From positions 55,874,753 through 55,938,752 of the forward strand of contig NC_090290.1 of assembly GCF_037392515.1 (NCBI RefSeq): a DNA stretch of 64,000 nt, given 5' to 3'. Numbering within the stretch: position 1 is the stretch's first letter; every line of letters begins with the position of its first letter. Positions 1 through 64,000 of the stretch are shown piece after piece. Made by a program: the position numbers and the translations under genes. Under the pieces are notes generated by a model. It saw nothing but the letters and a program-made list of their open reading frames with translations. It was not told the origin of the DNA and did no database searches. The DNA is from Haliotis asinina (taxonomy: Eukaryota > Mollusca > Gastropoda > Lepetellida > Haliotidae).

Positions 1-966
1 GCATCTTTCCTTCTTGATTGTATAACCAGCATTGGTTGCTGTGCATCTTTCCTTCTTGATTGTATAACCAGCATTGGTTGCTGTGCATCTTTCCTTCTTG
101 ATTGTATAACCAGCATTGGTTGCTGTGCATCTTTCCTTCTTGATTGTATAACCAGCATTGGTTGTTGTGCATCTTTCCTTCTTGATTGTATAACCAGCAT
201 TGGTTGTTGTGCATCTTTCCTTCTTGATTGTATAACCAGCATTGGTTGCTGTGCATCTTTCCTTCTTGATTGTATAACCAGCATTGGTTGCTGTGCATCT
301 TTCCTTCTTGATTGTATAACCAGCATTGGTTGCTGTGCATCTTTCCTTCTTGATTGTATAACCAGCATTGGTTGCTGTGCATCTTTCCTTCTTGATTGTA
401 TAACCAGCATTGGTTGTTGTCCATCTTTCCTTCTTGATTGTATAACCAGCATTGGTTGTTGTGCATCTTTCCTTCTTGATTGTATAACCAACATTGGTTG
501 CTGTGCATCTTTCCTTCTTGATTGTATAACCAGCATTGGTTGCTGTGCATCTTTCCTTCTTGATTGTATAACCAGCATTGGTTGTTGTGCATCTTTCCTT
601 CTTGATTGTATAACCAGCATTGGTTGCTGTGCATCTTTCCTTCTTGATTGTATAACCAGCATTGGTTGTTGTGCATCTTTCCTTCTTGATTGTATAACCA
701 GTATTGGTTGCTGTGCATCTTTCCTTCTTGATTGTATAACCAGCATTGGTTGTTGTGCATCTTTCCTTCTTGATTGTATAACCAGCATTGGTTGTTGTGC
801 ATCTTTCCTTCTTGATTGTATAACCAGCATTGGTTGTTGTGCATCTTTCCTTCTTGATTGTATAACCAGCATTGGTTGCTGTGCATCTTTTCTAATTGAT
901 TGTATAACCAGTATTGGTTCCTGTGCATATTTTCTTCTTGATAGTATAACTTGCACTGGTTGCTAT
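1..966. repeat. 42-bp minisatellite, about 23 units
   Basis: A head-to-tail array of a 42-bp unit beginning GCATCTTTCCTTCTTGATTG. Units start at 1, 43, 85 and so on. About 21 units are nearly identical, differing mainly at one C/T site (GGTTGCTGT or GGTTGTTGT). The last two (883-924 and 925-966) are degenerate, as expected at an array edge. The array is cut by the window start, so its full length is unknown. It probably lies in an intron of POLG, downstream of the exon at 1,529-1,711. Confidence 0.97.
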
Positions 967-1129
967 GGATCTTTTGAAATATGAAAAATTAAATGTAACT
1001 ATTGCTCTGATCATCCGACTTGTACCACGGTCTCAAGATTGAAGATGTGGAGTGATTTGTACACAGTGTTAAGGCATACAAAGCATCTTGGTTTGGCTGA
1101 TAGGTCATTAATATCCCTGGTGGTGGTGA

Positions 1130-1245
1130 GCAGTAGGGTAGCCAAGTTGTTAAGGCATTCGCTTGTTACACTGAAGACCCAGGTTTGATTCCCCACATGG
1201 GTACAATGTGCAAAACCCATTTCTGGTGTCCCCCACATTGCATAA
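1130..1245 (+). mobile_element. tRNA-like SINE copy
   Basis: It starts with a GCAGTAGGGTAGCC head, has a B-box-like GGTTTGATTCCCC, then ACAATGTG and TTTCTGGTGTCCC. The same layout recurs at about 4,098, 11,245, 15,241, 22,697 and 27,761, so this is a dispersed family. It probably lies in a POLG intron. The GGTTYGAATCC-like box points to a tRNA-derived SINE. The promoter boxes are degenerate. Confidence 0.75.
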
Positions 1246-1528
1246 ATGTTGTGTGACCAGGTCATTAGAGAATAAAGCAATACTTTTTCATTTCAATCTG
1301 AAAATGATTCTAGACTGAACACTATTGCTGTGGTGCATATCTGATACATTCACTAAATGTTTTCCTTCTGTATCATGCACATTTTTATCCATACAGATGC
1401 TGATATTGCCCTATCTGGAGCCCTGATGCTGGATACTGCACCATCTAATGGGCGTTCCTTAACTTCTTTTCAGTAGTATAGATGTGTGAACCAGATTCAG
1501 CCTAGTCTTGAGTGCAGTACATTCTCAC

Positions 1529-4500
1529 CTATCATTCTCCAGCAGGGCGCAGGCATCATTGGCCAGAGACATCAAGAGGTTCTTTAGCTCGCGCTGCATC
1601 TCGGAGTATGTTGTGTTCGACTGTTGTATGTATCTCTCCCAGTTTGTGTTCACCGGCAGGTATGATGTTCCCATCTCTAACATCCCCGCCAGTGTCACAG
1701 GGTGGGGGAACCTGGTAGTACAAACATGTTTGTATACAACTCTACACTATGTAGACTTCACTATAGGGAACATTTACTATTGCACAAGAACAGTCATATT
1801 TATGAAGACTTGGGCTGCAATGATTCACCCAGACCTTGATTTGATTTGATTTCCGATATTGGGCCCTTGCTTCAATCATTTTTTATTCCATTTTCCATAC
1901 ATGTAAAACATCAGATTTCATTTAACTCTCAGGGTTGCAGCCATAATGGACACTGTGGTGCTAATGTGTGAGCATGGTTAAACACTGCTGTGAACAGCAT
2001 TTCAGTTACTCCGGGTTGTGAAACAAAATCCACGGGATCAGAATTCAGTGTCACAGCCTCACCTCTGTAAGAACTGTGGCCATAGTTTACGGAAGACAGC
2101 TTGAGTAGCCAGCACATCATTGGCACAGTACATCATCAGCTCCTATAGACATTGTACACATGAGTGATTGAACATGAATACAGCAATATCCCATCTGAAA
2201 CATATCAGCTGATAAACTTAATGATAAAGTCTGGGCCAGACAAACCGCTGACCAGTATTTCAGACAGAGATAATGAAGAAATGGCATACATCCTATCCCA
2301 TTTAGTAAATTCTTGCATAAACTACACACAAATCCTACACTGTAACCACTGGTTACTAAGCAGCAATTATATAATGGACCATTGGTTACTATAGACCAAT
2401 TCGACACTGGAACCATTGGTTACTAAGCATTAATTCTACGACGGACCATTGGTTACTATGGACCAATTCAACACTGGAACCATTGGTTACTAAGCAGCAA
2501 TTCTACGACGGATCATTGGTTACTATGGACCAATTCAAAACTTGAACCATTGGTTACTAAGCAGCAATTCTACGATGGACCATTGGTTACTATGGACCAA
2601 TTTGACACTGGAACCATTGGTTACTATACACCAATTCTACACTGAAACCATTGGTAACTAGCCACTAATTCTACACAGGAACCATTGCTTAAGAGGCACC
2701 AGTTCCTTACAGGAACCACTGGTTACTATGGACCAATTCTACACTGGCTCCATTGGTTAATGGTGTGGGAACCCATTCCAAACTGGAACTATTGGTTACT
2801 ATAGACCAGTCACCAATTCAACACTGGAACCAACGGTAAATATGCACTACTGCTATACTAAAACCTTTGGTTACTACACTGACAGTTTTGAATCATGAAG
2901 GCCTATTTTAGTGAAACGTATCTAAATCTCCTGTTCACTGAGTGTTTCAGATTCATGAGTTGGTTGGGAAGGTTATTGTTTAAACACAGTACACAGCAAT
3001 ATTCCATCTACCCTGTATATGGTGATCGTCTGTAAATAATTTAGTCTGGACCAAACAATCCAGTGATCAGCAGCACGAGGAGCGATTTATGCAACTGAGA
3101 TTCAATGACATGGGCTAACCAAGTGAGTGGGCCTGATCTCTCAGTTCCTGAAAATATATGACATTATTGACACTGACATCAAAGTTTCCAATACGAATAC
3201 TCAGTATGGCTGCAATGACACCATGGTACAACGGGTGTCAAAGACTGCCTGTTAGCTGAATGCTGAGACACAGATAAAATGTTTTCTGATAAACCTTCAT
3301 CACAATCTAGACACAGATCCTGGAGTGTCATGGTTGACATGATTGTCTTACTGTTTGTGTGGCACCTACCTGAAACTGATCCCGGACATCGTGCATGTTG
3401 CCCTCGATGAACACCTCCCTTGTGGCTTTCTTCAGTGGCCCAGCCTTGCAGTGGAGCTGGTACACATCATTCAGGTTGTTCATGGTGCTGATCCTCTTCC
3501 AGTCCTCACTCTGGGTCACAGAGCAGATTAATTGAAGTAATTCAGTACATTAAAGCCACTGTCATCATTGAATATTCAAAGTCACTGATATTAACAGCCA
3601 TTGTCAAGTATAATCATAGCCAATGTCGGATGTATATTGTAAGCTGAGGTCCGGTATACTCAGAACCCATGTCATAGGTATATTCCTATCCGATGTCAGG
3701 TATATTCCGAGGCAGTGCCATAGGTATATTCAGGGCAAATGTTAACTAAATATTCATAAACAGATGTCATAGGTATATTCATAGTCAATGTCAGGAATAT
3801 TCACATCCACACAATGGGAGTGAGTGAGTTTAGTTTTACGCCACACTCAGCAATTTTCCAGCTACATGTGGCGGTCTGTTAATAATCGAGCCTGGACCAG
3901 ACAATCCAGTTATCAACAGCATGAGCATTGATCTGTGCAATTGGGAACCCATGACACGTGTCAACCAAGTCAGCAAGCCTGACCACCCAATCCTGTTAGT
4001 CGCCTCTTACGACAAGCATAGTCACCTTGTATGGCAAGCATGGGTTGGTGAAGGCCTATTCTTCCCTGGGACCTTCACGGGTGCACAGCCAATGTGGACG
4101 ATGGGGTAACCTTGTGGATCAAGCACTAACTCATCACATCAAAGACACGGGTTTGATTCCCCACAAGGGTACAATGTGTGAAGACCATTTCTGGTGTCCC
4201 TTGCTGTGATATTGCTAAAAGCTGCATCAAAAGTCACTCCCTCACTCATAGCCATTGGGTATTATATTCAAAGTCAATGTCACAGGTATATTCAAACGGG
4301 AGCATTCAAAGTTAATATCACTGGTACATCCAAAGTCATTTTAAAAATGTCTGTTGCAGCCAGTGACGCCAACTCACCGTGTCGCTGTGCCACTTCTGAT
4401 GTTTCTCCTTGTGTTCCAGGACCTCCTTCCTCATGCTCTTTCCTCCACTTGCCTGGTACAGGATCCGCTGAAAGTTGGTCAGCCCACAGATCGCAATGTG

Positions 4501-6819
4501 CATCGACATTGTGTCCAGAAAGCGAATTGGTTTGGGCTGGGGAAAGAAGAGAAGGAGGAATTACAGATGAGAAGGGTGTTACAACAGTTATATATCGCAC
4601 ACTATGGGACACTTTTCTGAAAATTTAGAATTTCAAAAGCAAAAATGTCTCTGACAGCTGAGAGTTAGGACATACCATACAACTGTGACTACTATTGAAT
4701 AATCCATGATCTTCTAAGATCTGCAGGTAAAACCTTTGATTCTAATGTCTCCCATTTTGTCTCTTGGCAACATTGATGGCAAACTTTCCAGTTTGATTTC
4801 TTTGATGGGCATTCTTGAAGTTCAGTTGATGAAGAATGGTGACAATTTTATGGATATCCAACGTCTTTTATTCCAACTTCTCTTAGTCGTCATATTTTTC
4901 AAGTCAATATTTGGAACTGTACCCACTGACAGCATGGCCTGGTATTTATTCACCCCAATCTGAAACTAGATGTCCTTACCTGTGTATAATATTGCTCTTT
5001 CACAAAGGATCTGTCAAATCCCACATTGTGACCAATGATAAGACGCTTCTGCCATTTGCCACCAGGGGGAGCATTCGAGCCTCGCTTTGTCTCCAGCGGG
5101 ATTAAGTCAGACAGTGTTGGTTTGTCAGACCAGCGATACTTGTCCTCAACAACGTAATCACTGACCCATGAGTACCTGGACATGATCATAGAGTCAGAGT
5201 GAGTTTTACAGTTAGAATCACATCGGCAGTAAGTCAGCCGCATCATGACCAGGGTCAAAAGAAAACCAGCAAAGGAAATACTTAGAACATGTCTTGTGTA
5301 CAGGGCACACACTGTGTACCTATACTTTAGGCATCCATATCAGACGTACTAATCAAATGTGAACCTGTATGAACCAGTATGAACCAATATTTTAGAACAC
5401 GTTTGGTGTACTAGCTACTGCAATTGTATTAAAAGTTGACTTCTGCTATTAAGACAAGTACCATAACATAACATGTTACATTTGGGAATTACACTTACTC
5501 AGCAAAGTACCAATTCTTGTCCTTTAAGGGGTTCAGACCCATCTGGGATTCAAACCTCACACTCTCAGATCTAAACAATTATGTTTGCACAGAAATAGTA
5601 GTCTGACCACAGACAGTCTGAGTCTAGATCACATCCTTTGTGTATCCCTCTTACAAGTGTAAATATGCATGAAAGTCAAAGATTACACAATAACGTTGAG
5701 AAACCGGTCAAACATAACACATTCTAGGACTTTCAGGATACAGCTGAGGAGTGAGGCACCTATTTTCAAATCATTCTCATCACACCTGTTTAGAAGCAGC
5801 ATAGGGAATGGGCCCCTGAAGTTTATTCTGTAACAATGAACAGGATCAGAATCCAAGGATCTCCTGCATTTTCCAGCTGTTCACATTTGGGCTAGAACAA
5901 GGACTTGTGTCTATTATCATGTTCATGGTGACAATTTCAGTCCTTGAAAAAGATATGAGCATAAAAAATGAAGTTGATAAGTGAACTCTATCTTCCTAAA
6001 TGTCTCATTTCCATAAATGACACTTAAATGGGTACATCGACAGAATACCAGTAACTTTCCAGCCATATTGTTTAGTGTCATGTCACCATAGCATTAACTG
6101 TATCCCGAAACCTTACCTAAAAAATCTAAACTTAAACTTAACCCTAACCAAAAGTAAAACTTATTTGCCTACAAAGATGGTGGAAGGTATCCTGTATTCT
6201 GTAGTCCTACCATTAAAAGATATCCAATAAACTTTATTTTTTCTTCTAATTAACATACTACCAACCAGTATTTATCTGAAACAGCTGTCGCCATGGTAGG
6301 AAACTGTCCTTCAGTCATCAAGCATTCAATATCAAACACAATGGCCGTTTCTTCTGGGTATGGAACCGCTGTGGTTGATCCGTCTGGGAGGTACTTTGTC
6401 CAGCCCTTGCTGTAGACCCACTCATCAGGCAGTGGAGGAGTTTCTGAGCTGCATAGGTTCTCTGCCATGGACTTATACTCAGCTATTTGCTGTTCAGCTA
6501 TCTTGTAGAAATGTTCCTCGATGGAACTGCCTTGAAGTGGTGGTAGTTTCAAATCAACATCATCCAGAACTGTGGTGGCATGATTCCATAAACCATGTTT
6601 TTGGAGATGATTTTCCACTGATTTCAAATTTTTGTTTAATGTTTCAGCAATTTCTGTTTCTTTGAAAATTTGTTTATGTAAAGTTTCGGACAGCATTTGA
6701 ATTTGGAGTGGGTTTGTGCGTTGTGGCGTTGTATCTTGGAGTTCGTTCATTGAGCGATGAAACCATTGTCTGCGACACCAAGTGTTTAGGTGACATGTCC
6801 TCCGTGGGAAAGCTTGCAT
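1529..6819 (-). CDS. POLG: DNA polymerase gamma catalytic subunit (mitochondrial), 5' part of gene
   Basis: Replicates mitochondrial DNA. Six coding exons follow one another on minus with GT-AG junctions and matching phases: 6819-6266, 5175-4980, 4536-4378, 3510-3370, 2142-2063 and 1711-1529. The joined protein (about 271 residues) starts MQAFPRRTC with an Arg-rich, targeting-like N-terminus. It carries the family's NPLQIQMLS segment, exonuclease motif I (FDIEC...EGQFPT), the motif II region ([17 protein letters not shown]), RFLDTMSMH, then YCANDVLAT and [12 protein letters not shown]. Start choice: ATG at 6,819 lies six bases after a splice acceptor (TTTGCAG), implying a noncoding exon upstream. 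The last donor (GATAG/GTGAGA, 1,529) is phase 2, and no next exon is visible down to position 1, so the linker and polymerase domain lie off the window. No frame breaks are seen. Confidence 0.95.
2345..2885. repeat. Degenerate tandem repeat in a POLG intron
   Basis: Roughly 33-34-bp units built around ACCATTGGTTACTA, followed alternately by AGCAGCAATTCTACGACGG and TGGACCAATTCAACACTGG, so the working unit may be a dimer near 67 bp. The left part is regular and the right part (after about 2,640) is increasingly diverged. It lies between POLG exons 2063-2142 and 3370-3510. Confidence 0.85.
3820..4082 (-). mobile_element. 260-bp LINE-derived short element, copy 1
   Basis: Reads on plus from TGAGTGAGTTTAGTTTTACG to GGGACCTTCACGGGT, so with the ACTCACTC tail taken as 3' it is on minus. 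Six other copies occur in the window (9,088; 11,525; 23,070; 26,280; 53,642; 54,098). Strand is assigned from the shared tail of the I-group LINE at 46,556. Confidence 0.85.
4098..4248 (+). mobile_element. tRNA-like SINE copy
   Basis: GGGGTAACCTTGTGGATCAAG head, GGGTTTGATTCCCC box, ACAATGTGTGAAGACCATTT and CTGGTGTCCC, then a TGATATTGCTAAAAGC tail ending in CACTCCCTCACTCA. That tail resembles the LINE 3' tail. It abuts the 260-bp element at 3,820-4,082. Confidence 0.75.
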
Positions 6820-6839
6820 TGTTACCTGCAAACAAGAAC

Positions 6840-9080
6840 ATCAAGTCAAATTTTATAAGATAATTTATATCAGCCTGTCACTCCACTCTGCGCACTATTG
6901 TTACACAGCTGGCTTTTGATAAAAACAGATATTAATGTTTTCCAGGATCTGAAGTTATTGCACATGTATACACTACATTAATATGACTATCTATTACCCA
7001 CATGGTGACACATAACCAGTGTCACATATATAATATGTGGTAGAGCTCTTGCTCATGCAATACATAATTTCTCATGTAACTAGCATGACATACTTGCTCA
7101 TGTAATTATCGCTGCACAAACACGTCAGGCAACGAAAGTTTGACAAATAGTTGTATTTGAGCAAAAGTGTGAATTTGTTATAATTCGTGTTGTATGTATC
7201 TTCACAAAACATAAACCACATACATCGGGTCCCTGTCTGCTTGTGATGTAGCTCAGTTAAGTTGCTGCAATTGTATCGTGTGCTGCTGGGTTTGCATTCT
7301 ATTTCTAAATTAACTTTTCAGTTGCTCGACACACTCACACTGCTACGTTTTCAGCTTGGCAAACTCAAGTAATCGGTGTGCTTGAGAATATTACAGCTGT
7401 CACGTAGCTTCTATATTTAATAGCTATGTTTTGAGTACAGATAACAGCATTCACTAAAAGCTTCTCGCGCAATGTTTACATCATTAAATCCCCGTGCACA
7501 TGCTCGGAAGGGAGGTAACAAGAGTGTGACTCGTTTGTGCATACCACGAGAAAAAAAGAAATGATCCGGATCACTTTTACCAGGATATTCCAATTCTCGT
7601 TTGACTATTGGTAGTATATTTCATGAACCAAATATATATGTTCACACATTCTCATCATCCTTCGGAGTTGGTATTATGAATGATAACATTCGAACGGACT
7701 ATTTGCCTTCCACAGACCTATGATAACACTCCAATAACATCTCATCCATTTTATATAAGTGCATCTACAGCTTGAATTGATAACAGCGCGACCTAGACTG
7801 CAAGCTGAGACAAAACATTCTGAATTAAGAGTGAGTGAGCAAATAAGTGAGTGAGCGAGTTAATACTTAGCGTCACATCGGCAATATCTCAACCATGTCG
7901 TGACGGAATTCAGTGTGAAATCACAAGAAAAATCAAATATACCGGAGTGAATCGTAAATATGACTTACTAGTAGTGAGTGAAAATATGTTTTTGATATAT
8001 CAACTTTGGCAAGCTTGATACACTTTTGTTTTCCTAGTGTCCGACATTTAGCACACGGAATCACTCAAGGGTAATAATCCACATGTCAATTGTGTCCTTC
8101 TCAATAGAAACATTTAATAAAGTTACTCTGAAAGAAGAAAACACACCATCGATTTTATACAGTGCCTGGATGATCTGTTCTGTGTGTTGTACAGACTTAA
8201 CTGATCTGCAACACGTTTATCCACCGAAGCCTTCACACCGGTAAGTGAAATAGCAACTGGCTCGCTTGCCCGTGCACGCGTGGCTAATAAAAATTCAGCC
8301 GAGTCTGTAAATCTCCACAGTCACTGGCACGACTATGTAGTGAATTTCATAAGATCATTTTGTGAATGCATTACTCTCTCCGAGATTTAAAGCATGCACG
8401 ATTATGGCCTTATAAAAATGTTCATAATATTAGCAGCTTAATGATGACCTATTAAAGTTATCTGAACATAAACAAAATATTTCAGAAATTCAGATGTCTG
8501 CTTTCTTATTTATTTCATATTATTTTACCTGTTAGTAATATTTTGTTTAGTTTCTAAATTCAGTGTTTGAGCCAAATTAGGAAACCAAAACTTCTGCCCA
8601 TGGCCGGTGGCCGGTGTGCCCATGGCCGGTGTGGGTTCGAATCACGGATACCTGTGAGGTATATTTCTCGTCAGTTAGTTGTTGTCACTTTCAGTTACAG
8701 GTAAACAAGAATGTATTCCACAAAGCTGCATGTTTCGTTAAAAGTAACAATGGCAATTATGAGCGGTAAGTCTATAAACGCATCGATGGGTTTGCTTTGG
8801 TTTCACTCATACAGCCTCCAAGTGATGTCGAGGTTAATAGGTCCAGTCTTGGAGTTGGATGAGAGGGTCTGGTGTTTGTGGGGTGGAGGCCTGGTATGTT
8901 ATTGAGTGTAGTCGTGTTTCCAGCACTAACAGAAGTAACAGTAGAGGCTTGTCACAGGAAGAGATTCATTTTATACATCAGCAGCAGATGTTCTGGAACA
9001 TAATTCAAAAGAAGTGAGGCCTGTTGGGGGTGGACGTCTTGCTCAAGTCTGTATGGCAATAATTCACAGTAAAAGATGAT
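6840..9080. other. POLG upstream region; no coding sequence recognised
   Basis: Holds the presumed POLG noncoding first exon and promoter, which I cannot place exactly. A LINE-tail fragment lies at 7,831-7,915. A short GGGTTCGAATCACGG tRNA-like B-box scrap lies at about 8,630. No other gene was seen on either strand. Confidence 0.5.
7831..7915 (-). mobile_element. 5'-truncated I-group LINE tail fragment
   Basis: GTGAGTGAG run followed by GCGTCACATCGGCAATATCT and CATGTCGTGACG. These match the tail of the LINE ending at 46,556. Only the last approximately 85 bases are present. Confidence 0.7.
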
Positions 9081-9087
9081 GATATTT

Positions 9088-9345
9088 ACCCGTGAAAATC
9101 TGGCTTAGAATACTCGCCTTCAATAATCCATACTGGCCTTCAGTAAGAGGCGACTAACGGGATCGTCTGGTCAGGCTCGCTGACTTGGTTGACACGTGTC
9201 ATTGGTTCCCAAGTGCGCAGATCGATGCTCATGTTGTTGATCACTTTATTGTCTGGTCCAGACTCGATTATTTACAGCCCGCCGCCATATAGATGCAATA
9301 TTGCTAAGTGCGGCGTAACACTAACCTCACTCATCCACTCACTCT
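9088..9345 (+). mobile_element. 260-bp LINE-derived short element, copy 2
   Basis: Starts GTGAAAATCTGGC, contains AGAGGCGACTAACGGGATCG and TTGTCTGGTCCAGACTCGAT, and ends in TAACCTCACTCATCCACTCA. It has mutated relative to copies at 54,098 and 23,070. No coding capacity. Confidence 0.85.
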
Positions 9346-9520
9346 AAAAAGTATGATTAACAGGCAGGCATCCGCTTATATATACATTTGCCTCTTTAAA
9401 AGATAGAATTACCATACTTGCCCGGGCTCAGCATTCTGTGCAGCCTTGGAGCAAGACGAGGTCAGTCTTGGCTGAACAAACATGTTACGGCGGATGACCA
9501 TTTCCGTATTCCATGTTTAT

Positions 9521-9797
9521 GGAATCATTGAAGGGGCATTGTCGCGCTGTCGCCCTCTCGAAACCAAGCGAAAAAAAATGAGGCAGACTGAAAGAAAGCA
9601 ACCGAGACAACGCGACATTTCGGGCATTTGTCGTATTGTGGCTGTGTTGCATTATCGAGTTTTGAAAAAGATATTTTTCTCTTCCTTTAAAGGGCGACAT
9701 GTGACATAGCGACACTTCTTAAGAATGCGTTGTCGCATTGTCGCCCCATCTAACATAACACAGTGCGACAATGCGACGTTGTCCTGTCTAAGATTCC
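9521..9797. mobile_element. Possible MITE rich in GTCGC motifs
   Basis: Begins GGAATC and ends GATTCC. The motif GCGACAATGCGACG and its complement CGTTGTCGCATTGTCGC face each other near the right end, and GTCGC recurs at the left end. The outer inverted match is imperfect and no clear target duplication was found. Its extent is tentative. Confidence 0.4.
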
Positions 9798-10065
9798 ATA
9801 CATATTCCATCATGTTTGAGCTAATGGTGCATGTTTAATCTTAAGGTGTCATGGACATTCTCCAGGTGACAAATTAATTCATGAAGTGAAAATAGTCTGT
9901 TATCTCCACCATTATCAGAGAAAAATTACTTTTTGTCCTGCTATGTTTAGCTCTTCTGAAATCAGGGATCATAGTCAACTTATGCCGATTGTGATTACAC
10001 AATGCCTTAAGAAAGTGGTCAGATGAAACATATCCTATAGCTGGGATAACACTTTCTTAATTAAG

Positions 10066-10160
10066 TCGCGGTAGCTGCTCGGGTTAGGCGGCAGACCTTG
10101 TGTGCTGGTGATTAGGTGCCTGACTATGAGGGTGTGGGTTCGAATCCCAGATGGGACTCA
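10066..10160 (+). mobile_element. Leu/Ser-tRNA-like short repeat, copy A
   Basis: Contains GATTAGGTGCCTGACTATGA followed by GGGTGTGGGTTCGAATCCCA, a good B box with class-II-like spacing. A second copy is 290 bp to the right. The acceptor stem does not pair, so this is a tRNA-derived repeat and not a working tRNA. Confidence 0.6.
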
Positions 10161-10352
10161 ACCAAACGTACTGGTCCTTTGCTAAGCATGTGTAATGCCA
10201 AATGTAACTAATGTTACATTTGACTACTTTTTAAGTGCATTTGTGTAATCATACTTTTTGGGCGTGTGGGTCGTGCCAATTTACACTTATCAGAGGGGTA
10301 CACAAAGTTCGTAGTCTAGACTACCAGTTGTCAGACTTCCATTCTTGTGGAA

Positions 10353-10430
10353 GTTCCGGTGGCTGAGCTTGCTGGCGATTAGGTGCCTGACTCTGAGGGC
10401 GTGGGTTCGAATCCCGGATGAGACTCCGAC
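10353..10430 (+). mobile_element. Leu/Ser-tRNA-like short repeat, copy B
   Basis: TCCGGTGGCTGAGCTTGCTG gives an A-box-like start. GATTAGGTGCCTGACTCTGA and GGCGTGGGTTCGAATCCCGG follow. It shares the centre with copy A at 10,066. The 5' and 3' ends do not form an acceptor stem, so I call it SINE-like. Confidence 0.6.
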
Positions 10431-11159
10431 TCAGCCAACAGAGGTTCTAGGATCTATGCTTTACTAATAAATATAACATATGATATGTTATAATGCTTAT
10501 AATGCTGACTGTGTTGGTATTGGCCTCCATTCCATGTCGAACACCATATAACATGGTAACCCATTCAGAGCTTCACACATTGTACCCATTCAGAGAATAG
10601 AACCGGACCTTCGGCGTGACGAGAGAACGCTTTTACCAATAGGCTACCTCACAGCTTCCCTTGCGACTACATATACGTCACAAGGACGTGAATCACGATG
10701 AAGATAGTGATGACATCAACTGTGAGGGCGAGTGCATCATGGTAAAACATCTAGATAGATACTATTATAACGACGCTACCGAATTTCCAGTGCACCTGCA
10801 ACAGCGTCTAATGAGACCTCGTGTCATATTCTCGACAATAATGTTACACATCGTCACTGGCATTGTGGACTGGAAACAGGATTGTGACAGTACTGTCATG
10901 GAAACTCATAGAAACTTCAAAATCTGAACTTGGATCATTGACATGTTCGTTGAATGTAATCCATGGTTCGAACAACGTTGCACAGTGTTATTAAATCGTG
11001 ACTTGATGGTCTGATGCCCCTTCCTCTGCACTATCTGACACTGACCTCTCGTGCCAAAACATGTAGACGTATGTTGCATAGATATGCAAATTGGCCCACA
11101 GACCATGTTCTATCAAATATCTCAATTAGGATGGGCAAGGTTATCTTGGAGTTGGATCC

Positions 11160-11167
11160 TATATAAG
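11160..11167 (+). promoter_or_regulatory. TATA box of the plus-strand secreted-peptide gene
   Basis: TATATAAG, followed about 30 bases later by CAGTCTCCAG, a plausible start. The short noncoding exon then ends at 11,212 with donor ACG/GTAAGT. This fits a leader joined to the acceptor just upstream of the ATG at 12,002. The other paralog has the same layout. Confidence 0.65.
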
Positions 11168-11244
11168 TGGCCCTCAGCTCCGACTCAGTCTCCAGTGTCG
11201 TCTACATCAACGGTAAGTTGCAACCATTTACATGTCAGTGCCAT

Positions 11245-11355
11245 GCAGTGAGTAGTCTAGTGGTTAACCAGTTCGATCGTTCCTCCGGAGGTTCGGTTTC
11301 GATTCCATCATGGGTACAAAGTGTCATGCTCATATGTGGACATTGCTGGAATATA
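11245..11355 (+). mobile_element. tRNA-like SINE copy, diverged
   Basis: GCAGTGAGTAGTCTAGTGGTTAACC head, GGTTTCGATTCCATCATGGG box, and ACATTGCTGGAATAT tail. It lies within the 5' UTR intron of the plus-strand secreted-peptide gene. Confidence 0.65.
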
Positions 11356-11524
11356 GATTCTTCCCAGAACTGATTGAAACTTCGCACGTACCATTGTTTT
11401 ATACTACATGTGATTTTTCAAATACATTCGATATACTCCATGTTTTCACCGTGAACTGTTTGAGAGGCATTCTAGAGGTTGCAAGTGATAGGAATGACAA
11501 GTCTTTATGAATGGATAACTTCTT

Positions 11525-11785
11525 TACTGGCGACCCGTGAAGGTCCCGGGGTAGAATAGGCCTTCAGCAACCCATGCTTGCCATAAAAGGCGACAATGCT
11601 TGTCGTATGAGGCGACTAACGGGATCGGGTGGTCAGGCTCGCTGACTTGGTTGACACCGGTTCCCAGTTGCACAGATCGATGCTTCTGCTATTGATCACT
11701 GGATTGTCTGGTGCACGCTCTATTTATGTATTCCGTCGCCATACAGCTGGAATACACCTAACCTCACTCATTCACTCTTTATTGG
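11525..11785 (+). mobile_element. 260-bp LINE-derived short element, copy 3
   Basis: Starts ACCCGTGAAGGTCCCGGGGT, contains GGCGACTAACGGGATCGGGT, and ends ACCTCACTCATTCACTC. The middle is worn. It sits in the 5' UTR intron of the plus-strand secreted-peptide gene. Confidence 0.85.
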
Positions 11786-12001
11786 GCAATAGTATCTTTT
11801 CGGAAGTGGATTTCGGGTTTGCTATTCAGCATATAAATACTTGTACCGTTTTCAAGCACCCTTACATACAATGTTAATGTCGTCTCATTATATTGATACG
11901 CTCCTTAAAGGAGTCTTTGAAATATACGGGGAGGAAGATTCATTTGTTGACCAGTCGAGTCAGACTGATATGACACTCTCTGTACATTCAGATCAGCAGC
12001 C

Positions 12002-15000
12002 ATGAAATTCGCCATCCTGATCCTCGTACTTCTTCCTCTGGTCTACTGTGACTTGATCGACCGTGAGTATAACACGTAATCTCATTGGATAATATTAACC
12101 AACACCCTCTCTCATTGGCTGGCTTCAAACATGCTTCCGTGTTATCTTATACCGTGCAGGGCTCGAAACATTTTAACATCTGCACTCGCCCTACTGGGAG
12201 CGTAAAAAGAAGTTTCCACTCGTCCTTCTAAAATTCTACTTGCCATATAAATCTGACCATGTTCAAGGTTGACTATATCTGCAAACGTTGCATTCACTTC
12301 TCGTTCGCACATACACCTCTTGCTGTATTATTCCTTTATCTGTAGAACCATCTGACAAAACACTGAAGAACCTACTTTCTCTCAACCCTTTTTCAACTTC
12401 TGTGTTTAAAACTCTTACAATATTTTCTGTAAATGTTTTGCATGCATGGTTATTAATGTAACTGCCACCAAGATTAATACACCTGCATCTGACAAGATCG
12501 TTCAAATTTGGAAAATGGCTCTCCTTCCTGTGCCACATCTTGTATGCAGTTTCATAAGCTAAAGTATTTCTTTCGTCAACTCTGCACATGGCCTGGGCAT
12601 ATTGTGCACTTTCGGGATTTTCCAAAATTCTATCATGTTCACAACATTGAATATGCTTTTTGCTTTTATGGTGAAATCTTAAAGTCTGTTTCCTGAAATT
12701 GTCTTTCAATCACACTACAAGACTCGATTCTGGATGAAATATCTTTGGATATTTGCCACACACAGTTAAAAAAAGCTCGCACCCATCATCATCAGCCAGC
12801 CATGCTTTTTGAACAGAGCGCTTTCGTTTTCCAGTGTCATATTTCTTTTGACTACGTTTTCTTTTTTTCCTTTAGTCTTGCAACCATACTCTCCTTTTTT
12901 CTGTCAACATCACCTCCACCAACAAGACATTTCCTAATATCCGACATCGTCGTCGACGATTAGTTATCGGTGACGGTGCAGCGTGAATAGCAACAAGCCG
13001 CTTACATCAACACTAGCCCTAGTTACTTCCCTTGGCCTTACAAGACGATGCGCAGTTAAGATTTGAAATATTTGAGAAAACTTGCGGATTACAAATCGCC
13101 GTAACTGATATTGTAAACCCAACAAAGTATGAGTTAGTGAACTTACCTCGTTGAAAACATCAATGTCAACTGGCAATTAAATGCGTTTACTCAATATCAC
13201 GATTGTTAAAACATTAGTTAAAAGCAAAGTTTCTACCTCGTCAGTTTAATCCAATTTTCAGTTTAGCACACGTGATAAAATATATCAAGAATTTCATCCA
13301 ACCTGGAAATTACGTATGTATAAAAGCAAAAACAAATCACCAAGAGGAAAAGTTGATGGTAAACGATCGGTAATCACAAGAGGGAATTCCTTACAGTAAA
13401 TCTTATTTTGATTGGATAGTAGCAACATTCATGTTTGTACTGATTTTTCTCATTGGTCAGTTTATTTACAGCAGCCAATCACGACATTCGAAACTTTTAC
13501 GGTACAAAAACACGGTGCACGATAGGTGTTACAAATATGGATACCAAACGGCCATCAAGACTTATACTCAATTTGCGGTTAGTTTTCGAGGAAAAAAATT
13601 GCCTACAGAGATTGGCGATGTCGAAACTTTAGTTTATTATTTTGAAAAATAGAACCCGTCAGAAAACGTACTCGTCCTTTAGGACGAACAAATTATGTTT
13701 TCCACTTGCCCGAAACAAATTTTACTCGTCAATACGAGCGGACGAGTGGAATTTTCGAGCCTTGTCGTGACTTGATCGACCGTGAGTACAACACGTCCTC
13801 TCATTGCATAATATCAACCCGCTCTCATTGGTTGTTATCTTATACCCTGACTTGATCCACCGCGAGTATAATATATCCCCTCATTGACTAAAATCAAACA
13901 ATATCCGCTCTCACTGGTTGGCTTCAAACATGCTTCCTCGTTAAACTATAGTTTGACTTCATCGATTGTGAATATCGTATGTCGCATCCTCTCATTGGAT
14001 GATATCAGTCAACACCCGCTCTCATTGGCTAGCATCATATATGCTTCCTCGTCGCTTCACACATGTCAGTTCATCGACCATGTTTACCATGTAACACATC
14101 CTCCTATAGGATGATATCAACCCGCTCTCATTGGCTGGCTTCAAATATACTTTATGAGTAGTTTTATGCTGTCACTTCATCGACCGTGAGTATCATATAA
14201 CATATACTATCATTGGCTGGCTTTAAATACGTCTCCTCGTCGTTTGATTGTCATGTAAGACATCTTCATCAAGCAACATCTGCTCTCAATGGATGGCACA
14301 ATCTGATACATTCTTCGCCTTTGTGGAGTGTCTCCAAACCCTTCTCCCAGCACCTGCTCATCTTACGTAACCTACAACCCCATTGGCCTCTGTCACTCTT
14401 ACTGGATACTGAAACGCATGCTCTCGGTGGCATGTGACGGCATTGTCCAGTCTGCTTATGTAACGTATGCTCTCAATGGCTCGCTAATGTTATGATGCGC
14501 ATCCTCTCATCGGTTAGTGTTTTGTTGACTATACTCTCACTGGTCAACATGAAACACTTCTCTTTGACCTCCGTAATGGGACTTCTGTTTGTTGCAGGGA
14601 ACAAATGATCTCATTTTCGATAAACCAATAAGCCCAACCACGTTTATGAAACTAGCTATAATTTTCGGGAAGATTTACACTGTCAAAGATTTGCACAATT
14701 TACACTATCACAAATGTCAAAAAAAGAGAAGACAAAATACAATATTTGTAGGTGTAGACGCCTTTGTCGAAATTCGATTTTGCTTAAGAAATACACTTTG
14801 ACGTTTTTCGGTATATTCCTTTTCTTTATAATTTAATCTCAAAGGTGTGATGATTCAACCGTGATGTAAGCCTCTTAGGCTTATTGTGTACAGTCATTGC
14901 TTTTGAGGAAAGAGTGTATTTTGTATATAATTATCCATAACATTTTGCCCCTTTGGAACAAATTAAGTGTTTCCAAACTGAAATATTTTGTGCAATATTT

Positions 15001-16193
15001 AAGCATGTTGTAATTAAATCTTCATGTCTAATGTGCGATTTGTGTTTATATTCAGAGTTCAAGCACTTGTTTGACTTGGGAGAGCTGAAGAGCGTTGTCC
15101 AGAAGATTGCTGACACCATCGGATCTGACGCCACCGAGGCGGCCTGTGAGAAAGAGTGCACCACCATCCTGCACAACAGTGCACTTCTCACCAGCGGCTG
15201 CGATCTCATCTGCAGATCGTGAGTGGATTCTTATCATTAGGGCAGTAGGGTAGCCTAGTGGTTAAAGCGTTTGTTCGTTTGTTCTCATACATGGATAAAA
15301 TGTATGAAGCCTGTCCACCGTGATATTGCAGAAATATTGCAAAAAGCGGCACAAGGCTATTGCCAAATCCTGTTTGTTTACATTCCCATTTCTCTTGTTG
15401 AATCCTCCGTGAAGGTTCCGGGTGGAATTGCCATATTATTGGGTGTTGCACTGGATGAGAATCTCTCCATGAGTCCCCAAACTGCTCTGCACTGTCTCAG
15501 AAAGGACTGACAAAGTCTTTGAATTCTTGTGGTATTCTGATCCTTTCTTCTCGCAATGCCTGCTACAGTTGATCAAACATCAGCGGCGCCCGTTGACGAC
15601 CACACGTCATCCCACAAATGACCGGTGGGGTTGTGGACGGGCGATTTGGAACGCCATGGTTGCACTGTAATGCTCTCATTCTGAATAGTGGCATGTTCTG
15701 CGTGAGGCCTGGCATTATCTTGCCGGAACAACTCTCTCTGGCGATCAATGACAGGAACCATGTGAATCTCTAAGATTTCGTCTGTGTGCTGAATTGCAGT
15801 TAAGTTGCTGTAAAGGCGCACAACGTAACATTTCAGCATGTAGGTTATATTCCCCCACATCATGACACTCTCACTACCAGATCAGTCTGATCGGGGGACA
15901 CAAGCATTTCCACGGCGATAGCCACTTCCGTCACGGTACTTTCGAACGTAAACGTGCATTAAAGGTTTCAAAGATGCGTTTTTGCAGTGTACATTCTTTC
16001 CATGTGCACAAACCAGCGATGGCGACACAATTACAACTTACCAGTAATTCTGAACAATAAAATGAACCATTTGAATTTTCACTTTTTGATATCACCTATG
16101 CGTTTCTTGTTTGGAAAGAATACATTTACACCTTTTGAATGTGTTTTTTTCTTCAGATTCCAGTCTCTTGTCCAGCGGTTCCATATCGTTTAG
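12002..16193 (+). CDS. Secreted four-cysteine peptide precursor, paralog A
   Basis: Three coding exons, 12002-12062, 15056-15218 and 16157-16193, join in phase with GT-AG borders to give 86 residues. Residues 1-16 form a hydrophobic signal peptide (MKFAILILVLLPLVYC). The mature part has cysteines at 51, 55, 69 and 73 (CX3C-X13-CX3C), the spacing of helical-hairpin peptides with two disulfide bonds, and ends RFHIV. The ATG follows a splice acceptor (ACATTCAG), so transcription likely starts near 11,190 behind the TATA box. AATAAA lies 28 bp after the stop (16,221). The paralog on minus at 22,950-24,285 has identical coding-exon lengths for exons 1 and 2. I do not recognise the family. An antimicrobial, toxin-like or signalling role is possible, but the sequence does not decide. 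The introns carry mobile elements. Confidence 0.85.
12157..13764 (-). mobile_element. hAT-like DNA transposon, decayed
   Basis: Terminal inverted repeats CAGGGCTCGAAA (12,157) and CAAGGCTCGAAAA (read inward from 13,764). A short CGTG flanks both sides, but no clean 8-bp target repeat is seen. The inside carries a transposase remnant on minus. It interrupts the tandem repeat in intron 1 of the plus-strand secreted-peptide gene. Confidence 0.65.
12263..12875 (-). pseudogene. hAT transposase fragment (ZNF862-like)
   Basis: Reading on minus, a basic KRKRSVQKAWL stretch and a DDDGCELFLTVCGK segment are followed by one in-frame TGA. Then comes an open stretch with FSVLSDGSTDKGIIQQE, which matches the conserved first-aspartate region of hAT transposases of the ZNF862/DUF4371 kind. 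The frame ends at 12,263, well short of a full transposase, so it cannot make an active enzyme. Confidence 0.7.
15241..15352 (+). mobile_element. tRNA-like SINE copy
   Basis: GGCAGTAGGGTAGCCTAGTG GTTAAAGCG head, then CATGGATAAAATGTATGAAG and GATATTGCAGAAATATTGC. It lies in intron 2 of the plus-strand secreted-peptide gene, 23 bp after the exon 2 donor. Confidence 0.75.
15490..15960 (-). pseudogene. Decayed Tc1-like transposase fragment
   Basis: Minus-strand reading gives VMMWGNITYM, then DEILEIHMVPVID, RELFRQDNARPHAEHAT and WRSKSPVHNPTGHLWDDV. These are the second-aspartate (QDNAR) and glutamate (NPxxHLWD) regions of Tc1 transposases, with the catalytic Glu region altered (NPTGHLW in place of NPIEHLW). 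There are frame breaks and no terminal repeats were found. It is unrelated in age to the intact Tc1 at 37,223. Confidence 0.75.
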
Positions 16194-16220
16194 ATGGAGT
16201 GATGTAAAAGACTGAGAAGA

Positions 16221-16226
16221 AATAAA
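16221..16226 (+). promoter_or_regulatory. Polyadenylation signal of paralog A
   Basis: AATAAA 28 bases after the TAG stop at 16,191-16,193. It supports the placement of the short third coding exon. Confidence 0.6.
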
Positions 16227-16229
16227 CGT

Positions 16230-18320
16230 ATTTTCGACATCAGAACGTTGCCTTCTTTCACGCAAGAAAAGACCGCCGTAAAAAAATGAAAGACGCACTC
16301 ATTATTCTGTATCTGTCTGTGAAACGAACCGCTTTGCAAACAAGGTACTTCTAAATGAAATTTATAAAACATACTACACACGAGTAGTCCATTACTGAAC
16401 ATCGAGAATTTTCTGAATTTCATCTTGTTACGGTTAAGAATTTGGTGTGCCAAAAGGTGTAAGAAACCCCTGTGAACCAGGAAAACAGAACAAAGGCAAG
16501 TTTAACATATTCAGATACTGTATTAAGGCAATGAGAGAGCAAGTTATACAAAGTCACAAGTCAATTTCACAATACAGATTTCAAATACAATACAAATGAG
16601 ACAAAATCTAAGGCAATGGGTCACAAAATATATAGTATCGCAAACTCACCAGTGCGAGTTTTAGTGCGAGAGAGAAACAGTCGTGCAGAATGTAATACAG
16701 CGAGTGGTCTGACAGCAGTTTCAGGCGTTGACAGCGATGGATGATGATATATTCCAGTGAATGAATGTGAAGGTGTCCCTCGCAACACGGCAACTACTAG
16801 CCTTTATACATACTTGCAGTCGTTTCCCGAAAGTACGAGCACTTACTGCCTTCGTCATCACTGTAGAATGCCATCGAAACAATGTCTCCCGGCTTCTAGG
16901 ACGGTCTATATGAACATTGTTTTGTTGAAAATACTTCACTGACTATGATCTATCACTACACAATTCGTCAGTAGACGTTAAGTAATTACAGGGTTTTACT
17001 ATGTTTATTGTGCACATACTGTAACATCCATTCATATCTGGCATTGTAAACAAAGCGTGTGACTTTGCGCATAGGTTCCGGTCATGTGCATGTAACCTTT
17101 GACCCCGACCAGTCTATATCCGGGTAATGAAAATACCTTGTCATACCTAGTAAAATACTTAATTCCTACTTCTAAACCTAATATTTCTTAAAACAACACC
17201 AGGAAGTGATTTACATGTTTTACGTGCGTCATTATGAAGGCATTGGTCCGCTGAACGGTAGTAAGTTTTCCAGAACAAGTTCATTACATTCCCGCGAAAT
17301 TCCCTTTGTCAAATTCATAGCTCATATAAGACTTTTCGCTCTCAAACCATTCCGATACTATAAATACTTATGTTCAGGGAATCAATGAGATCGCTCGAGA
17401 TGCTACGAGTGCGGGATAAGGTTCACCCCAGAGGTGTTTTGGTTTGATTTTCGAGTTTGACGACGTATTAAAGTTAATAAAATGGGTGTTATGTTGTGGA
17501 AATCAGGCAGGATGTGTGGGGAAATGTATAATTGAGAGGTAGGTTTGCATAGTTACGAATGTCACCGAATTGTTAGAATGCATTAAGCCTGAAATCGGAA
17601 CGAGTCGATCTCGGCACGACAATCCAATATGGCAGCTGCTGCTCCTTTACTCTATTAATATACTGCAGTATATGACGTGCATGTAGATCTATGGTTTATG
17701 TTTAACCTGCAGAGCGATATCGGGTTCCTGTGAGTTAGTACCAACAATCCATTTGAAACATTATACAATTATAGCATTCCTAGTGTTTATACAAATAAAA
17801 TATTCATGTAAATATTATCTAGAGGGCTTCAAGGGAAATGTGTCTGGAGTTTCGTTTGAGTACATAACTGAAACAGCGAAAAATGATTTTAATGATGTGC
17901 AAGATGGCGTAGATGACAGAGACATCTGACGTCATTCTGTGACGTCATATTTTGTGGTGCTAGCTAAGAAAACTATTTATGACTATTAGAGACACATAAC
18001 CCAAGCGTCTGTTGGCTTTTAACCAGATCGATAAATTACCGCTTTTATGTTTTTTTTGAACGTGTTAAAATATGTATGTCAATTCCAGAGGGCTAACACG
18101 TGCAAAATACTTTCTTCCTGTTTTTATTACTATTATATTTTTTGCGTGAAAAACGCAGGTTTCTAGGTTAACATGAACACTGATGGATTATCTTTTATAG
18201 ATGCAATCATAGATATCCGCCAACCATATGACGCTAAACAATAGACGCGCAAACAAAAGAACCATGTGATTATTTACATTACCTTTCCTCGTTCCCTATA
18301 TTTAAAATGTTTCAAGATTT
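16230..18320. other. Intergenic stretch, nothing recognised
   Basis: AT-rich sequence with frequent stops in all frames. No gene, RNA or repeat family from this window was recognised on either strand. Short open frames here lack plausible protein composition. Confidence 0.4.
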
Positions 18321-18329
18321 TCCAACCAT

Positions 18330-19140
18330 ATCTTTGACAGCTGCTTCAGCAATATTTGATAGTAAGATATCCCCAATATTAATGTATGGTAGTGAAATCT
18401 GGGGACATTCATATCGTCCTCACATTGAGAAAATCCAATGTTTCTTTTTCAAGCGTTTTCTATGAGTTAACAAAAATGTTTCTTCCAATGCTGTACTTTG
18501 TGAAATTGCTGGAACTCAATTATGCGTGGAATATTACGGCAGATGTAGCAAATATTGGTGCAGAATATTACGTATGGACGAAAATCGACTCGCAAATCAT
18601 GTTATGAAATGTTAAAGCTGCAAGATGATAGTGGCAGCTGCTAGTGGGTTACGCATGTGCGGCTACTTTTATTCCGAACTTGATTTTCTTATGTTTGGAT
18701 TACACAGGAATTTGGGAATATGGAAAGGTTTATGAGTGAATTTAGACAAAGATATTGAGATACTGAAATTCAAAATTGGCATTCTGGGATAACATCATCA
18801 TCTTTTCTAAAACACTATGGAGCAATCAAACCCGCCTTGGAACCTGCAAAATACATACTGGAACTTTGTAATAATAAGAATCTTATACGCATTTTATGCA
18901 AATTGCTCTGTTTAAACCACAAGTTAAATGTTCAACAACAACGTTATGATAATAATATAAATCCCAAAACCACTGATATGTGACAAATGTGATTTTAATG
19001 TTATTCAGGATGAACTTCATTTTTTACCTGTGTGTCTATTCTATTCTGTACACAGAAAACTGTATCTCGTTATTACCATGCATTCCCATCAAGATTAAAA
19101 TTTAAACAACTTTGAACAACGACAAATGCACATTTGTTGA
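18330..19140 (+). pseudogene. LINE 3' ORF2 remnant (molluscan non-LTR element)
   Basis: With frameshifts and stops, the plus strand reads ISPILMYGSEIWGHSYRPHI, then IEKIQCFFFKRFL, VNKNVSSNAVLCEIAG, CSKYWCRILRMDENRLANH, and further on CDKCDFN..DELHFLPVC. This is the region after the reverse transcriptase in a molluscan LINE family, including a C-terminal Cys/His cluster. Many breaks make it dead. It may belong to the same family as the YADD fragment at 54,975-55,300. Confidence 0.65.
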
Positions 19141-19196
19141 AGCCTATTGCAATATGTCTCAAGCGTAACGCCTGTAGGAAATGAACTAATTACATT

Positions 19197-19940
19197 CAGG
19201 CCCCCCTAAGTAATTGAAGGAATTACAGCAAATTTGAAGGAATTGCATCTCAAATGTAAACAAACGCAGCCCACTCGCGAAACAATTGCAGCGATATCGG
19301 TAATTTAGCGGTAATAACAGAAACACATCGGCCCTATCGGAAGCAATGTCGGTAATACTGGAAACACGATCGGCCATCTTCGGAGATTTTTCGGTCGCGA
19401 GCGGAAACTCACGCAGCAAAACATGGCGTCGTTGGAAGAAGCACCCGTCTCGGTGAGATTTGTTTTTAGTTCCTACTATTACATTTTCATACTTATCCAT
19501 CTTTGACCACCCGTGTTGAATGCGTTTAGGTATGAGGTGTTGTCGGGGCAATAGCTTATGTTTTTAGGAAAGGATAGTCACTCTAGGAGAGCGTCACAAG
19601 TCATGCCCCTGTAGTTTGTTTACATCTGAACATCGAAGTCGTGCCGATGAAAATGTAATAGTAGGAACTAAAAACAAATCTCACCGAGACGGGTGCTTCT
19701 TCCAACGACGCCATGTTTTGCTGCGTGAGTTTCCGCTCGCGACCGAAAAATCTCCGATGATGGCCGAGCGTGTTTCCAGTATTACCGACATTGCTTCCGA
19801 TAGGGCCGATGTGTTTCTGTTATTACCGCTAAACTACCGATATCGCTGCAATTGTTTCGCGAGTGGGCTGCGTTTGTTTACATTTGAGATGCAATTCCTT
19901 CAAATTTGCTGTAATTCCTTCAATTACTTAGGGGGGCCTG
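19197..19940. mobile_element. 744-bp fold-back element
   Basis: Two arms of about 300 bp (19,197-19,494 and 19,645-19,940) are near-perfect inverted copies around a 150-bp spacer. Outer ends are CAGGCCCCCCTAAGTAATTG and its complement. The 5-bp ACATT flanks both sides as a target duplication (19,192-19,196 and 19,941-19,945). Each arm has a mirrored open frame of about 120 codons with no protein-like features, so I treat it as noncoding. Confidence 0.85.
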
Positions 19941-19949
19941 ACATTATCT

Positions 19950-21560
19950 TTTTCAGTCCATCCGCGTAACATTGTTTTCTACATGTTGGTACTCTTGGCC
20001 ATGTGGCCTCAAACAGTGAATACACCTCTTCTTCTTGTATTAAACTAACAGCATCACCGCACGCAAGACAGAAAATGTGTTTTGATCGTAGAAAGGTGAG
20101 TGATCACGTTCAAGGTTATCCCATACATATGACAGTTTGAACTTGAGTCTTGTTTACAACGGTAACTCACTGTTGTATGATACTGCAGCTTAACATGATT
20201 ACTCCACACCTGCTGACACCTAGCCGTCCAGTCGTTGTCCCATCCCCTTTGTGCAGATTACCAGGCAGGGTAAAAACAAGTTTGAACATCTTTTGATGTG
20301 AGTCCTCCAGCTGCTGAAAGTCACCTACCACTGCACTGGCTTTCTGGGCAGAACCTCTGTCCATTATACGAGTTAGTGTGGATTTACGCCACTTTTAGCA
20401 ACACTTCATCAATATCACCGGGAAAAGGCAGCACACATTGAACTCATGTGAGAGTCAAATCTGGGTCTTCGCTCCATAAGAATAAGGAGTGAATGTAAGG
20501 TGTGTGCATAAATGAAGCTTTCAATGACCATATAGTGGTTATGGCATGAGACTAGTACATCCACTTTCATGGGCCAAACATTGAAAACAACTGCAAAGTG
20601 ACTAAGAGACAGAGTTTGGAAGAGATTACCTCTCCCACCTGGCGGTACCATCGCAAACACAAACATCTCACTCTTTGTGTATTGAAGCTTCGGAAATTAG
20701 TACAAAACAGGGATATGTCTTCAAGTGTTTTGCCACTCAAGCCGAAAGTTGTCAGTGCTGCGTGTTTGTCGATGTTGTTTTCTGCTCACTGAATACAGCG
20801 GTCTTACCTGCTTACTCTTACTGTTATAGTACTAAAACTACGTCACTTCTACACATCCACCTCCTAAAATCTCTGTTATAAATGGAATGCCATGCATGTG
20901 ATAACCAAACTAGGAAGCAATACTTTGTTCATCATAGAAACAGGTAACCAACCACAGAATATCTACTCTAAAGATCTGATGATCATCAATGCACCAATAG
21001 ATTAATGGCGATGGAAGTATACTTTTAGGACACTGTTCCACCATTCTCTTTTTTAACAGATGAAAAACGGCAATGTTGTTTAAGATATTTTTCCGCTTGA
21101 AGGATAGAAATAGTAAATATGTTATGTTTTATTAATGCCCCTTGAAAACGTTTCAGACTATGCTTTATATGGATGTCATCAATATGTCAAGTCCACGCTT
21201 TCCAAAATGGAAGCTGGACTAAAAGATATTTGCAACAGGGGTAAAAAATTAACTTTACGTCTTATTCTTGAAGGCAATATCATAACTATAACTCTCGATA
21301 ATCCGATACCCCTAATATTGTCCTATAAAAGCAGGAAATAATTAGATTGGTGCGGAAAAAAAGAAAACGAGGACCACCACATATACAATGCCAGATGCTT
21401 TTAGATTCTAGATACGAGCTCACAGTTTTAATCAATATAATATCCGATTTGGATATGTAGTCTTGTCGCCATATATATACTTGTACATACAACAAACCCT
21501 TGCAATAAAGGCTTAATTGTAGCAAAGGCAACAGTACGTAATTTGTGTAATTCATCTGCA
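19950..21560. other. Intergenic stretch, possible helicase scrap
   Basis: Mostly nothing recognised. On minus at about 20,560-20,660 a short reading (FAMVPPGGRGNLFQT) faintly resembles a Walker A region of a RecQ-type helicase with the GK lost. It is too short to call. Confidence 0.3.
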
Positions 21561-21561
21561 T

Positions 21562-21680
21562 GAAGGTGAGTGCTTTATGTGCTTGAAGGTGAGTGCTTTA
21601 TGTGCTTGAAGGTGAGTGCTTTATGTGCTTGAAGGTGAGTGCTCTATGTACTTGAGGATGAGTGCTTTATGTGTGTATAC
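21562..21680. repeat. 23-bp tandem repeat, five copies
   Basis: GAAGGTGAGTGCTTTATGTG plus CTT, repeated head to tail. The last two units are diverged. Non-coding. Confidence 0.9.
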
Positions 21681-21699
21681 ATATACAATTGTAAAATTC

Positions 21700-22690
21700 G
21701 AACAATTTTGTTAGTATGTGGTTTGGGTTCGTTTAACGCATCCCGTAGCAATATTATAGCTGTATGATGGCGATCTGTAAGTAAACGCTTGTGGACCAGA
21801 CAATGCCTTGATTGGCATGATGCGATATGATGACACAGCATGTGTTTATGATGCAGTGTAACATAATGTAACGTAACAGGTGTTCCTGACAAGCGTATCC
21901 CACCTGTGAAACATATACAGAGACTAGTCATTTGCTCACCTGGAAAATGCAGGTACACGTCAAAATAGGGATTTGCATTGGACAATTTTGTCAATAACAC
22001 ATCAAATTTTGAAATGCTATCCTCGTGTGTATCTGAAACGTTGTGAAAGCCTTACAGAGGCCTTCAATGTTGTAACCGTGATGGAACGTCATTTTAGAAG
22101 TCTTATTGGGGTGTCGTTACTGTGATTAAACATCCCTCAATTGCTGCTACCGTGTCCTCAGTTCTTTGACGTTCTTCAGATGTAAGCAAACGCTTCCATC
22201 GAGAAAGCGACGTTTCAGTTGAAACTGTTTCCTTGATACCAAAATTCCAAATGCTACCAAATCAAATCAAATGTGTATCAGGAAAAATACTTGTATGCGA
22301 TGAAATTACTGATGTATTTAAGCCCCATGTATTTGAGATTTTTCTTGTAGGCACCAACAACCCAAGGAACATAACCTGGCATTCAAACCCAAGTTCCTGA
22401 CATATCTAAGGGAGGTAACAGCAGGTTGGACGAGTGACCACCTACATAATGTCTCTTCCTATATTTCAGAGAGGAGATATATTTATGGCTTGCAATCAGT
22501 TATCATGAGTGTGTGCCAGTCAAACAATGCAAACTTGTCACAAGTTTATTTCATTCAAAGGAACAAGGAACCAAGCATTCGTAAGGTTTTAACGAAGATG
22601 GAACATGTGGACAAGCTCCTGGAATCTGAAAGACAAACGATTCTGGTGTGATTCTGTTGCACTTCATCAATGTGTTAAGGATGTTGTTTT
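21700..22690. other. Intergenic stretch, no feature recognised
   Basis: No homologous coding reading, repeat family or RNA gene was seen. A TTTATT at 22,545-22,550 would read AATAAA on minus, about 400 bp after the stop of the minus-strand secreted-peptide gene. It is a possible but distant polyadenylation signal. Confidence 0.35.
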
Positions 22691-22696
22691 CAAAAA

Positions 22697-22837
22697 GGCA
22701 GTGAGTTAGCCCAGTGGTTAAAGCTGTCGCTCGTCACGCCAAAGTTCGATTCCCTACATGATCACGTTATAAAGCCCATTTCTGTTGTCCCCCGCCATTT
22801 TTTTGCTGGAATATTACAAACAGCGACGTAAAATCAA
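22697..22837 (+). mobile_element. tRNA-like SINE copy
   Basis: GGCAGTGAGTTAGCCCAGTG GTTAAAGC head, GTTCGATTCCCTACATG box, CCATTTCTGTTGTCCCCCGC, and a TTGCTGGAATATTAC..GCGACGTAAAATC tail that matches the LINE-type tail. It lies about 110 bp beyond the stop of the minus-strand secreted-peptide gene, perhaps in its 3' UTR. Confidence 0.8.
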
Positions 22838-22949
22838 AATGGAATTGGTTTGTGAGGATAATCTACACAAAGTATTCTTTCAAATGTATGTTATGAAAAT
22901 ACTTAAACCACAACCAGGAGAAATTCATTTTTTTACGCAAATCGCAGGT

Positions 22950-24285
22950 TTATCTTCTCTTCTTAGAGTTCAATACTGTTATTGCATTTTTAAATCTGCC
23001 AGATGTTAGAATTAAAGAATCATCTATGACTTTTTTTGCTGGAATCTGGCCAACCGCCCTATCATTAAAGCAATGAGTGAGTGATTGAGAGAGTGAGTTC
23101 AGTTTTACGCCACACTCAGCAATATTCCAGCTATATGGCGGCGGTCTGTAAATAATCGAGTCTGGACCAGACAATCCAGTGATCAACAACATGAGCATCG
23201 ATCTGAGCAATTGGGAACCGATGACGTATCAACCAAGTCAGCGAACCTGACCACCCGATCCCATTAGTCGCCCCTTACGACAATCACGGTCGACTCTTGT
23301 GGCAAGCATGGGTTGCTGAAGATCTATTCTACCCCGGATCTTCACGGATCGAAAGCAATAAGAACATGTAATTGCTGACTTACGATTTACAGATGAGTGG
23401 ACAGGAATGAACTAATATCAGATGTCCCGTCAGTGCCACGTGACAAGCACCTTCGCACGCATGCTCAGTGGCGTCAGTTCCAACAGCATGGACAATCTTC
23501 TGGACAACACTCTTCAGCTCATTTGCACTGAACAGGTGCTTGAACGCTGGAACGATATCGACAATCTACTAATTCTCTGAAATATATCTGAATACCCAAG
23601 GAAACGTTACAAGGTTGCTTTTCATTGCATTTTATCTAAGAGACATTTTTCAAATATCATGTTGAGTATCTCGTCGACTGGGTCTTGGAGACACATGGCC
23701 TTTTGTTGTGTGTTCTAAGCACTGCATTTATTCCCCTTATATGTACCAGAGGCCTGTGATTTGTGGTTTCAGATAGTGAGTTGATAATAGTTTTCGGTTT
23801 GCTAGTTTCACCAAGGATGAAACCGTCTAAAGCTTTTGCCACGGGTGTTTGTCCCCCATTATGAAACTGACACTGTGGTGTTACTAAACTGCTGCTCAAA
23901 GTTCTTTTTTGACATTCGTCATTTTAACTCATCTAAATATGAAACATATACTTGCTTCCGTGCATCATGCCAGTCATTGCTGAGGGCATAGACTAGGTGA
24001 ATATATGAAAATGATAGTCGCAGGGTCAGGCATTCCAAAATGAACAAAGATTAAAAACTACTTTCCAAAAGGCTGTATGACAAAAGGAATGATTTCAGCT
24101 TCCAAATACAGAGTATTTCCCTACTGTCGAGCAATATACCAACACTTCCAGTCTTTGGTGTTTACATTTCACAACTTTTGAGGGACAATCGAGCGTGGTC
24201 GTTTTATGCCGTAGTTTCACTTACTGTCCAAGATGTTACCGCACACCAGCGGGATGAGGATAAGCACGAGAAGAGCGGCCTTCAT
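22950..24285 (-). CDS. Secreted four-cysteine peptide precursor, paralog B
   Basis: Three coding exons on minus, 24285-24225, 23546-23384 and 22995-22950, join in phase with GT-AG borders into 89 residues. A signal peptide (MKAALLVLILIPLVCG) is followed by a mature part with cysteines at 51, 55, 69 and 73 (CX3C-X13-CX3C), exactly as in paralog A. They also share FKHLF, ELKSVVQKI, DATE and PLIC/DLIC. Exons 1 and 2 have the same lengths as in paralog A (61 and 163 nt) and the same phases. The C-terminus is more basic, ending KKRR. An acceptor 13 bases before the ATG and a TATA/leader pair at 25,621-25,668 place the promoter. Orientation is opposite to paralog A, with about 6.8 kb between the facing 3' ends. 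Function not recognised. Confidence 0.85.
23070..23350 (-). mobile_element. 260-bp LINE-derived short element, copy 4
   Basis: Well preserved: AGTGAGTTCAGTTTTACGCC at the left, GTCTGGACCAGACAATCCAG and CCGATCCCATTAGTCGCC in the middle, and GGATCTTCACGGATC at the right. It lies in the intron between exons 2 and 3 of paralog B. Confidence 0.9.
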
Positions 24286-24297
24286 TCTGTAGGAATC

Positions 24298-25640
24298 TGA
24301 AAAAAAAAAAGAACCACGGAGGATAAGGTGAGCAGTTTTTTCATCGGGTTTTCGAGCAGTGTTAAAGCTCTTATCAGTTATCATGAGCTGTCTTATAGCT
24401 GATATGGGTTTGACGGTCTCAGTGTAACCTTTTTTGAACTTGATGAATTAGCATACCTGATTAACTGACACAGGGCAGTTATCTCTATTTAAAAACAATG
24501 AAATTGTACCTATATTTATTCTATAATCTCCATCATGCCTCATACATGACACGTGTATAAACTACGTATACCCTCGTGGTGTCAGCCGTTTAATCACCCT
24601 CGCTACGGCATTATATAAACTCGCAGAGTTTATTCAAATAACTGCTTTGCAAGTATGATTAAACTTTATCTTACCTCACACGTGATTGTCGCTTTCTGAT
24701 TGGCTAAGCTCTATTCTATTATTTTCAATGTACCCCGCTTACAGGCGATGTATTATTTTCAACGTACACCGCTGGGACTTCCGAATTCCTCTGGTGCTTC
24801 ATGGTAGTATTTTCTTAGCTCAAATAACATTGAATCACGCATCAAGCACGGAAATTACCGATGTTTTGCGACTGAAAATCGATGGACGGGAGATAACTCT
24901 AAATCTGTTTACCTTGTGTCCTCTGCAAAATGTCGATTCGTTTCGCATTCAACAGAAGTGTTTCAAACAGTTCAAAATTATAATTCAGGTGTTGGGTGAG
25001 ATATATACGTTGTTCACTGGTCCCACGGGGTCCATGGGCTCATGTATCCTCGAGGTTTGTTTATGATCCTCTTGCCCTGCGGGCTCGAGGAACATAAACA
25101 AACCTCAAGGGTACATGAGCCCATGGTCCCCTCGTGACCAGTGGACAACTTATAATGCACTTAGACGTGGCATTAAACGTACCCAGTAAAGTACAAATTC
25201 TTCTACTACAACCAGTACTGAGAAAGTGAAACCCTGACCACTGACCCTGACCTGACCACTCTCAAAAGTTGTTGTGTGGCACAATATCAATGAAACTATG
25301 TCCCTTTGGATTTACGTCTTTGTTTCAATGTTTACTGTTTATACTGTTGTTTGTTGTCAGTTTAAACGTTTGTGGAGCCCGCGTTTTCAATAGATCCAGA
25401 ACAATCCATTTCACATTTCTGTGTCAATAAAAGATGTTTGAAAACTATCCTGAAACTACATTGTTACCCGGAATAATACCCGTAAGGAACTATAGCGTGT
25501 ACCTTGACCTGAAATGATACAGTAGTTTATGAATGAATTAACAACCTGTTTGAGCCTTCCAGAATGTATGTTTGAAACATTAAATACAGAGTACCAATAT
25601 GTCAGAAATACAATACTTACCTTGATGTGAAGACTGTAAG
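24298..25640 (-). promoter_or_regulatory. Promoter and 5' UTR exon/intron of paralog B
   Basis: On minus, TATAAAG at 25,668-25,662 is followed about 30 bases later by a short leader ending at 25,621 with donor ATCAAG/GTAAGT. The matching acceptor is a run of T then CAG at 24,299, joined to ATTCCTACAGA and the ATG at 24,285. The intron holds the palindrome at 25,010-25,150. The architecture mirrors paralog A. Confidence 0.6.
25010..25150. mobile_element. Hairpin repeat (small MITE-like palindrome)
   Basis: Arms 25,010-25,064 and 25,093-25,150 are near inverted copies: GTTCACTGGTCCCACGGGGT and CATGGGCTCATGTATCCTCG face their complements around a GCCCTGCGGGC centre. It lies in the 5' UTR intron of paralog B. 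No target duplication was identified. Confidence 0.75.
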
Positions 25641-25689
25641 AAACCATCTGGGAAGGCTAAGCTTTATACTGTTTTCTTATCTCAAATCT

Positions 25690-26250
25690 GTACAGTGACA
25701 ATCCCATGATTGCTAAAAACATGAAAGATTAAACTTACACCGGGTAGAAAAAAACGAGGTCTTGGTAGACAGCATGTGGTTTTTACACACAGACGATTTG
25801 ACTGGCATTCAGGAGGTCAAACTTCTTGACTGACTCATTTTGTTCACTGATGTTGCTGCAGACAACGATGACGCGTAGAATGAAATATACATACCTTATG
25901 GATGACAACTTCATATTTAGCGCACAGAGAGACTTTTCGATGTAGGTCCCTACATCGTTATCAAGCTAGGCGTGAATACAAGCAGGCGACGAGAAGTAAA
26001 TCTACACGGTGTGTTTTAACAAACAGCAGATCAACATTAAAAAACAACAACATGTAACTCAGAAACAACTGGTACATGATTTGGAGAAGGTGACTGGAAC
26101 TTCAGATGATACTGATAACGAAGCCAATAAATATAGGGATTAAGTCGTAATATCAAGCTGATAGGGTGCTTTTATTGGGTCTATTGTTTAATTAATTCTT
26201 TAGAAGCTGATGGTATGGAGTTTATGTTTCATATTTGTATTTAAGTTGTA
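25690..26250. other. Intergenic stretch upstream of paralog B
   Basis: No coding or repeat match was recognised. It may hold distal promoter elements of paralog B. Nothing specific can be pointed to. Confidence 0.35.
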
Positions 26251-26277
26251 CATAGAGAATCTCACCCAAATGTCTAC

Positions 26278-26797
26278 TACCCGTGACGGTCCCGGGGTAG
26301 AATAGGCCTTCAAGTGAGTGAGTGATTGAGTCAACATTTAACGTCACATCGGCAATATTTCAGCCATATCGTGACGAGAACATTCAACACTGAAATGGAT
26401 GATATATAATTTCATAAATAAACCTGTCAGCAAAGGACAATAAAACAACTAGAATATCACAGTTACAATTTAAAACTAGTCTGGAAAGTTAAAACTAAGA
26501 TCACTATTAGGACAACACAATATAAAACACGGGCTATATATCACCAACGACAGAAGGTAGATCACCATGCTAGAGAATAGGCCTTCAAAACCCATGCTTG
26601 CCAGAAATGGCGACCCCGCTGCGTAACGAGATCGGGTGGTCAGGGTCGCTGACTTGGTTGACACGTGTCATCGGTTCCCAATCGATGCTCATGTTTTTGA
26701 TCACTGGATTGTCTGGTCCAGACTCGATTATTTACAGACCGTCGCCAAATAGCTGGAATATTGCTGAGTGTGGCGTAAAACTAAACTCACTCACTCC
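26278..26797 (+). mobile_element. 260-bp LINE-derived short element, copy 5, split by a LINE fragment
   Basis: The 5' piece (CCCGTGACGGTCCCGGGGTA to CCTTCA, 26,278-26,313) and the rest (26,574-26,797, ending AAACTAAACTCACTCACTC) are separated by a 260-bp insert at 26,314-26,573. The 15-bp AGAATAGGCCTTCAA is duplicated at the two junctions (26,299-26,313 and 26,574-26,588). Confidence 0.85.
26314..26573 (-). mobile_element. 5'-truncated I-group LINE copy inside a short element
   Basis: Matches the 3' 250 bases of the LINE ending at 46,556: GTCACATCGGCAATATTTCA, CATATCGTGACGAGAAC, GGACAATAAAACAACTAGA, CAGAAGGTAGATCACCAT. It has a 15-bp target duplication. This shows that this LINE family jumped by target-primed insertion after the host copy was in place. 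Confidence 0.88.
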
Positions 26798-26939
26798 AAG
26801 TGTCTACTGATATCAAATCGGTCAACACAAAGTTGATAAAGTAACAAATATCCGAGGCTTCCCGAGGATACTTTTACCTTTATCAACGAGTGTTGATATA
26901 ATTGATATTAGTAGACATGAGGGGGAGATTCTGTTTCTC

Positions 26940-27755
26940 TTTCTGTGAAAGAGATATGTCCTAGGAGGTATCGTCTGATCTCACACAAGCGATAACTCCT
27001 GTGGAAGATGGATGATAAGTTATGATGTAACCTTGCACCTCTAATTTAACGCAGAACGTGTTCGGAGTGTGAATAAAGTTCACTTCACTGTAACCCTGGT
27101 CTCTTTGGTCACCATCAGCACTGAGTCGCTGATTTTCTGTAAGCCGACACCATGTAAGCACAGTTTAGACTAAAATTAATGTGTTTCCCATAACATTTTA
27201 ATGTTCAATATCAGGTGTGTGGAGTTAGGGACTCAAAAACATGCAAAGTGAGATTAAGTTCATAGTTCATAAACTGACCGTGCCACGAGAGATATGTGGC
27301 ATAACATTTCACGCAAAACACCTTGATACGTGTTTATTTTGAATCATTGTTAAGAAGAACACCTATTCTGTGACATTTTACGTTATGCACAGTTACTTTT
27401 CCGTCTGTACCACTGTATTGGGTTAAGAACTGTCTGTATATCATAACCACGGTAAAATATTGTGAACACATTTAATTTGAGCCGATCGCCCACGTGCAGG
27501 ATGTGGATGCAGGTGACCCACCTCCGACACAGGTTCCAGGCTTCAGTGACAACTGCTCTGACAATTCCATGGCTGATCAGCCCAACACAGTCGGGAAGAG
27601 AATACGTCATTGCCGTATCTGGCTACGTCGTCCCGCCTTGCGGCGTACTGACGCGTCAAACTTAGTACCGAAATGATGTCGTCAGCATGTGTTGTGATGG
27701 TAGGGCGAGTTTTCACAGAGGAGTTTAGATTTAACATTTGGGTGTGTGTGCATGT
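26940..27755. other. Intergenic stretch, nothing recognised
   Basis: Short open frames on both strands near 27,380-27,740 mirror each other and show no domain features. No repeat shared with the rest of the window was identified. Confidence 0.35.
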
Positions 27756-27760
27756 GTGTT

Positions 27761-27860
27761 TGCCTAGCAGTTACACTGATCGTTCGTAACGCCGAAGGCC
27801 CGGCTTCGAATCCTCACATGGGCGCTATGTGTGAAGACCATTCCTGGTGTCCGACAAATT
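27761..27860 (+). mobile_element. tRNA-like SINE copy, 3'-truncated
   Basis: TGCCTAGCAGTTACACTGAT, GCCGAAGGCCCGGCTTCGAA, TCCTCACATGGGCGC, then GTGAAGACCATTCCTGGTGT. It lacks the LINE-like tail. Confidence 0.7.
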
Positions 27861-27884
27861 CTTTACTTTTGATATGTGATACGT

Positions 27885-28255
27885 AGATAGAAATATATGT
27901 GGATATTGTAACGACTAATACGAATCAGTTGATCATCTGTTTTGGCATTGTGACCACGTGAGTTCCATTTGGAAGCATTTTGAAAAATGGGTCAACCAGA
28001 AAGCCAATTTATCCATTAACCTTAAGAACAAATATACACTTCTTGGCTCTCTGCTACCCAACTTTGAACCAATAAATCTTTTAATAGTAGTATGCAAACA
28101 ATATATTTTAAAAAATAGAACTTATGAAAGCAGCAAAAATGTACGCACATCTTAACCAATTTACTAAATTCTGGTCATCTTGTCTCCTTCTGTTTATATA
28201 GACATTGATATACATATGCAATTAAGTATAAATGTAAGAAAATAAAGAAAGTATT
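27885..28255 (+). pseudogene. LINE ORF2 C-terminal remnant with Cys/His finger
   Basis: Plus-strand reading gives ICGYCN, ESVDHLFWHCDHV, then SSIWKHFEKWVNQKANL and NLLIVVCKQYILKNR. The C-x2-C ... H-x4-C cluster with FWHC and IWK matches the zf-RVT region at the C-terminus of L1/Tx1-type LINEs. One stop and one frameshift are present. An AATAAAG and A-rich tail (28,230-28,265) follow. Confidence 0.65.
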
Positions 28256-28927
28256 AAAAAGAGGAAAATATTTCCCATCCTCACACCACTTATTGTGACC
28301 TATTTTTACCAGCACGACATCTAAGTACTGCCTTGACCTGCACATTTCCCCTTACCGCTCCCGGCACACCATGTGCAGTGTACCAAATTCGTTCGTGATT
28401 TGACAGCAAAGTTGCAGAATACCAAACCATTCACTTGCAGGTTCACATTCACAGCTTTCACTACCCACTTGAAAGACAGAGGCATTACTGTCCATTTTTA
28501 TAGTTTATATGGACACTCGCTGTCGTCATATCTTAAAGTCGGAGTTGTAAAGACATGGGTTAACACCGGTTATAAAGGTAACCTAATTACATGGGACAGT
28601 TTTTGCTATCACCGCTTGTCAAACATGGCTACCGGACTGAAGACGGTATGCAAACCCCTCTTGTTATTTTACAGGAGTCGTTACGTAAATTTCACAAACA
28701 TCAAACATGCTGTTCTATTGCCGATAATCTCTCATAATCCAGCTTAATACTTTACTTGGACACTTTTCTCGTGTAAAAATTTTAACAATGTAGGTATTTC
28801 TAATAGCATAGTTGTATCTAGCATATCATGTTTGGATAACGAGTTGTTAAATTCGCCGTTCAGTTACATTTAGAATCTGAAATGCAAGCCATGTTGGAAA
28901 CGTGTGACAATATTGCCTGTTCATCAC

Positions 28928-29147
28928 GGCATACTGTAAAACATGGAGTGGAGTCAAAATGTAAATATTTAAACCTGTGACCGAGTTACACTTCTGTGTT
29001 TTGATCAAAGGTGAAACCAAACCAACCCATTCTAATTATAAACTTCTGTAGCTAGAAATGTCATTCTGTAACAGAATTAATTGCCGGTCATGTTGCGTGG
29101 CTCCATTGCACCACTCCAAGACTCCACTCCATATTTTACGGTATGCC
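28928..29147. mobile_element. 220-bp MITE with 9-bp target repeat
   Basis: Terminal inverted repeats of about 28 bp: left GGCATACTGTAAAACATGGA, right reading inward GGCATACCGTAAAATATGGA. GTTCATCAC is duplicated on both sides (28,919-28,927 and 29,148-29,156). The 8-9-bp duplication suggests mobilisation by a hAT-type transposase. Confidence 0.9.
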
Positions 29148-29714
29148 GTTCATCACAGACGGAAAGCAGTTTGATTTGGATCCAGCCTGTTTAGGCGACT
29201 GCGCTCGTCTGTTTGTTTTGTCAAAAGTAATATGTCAGGTATGAAATCGGACTGTAGAAAAAGGTATGGTTTAAGATGTAATACAGAAAACGAAGCTGTC
29301 TTTGTGTGTGTGCTTGCGTTAGCGCGTGCGCGACTGTGCGACTGTGCGCGAATCTACCCTTTCGACAAGTTTAGGTGTATCTTAAAGAAAGAATAAACTC
29401 ATTTTGTACTCTTTTTACCACTGCATATGAAAGACTTCTGGTTAGTCATAAACAGAACACCTTTTTGTTTTGTTTTTAAAAAAACCCACCCAACTTGTGG
29501 TTAATTAATGCCAAGCGCTTAAAAGTTGCTAAAAGCCGTCTGCTTCTCTCTTGCCCGCAAACCAAACCACAGACAGGTTACGTAACTCTGTTGCCAGAGT
29601 CCTGCAGTGACGTCACAGGAGGAACGATTTTCAGTTAGTTGTAAAGAAAATTAGTTGTATAGAAAATGTGTCGGAAGCTCGTCATTTTGCTGATTTCTTG
29701 ACGTCACCAAAGAC

Positions 29715-29810
29715 ATGCCGAATGGTTGTGTTGCCGTCAATTGTTCCTTGGGGTCGGGTGATGGTGTCACCATCCACAGATTTCCATCGGACCCCGTAGC
29801 TTGTGCTTAA
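29715..29810 (+). pseudogene. THAP zinc-finger N-terminal fragment
   Basis: A 31-codon frame beginning MPNGCVAVNC and containing HRFPSDP. These match the start of THAP DNA-binding domains (Met-Pro, Cys-x4-Cys, then HxFPxDP). The later CxxH pair is absent before the stop at 29,808. It may be an exon of a lost THAP gene or of a THAP-bearing transposon. It lies about 50 bp left of a TTAA-flanked element. Confidence 0.55.
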
Positions 29811-29866
29811 ATTGGTTGTTTGTGTGTGCGAGGCGAGCGTTGTGGAAGCCTGTGGTATATACTTAA

Positions 29867-31329
29867 AGGTCACATGCAACCAAAAAATCAAACATAATTA
29901 AAACACATTTATCACTCATTCATGACATACAATATTCATTGCTACTTGTAAAAAACAAATAAACACAATTATAAGCGTACAATCGCGATTCAAAAGTGTA
30001 ATATTTTGTACTTGGGCTTACTTCCCCCGAAACGAAGCCCTCGGGAGACCGAACCCAGTCATAGCGGGTGGATATGCACTCAAGTGTAACGACGGCTTCC
30101 TATTGGCTGTTTCATTTGCTGATATGCTGAGGGTTCATTGTGTGTACAGAAAGATGATCTGTTTGATGGGCGTTTTAGAAGTATAGCCAGTCACAAGAAA
30201 GTAAGATTCTTTATGGATAACAACTTCTTTTTGTGTACTTGATGCGTCGTTTTCAGTATGGATTCATATACTGTTGTCAAACAAAACTAAAGTCACAGGA
30301 GCAATGTCAGGCTATTACCTTGTTCGAGGGAAGTATCCATCAATATCCACAAAAAACTAGTGATATATAATTCATCTGCAGATTTCCCAAGTGATGCGTC
30401 TTGTGACAGTCTAATATACGAAAATATGATGTATCGTTTCAGGTTTTTCACATTGCTGTACAGTGTCATTGGTCACCCAAGACAGCACACCTGGCAACTA
30501 ATTGCATAATGTGCGTCATTCTTTTCAAAAAAGTAATTTAGTTCGCCAATAATGCATATGAGCAATCAATCAATGTATTGGCGGTTAATCCTTTGAAAGA
30601 AGGGTGTAATTTTTACATAGACACAGACACAACAGAATGTATTCTGTATAGATTATTAAAGGTACATACATAAACACTACCTTTTGACAAATCCCCATTT
30701 AAATCTGCATAAAAGTAAATAATCAATCAGCGTGCTATCCGTTAATCCTTTGATCGATCCAGACACAAGAAATGCCAAATGGGGACCTTTGTAGGGTAAT
30801 CTAAGTGGCGTTACCACTAATTATACCTGTTATAAATTCATCAACTGAGCATTGAGTAAATGACGACAAATAACGTGTAGGTTTATACCACCTAACACGG
30901 ATTACAACCTAGCGACACCAAGTGATTTTGACAGAATCGTCTATGAAAACTAGGGTTGTAACTCGGAAACTTGGCAAAGCAGAAGACAAAACTAAATGAT
31001 AGTAGATTGTGAGGACATATAGCTTTCATTTTTGAGAACAGCTGTCGCGATTTCAGGTTTGTACAAACCTGTAAACGAAAGAGTTTACCCCCTGAATTGT
31101 AGATGAATGCTGCATAGACCCTCACATCTATACCTACTATTACGTCACGGAGCCGCGCCGCCCTGATTGGTTGAAATTTCGTTTGCGGTTGGGAATTGTG
31201 CATTGTTGTCAAAAAGGTCGATTTAAGGTAATTAAAGATCGAAATGAGCAGTTTTAATGACGGGATTTCATTTATAACGATGTCAATGAGTGATTTATGC
31301 ATTTCCACCCCCTAGAGTGTATGTGATCT
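29867..31329. mobile_element. 1.46-kb TTAA-flanked DNA transposon, non-autonomous
   Basis: Flanked by TTAA on both sides (29,863-29,866 and 31,330-31,333). Ends read inward AGGTCACATGCAACC (left) and AGATCACATACAC (right). A subterminal TTTATCACTCATTCATGACA has an inverted counterpart (AAATCACTCATTGACATCG) near the right end. TTAA duplications are typical of piggyBac and Kolobok. No transposase reading was found inside. Confidence 0.7.
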
Positions 31330-31725
31330 TTAAGTGATAACCCATATTTACGTTTCGGGAAAGATTTGCCTACTGAGAAAAGATCATATGGTTTTTCTGT
31401 CACGTTTTCAACAAATGACAGTTATGTTTTAATCTACAGGAGTGGCAACGAAACCACAGAGAAAACGCAAGCTTATCTGTCTGTTTGAGCTTTAACCGCC
31501 AGTTGTAAAATGTAAAGGTTAATTGTTTCAAGGTGACCACGAGCTAATGTATTGTTGACCTTAGTGGGGAGTCCTGGGAACAGTAGTTTCTAGTGAATGC
31601 TTCGAATGGTGAGGGTGAGTGAATTCGTCATAGTGTAGCAGGGCTGCGTCAGTCACGCACAGGCAACACAAACTGCTTTTGTTGTTCTTCAATGGCCGAC
31701 GTTTTATTAGAGATGAGTATTGGTG

Positions 31726-31766
31726 AAAACAATAACAATAACAAAAACAATAACAATAACAATAAC
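31726..31766. repeat. (AACAAT)n-like microsatellite
   Basis: AACAATAACAATAACAAAAA followed by more CAATAA units. Open frames read through it are repeat artefacts. Confidence 0.85.
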
Positions 31767-31859
31767 CTTGAAACAATCAGGTGTACAATGTAATAAATGT
31801 AGCTATATACACATGCCACTAACACAGATATACACATGTAATTCATACATATGCTATAA

Positions 31860-32780
31860 CCTTATAAGTAGTTGCTTCAGTAACCAATTGCTATGTGCAA
31901 AATGTCTTCCATTTGAGTTACATCAGACTAGCATATAAAGAATACATAAACCTACCAGGTGTGTTGGCCTAGGTTTATTTCACACCTGGGGACGCTGTTG
32001 TCTCTGTATCAAATGCTTGTCTGTAGAGAGAATAATAATACTATTATGTACAGACATGCTAATAACGAACATATACTAAGAATTCTCAGCAATGATACAG
32101 TATTCAAACATACAAATTTGGCTGTAGCTGAGCAAGATATAAAACAATACAAAAATAAGATCTCATTCATTCATTCATTCATTCATTCATTCATTGTTAC
32201 AAAGCTATACTTCTGTTCATCTGTTTATCACACACCTTGCCTTTTATTAATCATGTTATAATATTACATTATAATGGATTCTGAGTATTTATTGGGCCAT
32301 TTACACCAATAAGAACATCAAATTCACAGTACTAGGCATTCGAGAATAGCAAACACTTATACAACTACTAGATATGTCCAAACATGATATCGCATGAACA
32401 ACAAGTAAATAAAATAGCCAAATTACCTCAGAATGCGATCCCAAGACTTTGTCCAAAGATATGTCCAGGCAAATCAGCATGACTTGTCATATCATCACAC
32501 TGACGATTGAATGTGGAGTGACCACAAACCTTGTAATGCGTAAAAGTGTAAAGCTTAGCTGATTGCCCGAGCTGGCTATGAAGACAGAAGGATCTAAGTG
32601 GGAAGGGCTTATGCTTTAATATAGATAAATAATATAACTAAAACTATGCAAAGAATTTTGAAGAATCTATTTACATGAATTCTAAACAACACACAACATG
32701 TTAAAATATACAAAATCTGTCACTGCCACATTATTGTCGTCGGTTCTATTGGTCATCAGTGGGATGTTCTATATTCGTTG
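31860..32780. other. Flank left of the LTR retrotransposon
   Basis: No gene recognised. It contains a (CATT)n microsatellite at 32,163-32,195. The last bases, CGTTGG, give the TTGG target repeat of the LTR element. Confidence 0.5.
32163..32195. repeat. (CATT)n microsatellite
   Basis: About eight uninterrupted CATT units. Confidence 0.95.
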
Positions 32781-32781
32781 G

Positions 32782-32987
32782 TGTAACGGATAACAGTCAA
32801 GGCGCCGGCCGGCACACAAAACATTTATTCACGACGACAGGACAAGACAGAAGACGAGACTGATGTAAACACGTAGCACGGACGACCCGCTTACAGTAAT
32901 CTCCTCTGATTGGCTCACCGTGTCACGTGTGATGCACGGGTATAGCACTAATTAAAGGGGCCGTCCGTCTCGTGTTTACATCTCACA
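32782..32987 (-). repeat. 3' LTR of the gypsy element
   Basis: 206 bp, TG..CA ends. It lacks the extra GATGACAAGATGACAGATGA tandem of the other LTR and differs by several substitutions, so the insertion is old. Confidence 0.9.
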
Positions 32988-33197
32988 TTCCTCCCCTCCA
33001 GTAGGATTTAAGATTACAAGATCTCTACTAACCAAAATATTTTTACGTCGCGTATCAGCTGTTTTGGAATTTACACACAAAAAATCACCAAAGATTTTAC
33101 TCACAACAAAACCTGTCTGAAAATGTTTCTTACGTGATTTAGGATCAGTTAGAACTTTAACTGCAACGTTATAACCTATTTCAAAGCTTCTCGATTG

Positions 33198-33895
33198 TCA
33201 ATCACACGTATCCTCTTGACGTTCCTGTGTGGCTTGAACATGTTTCTTTGGACACAGTTCCCACAGACAACTCATGTCTGCTACTTCCTCCTGTCCAGGA
33301 GAAACACTACTGTAGAGACGACACACGTCACTTGATCTACCAAACATGGCGAAATAAGGCGATACTCCATTTGTTCTGTTTGTACACGAATTGTGAGCCA
33401 ACACGATTTCGGGTAACACTTTGTCCCAATTCTTTTCACTGGTTGCCGCTTTCACCATGGATGACTTGAAAGTTCTATGTGCCCTTTCCACTGGATTTGC
33501 TTGCGGACAAGCTATAGGGGAAAAACTGAGCACAACACTCCAATGATCCATGACATCCCTAAATTCAAAAGACGTGAACCATTATCAGTGTGTAGTGTAT
33601 GTGGCGGTCCAAAGATGAAAAAGTTTTTCAAGCACTGACACAGAGGTAGCTGACCGTACGGGAAATGCAAACACCATACATGTCAGATCATCCAAACATG
33701 TCAGCACGTACTCAAAACTTTTCGATGACGTAGGGAGTGGTCCAACAAAGTCACAGTGGATAATTTGCCTAGGTACTGAAGCTGTCCGAGTTTCACCAAT
33801 GGGACTCCGCGGCACAGCTTGAGGGCCCTCAGTGCATATGACTGACGTATTCCCGAACTTGTCTCTGTGTTATGAACTTATCAGTCATCCTTGCT
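33198..33895 (-). pseudogene. Gypsy integrase domain, frame-broken
   Basis: On minus, after the RNase H part, the H2C2 region begins with AHDLAHFGVTRT and is then broken by stops. The core follows: IIHCDFVGPLPTSSKSFEYV (first Asp), LTCLDDLTCMVFAFP (second Asp region), and PQANPVERAHRTFKSSM with the catalytic Glu. The chain ends near 33,198. At least two frame breaks mean no active integrase. The family inserts the reverse-transcribed copy into the genome. Confidence 0.85.
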
Positions 33896-33900
33896 AAATT

Positions 33901-35830
33901 TCATGTACGTGTCACACCAAAATGAGCAAGATCATGAGCACGCTTGATAACAGCATACTGTTTGTCTGTTGATAAGACACAGATAGGTAATTCCTGCGAA
34001 TCTTCCACTGGAAATCTTGACAAAATGTCACTTGGAATGTTATCTTTCCCAGGTATATATTCTACATCAAACTGATAATCTGAAAGTTCTAAATACCATC
34101 TTGCGCATTTCTCAGATTTTGATGACATGATAAATGTCAAAGGCCTGTGGTCTGTTTTAATTACAAACTTTCTACCATAAATATATTCTCTAAACTTCCT
34201 TACTGCCCAGATAAGTGCCAAAGCTTCCCTGTGCACAGTGGAATAATTCCGTTCAGTTTTTGATAACTTTTTTGAAGCATAGCAAACAGGATGATCATTC
34301 TGCAGAAGTACCCCTGCTAAACCCGATTTACTGGCGTCTGTCTGAACAACAAATGCAGGAGCATTAGGACTAAAGTCAGGATGTGCTAACACTGGCGCCT
34401 TAGTGAGAACAGCCTTAACGCTGTCAAACGCACTCTGTTCACTTTCATGCCAAACATACGCACGAGATTCTACTATGCGACTGAGTGGCAACACCAGATC
34501 GGAAATGGTGGGAATAAATCTAACAAAGTATGTAGCCAGTCCAAGAAACGACCTCTCTTGCTCCCATGTACCAGGAACTGGACAATTCCGAACCGCCTCA
34601 ATACCCTTCTTACCAGGTCCAACTCCACTAGCAGAAATTGAGAAACTGAGATATGTCAAGCCAACAGACTTCACTCGCTCAAACACCTCACGTAACACTG
34701 ACAAATGTTCATCGGCCGTGGACGAATGGACAGACACATCGTCCAGATACACCAAAACATGATCTTTCCACAACCCACTTTGGACAAGATGCATAGTACG
34801 TTGGAATGCTAAAGGAGCAGTTTTTAAGCCAAAACACATACGCGAGAATTGCCAGACACCAGACGAAGTTCCAAATGCAGTCAAGGGCCTCGACGTTTCA
34901 TCCAAAACAGTCTGGTTATAAGCAGAGTTAATATCAAGAAAACTGAAATATTTTGAAAGTTTAAATCTCATCAGTGCCTCATTAGGAGTCATTAAAGGTC
35001 CAAACAAAATCTTAAGCTCTTATTAGCCTTCTTAACCACCACAATTGGTGAAATGATAGTTGATGTACTAGGTTCCACTATACCTTGATCAACCATTGAT
35101 TTAGTTTGCTCATCAACGATCTTATCTATATGGGGACCAAACCGCTTGCGACGCTGTGTAACCTTATTCACATCTGCATTAGGTTTAAGTGTAAGCTTGA
35201 ATGTATGGCCATTCACCTTGCTTAAGCCTGTATACAATATATCTTTGTATTCTCTGAGCAGTGCTATTGACTATTCCCAATGTAAATCATCCATGGGTCC
35301 TATGTTAAACTTAGGATCGCTTAACTCGTTCTGTAGTTGAGGGAGTATTTGAACACACAGAATCCTTACACTCTCGAGCCTCACCAAGAGTCTGACATCT
35401 GTACAGCTTCTTACTCACTTGTTCTGGATTCATTACTTTCGCACACAGATTCCACGAGCTAACAACAGACCTGGCTACAAACAACTCTGTCTTGGTTTCA
35501 AAATTCTCATTACGTTCAATCATCATCTGTTCCGACTAACAGACACCCGCAACACTTCTGACACCTTGGTGGTATAACAACATATTGAGTGAAATGTACA
35601 CTGGAAACCTGTCACCAGACTCGATTAAGTTACCCAGTTTGACTTCATTATGTTTAGGTACCAGAGTAACACTGTCAAATTTCGATAGGAAATCGCAACC
35701 AAGCAGAACATTCTCGGTACTGTTTTCTAACACATGGAAAGTACACTCGTAGATACTACCGTCAATACGGACACACGTATCGATAGGCTTCCTAATGACG
35801 TCACGGGAATCCCCGTGTCGCCATTAGCGG
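33901..35830 (-). pseudogene. Gypsy protease C-term, reverse transcriptase and RNase H
   Basis: On minus: a protease second half (ENVLLGCDFLSKFDSV), a linker of about 100 residues, reverse transcriptase N-part (KVNGHTFKL..IVEPSTSTIISPIVVVKK), then from about 35,007 FSFLDINSAYNQ, FSRMCFGLKTAPLAFQ and the catalytic VLVYLDDVSVHS. RNase H follows with FVVQTDASKSGLAGVLLQ, HREALALIWAV and IKTDHRPLTF. A frameshift near 35,000 and stops near 35,310 and 35,530 separate the parts. The reading frame of the protease enters from an inserted block near 35,830. Confidence 0.9.
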
Positions 35831-35834
35831 GCTT

Positions 35835-37165
35835 TACAAACTGCAAATACACCGTGAAAATAAAGCTGCAATACTCCTTGAAAAGCACACAAATGCGACA
35901 AAAAATATCACCCATGTAGTGAATAAAAACAATACTTAACAGATTCATGACAAAATCAGCACTCCCAAGTGACGCCGTGCATGTCAGTAACATCCAAGGC
36001 AAAGCTCCCGCACCACGTCCTTACCCAACTGGGGTGTAATGGTTGCCGTTTGTGCTGAACGATATTTTACGTCGGCTCTGCTCTCGATTGCTGGCGGAAT
36101 TATTCTCATGATGTAAAATTAATGTTTTGGGACGAAAAAAAGGAAAAAACATATTATAGTTGAAACTGTAACTTTATTATGTGGTAGCCTAATATGTTGA
36201 AATATATAATTTTTATTGCCTTGAATTCTACACTTTTAAATCTAAAAAAAAATTAATTCTAAAAATTTTAATTTAAAAAAACAACAAAAACATTGCAACG
36301 AACTTACTGGAAAATAAAGGCACATGACAACTAACTCAAGATTAATGGATGCATCAGCCAATTTTTAAAATGTGTAAATAATAACGACTTTGATTAATTA
36401 TAAGCAATAGAAACAACCGGAAATGGTCTGCCCGGTATCACTTTGCTGGGGTATATAATGGCGTGTCGTCACGGGTCGCACGAGAAAGATACATGCTGAA
36501 CATGTGGAGCGATGATAACGTGCATCAATTAATCAACCATCATCAGATACCCAGTACGTATTGCATGGTATGTCTTATATTTCAATTGTGGTGTTTACGT
36601 AGATGATTTTAAAAAAAATTATAATACATGTGTTTGTCGGGATAGGGCTGTTTTCATATTCTTTTACAAAACATTTCCACTCACTGTGTTAACTTATTTT
36701 GTAGAAAATAACTCCTCCTTCTATGAAGTAATTTATACTGTCAAGTGACACGATTTGGAAATTATTTGTTTCCTATCAATGCTTCTTTCAAAAATTTCGT
36801 TCACACGTGAAGAAAGGTAGAAATAAATGGTAAAGGTAGAAATAAATGGTCCCGTTCACGTATGAGCTAATAACTTTTTACGGATTTCCCCTTTTACTTT
36901 ACGAACCAAATAATAGTTGCATTCGGAGTTATTTCCCACAGAATTTGATTCCACTATTGCATATGATTATTGTTGGTCTTATTTTAAAAGGCTCATAAAA
37001 CAGAACTTAAATGGCTCCCAAAATAAATGGGTCTTAGTACCTCAATGAAAAATTGTGTTCTACATTTTCAGAACTAATTAACGGCAGTTTATTGCTTTTA
37101 TTAGGTTACATATCATGTGCACTGATACCTTGCAAATGCATGCTTTAGTATTGTGAATATTTGGT
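35835..37165. other. Left part of the block inserted in the gypsy protease
   Basis: AT-rich, mostly without a recognised reading. At about 36,493-36,568 a plus-strand frame MLNMWSDDNVHQLINHHQIP ends at a donor-like ATG/GTATGT. It could be a first exon of the decayed ORF that resumes at about 37,180, but the phases do not fit simply. The exact edge of the block near 35,830 is not resolved. Confidence 0.35.
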
Positions 37166-37222
37166 TTGTTTTCAAGGTGAATGGGATTCATCCAAATCCC
37201 TCACTTATGAGGAATTGAAGTA

Positions 37223-38749
37223 CACTGGCCCAAAAAAGAAACGCATAGGTGAAAATCCAATGTTATGAGAGATGATTTATTAACTTAAATTGCACAAAAA
37301 GTAATGGAACTTGAGCAATGATAATTCACACGGGTATTAACAAATGTGTGTCAAGACATATACAATCATTCACAGTGGTATTAAGCGTCTCTATTTTCCA
37401 TGGCATAGTGAGAAAGTCAGTATCTGGTGTGACCACCACGGGCATCAATCACTGCTCTGCATCGCCTGGGCATTGACTGTATAAGACGTCGTATCCGCCT
37501 TTGTGGGATTCTTCTCCACTCATCTCGCAACGCATTCACCAACTGTAGACGTGTCTGTGGCTGCGGCTGTCGACGTCGTAACCGTTTACCCAATTGGTCC
37601 CATAAATGTTCAATTGGGTTCAAATCCGGCGATTTTGAGGGCCATGGAAGAACTGTAATGTTGTTGTTGGCAAGGAAATCCGTGGTATTGCGTGCTGTGT
37701 GCCATCTTGCATTGTCGTGCTGGAAAATTTCCCTTCTAGCGTCAATTGTAGGAACAACATGACGGTTCAGAATTTCATCCCGGTAGCGTACAGCATTGAG
37801 ATTCCCTTGCACATGCACCAACTGTGTCCTGCCGTTCATAGATATGCCTCCCCACATCATTACACCTCCACCACCGTGTCTGTTGACCTCACGAACGCAC
37901 TGTCGAGCATATCTCTCATTTCGACGTCTGTAAACACGCATCCTTCCATCATGTCTGTACAGCAGAAAACGTGACTCATCGCTGAACCAGATCCTCCTCC
38001 AATTCAAGAGGTTCCATGCCCGAACGTTCCTGCACCACTGAAGACGTGCACGACGGTGATGGGGATGCAGAACAGGTCCTGCATGAGGTCGCATAGGTCG
38101 AATTCCATGCTCTCTTAGGCGATTCCTGATGGTTTGTGGAGAGACTCTACGCAGCCCAGGAACGTGATCAGCGGTATACGTAGCAGTGACGGCCCGATTA
38201 CGCAGATGAAGCACCCGGATGTAGCGGTCTTGTGCTGGAGTTGTCACCCTTGGTCTCCCACTCCTTGGACGGTCTCTGGTCGAGTTGTGTTGCGTGTATC
38301 GTTGCCAGAGACGGGAAATCGTGTTCTGCCTCACATTCAGACGTCTGGCAACTGATGACTGACTTTCCCCAGCTTCCAGACGTCCAATGGCTCTATTTCT
38401 GTTTTCTTCATTTAACCTTGGTATTTTTCGCGTCGCATAGAAAGAAATTCGAAGAATGAATCGCAACAGGACCTGTCCCCTTTTATAGCCATCATAATCA
38501 AGATTGAGATCCTGCATTTGCACGTGCATAATGCTTTCAGATTTTCCCACGTGCAGATTATACAAAGCGTTTTCAAGGTGCTGTGGTGTGGCGAATAATC
38601 ACCAGAGGTTGTGTTTGTTTGTCTGTTTTGGTTGTATTGACTATAAAAACACTTAATATTTACATTAATTGTCATTCCATTCCATATTTTCCGAAAAAAT
38701 CTACTTTAAAAATGAGATTTCAGCTATGCGTTTCTTTTTTGGGTCAGTG
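37223..38749 (-). mobile_element. Tc1/mariner transposon, apparently intact
   Basis: Terminal inverted repeats of about 25 bp start CACTGGCCCAAAAAAGAAAC (left) and CACTGACCCAAAAAAGAAAC (right, inward), with TA at each side (37,221-37,222 and 38,750-38,751). The length is 1,527 bp. It carries one open transposase gene. It sits inside an older ORF within the gypsy protease, so it is among the youngest elements here. Confidence 0.95.
37417..38529 (-). CDS. Tc1-type transposase (DD34E)
   Basis: 370 codons open from the ATG at 38,529, in frame with the family's usual start region (RLNEENRNRAIGRLEAGESQ). Two helix-turn-helix parts follow, the second with a GRPR box (SGRPRVTT). Catalytic residues: Asp in IWFSDESRF, Asp in FQHDNARWHTA, Glu in SPDLNPIEHLWD, with 34 residues between the last two. 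No stop or frameshift was seen. It cuts and pastes the element at TA sites. The family start is usually close to the PRLNEEN motif; here it reads KIPRLNEEN with no Met, so the ATG upstream is used or the start is mutated. Confidence 0.93.
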   Translation of the reverse strand: MHVQMQDLNLDYDGYKRGQVLLRFILRISFYATRKIPRLNEENRNRAIGRLEAGESQSSVARRLNVRQNTISRLWQRYTQHNSTRDRPRSGRPRVTTPAQDRYIRVLHLRNRAVTATYTADHVPGLRRVSPQTIRNRLREHGIRPMRPHAGPVLHPHHRRARLQWCRNVRAWNLLNWRRIWFSDESRFLLYRHDGRMRVYRRRNERYARQCVREVNRHGGGGVMMWGGISMNGRTQLVHVQGNLNAVRYRDEILNRHVVPTIDARREIFQHDNARWHTARNTTDFLANNNITVLPWPSKSPDLNPIEHLWDQLGKRLRRRQPQPQTRLQLVNALRDEWRRIPQRRIRRLIQSMPRRCRAVIDARGGHTRY

Positions 38750-40189
38750 TATTTCATAGATCATATTGAAAAAGGAGGTAAGGTGTTGGCCCGCACACTA
38801 ACATCAGTGCTGACTCTGCTAAAACCAAAATGGGCTGGTGCCTTACCTCCAATCACAAACATCAAAAGGAAGATAAAATCAAAAAGAAAAAGAAAAAAAA
38901 ATCTTCCCAAAGTAGTTGAATGGTTCACTGAAACACAAGATCCAGACATTATTGGAAATGTTTTTAAACTGAAAGGAATTGTTTTTTCTCATCTGAACAC
39001 ATTCCACAAAATTACAAACATAACATTAACAAATGAAATGGCAATGGAACTGCGCTATCATGCATCCAATAGATCCCTCACATATGACACTATCCATACA
39101 TACATCAACCTTTTTCGACCCGAGGGAAATGAAATGTCACCACAGCTCTGCTTATATCATCTCAACCAGGTTCACAAAGTCATAACTGAAAAAATCAGAA
39201 ATCACAAACATGACATTAATTCATAGAAAAATGCACCCTTTGCATTGTCAGCTGCACCTGCACAAACATACCCTTCATCACAAACAGAACTTGAAGAAAT
39301 GAATGAATGCCTCTGAACTGAAATGAAAGAGTTACAACAAGAATCAATTCAGCTTCAACAAGCTTGGATACTATTTCATCATGGGCCAGTGAAATCCTGC
39401 AAGAAAACCGTCTACAATCGTTAACAATTAACACCCTCAGTAATAAGCTCCAACTCATTAACCATCAATATTTGTCTTGTCAAGAGAAAATTCAATCCTT
39501 GAACATCTGGCTGTCTAATAAAGAAAATCAAATTAAGTCATGGAATCCAAAAACCTCCAAAGAACATTGAAAAGGAAGGAAGAACAAATACATCAGCTGC
39601 TCCTTCAGTTATTTGTGAAAAAGCATCTTTAAAAACAGCTTTAAAGAATGAACAAAATATTAACAACTGTATCCAAAAACGACAACAGGAAGCAATTGAC
39701 AGTGTGAAAAAGAAAGTTAAAAAATTGGAACACTGTTGTGCTTCTAAAACTGAAACCATTTCAAATCTTCGCCATGACATTCATTCAGAACAACAATGCA
39801 AACAAATTTTGGAAATAAAAATGAAGCAACAAGAAAAAACAATCGTCCAACTCATAAATGAAGTGGACAGTGCCCTCCGGGAGACCTACAGTCTCAATTT
39901 TGTCAATGAAGATATCTACACTGATAACTTACTGCTAGACACATATTAGATGATCCTGCGCACTAAACACATTTGTGACAAGAGAGGCGGTACAACGAAT
40001 TGGGCGACTACACTTGGCTGCTGCAGGTAGCTTGACGATTATGCACGTGCAATACATGCTAACCGTGACATGAAATCAACACCGCTACTGATTAACACCT
40101 GTCTCGCTACTGTGTAACACCAGTCTCGCCACTGTTTTACACATGTCTCAACACTGTTAAACAGATTTCAGTTAGGAAAACATGGGCAA

Positions 40190-41477
40190 ATAGTTCATTC
40201 TCAGGCAAGGGACATATCATACAATGTTATCATGTATATGGACAAAAATTGTGCAACCAAAGCAGATTCTCTTTTACAAAGTCGCCTAGCTACTGGACTC
40301 TCAACGGCAACTTTAAAGCGCATTAAGGCAGAAGGTGGTAGGAGTGCTAGTGGACATTTATCAGTCCCACCAAGTTGCGCAAACCCAAAACTTGCAGTTA
40401 CAAACTTGATGATTTCGACCGGTGTGCAGTCCGTCAATTTGTACGAAGTTTATATGGCGTAAAAAAAAAGAACTACCCACTCTGGATACGATGTATGATA
40501 TGGCAAAGTGCCAGTTGAACTACAAGGGTTCTAAGGAAAGTTTTCGAAAAAATCTCAAAGACATGGGGTTTAGGTGGCAAAAGACGCAGTCAAACCGTAA
40601 ACTTTTAATGGAACGTAAAGACATTGTTTCCAAGTGTTTGCAATACTTGCGTGCAATAAAGAAAGACAGAGAAGAAAATCGAACACTCATCTTTATCGAT
40701 GAAACATGGTTACATGTACACCACATTGTCCCAAAGTGTTGGGAACTGGAGGGTGAAGTCGTAATAAATGGGGTTCAACCTCCGTCTGGCACCGGACCTC
40801 GGCTTATTGTGGTTCATGCAGGGGGTGAAAACGGTTTTGTTCCAAAGGCTTTGCTTGTTTTTGATTCCAAACTCAAATCAGCAGACTATCATGACGAGAT
40901 GAACTTTGATAATTTTTCCAAATGGCTCCAGGAAACGTTGATCCCAAACATTCCACTGCACTCTGTCATCGTTATGGATAATGCACCATATCATAGCAAG
41001 CTAGTGGACAAATGTCCGCCAACCGCCAACACAAAAGATGACATAAAAGCGTGGCTACAAAGGCACAATATCTCATTTGATGAGAAAACGCTTAAAGCCG
41101 AACTATTGTTTCTTGCAAAATCCAACAAATCGGGTCCTGTCTACAGAGTAGACACGATGTTGAAGCAACATGGTCATGATGTACTACGTCTACCTCCATA
41201 CCACGCAGAACTAAACCCGATTGAGTTAATTTGGGCAAATGTGAAAAATTATGTCGCTTCACAAAACTTGCAGTTCACAAAAAGTTCCTGAAGAGTTGCC
41301 ATAAATGAAAGGATGTCTGCAATCGGTGCAAAAGAATGGTCGGAATGTTGTAAACATGTTAAAACAATTGAAGATGGTTACTGGCAACGCGTAATCGCAG
41401 TAGAAAGGGAAATTGACAGACTAGTGATTGACTTAGTACTTGCAAGTGATTCAGACACCGAGACTGAATCAGAGTGA
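40190..41477 (+). pseudogene. Sailor-like transposase pseudogene (IS630-Tc1-mariner, about DD82E)
   Basis: The N-terminal helix-turn-helix region (SLLQSRLATGLSTATLKRI) is in one frame. A one-base loss before DDFDRCAVRQFVRSLYG and an indel in a run of nine A at about 40,460 shift the frame. The catalytic core is then open: FIDETWLHVHH (first Asp), SVIVMDNAPYHSK (second Asp, 40,977) and LPPYHAELNPIELIWANVK (Glu, 41,223), with 81 residues between the last two by my count. A single TGA at 41,289 is followed in frame by about 60 more residues ending SDTETESE (41,477). No terminal repeats were found. The long Asp-Glu spacing fits the group described as DD82E/Sailor rather than Tc1 or mariner. Confidence 0.8.
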
Positions 41478-41479
41478 TA

Positions 41480-42560
41480 ATTAAAGCATAAATCAGTAAG
41501 TCCTCCTAATTTTCCAGCATTGTTGTGTCTTGTATAATAATTGACACATACTATATCAGGTTTTTACTGTTCCCATACTTTGTCATAAAAAAGAGTAATC
41601 TTTGGTGATTTGTCTGTATTATATATTTTTTTAGTCACTGATAAATCTACTGAGTATGGTACTGAGTAATCCCCAAACCGACAAATGTGTGGAGAAAGAT
41701 ATTTCTCACTGACTTATCAATGTCAGAAGGTATTTTCAGTTTTCTGTACACAGTTTTGGTGACCATAATAAAAATATGACAGACATTTGGAAATACTGTT
41801 TGAATACTAACCATTTCTCAGGAACCGGTTATATAAATTTCCAAGACATGTATTCCCGGTCGATCACCAGCGGAATTATGGACAAAAATCAGCCCGTACA
41901 GAGAAATAGGAACAAAATTATGGGATAAAAATATTTTCCCCTTGCTACTCTGATTTAGCCACCACCATTCAGTAACAGATAACTTTTAACATATTAAAAA
42001 GTTAAATGAAACACAATTAACTATATGTAGTTATTATCTATTTAATATTTAGCAGACGAAAAGTCAACTTTACCCATTAAAACAACACCGCATATTCCTA
42101 TGATAAGACTGCAATTTCAGGCATAAGATACTGATATTCCACGCTAACCTTTAGTTAAGACGAAGACAAATAGATGATTGGGGCATTGACAAGCATTTTA
42201 GATATTCAACAGTTTTGTTAAAAAAACCCAGGAAAATGTGTTTGCTTCGTGAAATGGATCGGTGGTCCTAAACATATTTGCTCAGTATATCGTGTTGCTT
42301 CAATTCGTTGGGATTGTACCTGTTCCCAAATCGAGTGTGCTATAACAATTCATGTGTGAAACGCACGTGGAAAATGAACTTCTCGATATTTATCAGACAA
42401 CCTGTATCCCTCTTGTTTCAAGTGGATCGTTCTGTGGGGCGTTCCCAAGTATGCAAATTGGGGTCATTTGTCAGGTCGTGGATCATCTTATATGTGTTTA
42501 CCAGTAGCAAATGCCACTTTTCCTGGTGGCATGGTACTATTTCAAATTAGTCACTTGACA
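41480..42560. other. Non-coding stretch after the Sailor-like pseudogene
   Basis: AT-rich with no recognised family. It may contain the right terminal repeat of the Sailor-like element, which I could not find by eye. Confidence 0.35.
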
Positions 42561-42563
42561 CTT

Positions 42564-43182
42564 GTGTTAAGGGTGTTCAAGGTGAACCCCGATCACTGAA
42601 GAATGAGAGCTGATATGTACCCTTCATATTGTCAACTGTGCTTGTGGGACCTTTCTGGACTGCTGTGATAAGGGCGTTCAAGGCGAACCCCGATTACTTT
42701 ATCATCCCGCATACATTTCATGTTCATCCTACTCCTCTTCACCAATTCCTTTCAGTAAATTTCTAAAATATCATATGCACCTTGGATTTGTTGTGATAAG
42801 GGTGTTCAAAGCGAACCCCGATCACCATAATTTGACTATTGTTACCTGCATCTGGATCATGTTACTACTTTGAAATGTATATAAAAATGTATACTTGTTT
42901 GGACTGTCGTCAACCCTACCCCACCTTATCTCCATAGTTTGGTTATTTTAACCTGGATCTTACTCATCTGTACAATTTCATTTCAATGTATATATATATT
43001 CAATGTTACATACTGCTTTGGGATGTTGTGATAAGCGCGTTCAAAGCTAACCCCGATCACTTTCATTTGGGTATTGATCTTGCTCAGCTTCACCATATAT
43101 ATGTAGAGTAAAATATTATAAAAAACGTGCAATGCTACTTTATGCTGTTGTGATAAGGGTGTTCAAAGCGAACCCCGATCAC
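42564..43182. repeat. Cluster of five 33-bp hairpin repeats
   Basis: GTGATAAGGGTGTTCAAAGC plus GAACCCCGATCAC recurs at 42,564-42,596, 42,665-42,697, 42,793-42,825, 43,028-43,060 and 43,150-43,182. All point the same way. The two halves pair (GTGAT with ATCAC, GGGTGTTC with GAACCCC). The spacing is 101, 128, 235 and 122 bp. Flanks share TGTTGTGATAAG and a following ACTTTA but are otherwise unlike. I do not recognise the repeat. Confidence 0.85.
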
Positions 43183-43189
43183 TTTACCA

Positions 43190-45180
43190 GCTTATCTCTG
43201 TAAGCTGGATGGTATTCAGGTTGCATAGTATTGGTATAATTGTGACACCAGGTTGCCATTGCATTCATACACAAATTATGTGATTATACCAAATCAATAT
43301 GTGTATGAGATTTTGAAAATTTGAAACTTGCACACTACCTTTCAAGAGGTAGGTAACTATTGCCACTTGTGTTATTCCTTAAAGAAATAATCGTCATGAG
43401 AGGTATCAACATCATATTTAGTTGTTAATTTTGGAAGTGGCTTTTAACTGTATGGTTGTTGACTGGGAATTCATAGAAAGGCAGGGATGTTTTATATGGT
43501 GAAGCATGTACATGTTTTTTAGAGAAAGTGTTCATGATGACTGTTTGAGAAGAGAGGAACATACATTTACCATGGCAATACCAATTGCACTATTACTACA
43601 AAAAAAGCCCATTAAATAATGTTTATGTATTGTGCTTTATTGGAAGTGTACCTTCACAAATATACTGTGATTGAAAAATTAGACATGGAATACATGAATT
43701 CATAATTGTCATATTGTAACTTCCTACACCTGCCTCATAGGAAGACTACTAGCATATGTCTTCCCCTCCTGTGTAATTATATAGTCAATATTAGGGTATC
43801 TGTATATGGAACCAAATTGTGGATATTTCATAGAGGTTTACAATATCATATTTATAAATAATGAATTATATGGACATATCTGCCATCTTGTGATGGTCCA
43901 CATGTTCAGTGTGATGTTTCATCCAGAACAAAAAATCAGTCTGATTATTGAAACAACTTTCTGTGAATGTACATGTTGTGTACATATTGCCACAGAATCA
44001 TAGTTTGTGGAGAGCAATATCGTGCTGAAAGCTTGGGTTCGATCCCCGGTGGAGGCACCTCGGTTCGGGTCCCGAGCTGGGCACAATTGCATCGTATCCA
44101 TGGACAAGATAGTTAATTCCATATTATCTCACTTTATCCAGGTGTAATATCTGTACTTGTGAGGATATGGTGGCAATGTGATTGGTTACTACATTGTGCT
44201 TAACAGGCAGCATGGATGTATGCTCCCTGGGGACTTAACAAGTGTGGGAAAATATGGGCTATGAATATGAATTTAGGATAATGTACAAACCACTTTCAGC
44301 TAGCAATCTGACAGGATGAGCATCACAAATGGATTATTTTTGCATTTTCCTGTATAAACTGTTACTGTTATACAATACAACTTACCATAAAAACAACATT
44401 TCTTTTGAAGGATGAGTGAATATAAAATTTGACCAACTGAAAATAGTACCCATCCTCTTCAAACATTCACATTTGTTGAATTATATGGCAATGTTATCCC
44501 AAGAAAATGTATACATTTTCAAGATATACGCAAGATTAAATGCATAAAGAATTTCCAAAAGGAAGTTATCCCTTAGATTGTAGATGGAGAAGTCATTGTG
44601 TATTCCTTTATGACTTTCAAACAACTCTGAAACATACAAAGTACATGTATATCATTATAATTATGAAAATTGGTATACATGTTTACATTTGCATGATTTA
44701 TGTTCAGATTTTGCACTTGGTGATAATTGCTGTGGTGAGAGGTTTGCACAAATTTCTGGGAAATGGGCATTTCATTGTTTTGAATGTACATTATTTTCTT
44801 TGACAACGTATGTAAAACTGCCCTAAACTGACGAAAAGTCATGAGAAACTGCTTATTTTCTGAAACAATGCATTAAATCTTGAATTCATTTGGCGTACAG
44901 AAGTAATAGGCACATGTGGAATAAGTTGTCAAGACATTTAGGGGATGTAACTCTAAATACTATTCTGAGGTTACTGTGTAATAATGAACAGGTCATCTAT
45001 GAATAGCTGTCAGCAAATATCGTACATATGAGTAGCAGACGTCCCTGAGCTCCTTACAGTGGTGGACCGTGGGTATGTTTGGGCAGCTTTGGGTGTTTTT
45101 CATGATTGGTAAAACAATACTTTTATGACAAACGGGCTAATTTCTTTTGCATTGTGGGAGGCATTGCTTACCAATGGAAA
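43190..45180. other. Right part of the block inserted in the gypsy protease
   Basis: AT-rich non-coding sequence. A degenerate tRNA-like scrap (GCTTGGGTTCGATCCCCGGTG, about 44,030-44,055) is the only feature noticed. No coding region is supported. Confidence 0.4.
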
Positions 45181-45385
45181 ATATAAATTGCATTAATTCA
45201 GTATTTTATTGTATTTTATCTCTTTTTTTCAGGTGAGTGAATAAGCCCATTATAACAGACGTGCTTTACCCCCCTTCCGTTAATTTTAACAGTAAATTCT
45301 CAACACGTTAGTTGTCTTTACCACAATGCGTGTATGTGATGATAGCCTTTGTTGTTTTTTTCACTGGAGGTAATATTTTAAAACA

Positions 45386-45705
45386 GACTAGGATCCCTAG
45401 TATCAACTGTACCTATAGCATCTAATGACGCGCCAGAATCTGATAAGCTTCGTTTCCTGTATGGACACACCACTAGGAAAAGCCTTCTCCAACGAGCTAA
45501 CACTAATGCATGACACACACGCACCCGAATCAATGACTGCTTGCGTACTTAGCCTACCAATTTCAACAAGTTTGGATAGTGAAACAGATGGTTGCACTAC
45601 ATTCACTCTCTTACAACAGAATCGTGCAATGTGACCTCGCATACCACACTGGTAACACTTCCTCTCATCATGCGTACGTCTCCCGAACCCAATGCACCAC
45701 GTGAC
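45386..45705 (-). pseudogene. Gypsy zinc knuckle and protease N-terminus, duplicate copy
   Basis: Identical in its 79-codon frame to the copy at 46,230-46,549. On minus it has the knuckle CYQCGMRGHIARFCC (CX2CX4HX4C) and the protease site STQAVIDSGACVSCI. After IQETK a shift moves to another frame (LSDSGASLDAIGTVDTRD). It is a duplication product, separated from the rest of the gypsy element. Confidence 0.85.
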
Positions 45706-46229
45706 CTAAAAGACTGACTGAGTTAATGTTTAACGTCACATCGGCAATATTGCAGCCATATCGTGACGAGAACCCATAATAATATACCTAATAGAGAATG
45801 GTAAAAAACCCATCTGTTTCACTATCCAAACTTGTTGAAATTGGTAGGCTAAGTACGCAAGCAGTCATTGATTCGGGTGCGTGTGTGTCATGCATATAAA
45901 TTGCATTAATTCAGTATTTTATTGTATTTTATCTCTTTTTTTCAGGTGAGTGAATGAGCCCATTATAACAGACGTGCTTTACCCCCCTTCCGTTAATTTT
46001 AACAGTAAATTCTCAACACGTTAGTTGTAAATTGCATTAATTCAGTATTTTATTGTATTTTATCTCTTTTTTTCAGGTGAGTGAATAAGCCCATTATAAC
46101 AGACGTGCTTTACCCCCCTTCCGTTAATTTTAACAGTAAATTCTCAACACGTTAGTTGTCTTTACCACAATGCGTGTATGTGATGATAGCCTTTGTTGTT
46201 TTTTTCACTGGAGGTAATATTTTAAAACA

Positions 46230-46549
46230 GACTAGGATCCCTAGTATCAACTGTACCTATAGCATCTAATGACGCGCCAGAATCTGATAAGCTTCGTTTC
46301 CTGTATGGACACACCACTAGGAAAAGCCTTCTCCAACGAGCTAACACTAATGCATGACACACACGCACCCGAATCAATGACTGCTTGCGTACTTAGCCTA
46401 CCAATTTCAACAAGTTTGGATAGTGAAACAGATGGTTGCACTACATTCACTCTCTTACAACAGAATCGTGCAATGTGACCTCGCATACCACACTGGTAAC
46501 ACTTCCTCTCATCATGCGTACGTCTCCCGAACCCAATGCACCACGTGAC
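46230..46549 (-). pseudogene. Gypsy zinc knuckle and protease N-terminus
   Basis: This copy adjoins the LINE 3' end, so it is the one continuous with gag before the LINE landed. Knuckle CYQCGMRGHIARFCC, then SLSKLVEIGRLSTQAVIDSG with the catalytic DSG of a retroviral-type aspartic protease. The protein continues, after inserted sequence, in the piece at 35,830-35,536. A frameshift follows IQETK. Confidence 0.88.
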
Positions 46550-47102
46550 CTAAAAGACTGACTGAGTTAATGTTTAACGTCACATCGGCAATATTGCAGC
46601 CATATCGTGACGAGAACCCATAATAATATACCTAATAGAGAATGGTAAAAAAACTGTCAACGAAGGACAGTAAAACAACTAGACTATCACAGACAGACTA
46701 GTAAAACTAGTAATTAAATCTTAAAAAGTTAACTCTAGAGGACGATAGAATATAAAAACAGGCTATAGACCGCCAACAACTGAAGGAAGATCACCATACC
46801 AGGGTCCATGGGGACTTACAGTACCTTTGCTACCTGCATGGACCCTAGCTGGATTTACACCATCCTTTCAGCCGTTGGCGATTGTGCGAAAGTTTAGCAA
46901 AATTTTTAAAAGAACAAATATGCTACGTTTAAAATCGGGTAAGCAAAAATTAAACTGAGAAAATTTTTGGGACTTACGTACCCTCTCAGGAGAACAATAA
47001 TTTTACGATACTTTAACCCCCTTTGAGGATACTGCCACTAACAATACCAGTTGCTAATTTATACTACCGATGACTAAAGTACATCTATCTACAACACAGT
47101 AA

Positions 47103-50100
47103 TCAAAATTCAATCATGAAATCAATTTCTTTTAAAAAGCCAATAATTAAATGGACACTAACAGTGGTAAAAAGATCCTTAACGGTTTTGACATTGAAGT
47201 ATTTACCCCTTGTGATGGAGAATTCAACACAGTCAAGCAAGATGTGCTTGACTGTGACTCTCTCATCACAAGGGATACAAAACGGAGGATCCTCACCTGT
47301 CAACAGGTATGCATGTGTATATCTTGTATGGCCAATACGACATCGTCGCATGATTATTTCCTCAAATCTGGACTGACAACCCAAGTAGGTATAACCAATG
47401 TAGGGTTTTATTTCATGTAGTTTATTTATACCCACTTGGGTGTCCCACTTCTTTTGCATCAGATCATGGATAAAAGATCTAATGGGAGCTTTATAAACTG
47501 AATATGGAATAAGAAGTGGTGTCACAGATTTGTTGAGTGCTGCCTTGGCAGCAAGATCAGCCATTGTGTTATCAGAAATGCCTGCATGACCGGGTAACCA
47601 ACAAAAGACGATATCGTATTGGCCAGTAGCAAGATCATTATACAACTGAATAATTTCTATTAAAAGTGGATGTTTACATGATAAGTTTTTAATAGCCTGA
47701 AGACAAGAAAGAGAGTCTGAAAAGATTATATATTGTTTCCGTTCGGGATGTCTTTGATTGTATTTAAGAGCTGTTAATATGGCGTTAGCTTCCGCCGTGA
47801 AAATAGAACTGTTATCCGGTAATCTAGAAGATATTGTTCTGGATCCAATGACAGTGGCACAAGCTACTGCGCCACCATCCTTGGACCCATCTGTAAATAA
47901 GGATTTATAATTGTCATATTTCTGTTTTAGTTGATTATATTCTTGTTTTTATTTAATTCTTTAGTTTCTGATTTTTTAATGATGTTAATGTTAGGTCAAC
48001 TTGTGGCCTAACCAATTGCCAAGGAGGAGAAGAAAGAAGACGGAAAGGATATATACTTTCCAGCTCGATGCCGGCAGAAGAAATAAATGGTTTAATTCTG
48101 TACAAATCCTCATAAAGAGGACCAAAAACGCAGTTATATGCAGGGTTAGACTGACTAGAATAGAGTTTTGTGACACATTGTAACGATAATTTTATGCGGC
48201 GCTGGTTTAATGATGGTAATTCAGCCTCTACATAAAGACTGGCAACAGGAGACGTACGGAAAGATCCAAGACACAGTCTCAGACCTTGATGGTGAACTGA
48301 GTCAAGTATTTTCAGGTTGCTTTTGCAGGCTCCACCATATACGATGGAACCATAATGGAACGGATTAGTGCCCTGTATAATTGAAGGAGAGTTTTCTGAT
48401 CCCCTCCCCACTTAGTATTCGCAACAACTTTCAACAAGTCTAGGGCCTTCAGGCATTTATTTTTCAAATACTTTATGTGCGGTAGAAAGGTCAAGTGGTG
48501 ATTAAAAATTACTCCTAGGAATTTAGCTTCCTTTACAACCTGTAAAGGTGTGCCATCTAAAACTAAGTTTTTGAAAATTTAAATCCATTTTCTAACGACC
48601 ATTTATGAATTCTATTTAGACATAATTGACTGCCTTTCAATAGTATTCATATTTTTACCACGACATGAAATGTTAAAATCATCCACAAAAAGAGATCCAT
48701 CAATAGAATCATTTAAAACCTTAGAGAGACTATTAATTTTAATGCTGAACAATGTGACAGATAAAATACTGCCTTGCGGGACACCCTGATCCTGATGATA
48801 ATGATCAGACAGGGTAGATCCCACTCGGACTTGAAATTGCCTGTCAGTAAAAAACTCGGATATGAACTTAGGCAAATGGCCTCGTAATCCAAAATCATGC
48901 AAATCTTTTAAAATGCCACATTTCCATATAGTGTCGTATGCCTTTTCAAGGTAAAAAAAGATGGACACTGCATGTTGATTATTGATAATTGCATTTTTCA
49001 CAAATGACTCTAATCGAACTAAATGGTCAATGGTACTGCGATTTTTCCGAAATCCACTTTGAATGTTAGATATTAAGTTATTAGATTCCAAGTACGAGTA
49101 CCATGTTAGTCTGTTATTGACCATGTGTTCCATGGTTTTGCAAACGCAGCTTGTTAAGGATATAGGTCTGTAATTCGAAGGGTTAGTATGATCATGACCC
49201 GGTTTGGATATGGGAACAACAACTGCTTCACGCCATGATGGTGGAAAGTGTCCAGATGTCCAGATTTCATCAAATATGAATAGAAGAGTTTCCAAAGATG
49301 ACTGGTAAGTGTTTCAGGAGCTGATAATGGATGTTATCAGAACCTGTAGCAGTATCATGAGCTTGCCCAAGGGCAGCATGGAGCTCATGAACAGAAAATA
49401 ATTCGTTGTAATCTTCTCCATTATCCGAATTGAAATTAATAGTTTTCTTTTCCTCTTGTCTTTGATATTTTTGAAATTGGGGTACATAATTTAAATAAAT
49501 AGCCAAAGTTTCAACAAGTTTGTTAGCAATATCTGATTTATCAGTCAATAATTTGTCATCGTCTTTAAGATGGTGAATGCTAGATTTAGAACCCTTACCT
49601 TTGATTTTCTGGATCATGTTTCATACCTTATTCATTGGCGTACGTGAATTGATTCTAGGTACATAATTTTGCCAAGACTGGCGTGTATGTTGTTTAAAGG
49701 TACGTCGCGCTTTAGCATTTAAGATTTTAAATTTGTTGAAATTATGGACCATAGGATGGCGACGGAAATAATTCTCCGCCCTTTTCCTTGCCTTCCTAGC
49801 TTGTTGGCAGTCGTTGTTGAACCATGGTTTACGGATGTGGGGAACCACAGAGGACTTCGGAATACACTCATCGGCTATAGTGGTTAGTGCATCGGAAAAG
49901 CGTTTGATAGGATCAGGAACACCATTAAAAAGTTCAGGTAGAAGTTTTTCTCTACATAGTGTTTCGTATAAAGACCAGTTTGCTTTTGTAAAATTCCATC
50001 GTGATGATGGAGGAACATCAGTAGGGTTTACAGGTTGTAGAATGGTAGGGAAACGATCACTACCACAGAGGTCATCATGAACTGAGCATTCAAATTCATT

Positions 50101-50685
50101 AAGTAGAGTGGGGTCTGTAAGTGACAAATCAAGTGAAGAGTATGTGCCAGTACCAGGATGTAAATATGTTTTAGAAGTATCATTCAAAATACACAAATCA
50201 TTGGCGGAGAAAACTTCTTCCAAAATCTTTCCCCTACTGCTGGTATGCGTACTTTCCCAAAGGGGATTATGTACGTTGAGATCGCCCATTATAATACAAG
50301 GCTTTGGGAGCTGGTCATAGAGTGTTTGAAGTTCACTTTGCTGAAGAGAATAATATGGAGGAATGTAAAGAAAGCATAATGTGATAACAATGTGCATAGT
50401 GATACGAACAGCCACAGCTTGAAGAGGTGTTTTGAGAGAAACAGGACTGTGAATTATGCCTTGTTTGACCAATATTGAACTACCCCCGGTGGCCTTAGCC
50501 CTCTTGGGTGAACGGAAATGATACGAATCATATTGTCTGATTTTCAGCTGATCTGCACTTTTTAAATTTGTTTCCTGCAAACAAAATGCCGATGGTTTCA
50601 GATCTTGTGATAGCAATTGCAAATCATTGAAATTGTTCCAAAGTCCTCTGCAGTTCCACTGGATTACTGGTTGATAACCGTTCAT
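47103..50685 (-). pseudogene. LINE ORF2: endonuclease, reverse transcriptase, RNase H
   Basis: On minus from the ATG at 50,685: endonuclease (IQWNCRGLWNNFNDLQ, FCLQETNLKS, IIMGDLNVHNPLWES, and a SDRFPTIL region in place of SDH). It runs 354 codons to a TGA at 49,621 that splits an otherwise continuous frame (KV-stop-NMIQKIKGKG). Reverse transcriptase follows after a shift near 49,290: PISKPGHDHTNPSNYRPISL, FRKNRSTIDHLVRLE, QGVPQGSILSVTLFSIKIN and a catalytic LFVDDFNIS (FVDD in place of FADD). Then come thumb pieces and RNase H (FTDGSKDGG, SIFTAEANAI, SDSLS, CWLPGHAGISDNTMADLAAK), ending with a Cys/His finger (CIPCDERVTVKHILLDC). Several frameshifts make it a pseudogene. Confidence 0.9.
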
Positions 50686-51923
50686 GGTGGTTTAACTGGT
50701 GAACGAGATGATCGCTTACTCCCATGAGTAGAGACTGGAGGGCTGACCTCCATGTCCAAAGGTTCAAATCGGTTTTGAACCGAAGCAGCGGCTGAGGGAG
50801 ACGAATGCACTTCCAAGTTTTGTATGGCCCTAGCCTTTCTTCTCATTTGTTTCTTTTCTGTCTTCGACGATTGTAAGGGAGTTTCTCTTGTAGCATTGTC
50901 TGATTCTGAGTGTTGTGTCAGTTGGACATCTGTTTGTGTTTCGGTTACTGATGTGTCTGCTTCAGAAGAAACTTGTTCCAGAATGATCTGATCATCATTC
51001 ACCCAACTGATCGACGTTTGGCATTGAGTAGAAACTCTGGAGGTTTGACAAAAGGAAGAGGAGGAGAGGAAACTACAGCTGAGTAAGTAATAGACGAAGA
51101 CGAGATGAAACAGAAACTAACCGTTTTGCTTCGTGATAAGAAACATTGTTTGTATGTTTAATTTTCAGTATTTTGGATTCTCGTTCAAAGACAGGGCAAG
51201 ATTTAAATGAGGCTGCATGCTCCCCGCCACAGTTGACACAACTGTATGATTCATTTGTGCATTCAGAACTTTCATGAGTGCCACCCAACGGTAGCAAACA
51301 GAACTCTTTGCCTGACAAGACTTCGCACCATGCCCAAACCTTTGACATTTGTAATATTTGAGTGCATTAGGCACGTATACGTCCACTGCAATGTTGAAGT
51401 ACCCAGCTTTAATAGACTTTGGAATGGTCGGACAGTTAAATGTAAACAGGTAGGTATTTGTTTGTATTATATTGTTGTCTTGCCTTTTGGTAAAACGCTT
51501 CACAGCTGTAACACCTTGGGTTCTCAGTTCAGCTACAATTTCCTCCTCACTCATAAACGAAAGACACTTCGTCCGATCTCGAACGAGTCCTCTACTTGTG
51601 TTCAATGTTCTGTGCACTGAGACGACAACCTGTGTATTAACAAACTGCTTAAGACCGAGCAGACTGACAGATTGTTGCCTCCGAGCACATTCAACTAACA
51701 ATTAACCATTTCGAAGGCAGGTGACATTTTTCACTTCTCCGCAGGCACCTTCAATCCCCTTGGAGATAGCAAATGGGTTGAGTTTCGGTGGGATATCGTC
51801 AGCAGAAGCAACAACGATAAACCTAGGCCAAGAATCAAATTTTTCAGTCGATATTTCATCATCAGAATCAATATGTCGACGTTTGTTAGCTTTTGCAGAA
51901 CCAGACTGAATGTGGAGTGACAT
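50682..51923 (-). pseudogene. LINE ORF1: nucleic-acid-binding gag-like protein with zinc knuckles
   Basis: Starts MSLHIQSGSAKANKRRHID at 51,923 and continues through SWPRFIVVASADD to a stop near 51,700. Further frames hold RTLNTSRGLVRDRTKCLSF and the knuckles KCQRFGHGAKSCQ and CVNCGGEHAASFKSC, then a Ser/Thr-rich tail ending SRSPVKPP. The final TGA overlaps the ORF2 start (ATGA, 50,682-50,685), so ORF2 was probably translated by termination and restart. At least two frame breaks. Confidence 0.82.
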
Positions 51924-52578
51924 GATGGGATAAATACATTCGACAACTCTGCTCCCCACCCGCCATCGAGTGTCAACAAGGACGACATTACAGTGGAAAC
52001 CAGCCTTTAACACCAGGGCTACAGAGGTGTTATACTCCAGTGAATAAAGACATGAATAGCCATGATATCTAAAAGCACAAATGCCATGCTGGTTCGGCCC
52101 ATGACAAATTTCTCAAGAAACATAGAATTCAGGGGTCAATATCACCAGATTGGCCCATGAGCCACCGCCTTCTGGCATAGGACTCTAGGCAATTGTTATT
52201 TACAATAGAATACCCTCAATATTCAGTGTCAAAATATAATGTAAGGAATATATATTGTCAACATGAACATGTCCATGCCCAGGGCATAGCGTGACCAGCT
52301 GATTGATAGAATAGGTGGCCAGTTCTACCACCCGTCTAGGTGAAGTCAGGGCCAAAGTGGTGTGTTAGGCAACAGAAACACGGTTCCAGGCCCCTATTGC
52401 CCTCAGCCACCAGGATCCCTTCCTCCACCGACACGGGACGTGACCCACGGCAAACAGGTTGCCCAATTTAGTCGCCTCTTACGACAAGCAATGGGGTGCT
52501 GTGGACACATTCTGTCCCGGGTCCACACGGGACCCAAAGGACTGACATAACACCTGAATGTGTCCCCACCTGACTAGA

Positions 52579-53282
52579 GGCTAAGCGTAATCTAGTACGA
52601 CAATCTTTCTCCTTCAGACCAAGTTTTTTTTGCAAAATGAGCACTTGATACACAATACTGCAGCATTATAAAAGTTTTTTCTGGACTCAGTATCTTGTAA
52701 ACGACGAGTCATATCTACAAGACTGTCAAATATGGGCAGTTTAGCTTGTTGACAAACAATGACCTGTAAATGATCCTTAACAGATTTGGAATACAGACCA
52801 TCATAGAAACGCTGAGCACATAGTTCTTCCTTATTTGACTTTGCAAATGAAAGATAAGTCTCGTTTACTTTCAAAGGCAAACGATGCGCAAATTCATCAA
52901 TGGTTTCAGAAAACTTTGGTGACAAAGTATGGAAATCACTTGCTGCATTTTGTTTATGTTCAACAGTCCTGTCAATTTCCTTTACCAAATACTTCTTGAA
53001 AGTGTCAAAGTCAGATTTTAATTCAGGGGGGCAGAGACCAAAACCTCTAGCACAATGACCCGGTGGTAAAACAAGTGCAAGTCCATGAAGTTTTTGTCTT
53101 GAACTCCAGCCAAACCCCCAGGCTTTTAGTTCGTAAATATTGTCAATATATGCAGAAGATGTCATTTGCCTAGGGTCATAAACTGGCGTTTTAAAACCTC
53201 CTCCGAAAGTACACGAGTGGTCAGCATTCTGGGAGCTAGCTCTCTGGCATGTTAGCCACACTCCGCGTTGAACACTTAACAA
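52579..53282 (-). pseudogene. Gypsy gag, N-terminal and capsid part
   Basis: About 220 codons open on minus. Capsid-like features: ELKAWGFGWSSRQKLHGLAL, FDTFKKYLVKEIDRTVEHKQ, DEFAHRLPLKVNETYLSF and QRFYDGLYSKSVKDHL, a helical set typical of retrotransposon gag. It ends in a first zinc knuckle (KCSFCKK, then LGLKEKDC in the next frame), where Leu replaces the usual His and a run of eight A shifts the frame. The LINE has landed just after it. The start codon is uncertain. Confidence 0.8.
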
Positions 53283-53378
53283 AAACTGCGACGATAATAA
53301 TGAACAAAGTCAGTTTTTCACTGACACGTCGGGTTTTCATCTGTTGCAACTTCAATTTCCTTTACCGCTGCCACCAAA

Positions 53379-53616
53379 TGTAAAGGATAACAATCAAGGC
53401 GCCGGCCGGCACACAAAACATTTACTCACGACGACTGGACAAGACAGATGACAAGACGAGACTGATGACAAGATGACAGATGACAAGAGAGTGCTACACA
53501 TGTAGCACGGACGTCCAGCTTACAGTAATCTCCTCTGATTTCCTCACGTGTGTCACGTGTGATGTACGGGTATAGCACTAACTATGGGACAGTCCGTCTC
53601 ATGTTTACATCTCACA
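53379..53616 (-). repeat. 5' LTR of the gypsy element
   Basis: 238 bp, TG..CA ends. It contains an internal GATGACAAGATGACAGATGA expansion absent from the other LTR. Followed on minus by the primer site TTTGGTGGCAGCGG. Confidence 0.9.
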
Positions 53617-53641
53617 TTGGTAGGTATTGTTCTCATTATTT

Positions 53642-53881
53642 GGACCCGTGAAGATCCGGCATAGAACTGATCTTCAGTAACCCATGCTTGTCGTAGGAGT
53701 CGACTAACGGGATCGAGTGGTCAGGTTCGCTAGCATGGCTGACACAAGTCATCGGTTCCCACATGCGTAGATCAATGCTCATGTTGCTGATCACTTGCTT
53801 GTAGACTCGATTATAGCAGACCACTGGCATATAACTGGAATATTGCTGAATGCGGCGTACAACTAAACTCACTCAGTCACT
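53642..53881 (+). mobile_element. 260-bp LINE-derived short element, copy 6
   Basis: ACCCGTGAAGATCCGGCATA at the 5' end and AACTAAACTCACTCAGTCAC at the 3' end. It begins 26 bp from the gypsy LTR end. Confidence 0.85.
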
Positions 53882-54097
53882 TGCATGAAGGCGTGTTACC
53901 ACACTACTCCAGTGATTCGGTCGTAAGAAAAACTGGTAATGTAATACTGGACTTTTTCGTAAACTGTCAGGCCTCTGGACCTGTAACGGAAGAACCGGAG
54001 CAGACGTTAAAATTGGTAAACTTAATTGTTTTGCGAACAACGGACAAAGCGTTGCAGACTACGTGTTAGCTTCACAACATACTTTCTTTCGATTGAA

Positions 54098-54296
54098 TCG
54101 TAAGAGGCGACTAACGGGATCGGGTGGTCAGGGTCGCTGACTTGGTTGCCACATGTCATCGGTTCCCAATTGCGCAGATCGATGCTCATGTTGTTGATCA
54201 CTGGATTGTCTGGTCCAGACTCGATTATTTACAGACCACCGCCATAGAGCTGGAATATCGCTGAGTGCGGCGTAAAACTAAACTCACTCACTCTAT
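54098..54296 (+). mobile_element. 260-bp LINE-derived short element, copy 7, 5'-truncated
   Basis: Starts at CGTAAGAGGCGACTAACGGG and ends AAACTAAACTCACTCACTC. The first 60 bases of the family are missing, as expected for target-primed insertion. Confidence 0.88.
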
Positions 54297-54739
54297 TGAA
54301 GGAATTGTCTACCAAGTAGAATCTGATCATCTGCCAATATCAGTTTGGTTATTACTGTCATGCCATAACTCTTCAGAAGAAACAGAATAAAACACCAAAA
54401 TAGGAAACTATACTTCTAAGACCGCAGCAATATCCTCTAAAGCTGAGGATGAACATAGACTTGAAGCTTACTACAATATAGGATTGATGCGCCAAAAGGT
54501 GATACCAAATTTTCAAGGTTCGACTCGTAGTGACGAAAAACATTGACAAAAGACTGTTCGTCTCCCTCGCCTCCAAACTGTTCATAGTGAATGGTAGAGT
54601 ATACGGTGACGAACACCACGAATATATATACAATGATCAGCAGGGGGCCAGTGTCAACGAATTATTTTGTTTGCGCGACCTTCCATAAGGTTTTGTTAAA
54701 CTCAGTGGTGGAGTGTAACGAAAAGTACTGAGGATAAGT

Positions 54740-55301
54740 TTACTTAGACTGAATGTTGATGAAAAGGTGGACTTTGATCATTTACCGTTGGAACTGACGA
54801 GCCAAATACCTGACGTGATAAATATGAGTGACGGTTGTCAAGATGTTTATCCCAAAGAAAGATATATCTGGAAGGAGTCTTTTAGTAAAACTAGTAAAAC
54901 TAATAAACATAAAATACTCAACGAAAAGGTGATCATAATTAAAACATCAAACCAACTCTGTGAGGATTTTACAGAATTTTTTGTCCTAAAAATGAAAACG
55001 TTGTCCTTCTATATGCTGACGACATTGCAGTTATCGACATAAGACTAATGTTGCTGTTTTGGAGCAAAGGTTAAATTTACTATCAGAATATTGTGACAAA
55101 AGGAAATTAGCAATCAACAGTGCTAAAAGTAAAGTTGCGGTCTTCCGTAAAGGCGGCAGATTACACCCATTTGACAAGTTTTGGCTGAGTGACTCAAAAA
55201 TGGAAGTGGATGGATGCAGTGTTTGCAATACTTTAATTTGCCAGTTGGCCATCAGAGCCTGCTGCGGCTTGCAGGTAATACAATGTACAGCTCCTGAGTG
55301 A
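54740..55301 (+). pseudogene. LINE reverse transcriptase fragment with YADD
   Basis: From about 54,990 the plus strand reads NVVLLYADDIAVI (YADD at 55,012-55,023), then after a shift VLEQRLNLLSEYCDKRKLAI and SAKSKVAVFRKGGRLHPFDK. This is the reverse transcriptase active site and the following region. The stretch 54,740-54,980 is open but not recognised. It is a different family from the I-group LINE and possibly the same as the relic at 18,330. Confidence 0.75.
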
Positions 55302-55309
55302 AATCTGCA

Positions 55310-56045
55310 GGCCCATTTAGTTTAAGTCCAGCCAGTAAAATGAAATAGACCACATTGGTCACAGTTTCACACTGTTTCTACAAAATCAGCTACCGAGCCC
55401 TATGGCCTTGAGAGACGTTATTTGTTTTAGACTGGTGTTGACATTCCTATACGCAAACGCTGAAATACCGGAAGTGAAACTAAGTTACCGTAACATGATG
55501 GATCATGGATGATTCCGGAACGTTTATAAAAACAAGGGAAAGATTCCAGTCGTAAAAATGGCAAAATTAGGTAAATTCACACTTCTCACTAATGACGTTG
55601 CTTAACATATTTTCAATACTAACTTTCTATCTATTCTTACGACTTTGAAGATTTTTGGTTTTCTTTACTTTATTTATTTATTTACGTATCTGCATTCAAA
55701 CATGAAACGAACAATGGTTTCTTTTTTCACTGCAAAAGGTACACAGTGGTGATTCTAATATGGTATAATTGTACAGGTCTTTATTGGCTTTTGAGAATTC
55801 TGTGGACAAAACTATCGTTTCCCGCATACTCTAAGAAATTTGTCCCTACTCTATACATTACTTACACTCGGAGAAAGAGAGGAAGGATTCATGATCCTTT
55901 AATAAGTCATTTATAAATTTTACATTTGCTTTTAAGTAGTGTTCATATAATATAGATTTGTTTCCGACTTTTTGTTTATATTATTATTTCCCCAAATATA
56001 CTGCTAATATAGTTATATAGTCTGTATACTATATAATGTCAAAAA
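55310..56045. other. Spacer before the satellite
   Basis: AT-rich. No gene or repeat recognised. Confidence 0.4.
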
Positions 56046-56048
56046 CGA

Positions 56049-59000
56049 GTCTACATAAAACTGACGTTTACCTCTTCATATCACTGACGTTTACCTCTAC
56101 ATAACACTGAAGTTAACCGCTAAACAATACCGGCATTTAACTTCTCCGTAACACTGACGTTTATCTCTACATAACACCAACGTTTACCTCTACATAACAC
56201 CGACGTTTACCCCTACACAACACCGACGTTTACCGCTACATAACACCGACGTTTACCTCTGCATAACACTGACGTTTATCTCTACATAACACCGACGTTT
56301 ACCTCTACATAACATCGACGTTTACCGCTACATAACACCGACGTTTACCTCTACATAACACCGACGTTGACCTCACCGTAACTCCGACGTCTACCTCTAC
56401 ATAACACCGACGTCTACCTCTGCGTAACATCGATGTTGACCTCTACATAACACCGACGTTTCCTTCCACATAACACCGACGTTTACCTCTACAAAACACC
56501 AATGTTTACCTCTGCGTAACACCGACGTTTATCTCTACATAACACCGACGTTTACCTCTACATAACACCGACGTGTACCTCTGCATAACACTGACGTTTA
56601 CCTCTACATAACACCGACGTTTACCTCTACATAACACCGACGTTTACCTCTACATAACACCGGTACCGACGTTTACCCCTACATAACACCGACGTTTACC
56701 TCTGCATAACACCGACGTTTACCTCTGCATTACACTGACGTTTACCTCTACATAACACTGACGTTTACCTCTACATAGCACCGACGTTTACCTCTACATA
56801 ACACCGACGTTTACTTCTACATAACACCGACGTTTACCTCTACATAACACCGGTACCGACGTTTACCGCTACATAACACCGACGTTTACTTCTGCATAAG
56901 ACCGACGTTTACCTCTGCATAACACTGACGTTTACCGCTACATAACACTGACGTTTACCTCTACATAGCACCGACGTTTACCTCTACAAAACACCGACGT
57001 TTACCTCTACAAAACACCGACGTTTACCTCTACATAACGCAAACTTTTACCTTTGTGTAACAACGACGTTTACTTCTACATAACACCGACGTTTACCTCT
57101 GCATAACACTGACGTTTACCGCTACACAACACTGACGTTTACCTCTACATAGCACCGACGTTCACCTCTACATAACACCGATGTTTACCGCTACATAACA
57201 CCGACGTTTACCTAGGCGTAACACCGATGTTTACCTCTACATAACACCGACGTTTACCGCTACATAACACCGACGTTCACCTCTACAAAACACCAATGTT
57301 TACCTCTGCGTAACACCGACGTTTATCTCTACATAACACCGACGTTGACCTCAACGTAACTCCGACGTTTACCTCTACATAACACCGACGTTTACCTCTG
57401 CGTAACACCGATGTTTACCTCTACATAACACCGACGTTTACTTCTACATAACACCGACGTTTACCTCTACAAAACACCAATGTTTACCTCTGCGTAACAC
57501 CGACGTTTATCTCTACATAACACCGACGTTTACCGCTACATAACACCGACGTTTACCTCTGCATAACACCGACGTTTACCTCTACATAACACCGACGTTT
57601 ACCGCTACATAACACCGACGTTTACCTCTACATAACACCAACGTTTACCTCTACATAACGCAAACGTTTACCTTTGCGTAACACCGACGTTTACTTCTAC
57701 ATAACACCGACGTTTACCTCTACATAACACCGGTACCGACGTTTACCTCTAAATAACACCGACGTTTATCTCTACATAACACCGACGTTTACCGCTACAT
57801 AACACCGACGTTTACCTCTGCATAACACTGACGTTTACCTCTACATAACACCGACGTTTACCTCTACATAACACCGACGTTTACCGCTACATAACACCGA
57901 CGTTTACCTCTACATAACACCAACGTTTACCTCTACATAACACCGACGTTTACCGCTACATAACACCGACGTTTACCTCTACATAACACCAACGTTTACC
58001 TCTACATAACGCAAACGTTTACCTTTGCGTAACACCGACGTTTACTTCTACAAAACACCGACGTTTACCTCTACATAACACCGACGTTTACCTCTACATA
58101 ACACCGACGTTTACCTCTACATAACACCGACGTTTACCTCTACATAACACCGGTACCGACGTTTACCTCTAAATAACACCGACGTTTACCTCTGCATAAC
58201 ACCGACGTTTACCTCTACATAACATTGACGTTTACCTCTACATAGCACCGACGTTTACCTCTACATAACACCGACGTTTACCTCTACATAACACCGACGT
58301 TTACCTCTACATAACACCGACGTTTACCTCTACATAACACCGGTACCGACGTTTACCTCTACATAACACCGACGTTTACCTCTGCATAACACCGACGTTT
58401 ACCTCTCCATAACACTGACGTTTACCTCTACATAACACCGACGTTTACCTCTACATAACACCGGTACCGACGTTTACCTCTACATAACACCGACGTTTAC
58501 CTCTGCATAACACCGACGTTTACCTCTGCATAACACTGACGTTTACCGATACATAACACTGACGTTTACCTCTACATAGCACCGACGTTTACCTCTACAA
58601 AACACCGACGTTTACCTCTACATAACACCGACGTTTACCTCTACATAACGCAAACTTTTACCTTTGCGTAACACCGACGTTTACTTCTACATAACACCGA
58701 CGTTTACCTCTGCATAACACTGACGTTCACCGCTACATAACACTGACGTTTACCTCTACATAACACCGACGTTTACCTCTACATACCACCGACGTTTACC
58801 GCTACATAACACCGACGTTTACCTCTGCGTAACACCGATGTTTACCTTTACATAACACCGACGTTTACCGCTACATAACACCGACGTTTACCTCTGCGTA
58901 ACACCGATGTTTACCTCTACATAACACCGACGTTTACCGCTACATAACACCGACGTTTACCTCTACAAAACACCAATGTCTACCTCTGCGTAACACCGAC

Positions 59001-62000
59001 GTTTACCTCTACATAACACCGACGTTTACCTCTACATAACACCGACGTTTACCTCTACATAACACCGACGTTTACCTCTGCATAACACTGCCGTTTACCG
59101 CTACATAACACCGACGTTTACTGCTACATAACACCGACGTTTACCTCTACATAACACCAACGTTTACCTCTACATAACGCAAACGTTTACCTTTGCGTAA
59201 CACCGACGTTTACTTCTACATAACACCGACGTCTACCTCTACATAACACCGACGTTTACCTCTACATAACACCGACGTTTACCTCTACATAACACCGACG
59301 TTTACCTCTACACAACACCGGTACCGACGTTTACCTCTAAATAACACCGACGTTTACCTCTGCATAACACCGACGTTTACCTCTACATAACATTGACGTT
59401 TACCTCTACATAGCACCGACGTTTACCTCTCCATAACACCGACGTTTACCTCTACATAACACCGACGTTTACCTCTACATAACACCGACGTTTACCTCTA
59501 CATAACACCGGTACCGACGTTTACCTCTACATAACACCGCCGTTTACCTCTGCATAACACCGACGTTTACCTCTGCATAACACTGACGTTTACCTCTACA
59601 TAACACCGACGCTTACCTCTACATAACACCGGTACCGACGTTTACCTCTACATAACACCGACGTTTACCTCTGCATAACACCGACGTTTACCTCTGCACA
59701 ACACTGACGTTTACCGATACATAACACTGACGTTTACCTCTACATAGCACCGACGTTTACCTCTACAAAACACCGACGTTTACCTCTACATAACACCGAC
59801 GTTTACCTCTACATAACGCAAACTTTTACCTTTGCGTAACACCGACGTTTACTTCTACATAACACCGACGTTTACCTCTGCATAACACTGACGTTCACCG
59901 CTACATAACACTGACGTTTACCTCTACATAACACCGACGTTTACCTCTACATACCACCGACGTTTACCGCTACATAACACCGACGTTTACCTCTGCGTAA
60001 CACCGATGTTTACCTTTACATAACACCGACGTTTACCGCTACATAACACCGACGTTTACCTCTGCGTAACACCGATGTTTACCTCTACATAACACCGACG
60101 TTTACCGCTACATAACACCGACGTTTACCTCTACAAAACACCAATGTCTACCTCTGCGTAACACCGACGTTTACCTCTACATAACACCGACGTTTACCTC
60201 TACATAACACCGACGTTTACCTCTGCATAACACTGCCGTTTACCTCTACATAACACCGACGTTTACCTCTACATAATATAGACGTTTACCTCTACATATC
60301 ACCGACGTTTACCGCTACATAACACCGACGTTTACCTCTACATAACACCGACGTTTACCTCTACAAAACACCAATGTTTACCTCTGCGCAACACCGACGT
60401 TTATGTCTACATAACACCGACGTATACCTCTACATAACACCGACGTTTACCTCTGCATAACACTGACGTTTACCGCTACATAACACCGACGTTTACCTCT
60501 ACATAACACCGACGTTTACCTCTACATGACACCGACGTTGACCTCACCGTAACTCCGACGTTTACCTCTACATAACACCGACGTTTACCTCTGCGTAACA
60601 CCGATGTTGACCTCTACATAACACCGACGTTTACTTCTACATAACACCGACGTTTACCTCTACATAATATAGACGTTTACCTCTACATAACACCGACGTT
60701 TACCGCTACATAACACCGACGTTTACCTCTACATAACACCGACGTTTACCGATACAAAACACCAATGTTTACCTCTGCGTAACACCGACGTTTATGTCTA
60801 CATAACACCGACGTATACCTCTACATAACACCGACGTTTATCTCTACATAACACCGACGTTTACCTCTACATAACACCGACGTTTACCTCTACATAAAAC
60901 CGACGTTTACCTCTACATAACACCGACGTTTACCGCTACATAACACCGACGTTTACCTCTGCATAACACCGACGTTTATCTCTACATAACACCGACGTTT
61001 ACCTCTACATAACACCGACGTTAACCTCTACATAACACCGACGTTTATCTCTACATAACACCGACGTTTACCGCTACATAACACCGACGTTTACCTCTGC
61101 ATAACACTGACGTTTACCTCTACATAACACCGACGTTTACCTCTACATAACACCGACGTTTACCGCTACATAACACCGACGTTTACCTCTACATAACACC
61201 AACGTTTACCTCTACATAACGCAAACGTTTACCTTTGCGTAACACCGACGTTTACTTCTACATAACACCGACGTTTACCTCTACATAACACCGACGTTTA
61301 CCTCTACATAACACCGACGTTTACCTCTACATAACACCGACGTTTACCTCTACATAACACCGGTACCGACGTTTACCTCTAAATAACACCGACGTTTACC
61401 TCTGCATAACACCGACGTTTACCTCTACATAACACTGACGTTTACCTCTACATAACACCGACGTTTACCTCTACATAACACCGACGTTTACCTCTACATA
61501 ACACCGACGTTTACCTCTACATAACACCGACGTTTACCTCTACATAACACCGGTACCGACGTTTACCTCTACATAACACCGACGTTTACCTCTGCATAAC
61601 ACCGACGTTTACCTCTGCATAACACTGACGTTTACCTCTACACAACACCGACGTTTACCTCTACATAACACCGGTACCGACGTTTACCTCTACATAACAC
61701 CGACGTTTACCTCTGCATAACACCGACGTTTACCTCTGCATAACACTGACGTTTACCGATACATAACACTGACGTTTACCTCTACATAGCACCGACGTTT
61801 ACCTCTACAAAACACCGACGTTTACCTCTACATAACACCGACGTTTACCTCTACATAACGCAAACTTTTACCTTTGCGTAACACCGACGTCTACTTCTAC
61901 ATAACACCGACGTTTACCTCTGCATAACACTGACGTTCACCGCTACATAACACTGACGTTTACCTCTACATAACACCGACGTTTACCTCTACATACCACC

Positions 62001-64000
62001 GACGTTTACCTCTGCGTAACACCTATGTTTACCTCTACATAACACCGACGTTTACCGCTACATAACACCGACGTTTACCTCTGCGTAACACCGATGTTTA
62101 CCTCTACATAACACCGACGTTTACCTCTACATAACACCGACGTTTACCTCTGCGTAACACCTATGTTTACCTCTACATAACACCGACGTTTACCGCTACA
62201 TAACACCGACGTTTACCTCTGCGTAACACCGATGTTTACCTCTACATAACACCGACGTTTACCTCTACATAACACCGACGTTTACCTCTACAAAATACCA
62301 ATGTCTACCTCTGCGTAACACCGACGTTTACCTCTACATAACACCGACGTTTACCTCTACATAACACCGACGTTTACCTCTGCATAACACTGACGTTTAC
62401 CTCTACATAACACCGACGTCTACCTCTACATAACACCGACGTTTACCTCTACATAACACCGATGTTTACCGCTACATAACACCGACGTTTACCTCTACAT
62501 AACACCGACGTTTACCGATACAAAACACCAATGTTTACCTCTGCGTAACACCGACGTTTATCTCTACATAACACCGACGTTTACCTCTACATAACACCGA
62601 CGTTTACCTCTGCATAACACTGACGTTTACCGCTACATAACACCGACGTTTACCTCTACATAACACCGACGTTTACCTCTACATGACACCGACGTTGACC
62701 TCACCGTAACTCCGACGTTTACCGCTACATAACACCGACGTTTACCTCTGCGTAACACCGATGTTGACCTCTACATAACACCGACGTTTACTTCTACATA
62801 ACACCGACGTTTAACTCTACAAAACACCAATGTTTACCTCTGCGTGACACCGACGTTTATCTCTACATAACACCGACGTTTACCGCTACATAACACCGAC
62901 GTTTACCTCTGCATAACACAGACGTTTACCTCTACATAACACCGACGTTCACCTCTACATAGCACCGACGTTTACCTCTACATAACACCGACGTTTACCT
63001 CTACATAACACCGACGTCTACCTCTACATAACACCGACGTTTATCTCTACATAACACCGACGTTTACCTCTGCATAATACCGACGTTTACCTCTACATAA
63101 CACCGACGTTTACCTCTACATAGCACCGGCGTTTACCTCTACATAACACCGACGTTTACCTCTACATAACACCGACGTTTACCTCTACATAACACCGACG
63201 TATACCTCTACATAACACCGACGTTTACCTCTACAAAACACCGACGTTTACCTCTGCATGACACTGACGTTTACCTCTACATAACACTGGCGTTTACCTC
63301 TACATAGCACCGACGTTTACCGCTACATAACACCGACGTTTACCTCTATATAACACCGACGTTTACCTCTACAAAACACCGGTACCGACGTTTACGTCTA
63401 CATAACACCGACGTTTACCTCTGCATAACACCGACGTTTACCTCTCCATAACACCGACGTTTACCGCTACATAACACTGACGTTTACCTCTACATAGCAC
63501 CGACGTTTACCTCTACAAAACACCGACGTTTACCTCTACATAACACCGACGTTTACCTCTACATAACGCAAACTTTTACCTTTGCGTAACACCGACGTTT
63601 ACTTCTACATAACACCGACGTTTACCTCTGCATAACACTGACGTTTACCGCTACATAACACCGACGTTTACCTCTACATAGCACCGACGTTTACCTCTAC
63701 ATAACACCGACGTTGACCGCTACATAACATCGACGTTTACCTCTGCGTAACACCGATGTTTACCTCTACATAACACCGACGTTTACCGCTACATAACACC
63801 GACGTTTACCTCTACAAAACACCAATGTTTCCCTCTGCGTAACACCGACGTTTATCTCTACATAACACCGACGTTTACCTCTACATAACACTGACGTTTA
63901 CCTCTACATAAAACTGACGTTTACCTCTACATAACACCGACGTTTACCGCTACATAACACCGACGTTTACCTCTGCATAACACTGACGTTTACCTCTACA
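56049..64000. repeat. 23-bp satellite array, about 345 units, with higher-order structure
   Basis: The unit is CGACGTTTACCTCTACATAA plus CAC, head to tail to the window edge. Variants (CGCTACATAA, CTCTGCATAA, CTCTGCGTAA, CAATGT) and a 6-bp CGGTAC insertion recur in a fixed order. For example, GCAAACTTTTACCTTTGCGT occurs near 58,650, 59,818 and 61,859, and GCAAACGTTTACCTTTGCG near 58,013, 59,177 and 61,218. Blocks of about 1.17 kb have been duplicated. Stops occur in all frames, so it is non-coding. Confidence 0.97.

Follow-up and report, generated by a model that had tools for sequence, protein, structure and literature searches.

The two genes that face each other in a 64,000-nucleotide stretch of the Haliotis asinina genome (hereafter the window; C11:55874753-55938752 in the 1.14-Gb genome) are almost certainly intact members of an array of vdg3 genes, paralogues that encode small secreted proteins of the mollusc digestive gland. 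The pair is real, and the vdg3 family has already been described, so gene A (forward strand) and gene B (reverse strand) are two added family members and no new kind. A sequence-only reading of this DNA had not recognized the family; its named vdg3 members are P0009 (Q5D218 of H. asinina) and P0019 (Q2XPU9 of Mytilus edulis). The parts of the two genes are as follows (window coordinates).

11160-11166 (+), gene A, TATA box
11190-11212 (+), gene A, putative noncoding exon 1 (start estimated at ~30 nt past the TATA box; donor at 11213)
11992-12062 (+), gene A, exon 2 (coding from the ATG at 12002, 61 nt; signal-like peptide)
15056-15218 (+), gene A, exon 3 (163 nt; carries all four core cysteines)
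16157-16193 (+), gene A, exon 4, coding part (37 nt with stop; ends FQSLVQRFHIV)
16221-16226 (+), gene A, AATAAA
25662-25668 (-), gene B, TATA box
25621-25640 (-), gene B, putative noncoding exon 1 (start estimated; donor at 25620)
24225-24296 (-), gene B, exon 2 (coding from the ATG at 24285, 61 nt)
23384-23546 (-), gene B, exon 3 (163 nt; carries all four core cysteines)
22589-22625 (-), gene B, probable family-type exon 4, coding part (37 nt with stop; ends FQELVHMFHLR; supersedes 22995-22950)
22545-22550 (-), gene B, AATAAA just behind exon 4

Much of the architecture first read from the letters holds. A TATA box is present in each gene, at 11160 (+) and 25668 (-), and each is followed within a short distance by a GTAAG donor, as would be expected of a noncoding leader exon. 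The first two coding exons of each gene measure exactly 61 and 163 nt, with phases that agree and AG/GT borders; cysteines stand at residues 51, 55, 69, and 73 of both proteins (CX3C-X13-CX3C); and both N-termini, judged by inspection, are hydrophobic and signal-like. Joining 12002-12062, 15056-15218, and 16157-16193 (+) gives 86 residues for gene A. The claim of large inserted introns survives in part: gene A has ~3.0 kb between exons 2 and 3, more than the 0.28 to 1.75 kb of six other array members with their own, nonborrowed exon 2 (gene B, 0.68 kb), but this intron also reaches ~3.3 and 4.0 kb in two genes of a distant group at C11:11.37-11.38 Mb. Between the two genes, a pair of 295-nt arms (19196-19941; 99% complementary, 156 nt apart) probably represents a recent inverted-repeat mobile element. 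Elsewhere in the window, an open frame at 6250-6831 (-) carries a DNA mitochondrial polymerase exonuclease domain (Pfam PF18136; E, 1.4e-36), which identifies it by sequence as either an exon of a gene for a gamma-type polymerase or a copy thereof. Transposon-type frames (33901-35007, 37417-38565, 40422-41291, 47103-47645, and 48612-50685) encode reverse transcriptase/RNase H, DDE transposases, and endonuclease, the RNase H at 47103 scoring below the cut-off; the domain scan covered 10 of the 11 window frames of at least 150 aa. A satellite with a 23-bp unit (~342 copies; 56050-64000) runs to the window end.

The last exon of gene B had been placed at 22995-22950, giving 89 residues with a KKRR ending; this open frame behind an AG shows no family likeness and is very probably wrong as a last exon. 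Both strands of the window were scanned for C-termini like those of H. cracherodii P0013 or gene A that lie behind an AG, with a threshold score of 22. Two sites reached the threshold: 22625 (-), scoring 57 against the H. cracherodii C-terminus, and the gene A exon, scoring 31; two reversed-sequence controls together produced one match, with a score of 22, equal to the threshold. The exon at 22625-22589 (-), most probably the true one, has a pyrimidine-rich acceptor, the 37-nt length seen in gene A, and an AATAAA at 22550 behind it. Gene B would then be encoded by 24285-24225, 23546-23384, and 22625-22589 (-). Its C-terminus would read SFQELVHMFHLR, compared with SFQQLVHMFHLR in H. cracherodii P0013, and the corrected protein is identical to P0013 at 78 of 86 residues (91%). 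Given this family-type exon and the like ending of the orthologue, gene B would have 86 residues, and the supposed C-terminal divergence (RFHIV versus KKRR), once taken as diversification, falls with the exon on which it rested; as far as can be said, it was a gene-model error, and the C-termini are alike in kind.

A protein search with gene A returned nine matches with E values of ≤1 among 10 candidates, all from Haliotis. These include the H. asinina "Developmentally-regulated vdg3" protein Q5D218 (71 to 72% identity over 99% of the query; E, 1.8e-34), and the best match in other abalones was H. rubra P0004 (88%; 76/86). Gene B, searched with its KKRR tail, had a single match, H. cracherodii P0013. 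A search with the family profile yielded 31 matches with E values of ≤1 among 3,271 candidates (the weakest, P0034, is doubtful at an E value of 0.47) and added relatives beyond Haliotis in Lottia, Patella, Pomacea, Mytilus (one named Vdg3), and Sinanodonta, i.e., in both gastropods and bivalves. The gene B orthologue P0013, found at an E value of 8.8e-37, is itself part of the profile. Of the 31 alignment rows, 29 show the pattern CX3C-X12-14-CX3C and two (P0010 and P0026) do not; P0016 and P0034 are outside the alignment. Q5D218 and Q2XPU9 share with the pair the signal-like start, CX3C-X13-CX3C, and the GSDA.E.ACE-type and SFQSLV.RF motifs; Q5D218 has 86 residues, as in gene A and gene B, and Q2XPU9 has 95. 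The Q5D218 gene also has coding exons of 61, 163, and 37 nt. The pair shows the full-length similarity, the four cysteines, and the exon plan of vdg3. Gene B differs more from Q5D218 than gene A does (42/86 residues, ~49% identity). The tree joins gene B to P0013 with full support (100/97) and places gene A nearest to P0004 but in no strongly supported group, 9 of the 19 inner branches being open. Gene A may be absent from the public protein set, since the search with it found no database representative of >89% identity.

Copies of exon 3, which encodes the four cysteines, are distributed as follows.

C11, array around the window: nine copies with four cysteines and one decayed copy
C11:11.37-11.55 Mb, distant group: 11 copies with four cysteines
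C11:50.81 Mb, distant group: two copies with four cysteines
C46: two copies, with the same peptides as the C11:50.81 Mb pair

Genome-wide, at least 24 exon-3 matches have E values of ≤0.001, and 25 exceed 40 bits in the stretches examined. C11 thus holds 22 four-cysteine copies in three groups plus the decayed one, a count that refers to exon 3 only, whole-gene integrity having been seen in a subset. Because exon 3 of each gene is one of these 22 homologous copies, the likeness of gene A and gene B reflects common descent and not chance. Automatic exon pairing failed or borrowed a neighbour's exon for several copies, both in the distant groups and in the array; the 61/163/37-nt coding plan was checked in gene A, in gene B, and in three neighbours; these read as complete proteins of 86 residues. 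Exon 2 is longer (64 to 76 nt) in the distant groups. An array neighbour of the pair corresponds to the named H. asinina protein P0014 (86/86 residues), and the array member at C11:55953355-55951565, ~13 kb past the right end of the window, is the gene of the published vdg3 cDNA (85/86 residues). The C46 pair looks like a duplicate of the C11:50.81 Mb pair. H. rubra, H. rufescens, and H. cracherodii have several members each, apparently on one contig, which suggests similar vdg3 arrays in these abalones. The decayed copy, at C11:55957300 (-), is an exon 3 that lacks at least two core cysteines. At C11:11549974-11550152 (-), the first 23 residues of exon 3 occur three times in 89-base steps, with one copy only spanning the whole exon.

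Fold prediction for two relatives gave all-helical models, with predicted helices at residues 48-58 and 63-74. The helical-hairpin label given to the pair is apt as to cysteine spacing and predicted helices but is not borne out by a match to a known hairpin family in the Pfam, PDB-sequence, or one-model fold searches. A PDB sequence search with gene A returned one unrelated match (E, 1.4), a Pfam search with both exon-3 peptides returned one match below its cut-off, and the top fold match of one model was weak, to saposin-like NK-lysin (1nkl). Saposin-like proteins likewise are small helical bundles, but they have six conserved cysteines forming three disulfides; vdg3 has four core cysteines, spaced as in a hairpin. 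We propose that, once the signal peptide is cleaved, a helical protein of ~70 residues would enter the lumen of the gut or gland. Its two modeled helices would be stapled by two disulfides, of which C51-C73 and C55-C69 are the simplest arrangement; two further helices, an amphipathic one preceding the hairpin and a short one following it, would pack onto it and offer lipids or other food-derived ligands a hydrophobic surface. That vdg3 is a bulk secreted ligand-binding protein is a tentative reading, to which we give somewhat less than an even chance. The gene copies may have been amplified for dose, which would fit the very abundant vdg3 transcript.

Plant alpha-hairpinins, which are antimicrobial, offer another comparison. 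According to the excerpt consulted, they have the arrangement C1X3C2XnC3X3C4 (PMC11591084), which vdg3 shares, along with a helix-loop-helix that in vdg3 is a prediction; the pair shows this arrangement behind a signal peptide (by inspection), and CX3C-X12-14-CX3C lies within the inclusion rule CX3CX4-20CX3C for the 4C type given there. An antimicrobial or protease-inhibiting hairpin guarding the gut lumen is nevertheless unlikely. Net charges of -4 (gene A) and -1 (gene B) over residues 17-86, histidines left out, are unusual for a membrane-killing peptide; vdg3 differs from alpha-hairpinins in its net negative mature protein and in extra predicted helices on both sides of the hairpin; and the Pfam and PDB sequence searches revealed no sequence relation between the two. 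In excerpts on challenged oysters, vdg3-annotated transcripts do change, but both up and down.

Published expression data, cited here from excerpts, place vdg3 in the digestive gland; of the tissues compared in one study, it was seen there only (PMC2810337). It is the most expressed digestive-gland gene of Mytilisepta virgata, at >4% of transcription (PMC5549309), is among the most expressed genes of Mytilus, with several variants (PMC4203926), and rises strongly under okadaic acid (PMC4655091). The last excerpt describes vdg3 as known only from bivalves, which abalone vdg3 entries contradict. In abalone, vdg3 was called Mollusca-specific, was at least 29-fold up in postlarvae, and was given a speculative role in regulating how the juvenile digestive system forms (PMC3517415). 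A secreted developmental signal at metamorphosis, as earlier authors proposed, would agree with this induction at settlement and with that of one of two Rapana transcripts named vdg3 (PMC4938671). The two Rapana transcripts behave oppositely at metamorphosis, which speaks against one simple role. Adult mussel gland levels above actin or highest of all (PMC5549309 and PMC4203926), together with the many near-copies found here, suit a bulk secreted product better than a signal, and we consider a signaling role less likely still than a defensive one. Residues 17-86 include eight histidines in gene B and three in gene A, and all eight of gene B are kept in the H. cracherodii orthologue, although this is no proof alone at 91% overall identity. 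That gene B marks the start of a distinct, conserved vdg3 branch rich in histidines, with the stapled hairpin turned into a gut protein that binds metal or haem and the gene A branch keeping the ancestral ligand, is a long shot.

Exon 3 is under purifying selection across paralogues, in agreement with the selection first suspected from the open frames and splice sites of the coding exons. As averages over paralogues, and not for the gene A or gene B branch alone, the codon model gave omegas of 0.15 for 21 distinct exon-3 sequences (omega of 1 worse by 91 log units), 0.15 for the nine array sequences (30 log units), 0.18 for eight of those nine (23 log units), and 0.13 for the 12 sequences of the two distant groups (58 log units); five full coding sequences gave 0.14 (39 log units). 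In a fixed-omega series, 0.15 was the best of the values tried in each of three sets. Pairwise NG86 estimates were a dN of 0.21 and a dS of 0.65 for gene A versus the published vdg3 gene and a dN of 0.46 and a dS of 1.50 for gene A versus gene B. Relics whose open frames survived by chance amid transposons, as the decayed array member might suggest, are thus very improbable, given paralogue-averaged omegas far below 1, intact frames and splice borders in all coding exons of both genes, and matches of 88% (gene A, H. rubra P0004) and 91% (gene B, H. cracherodii P0013) in other abalones.

According to the excerpts cited above, vdg3 is among the top digestive-gland transcripts of molluscs. Its four-cysteine, hairpin-type pattern is conserved across gastropods and bivalves; with this pattern, the better gene model, and the abalone copy map, vdg3 should be easy to express, fold, and assay.
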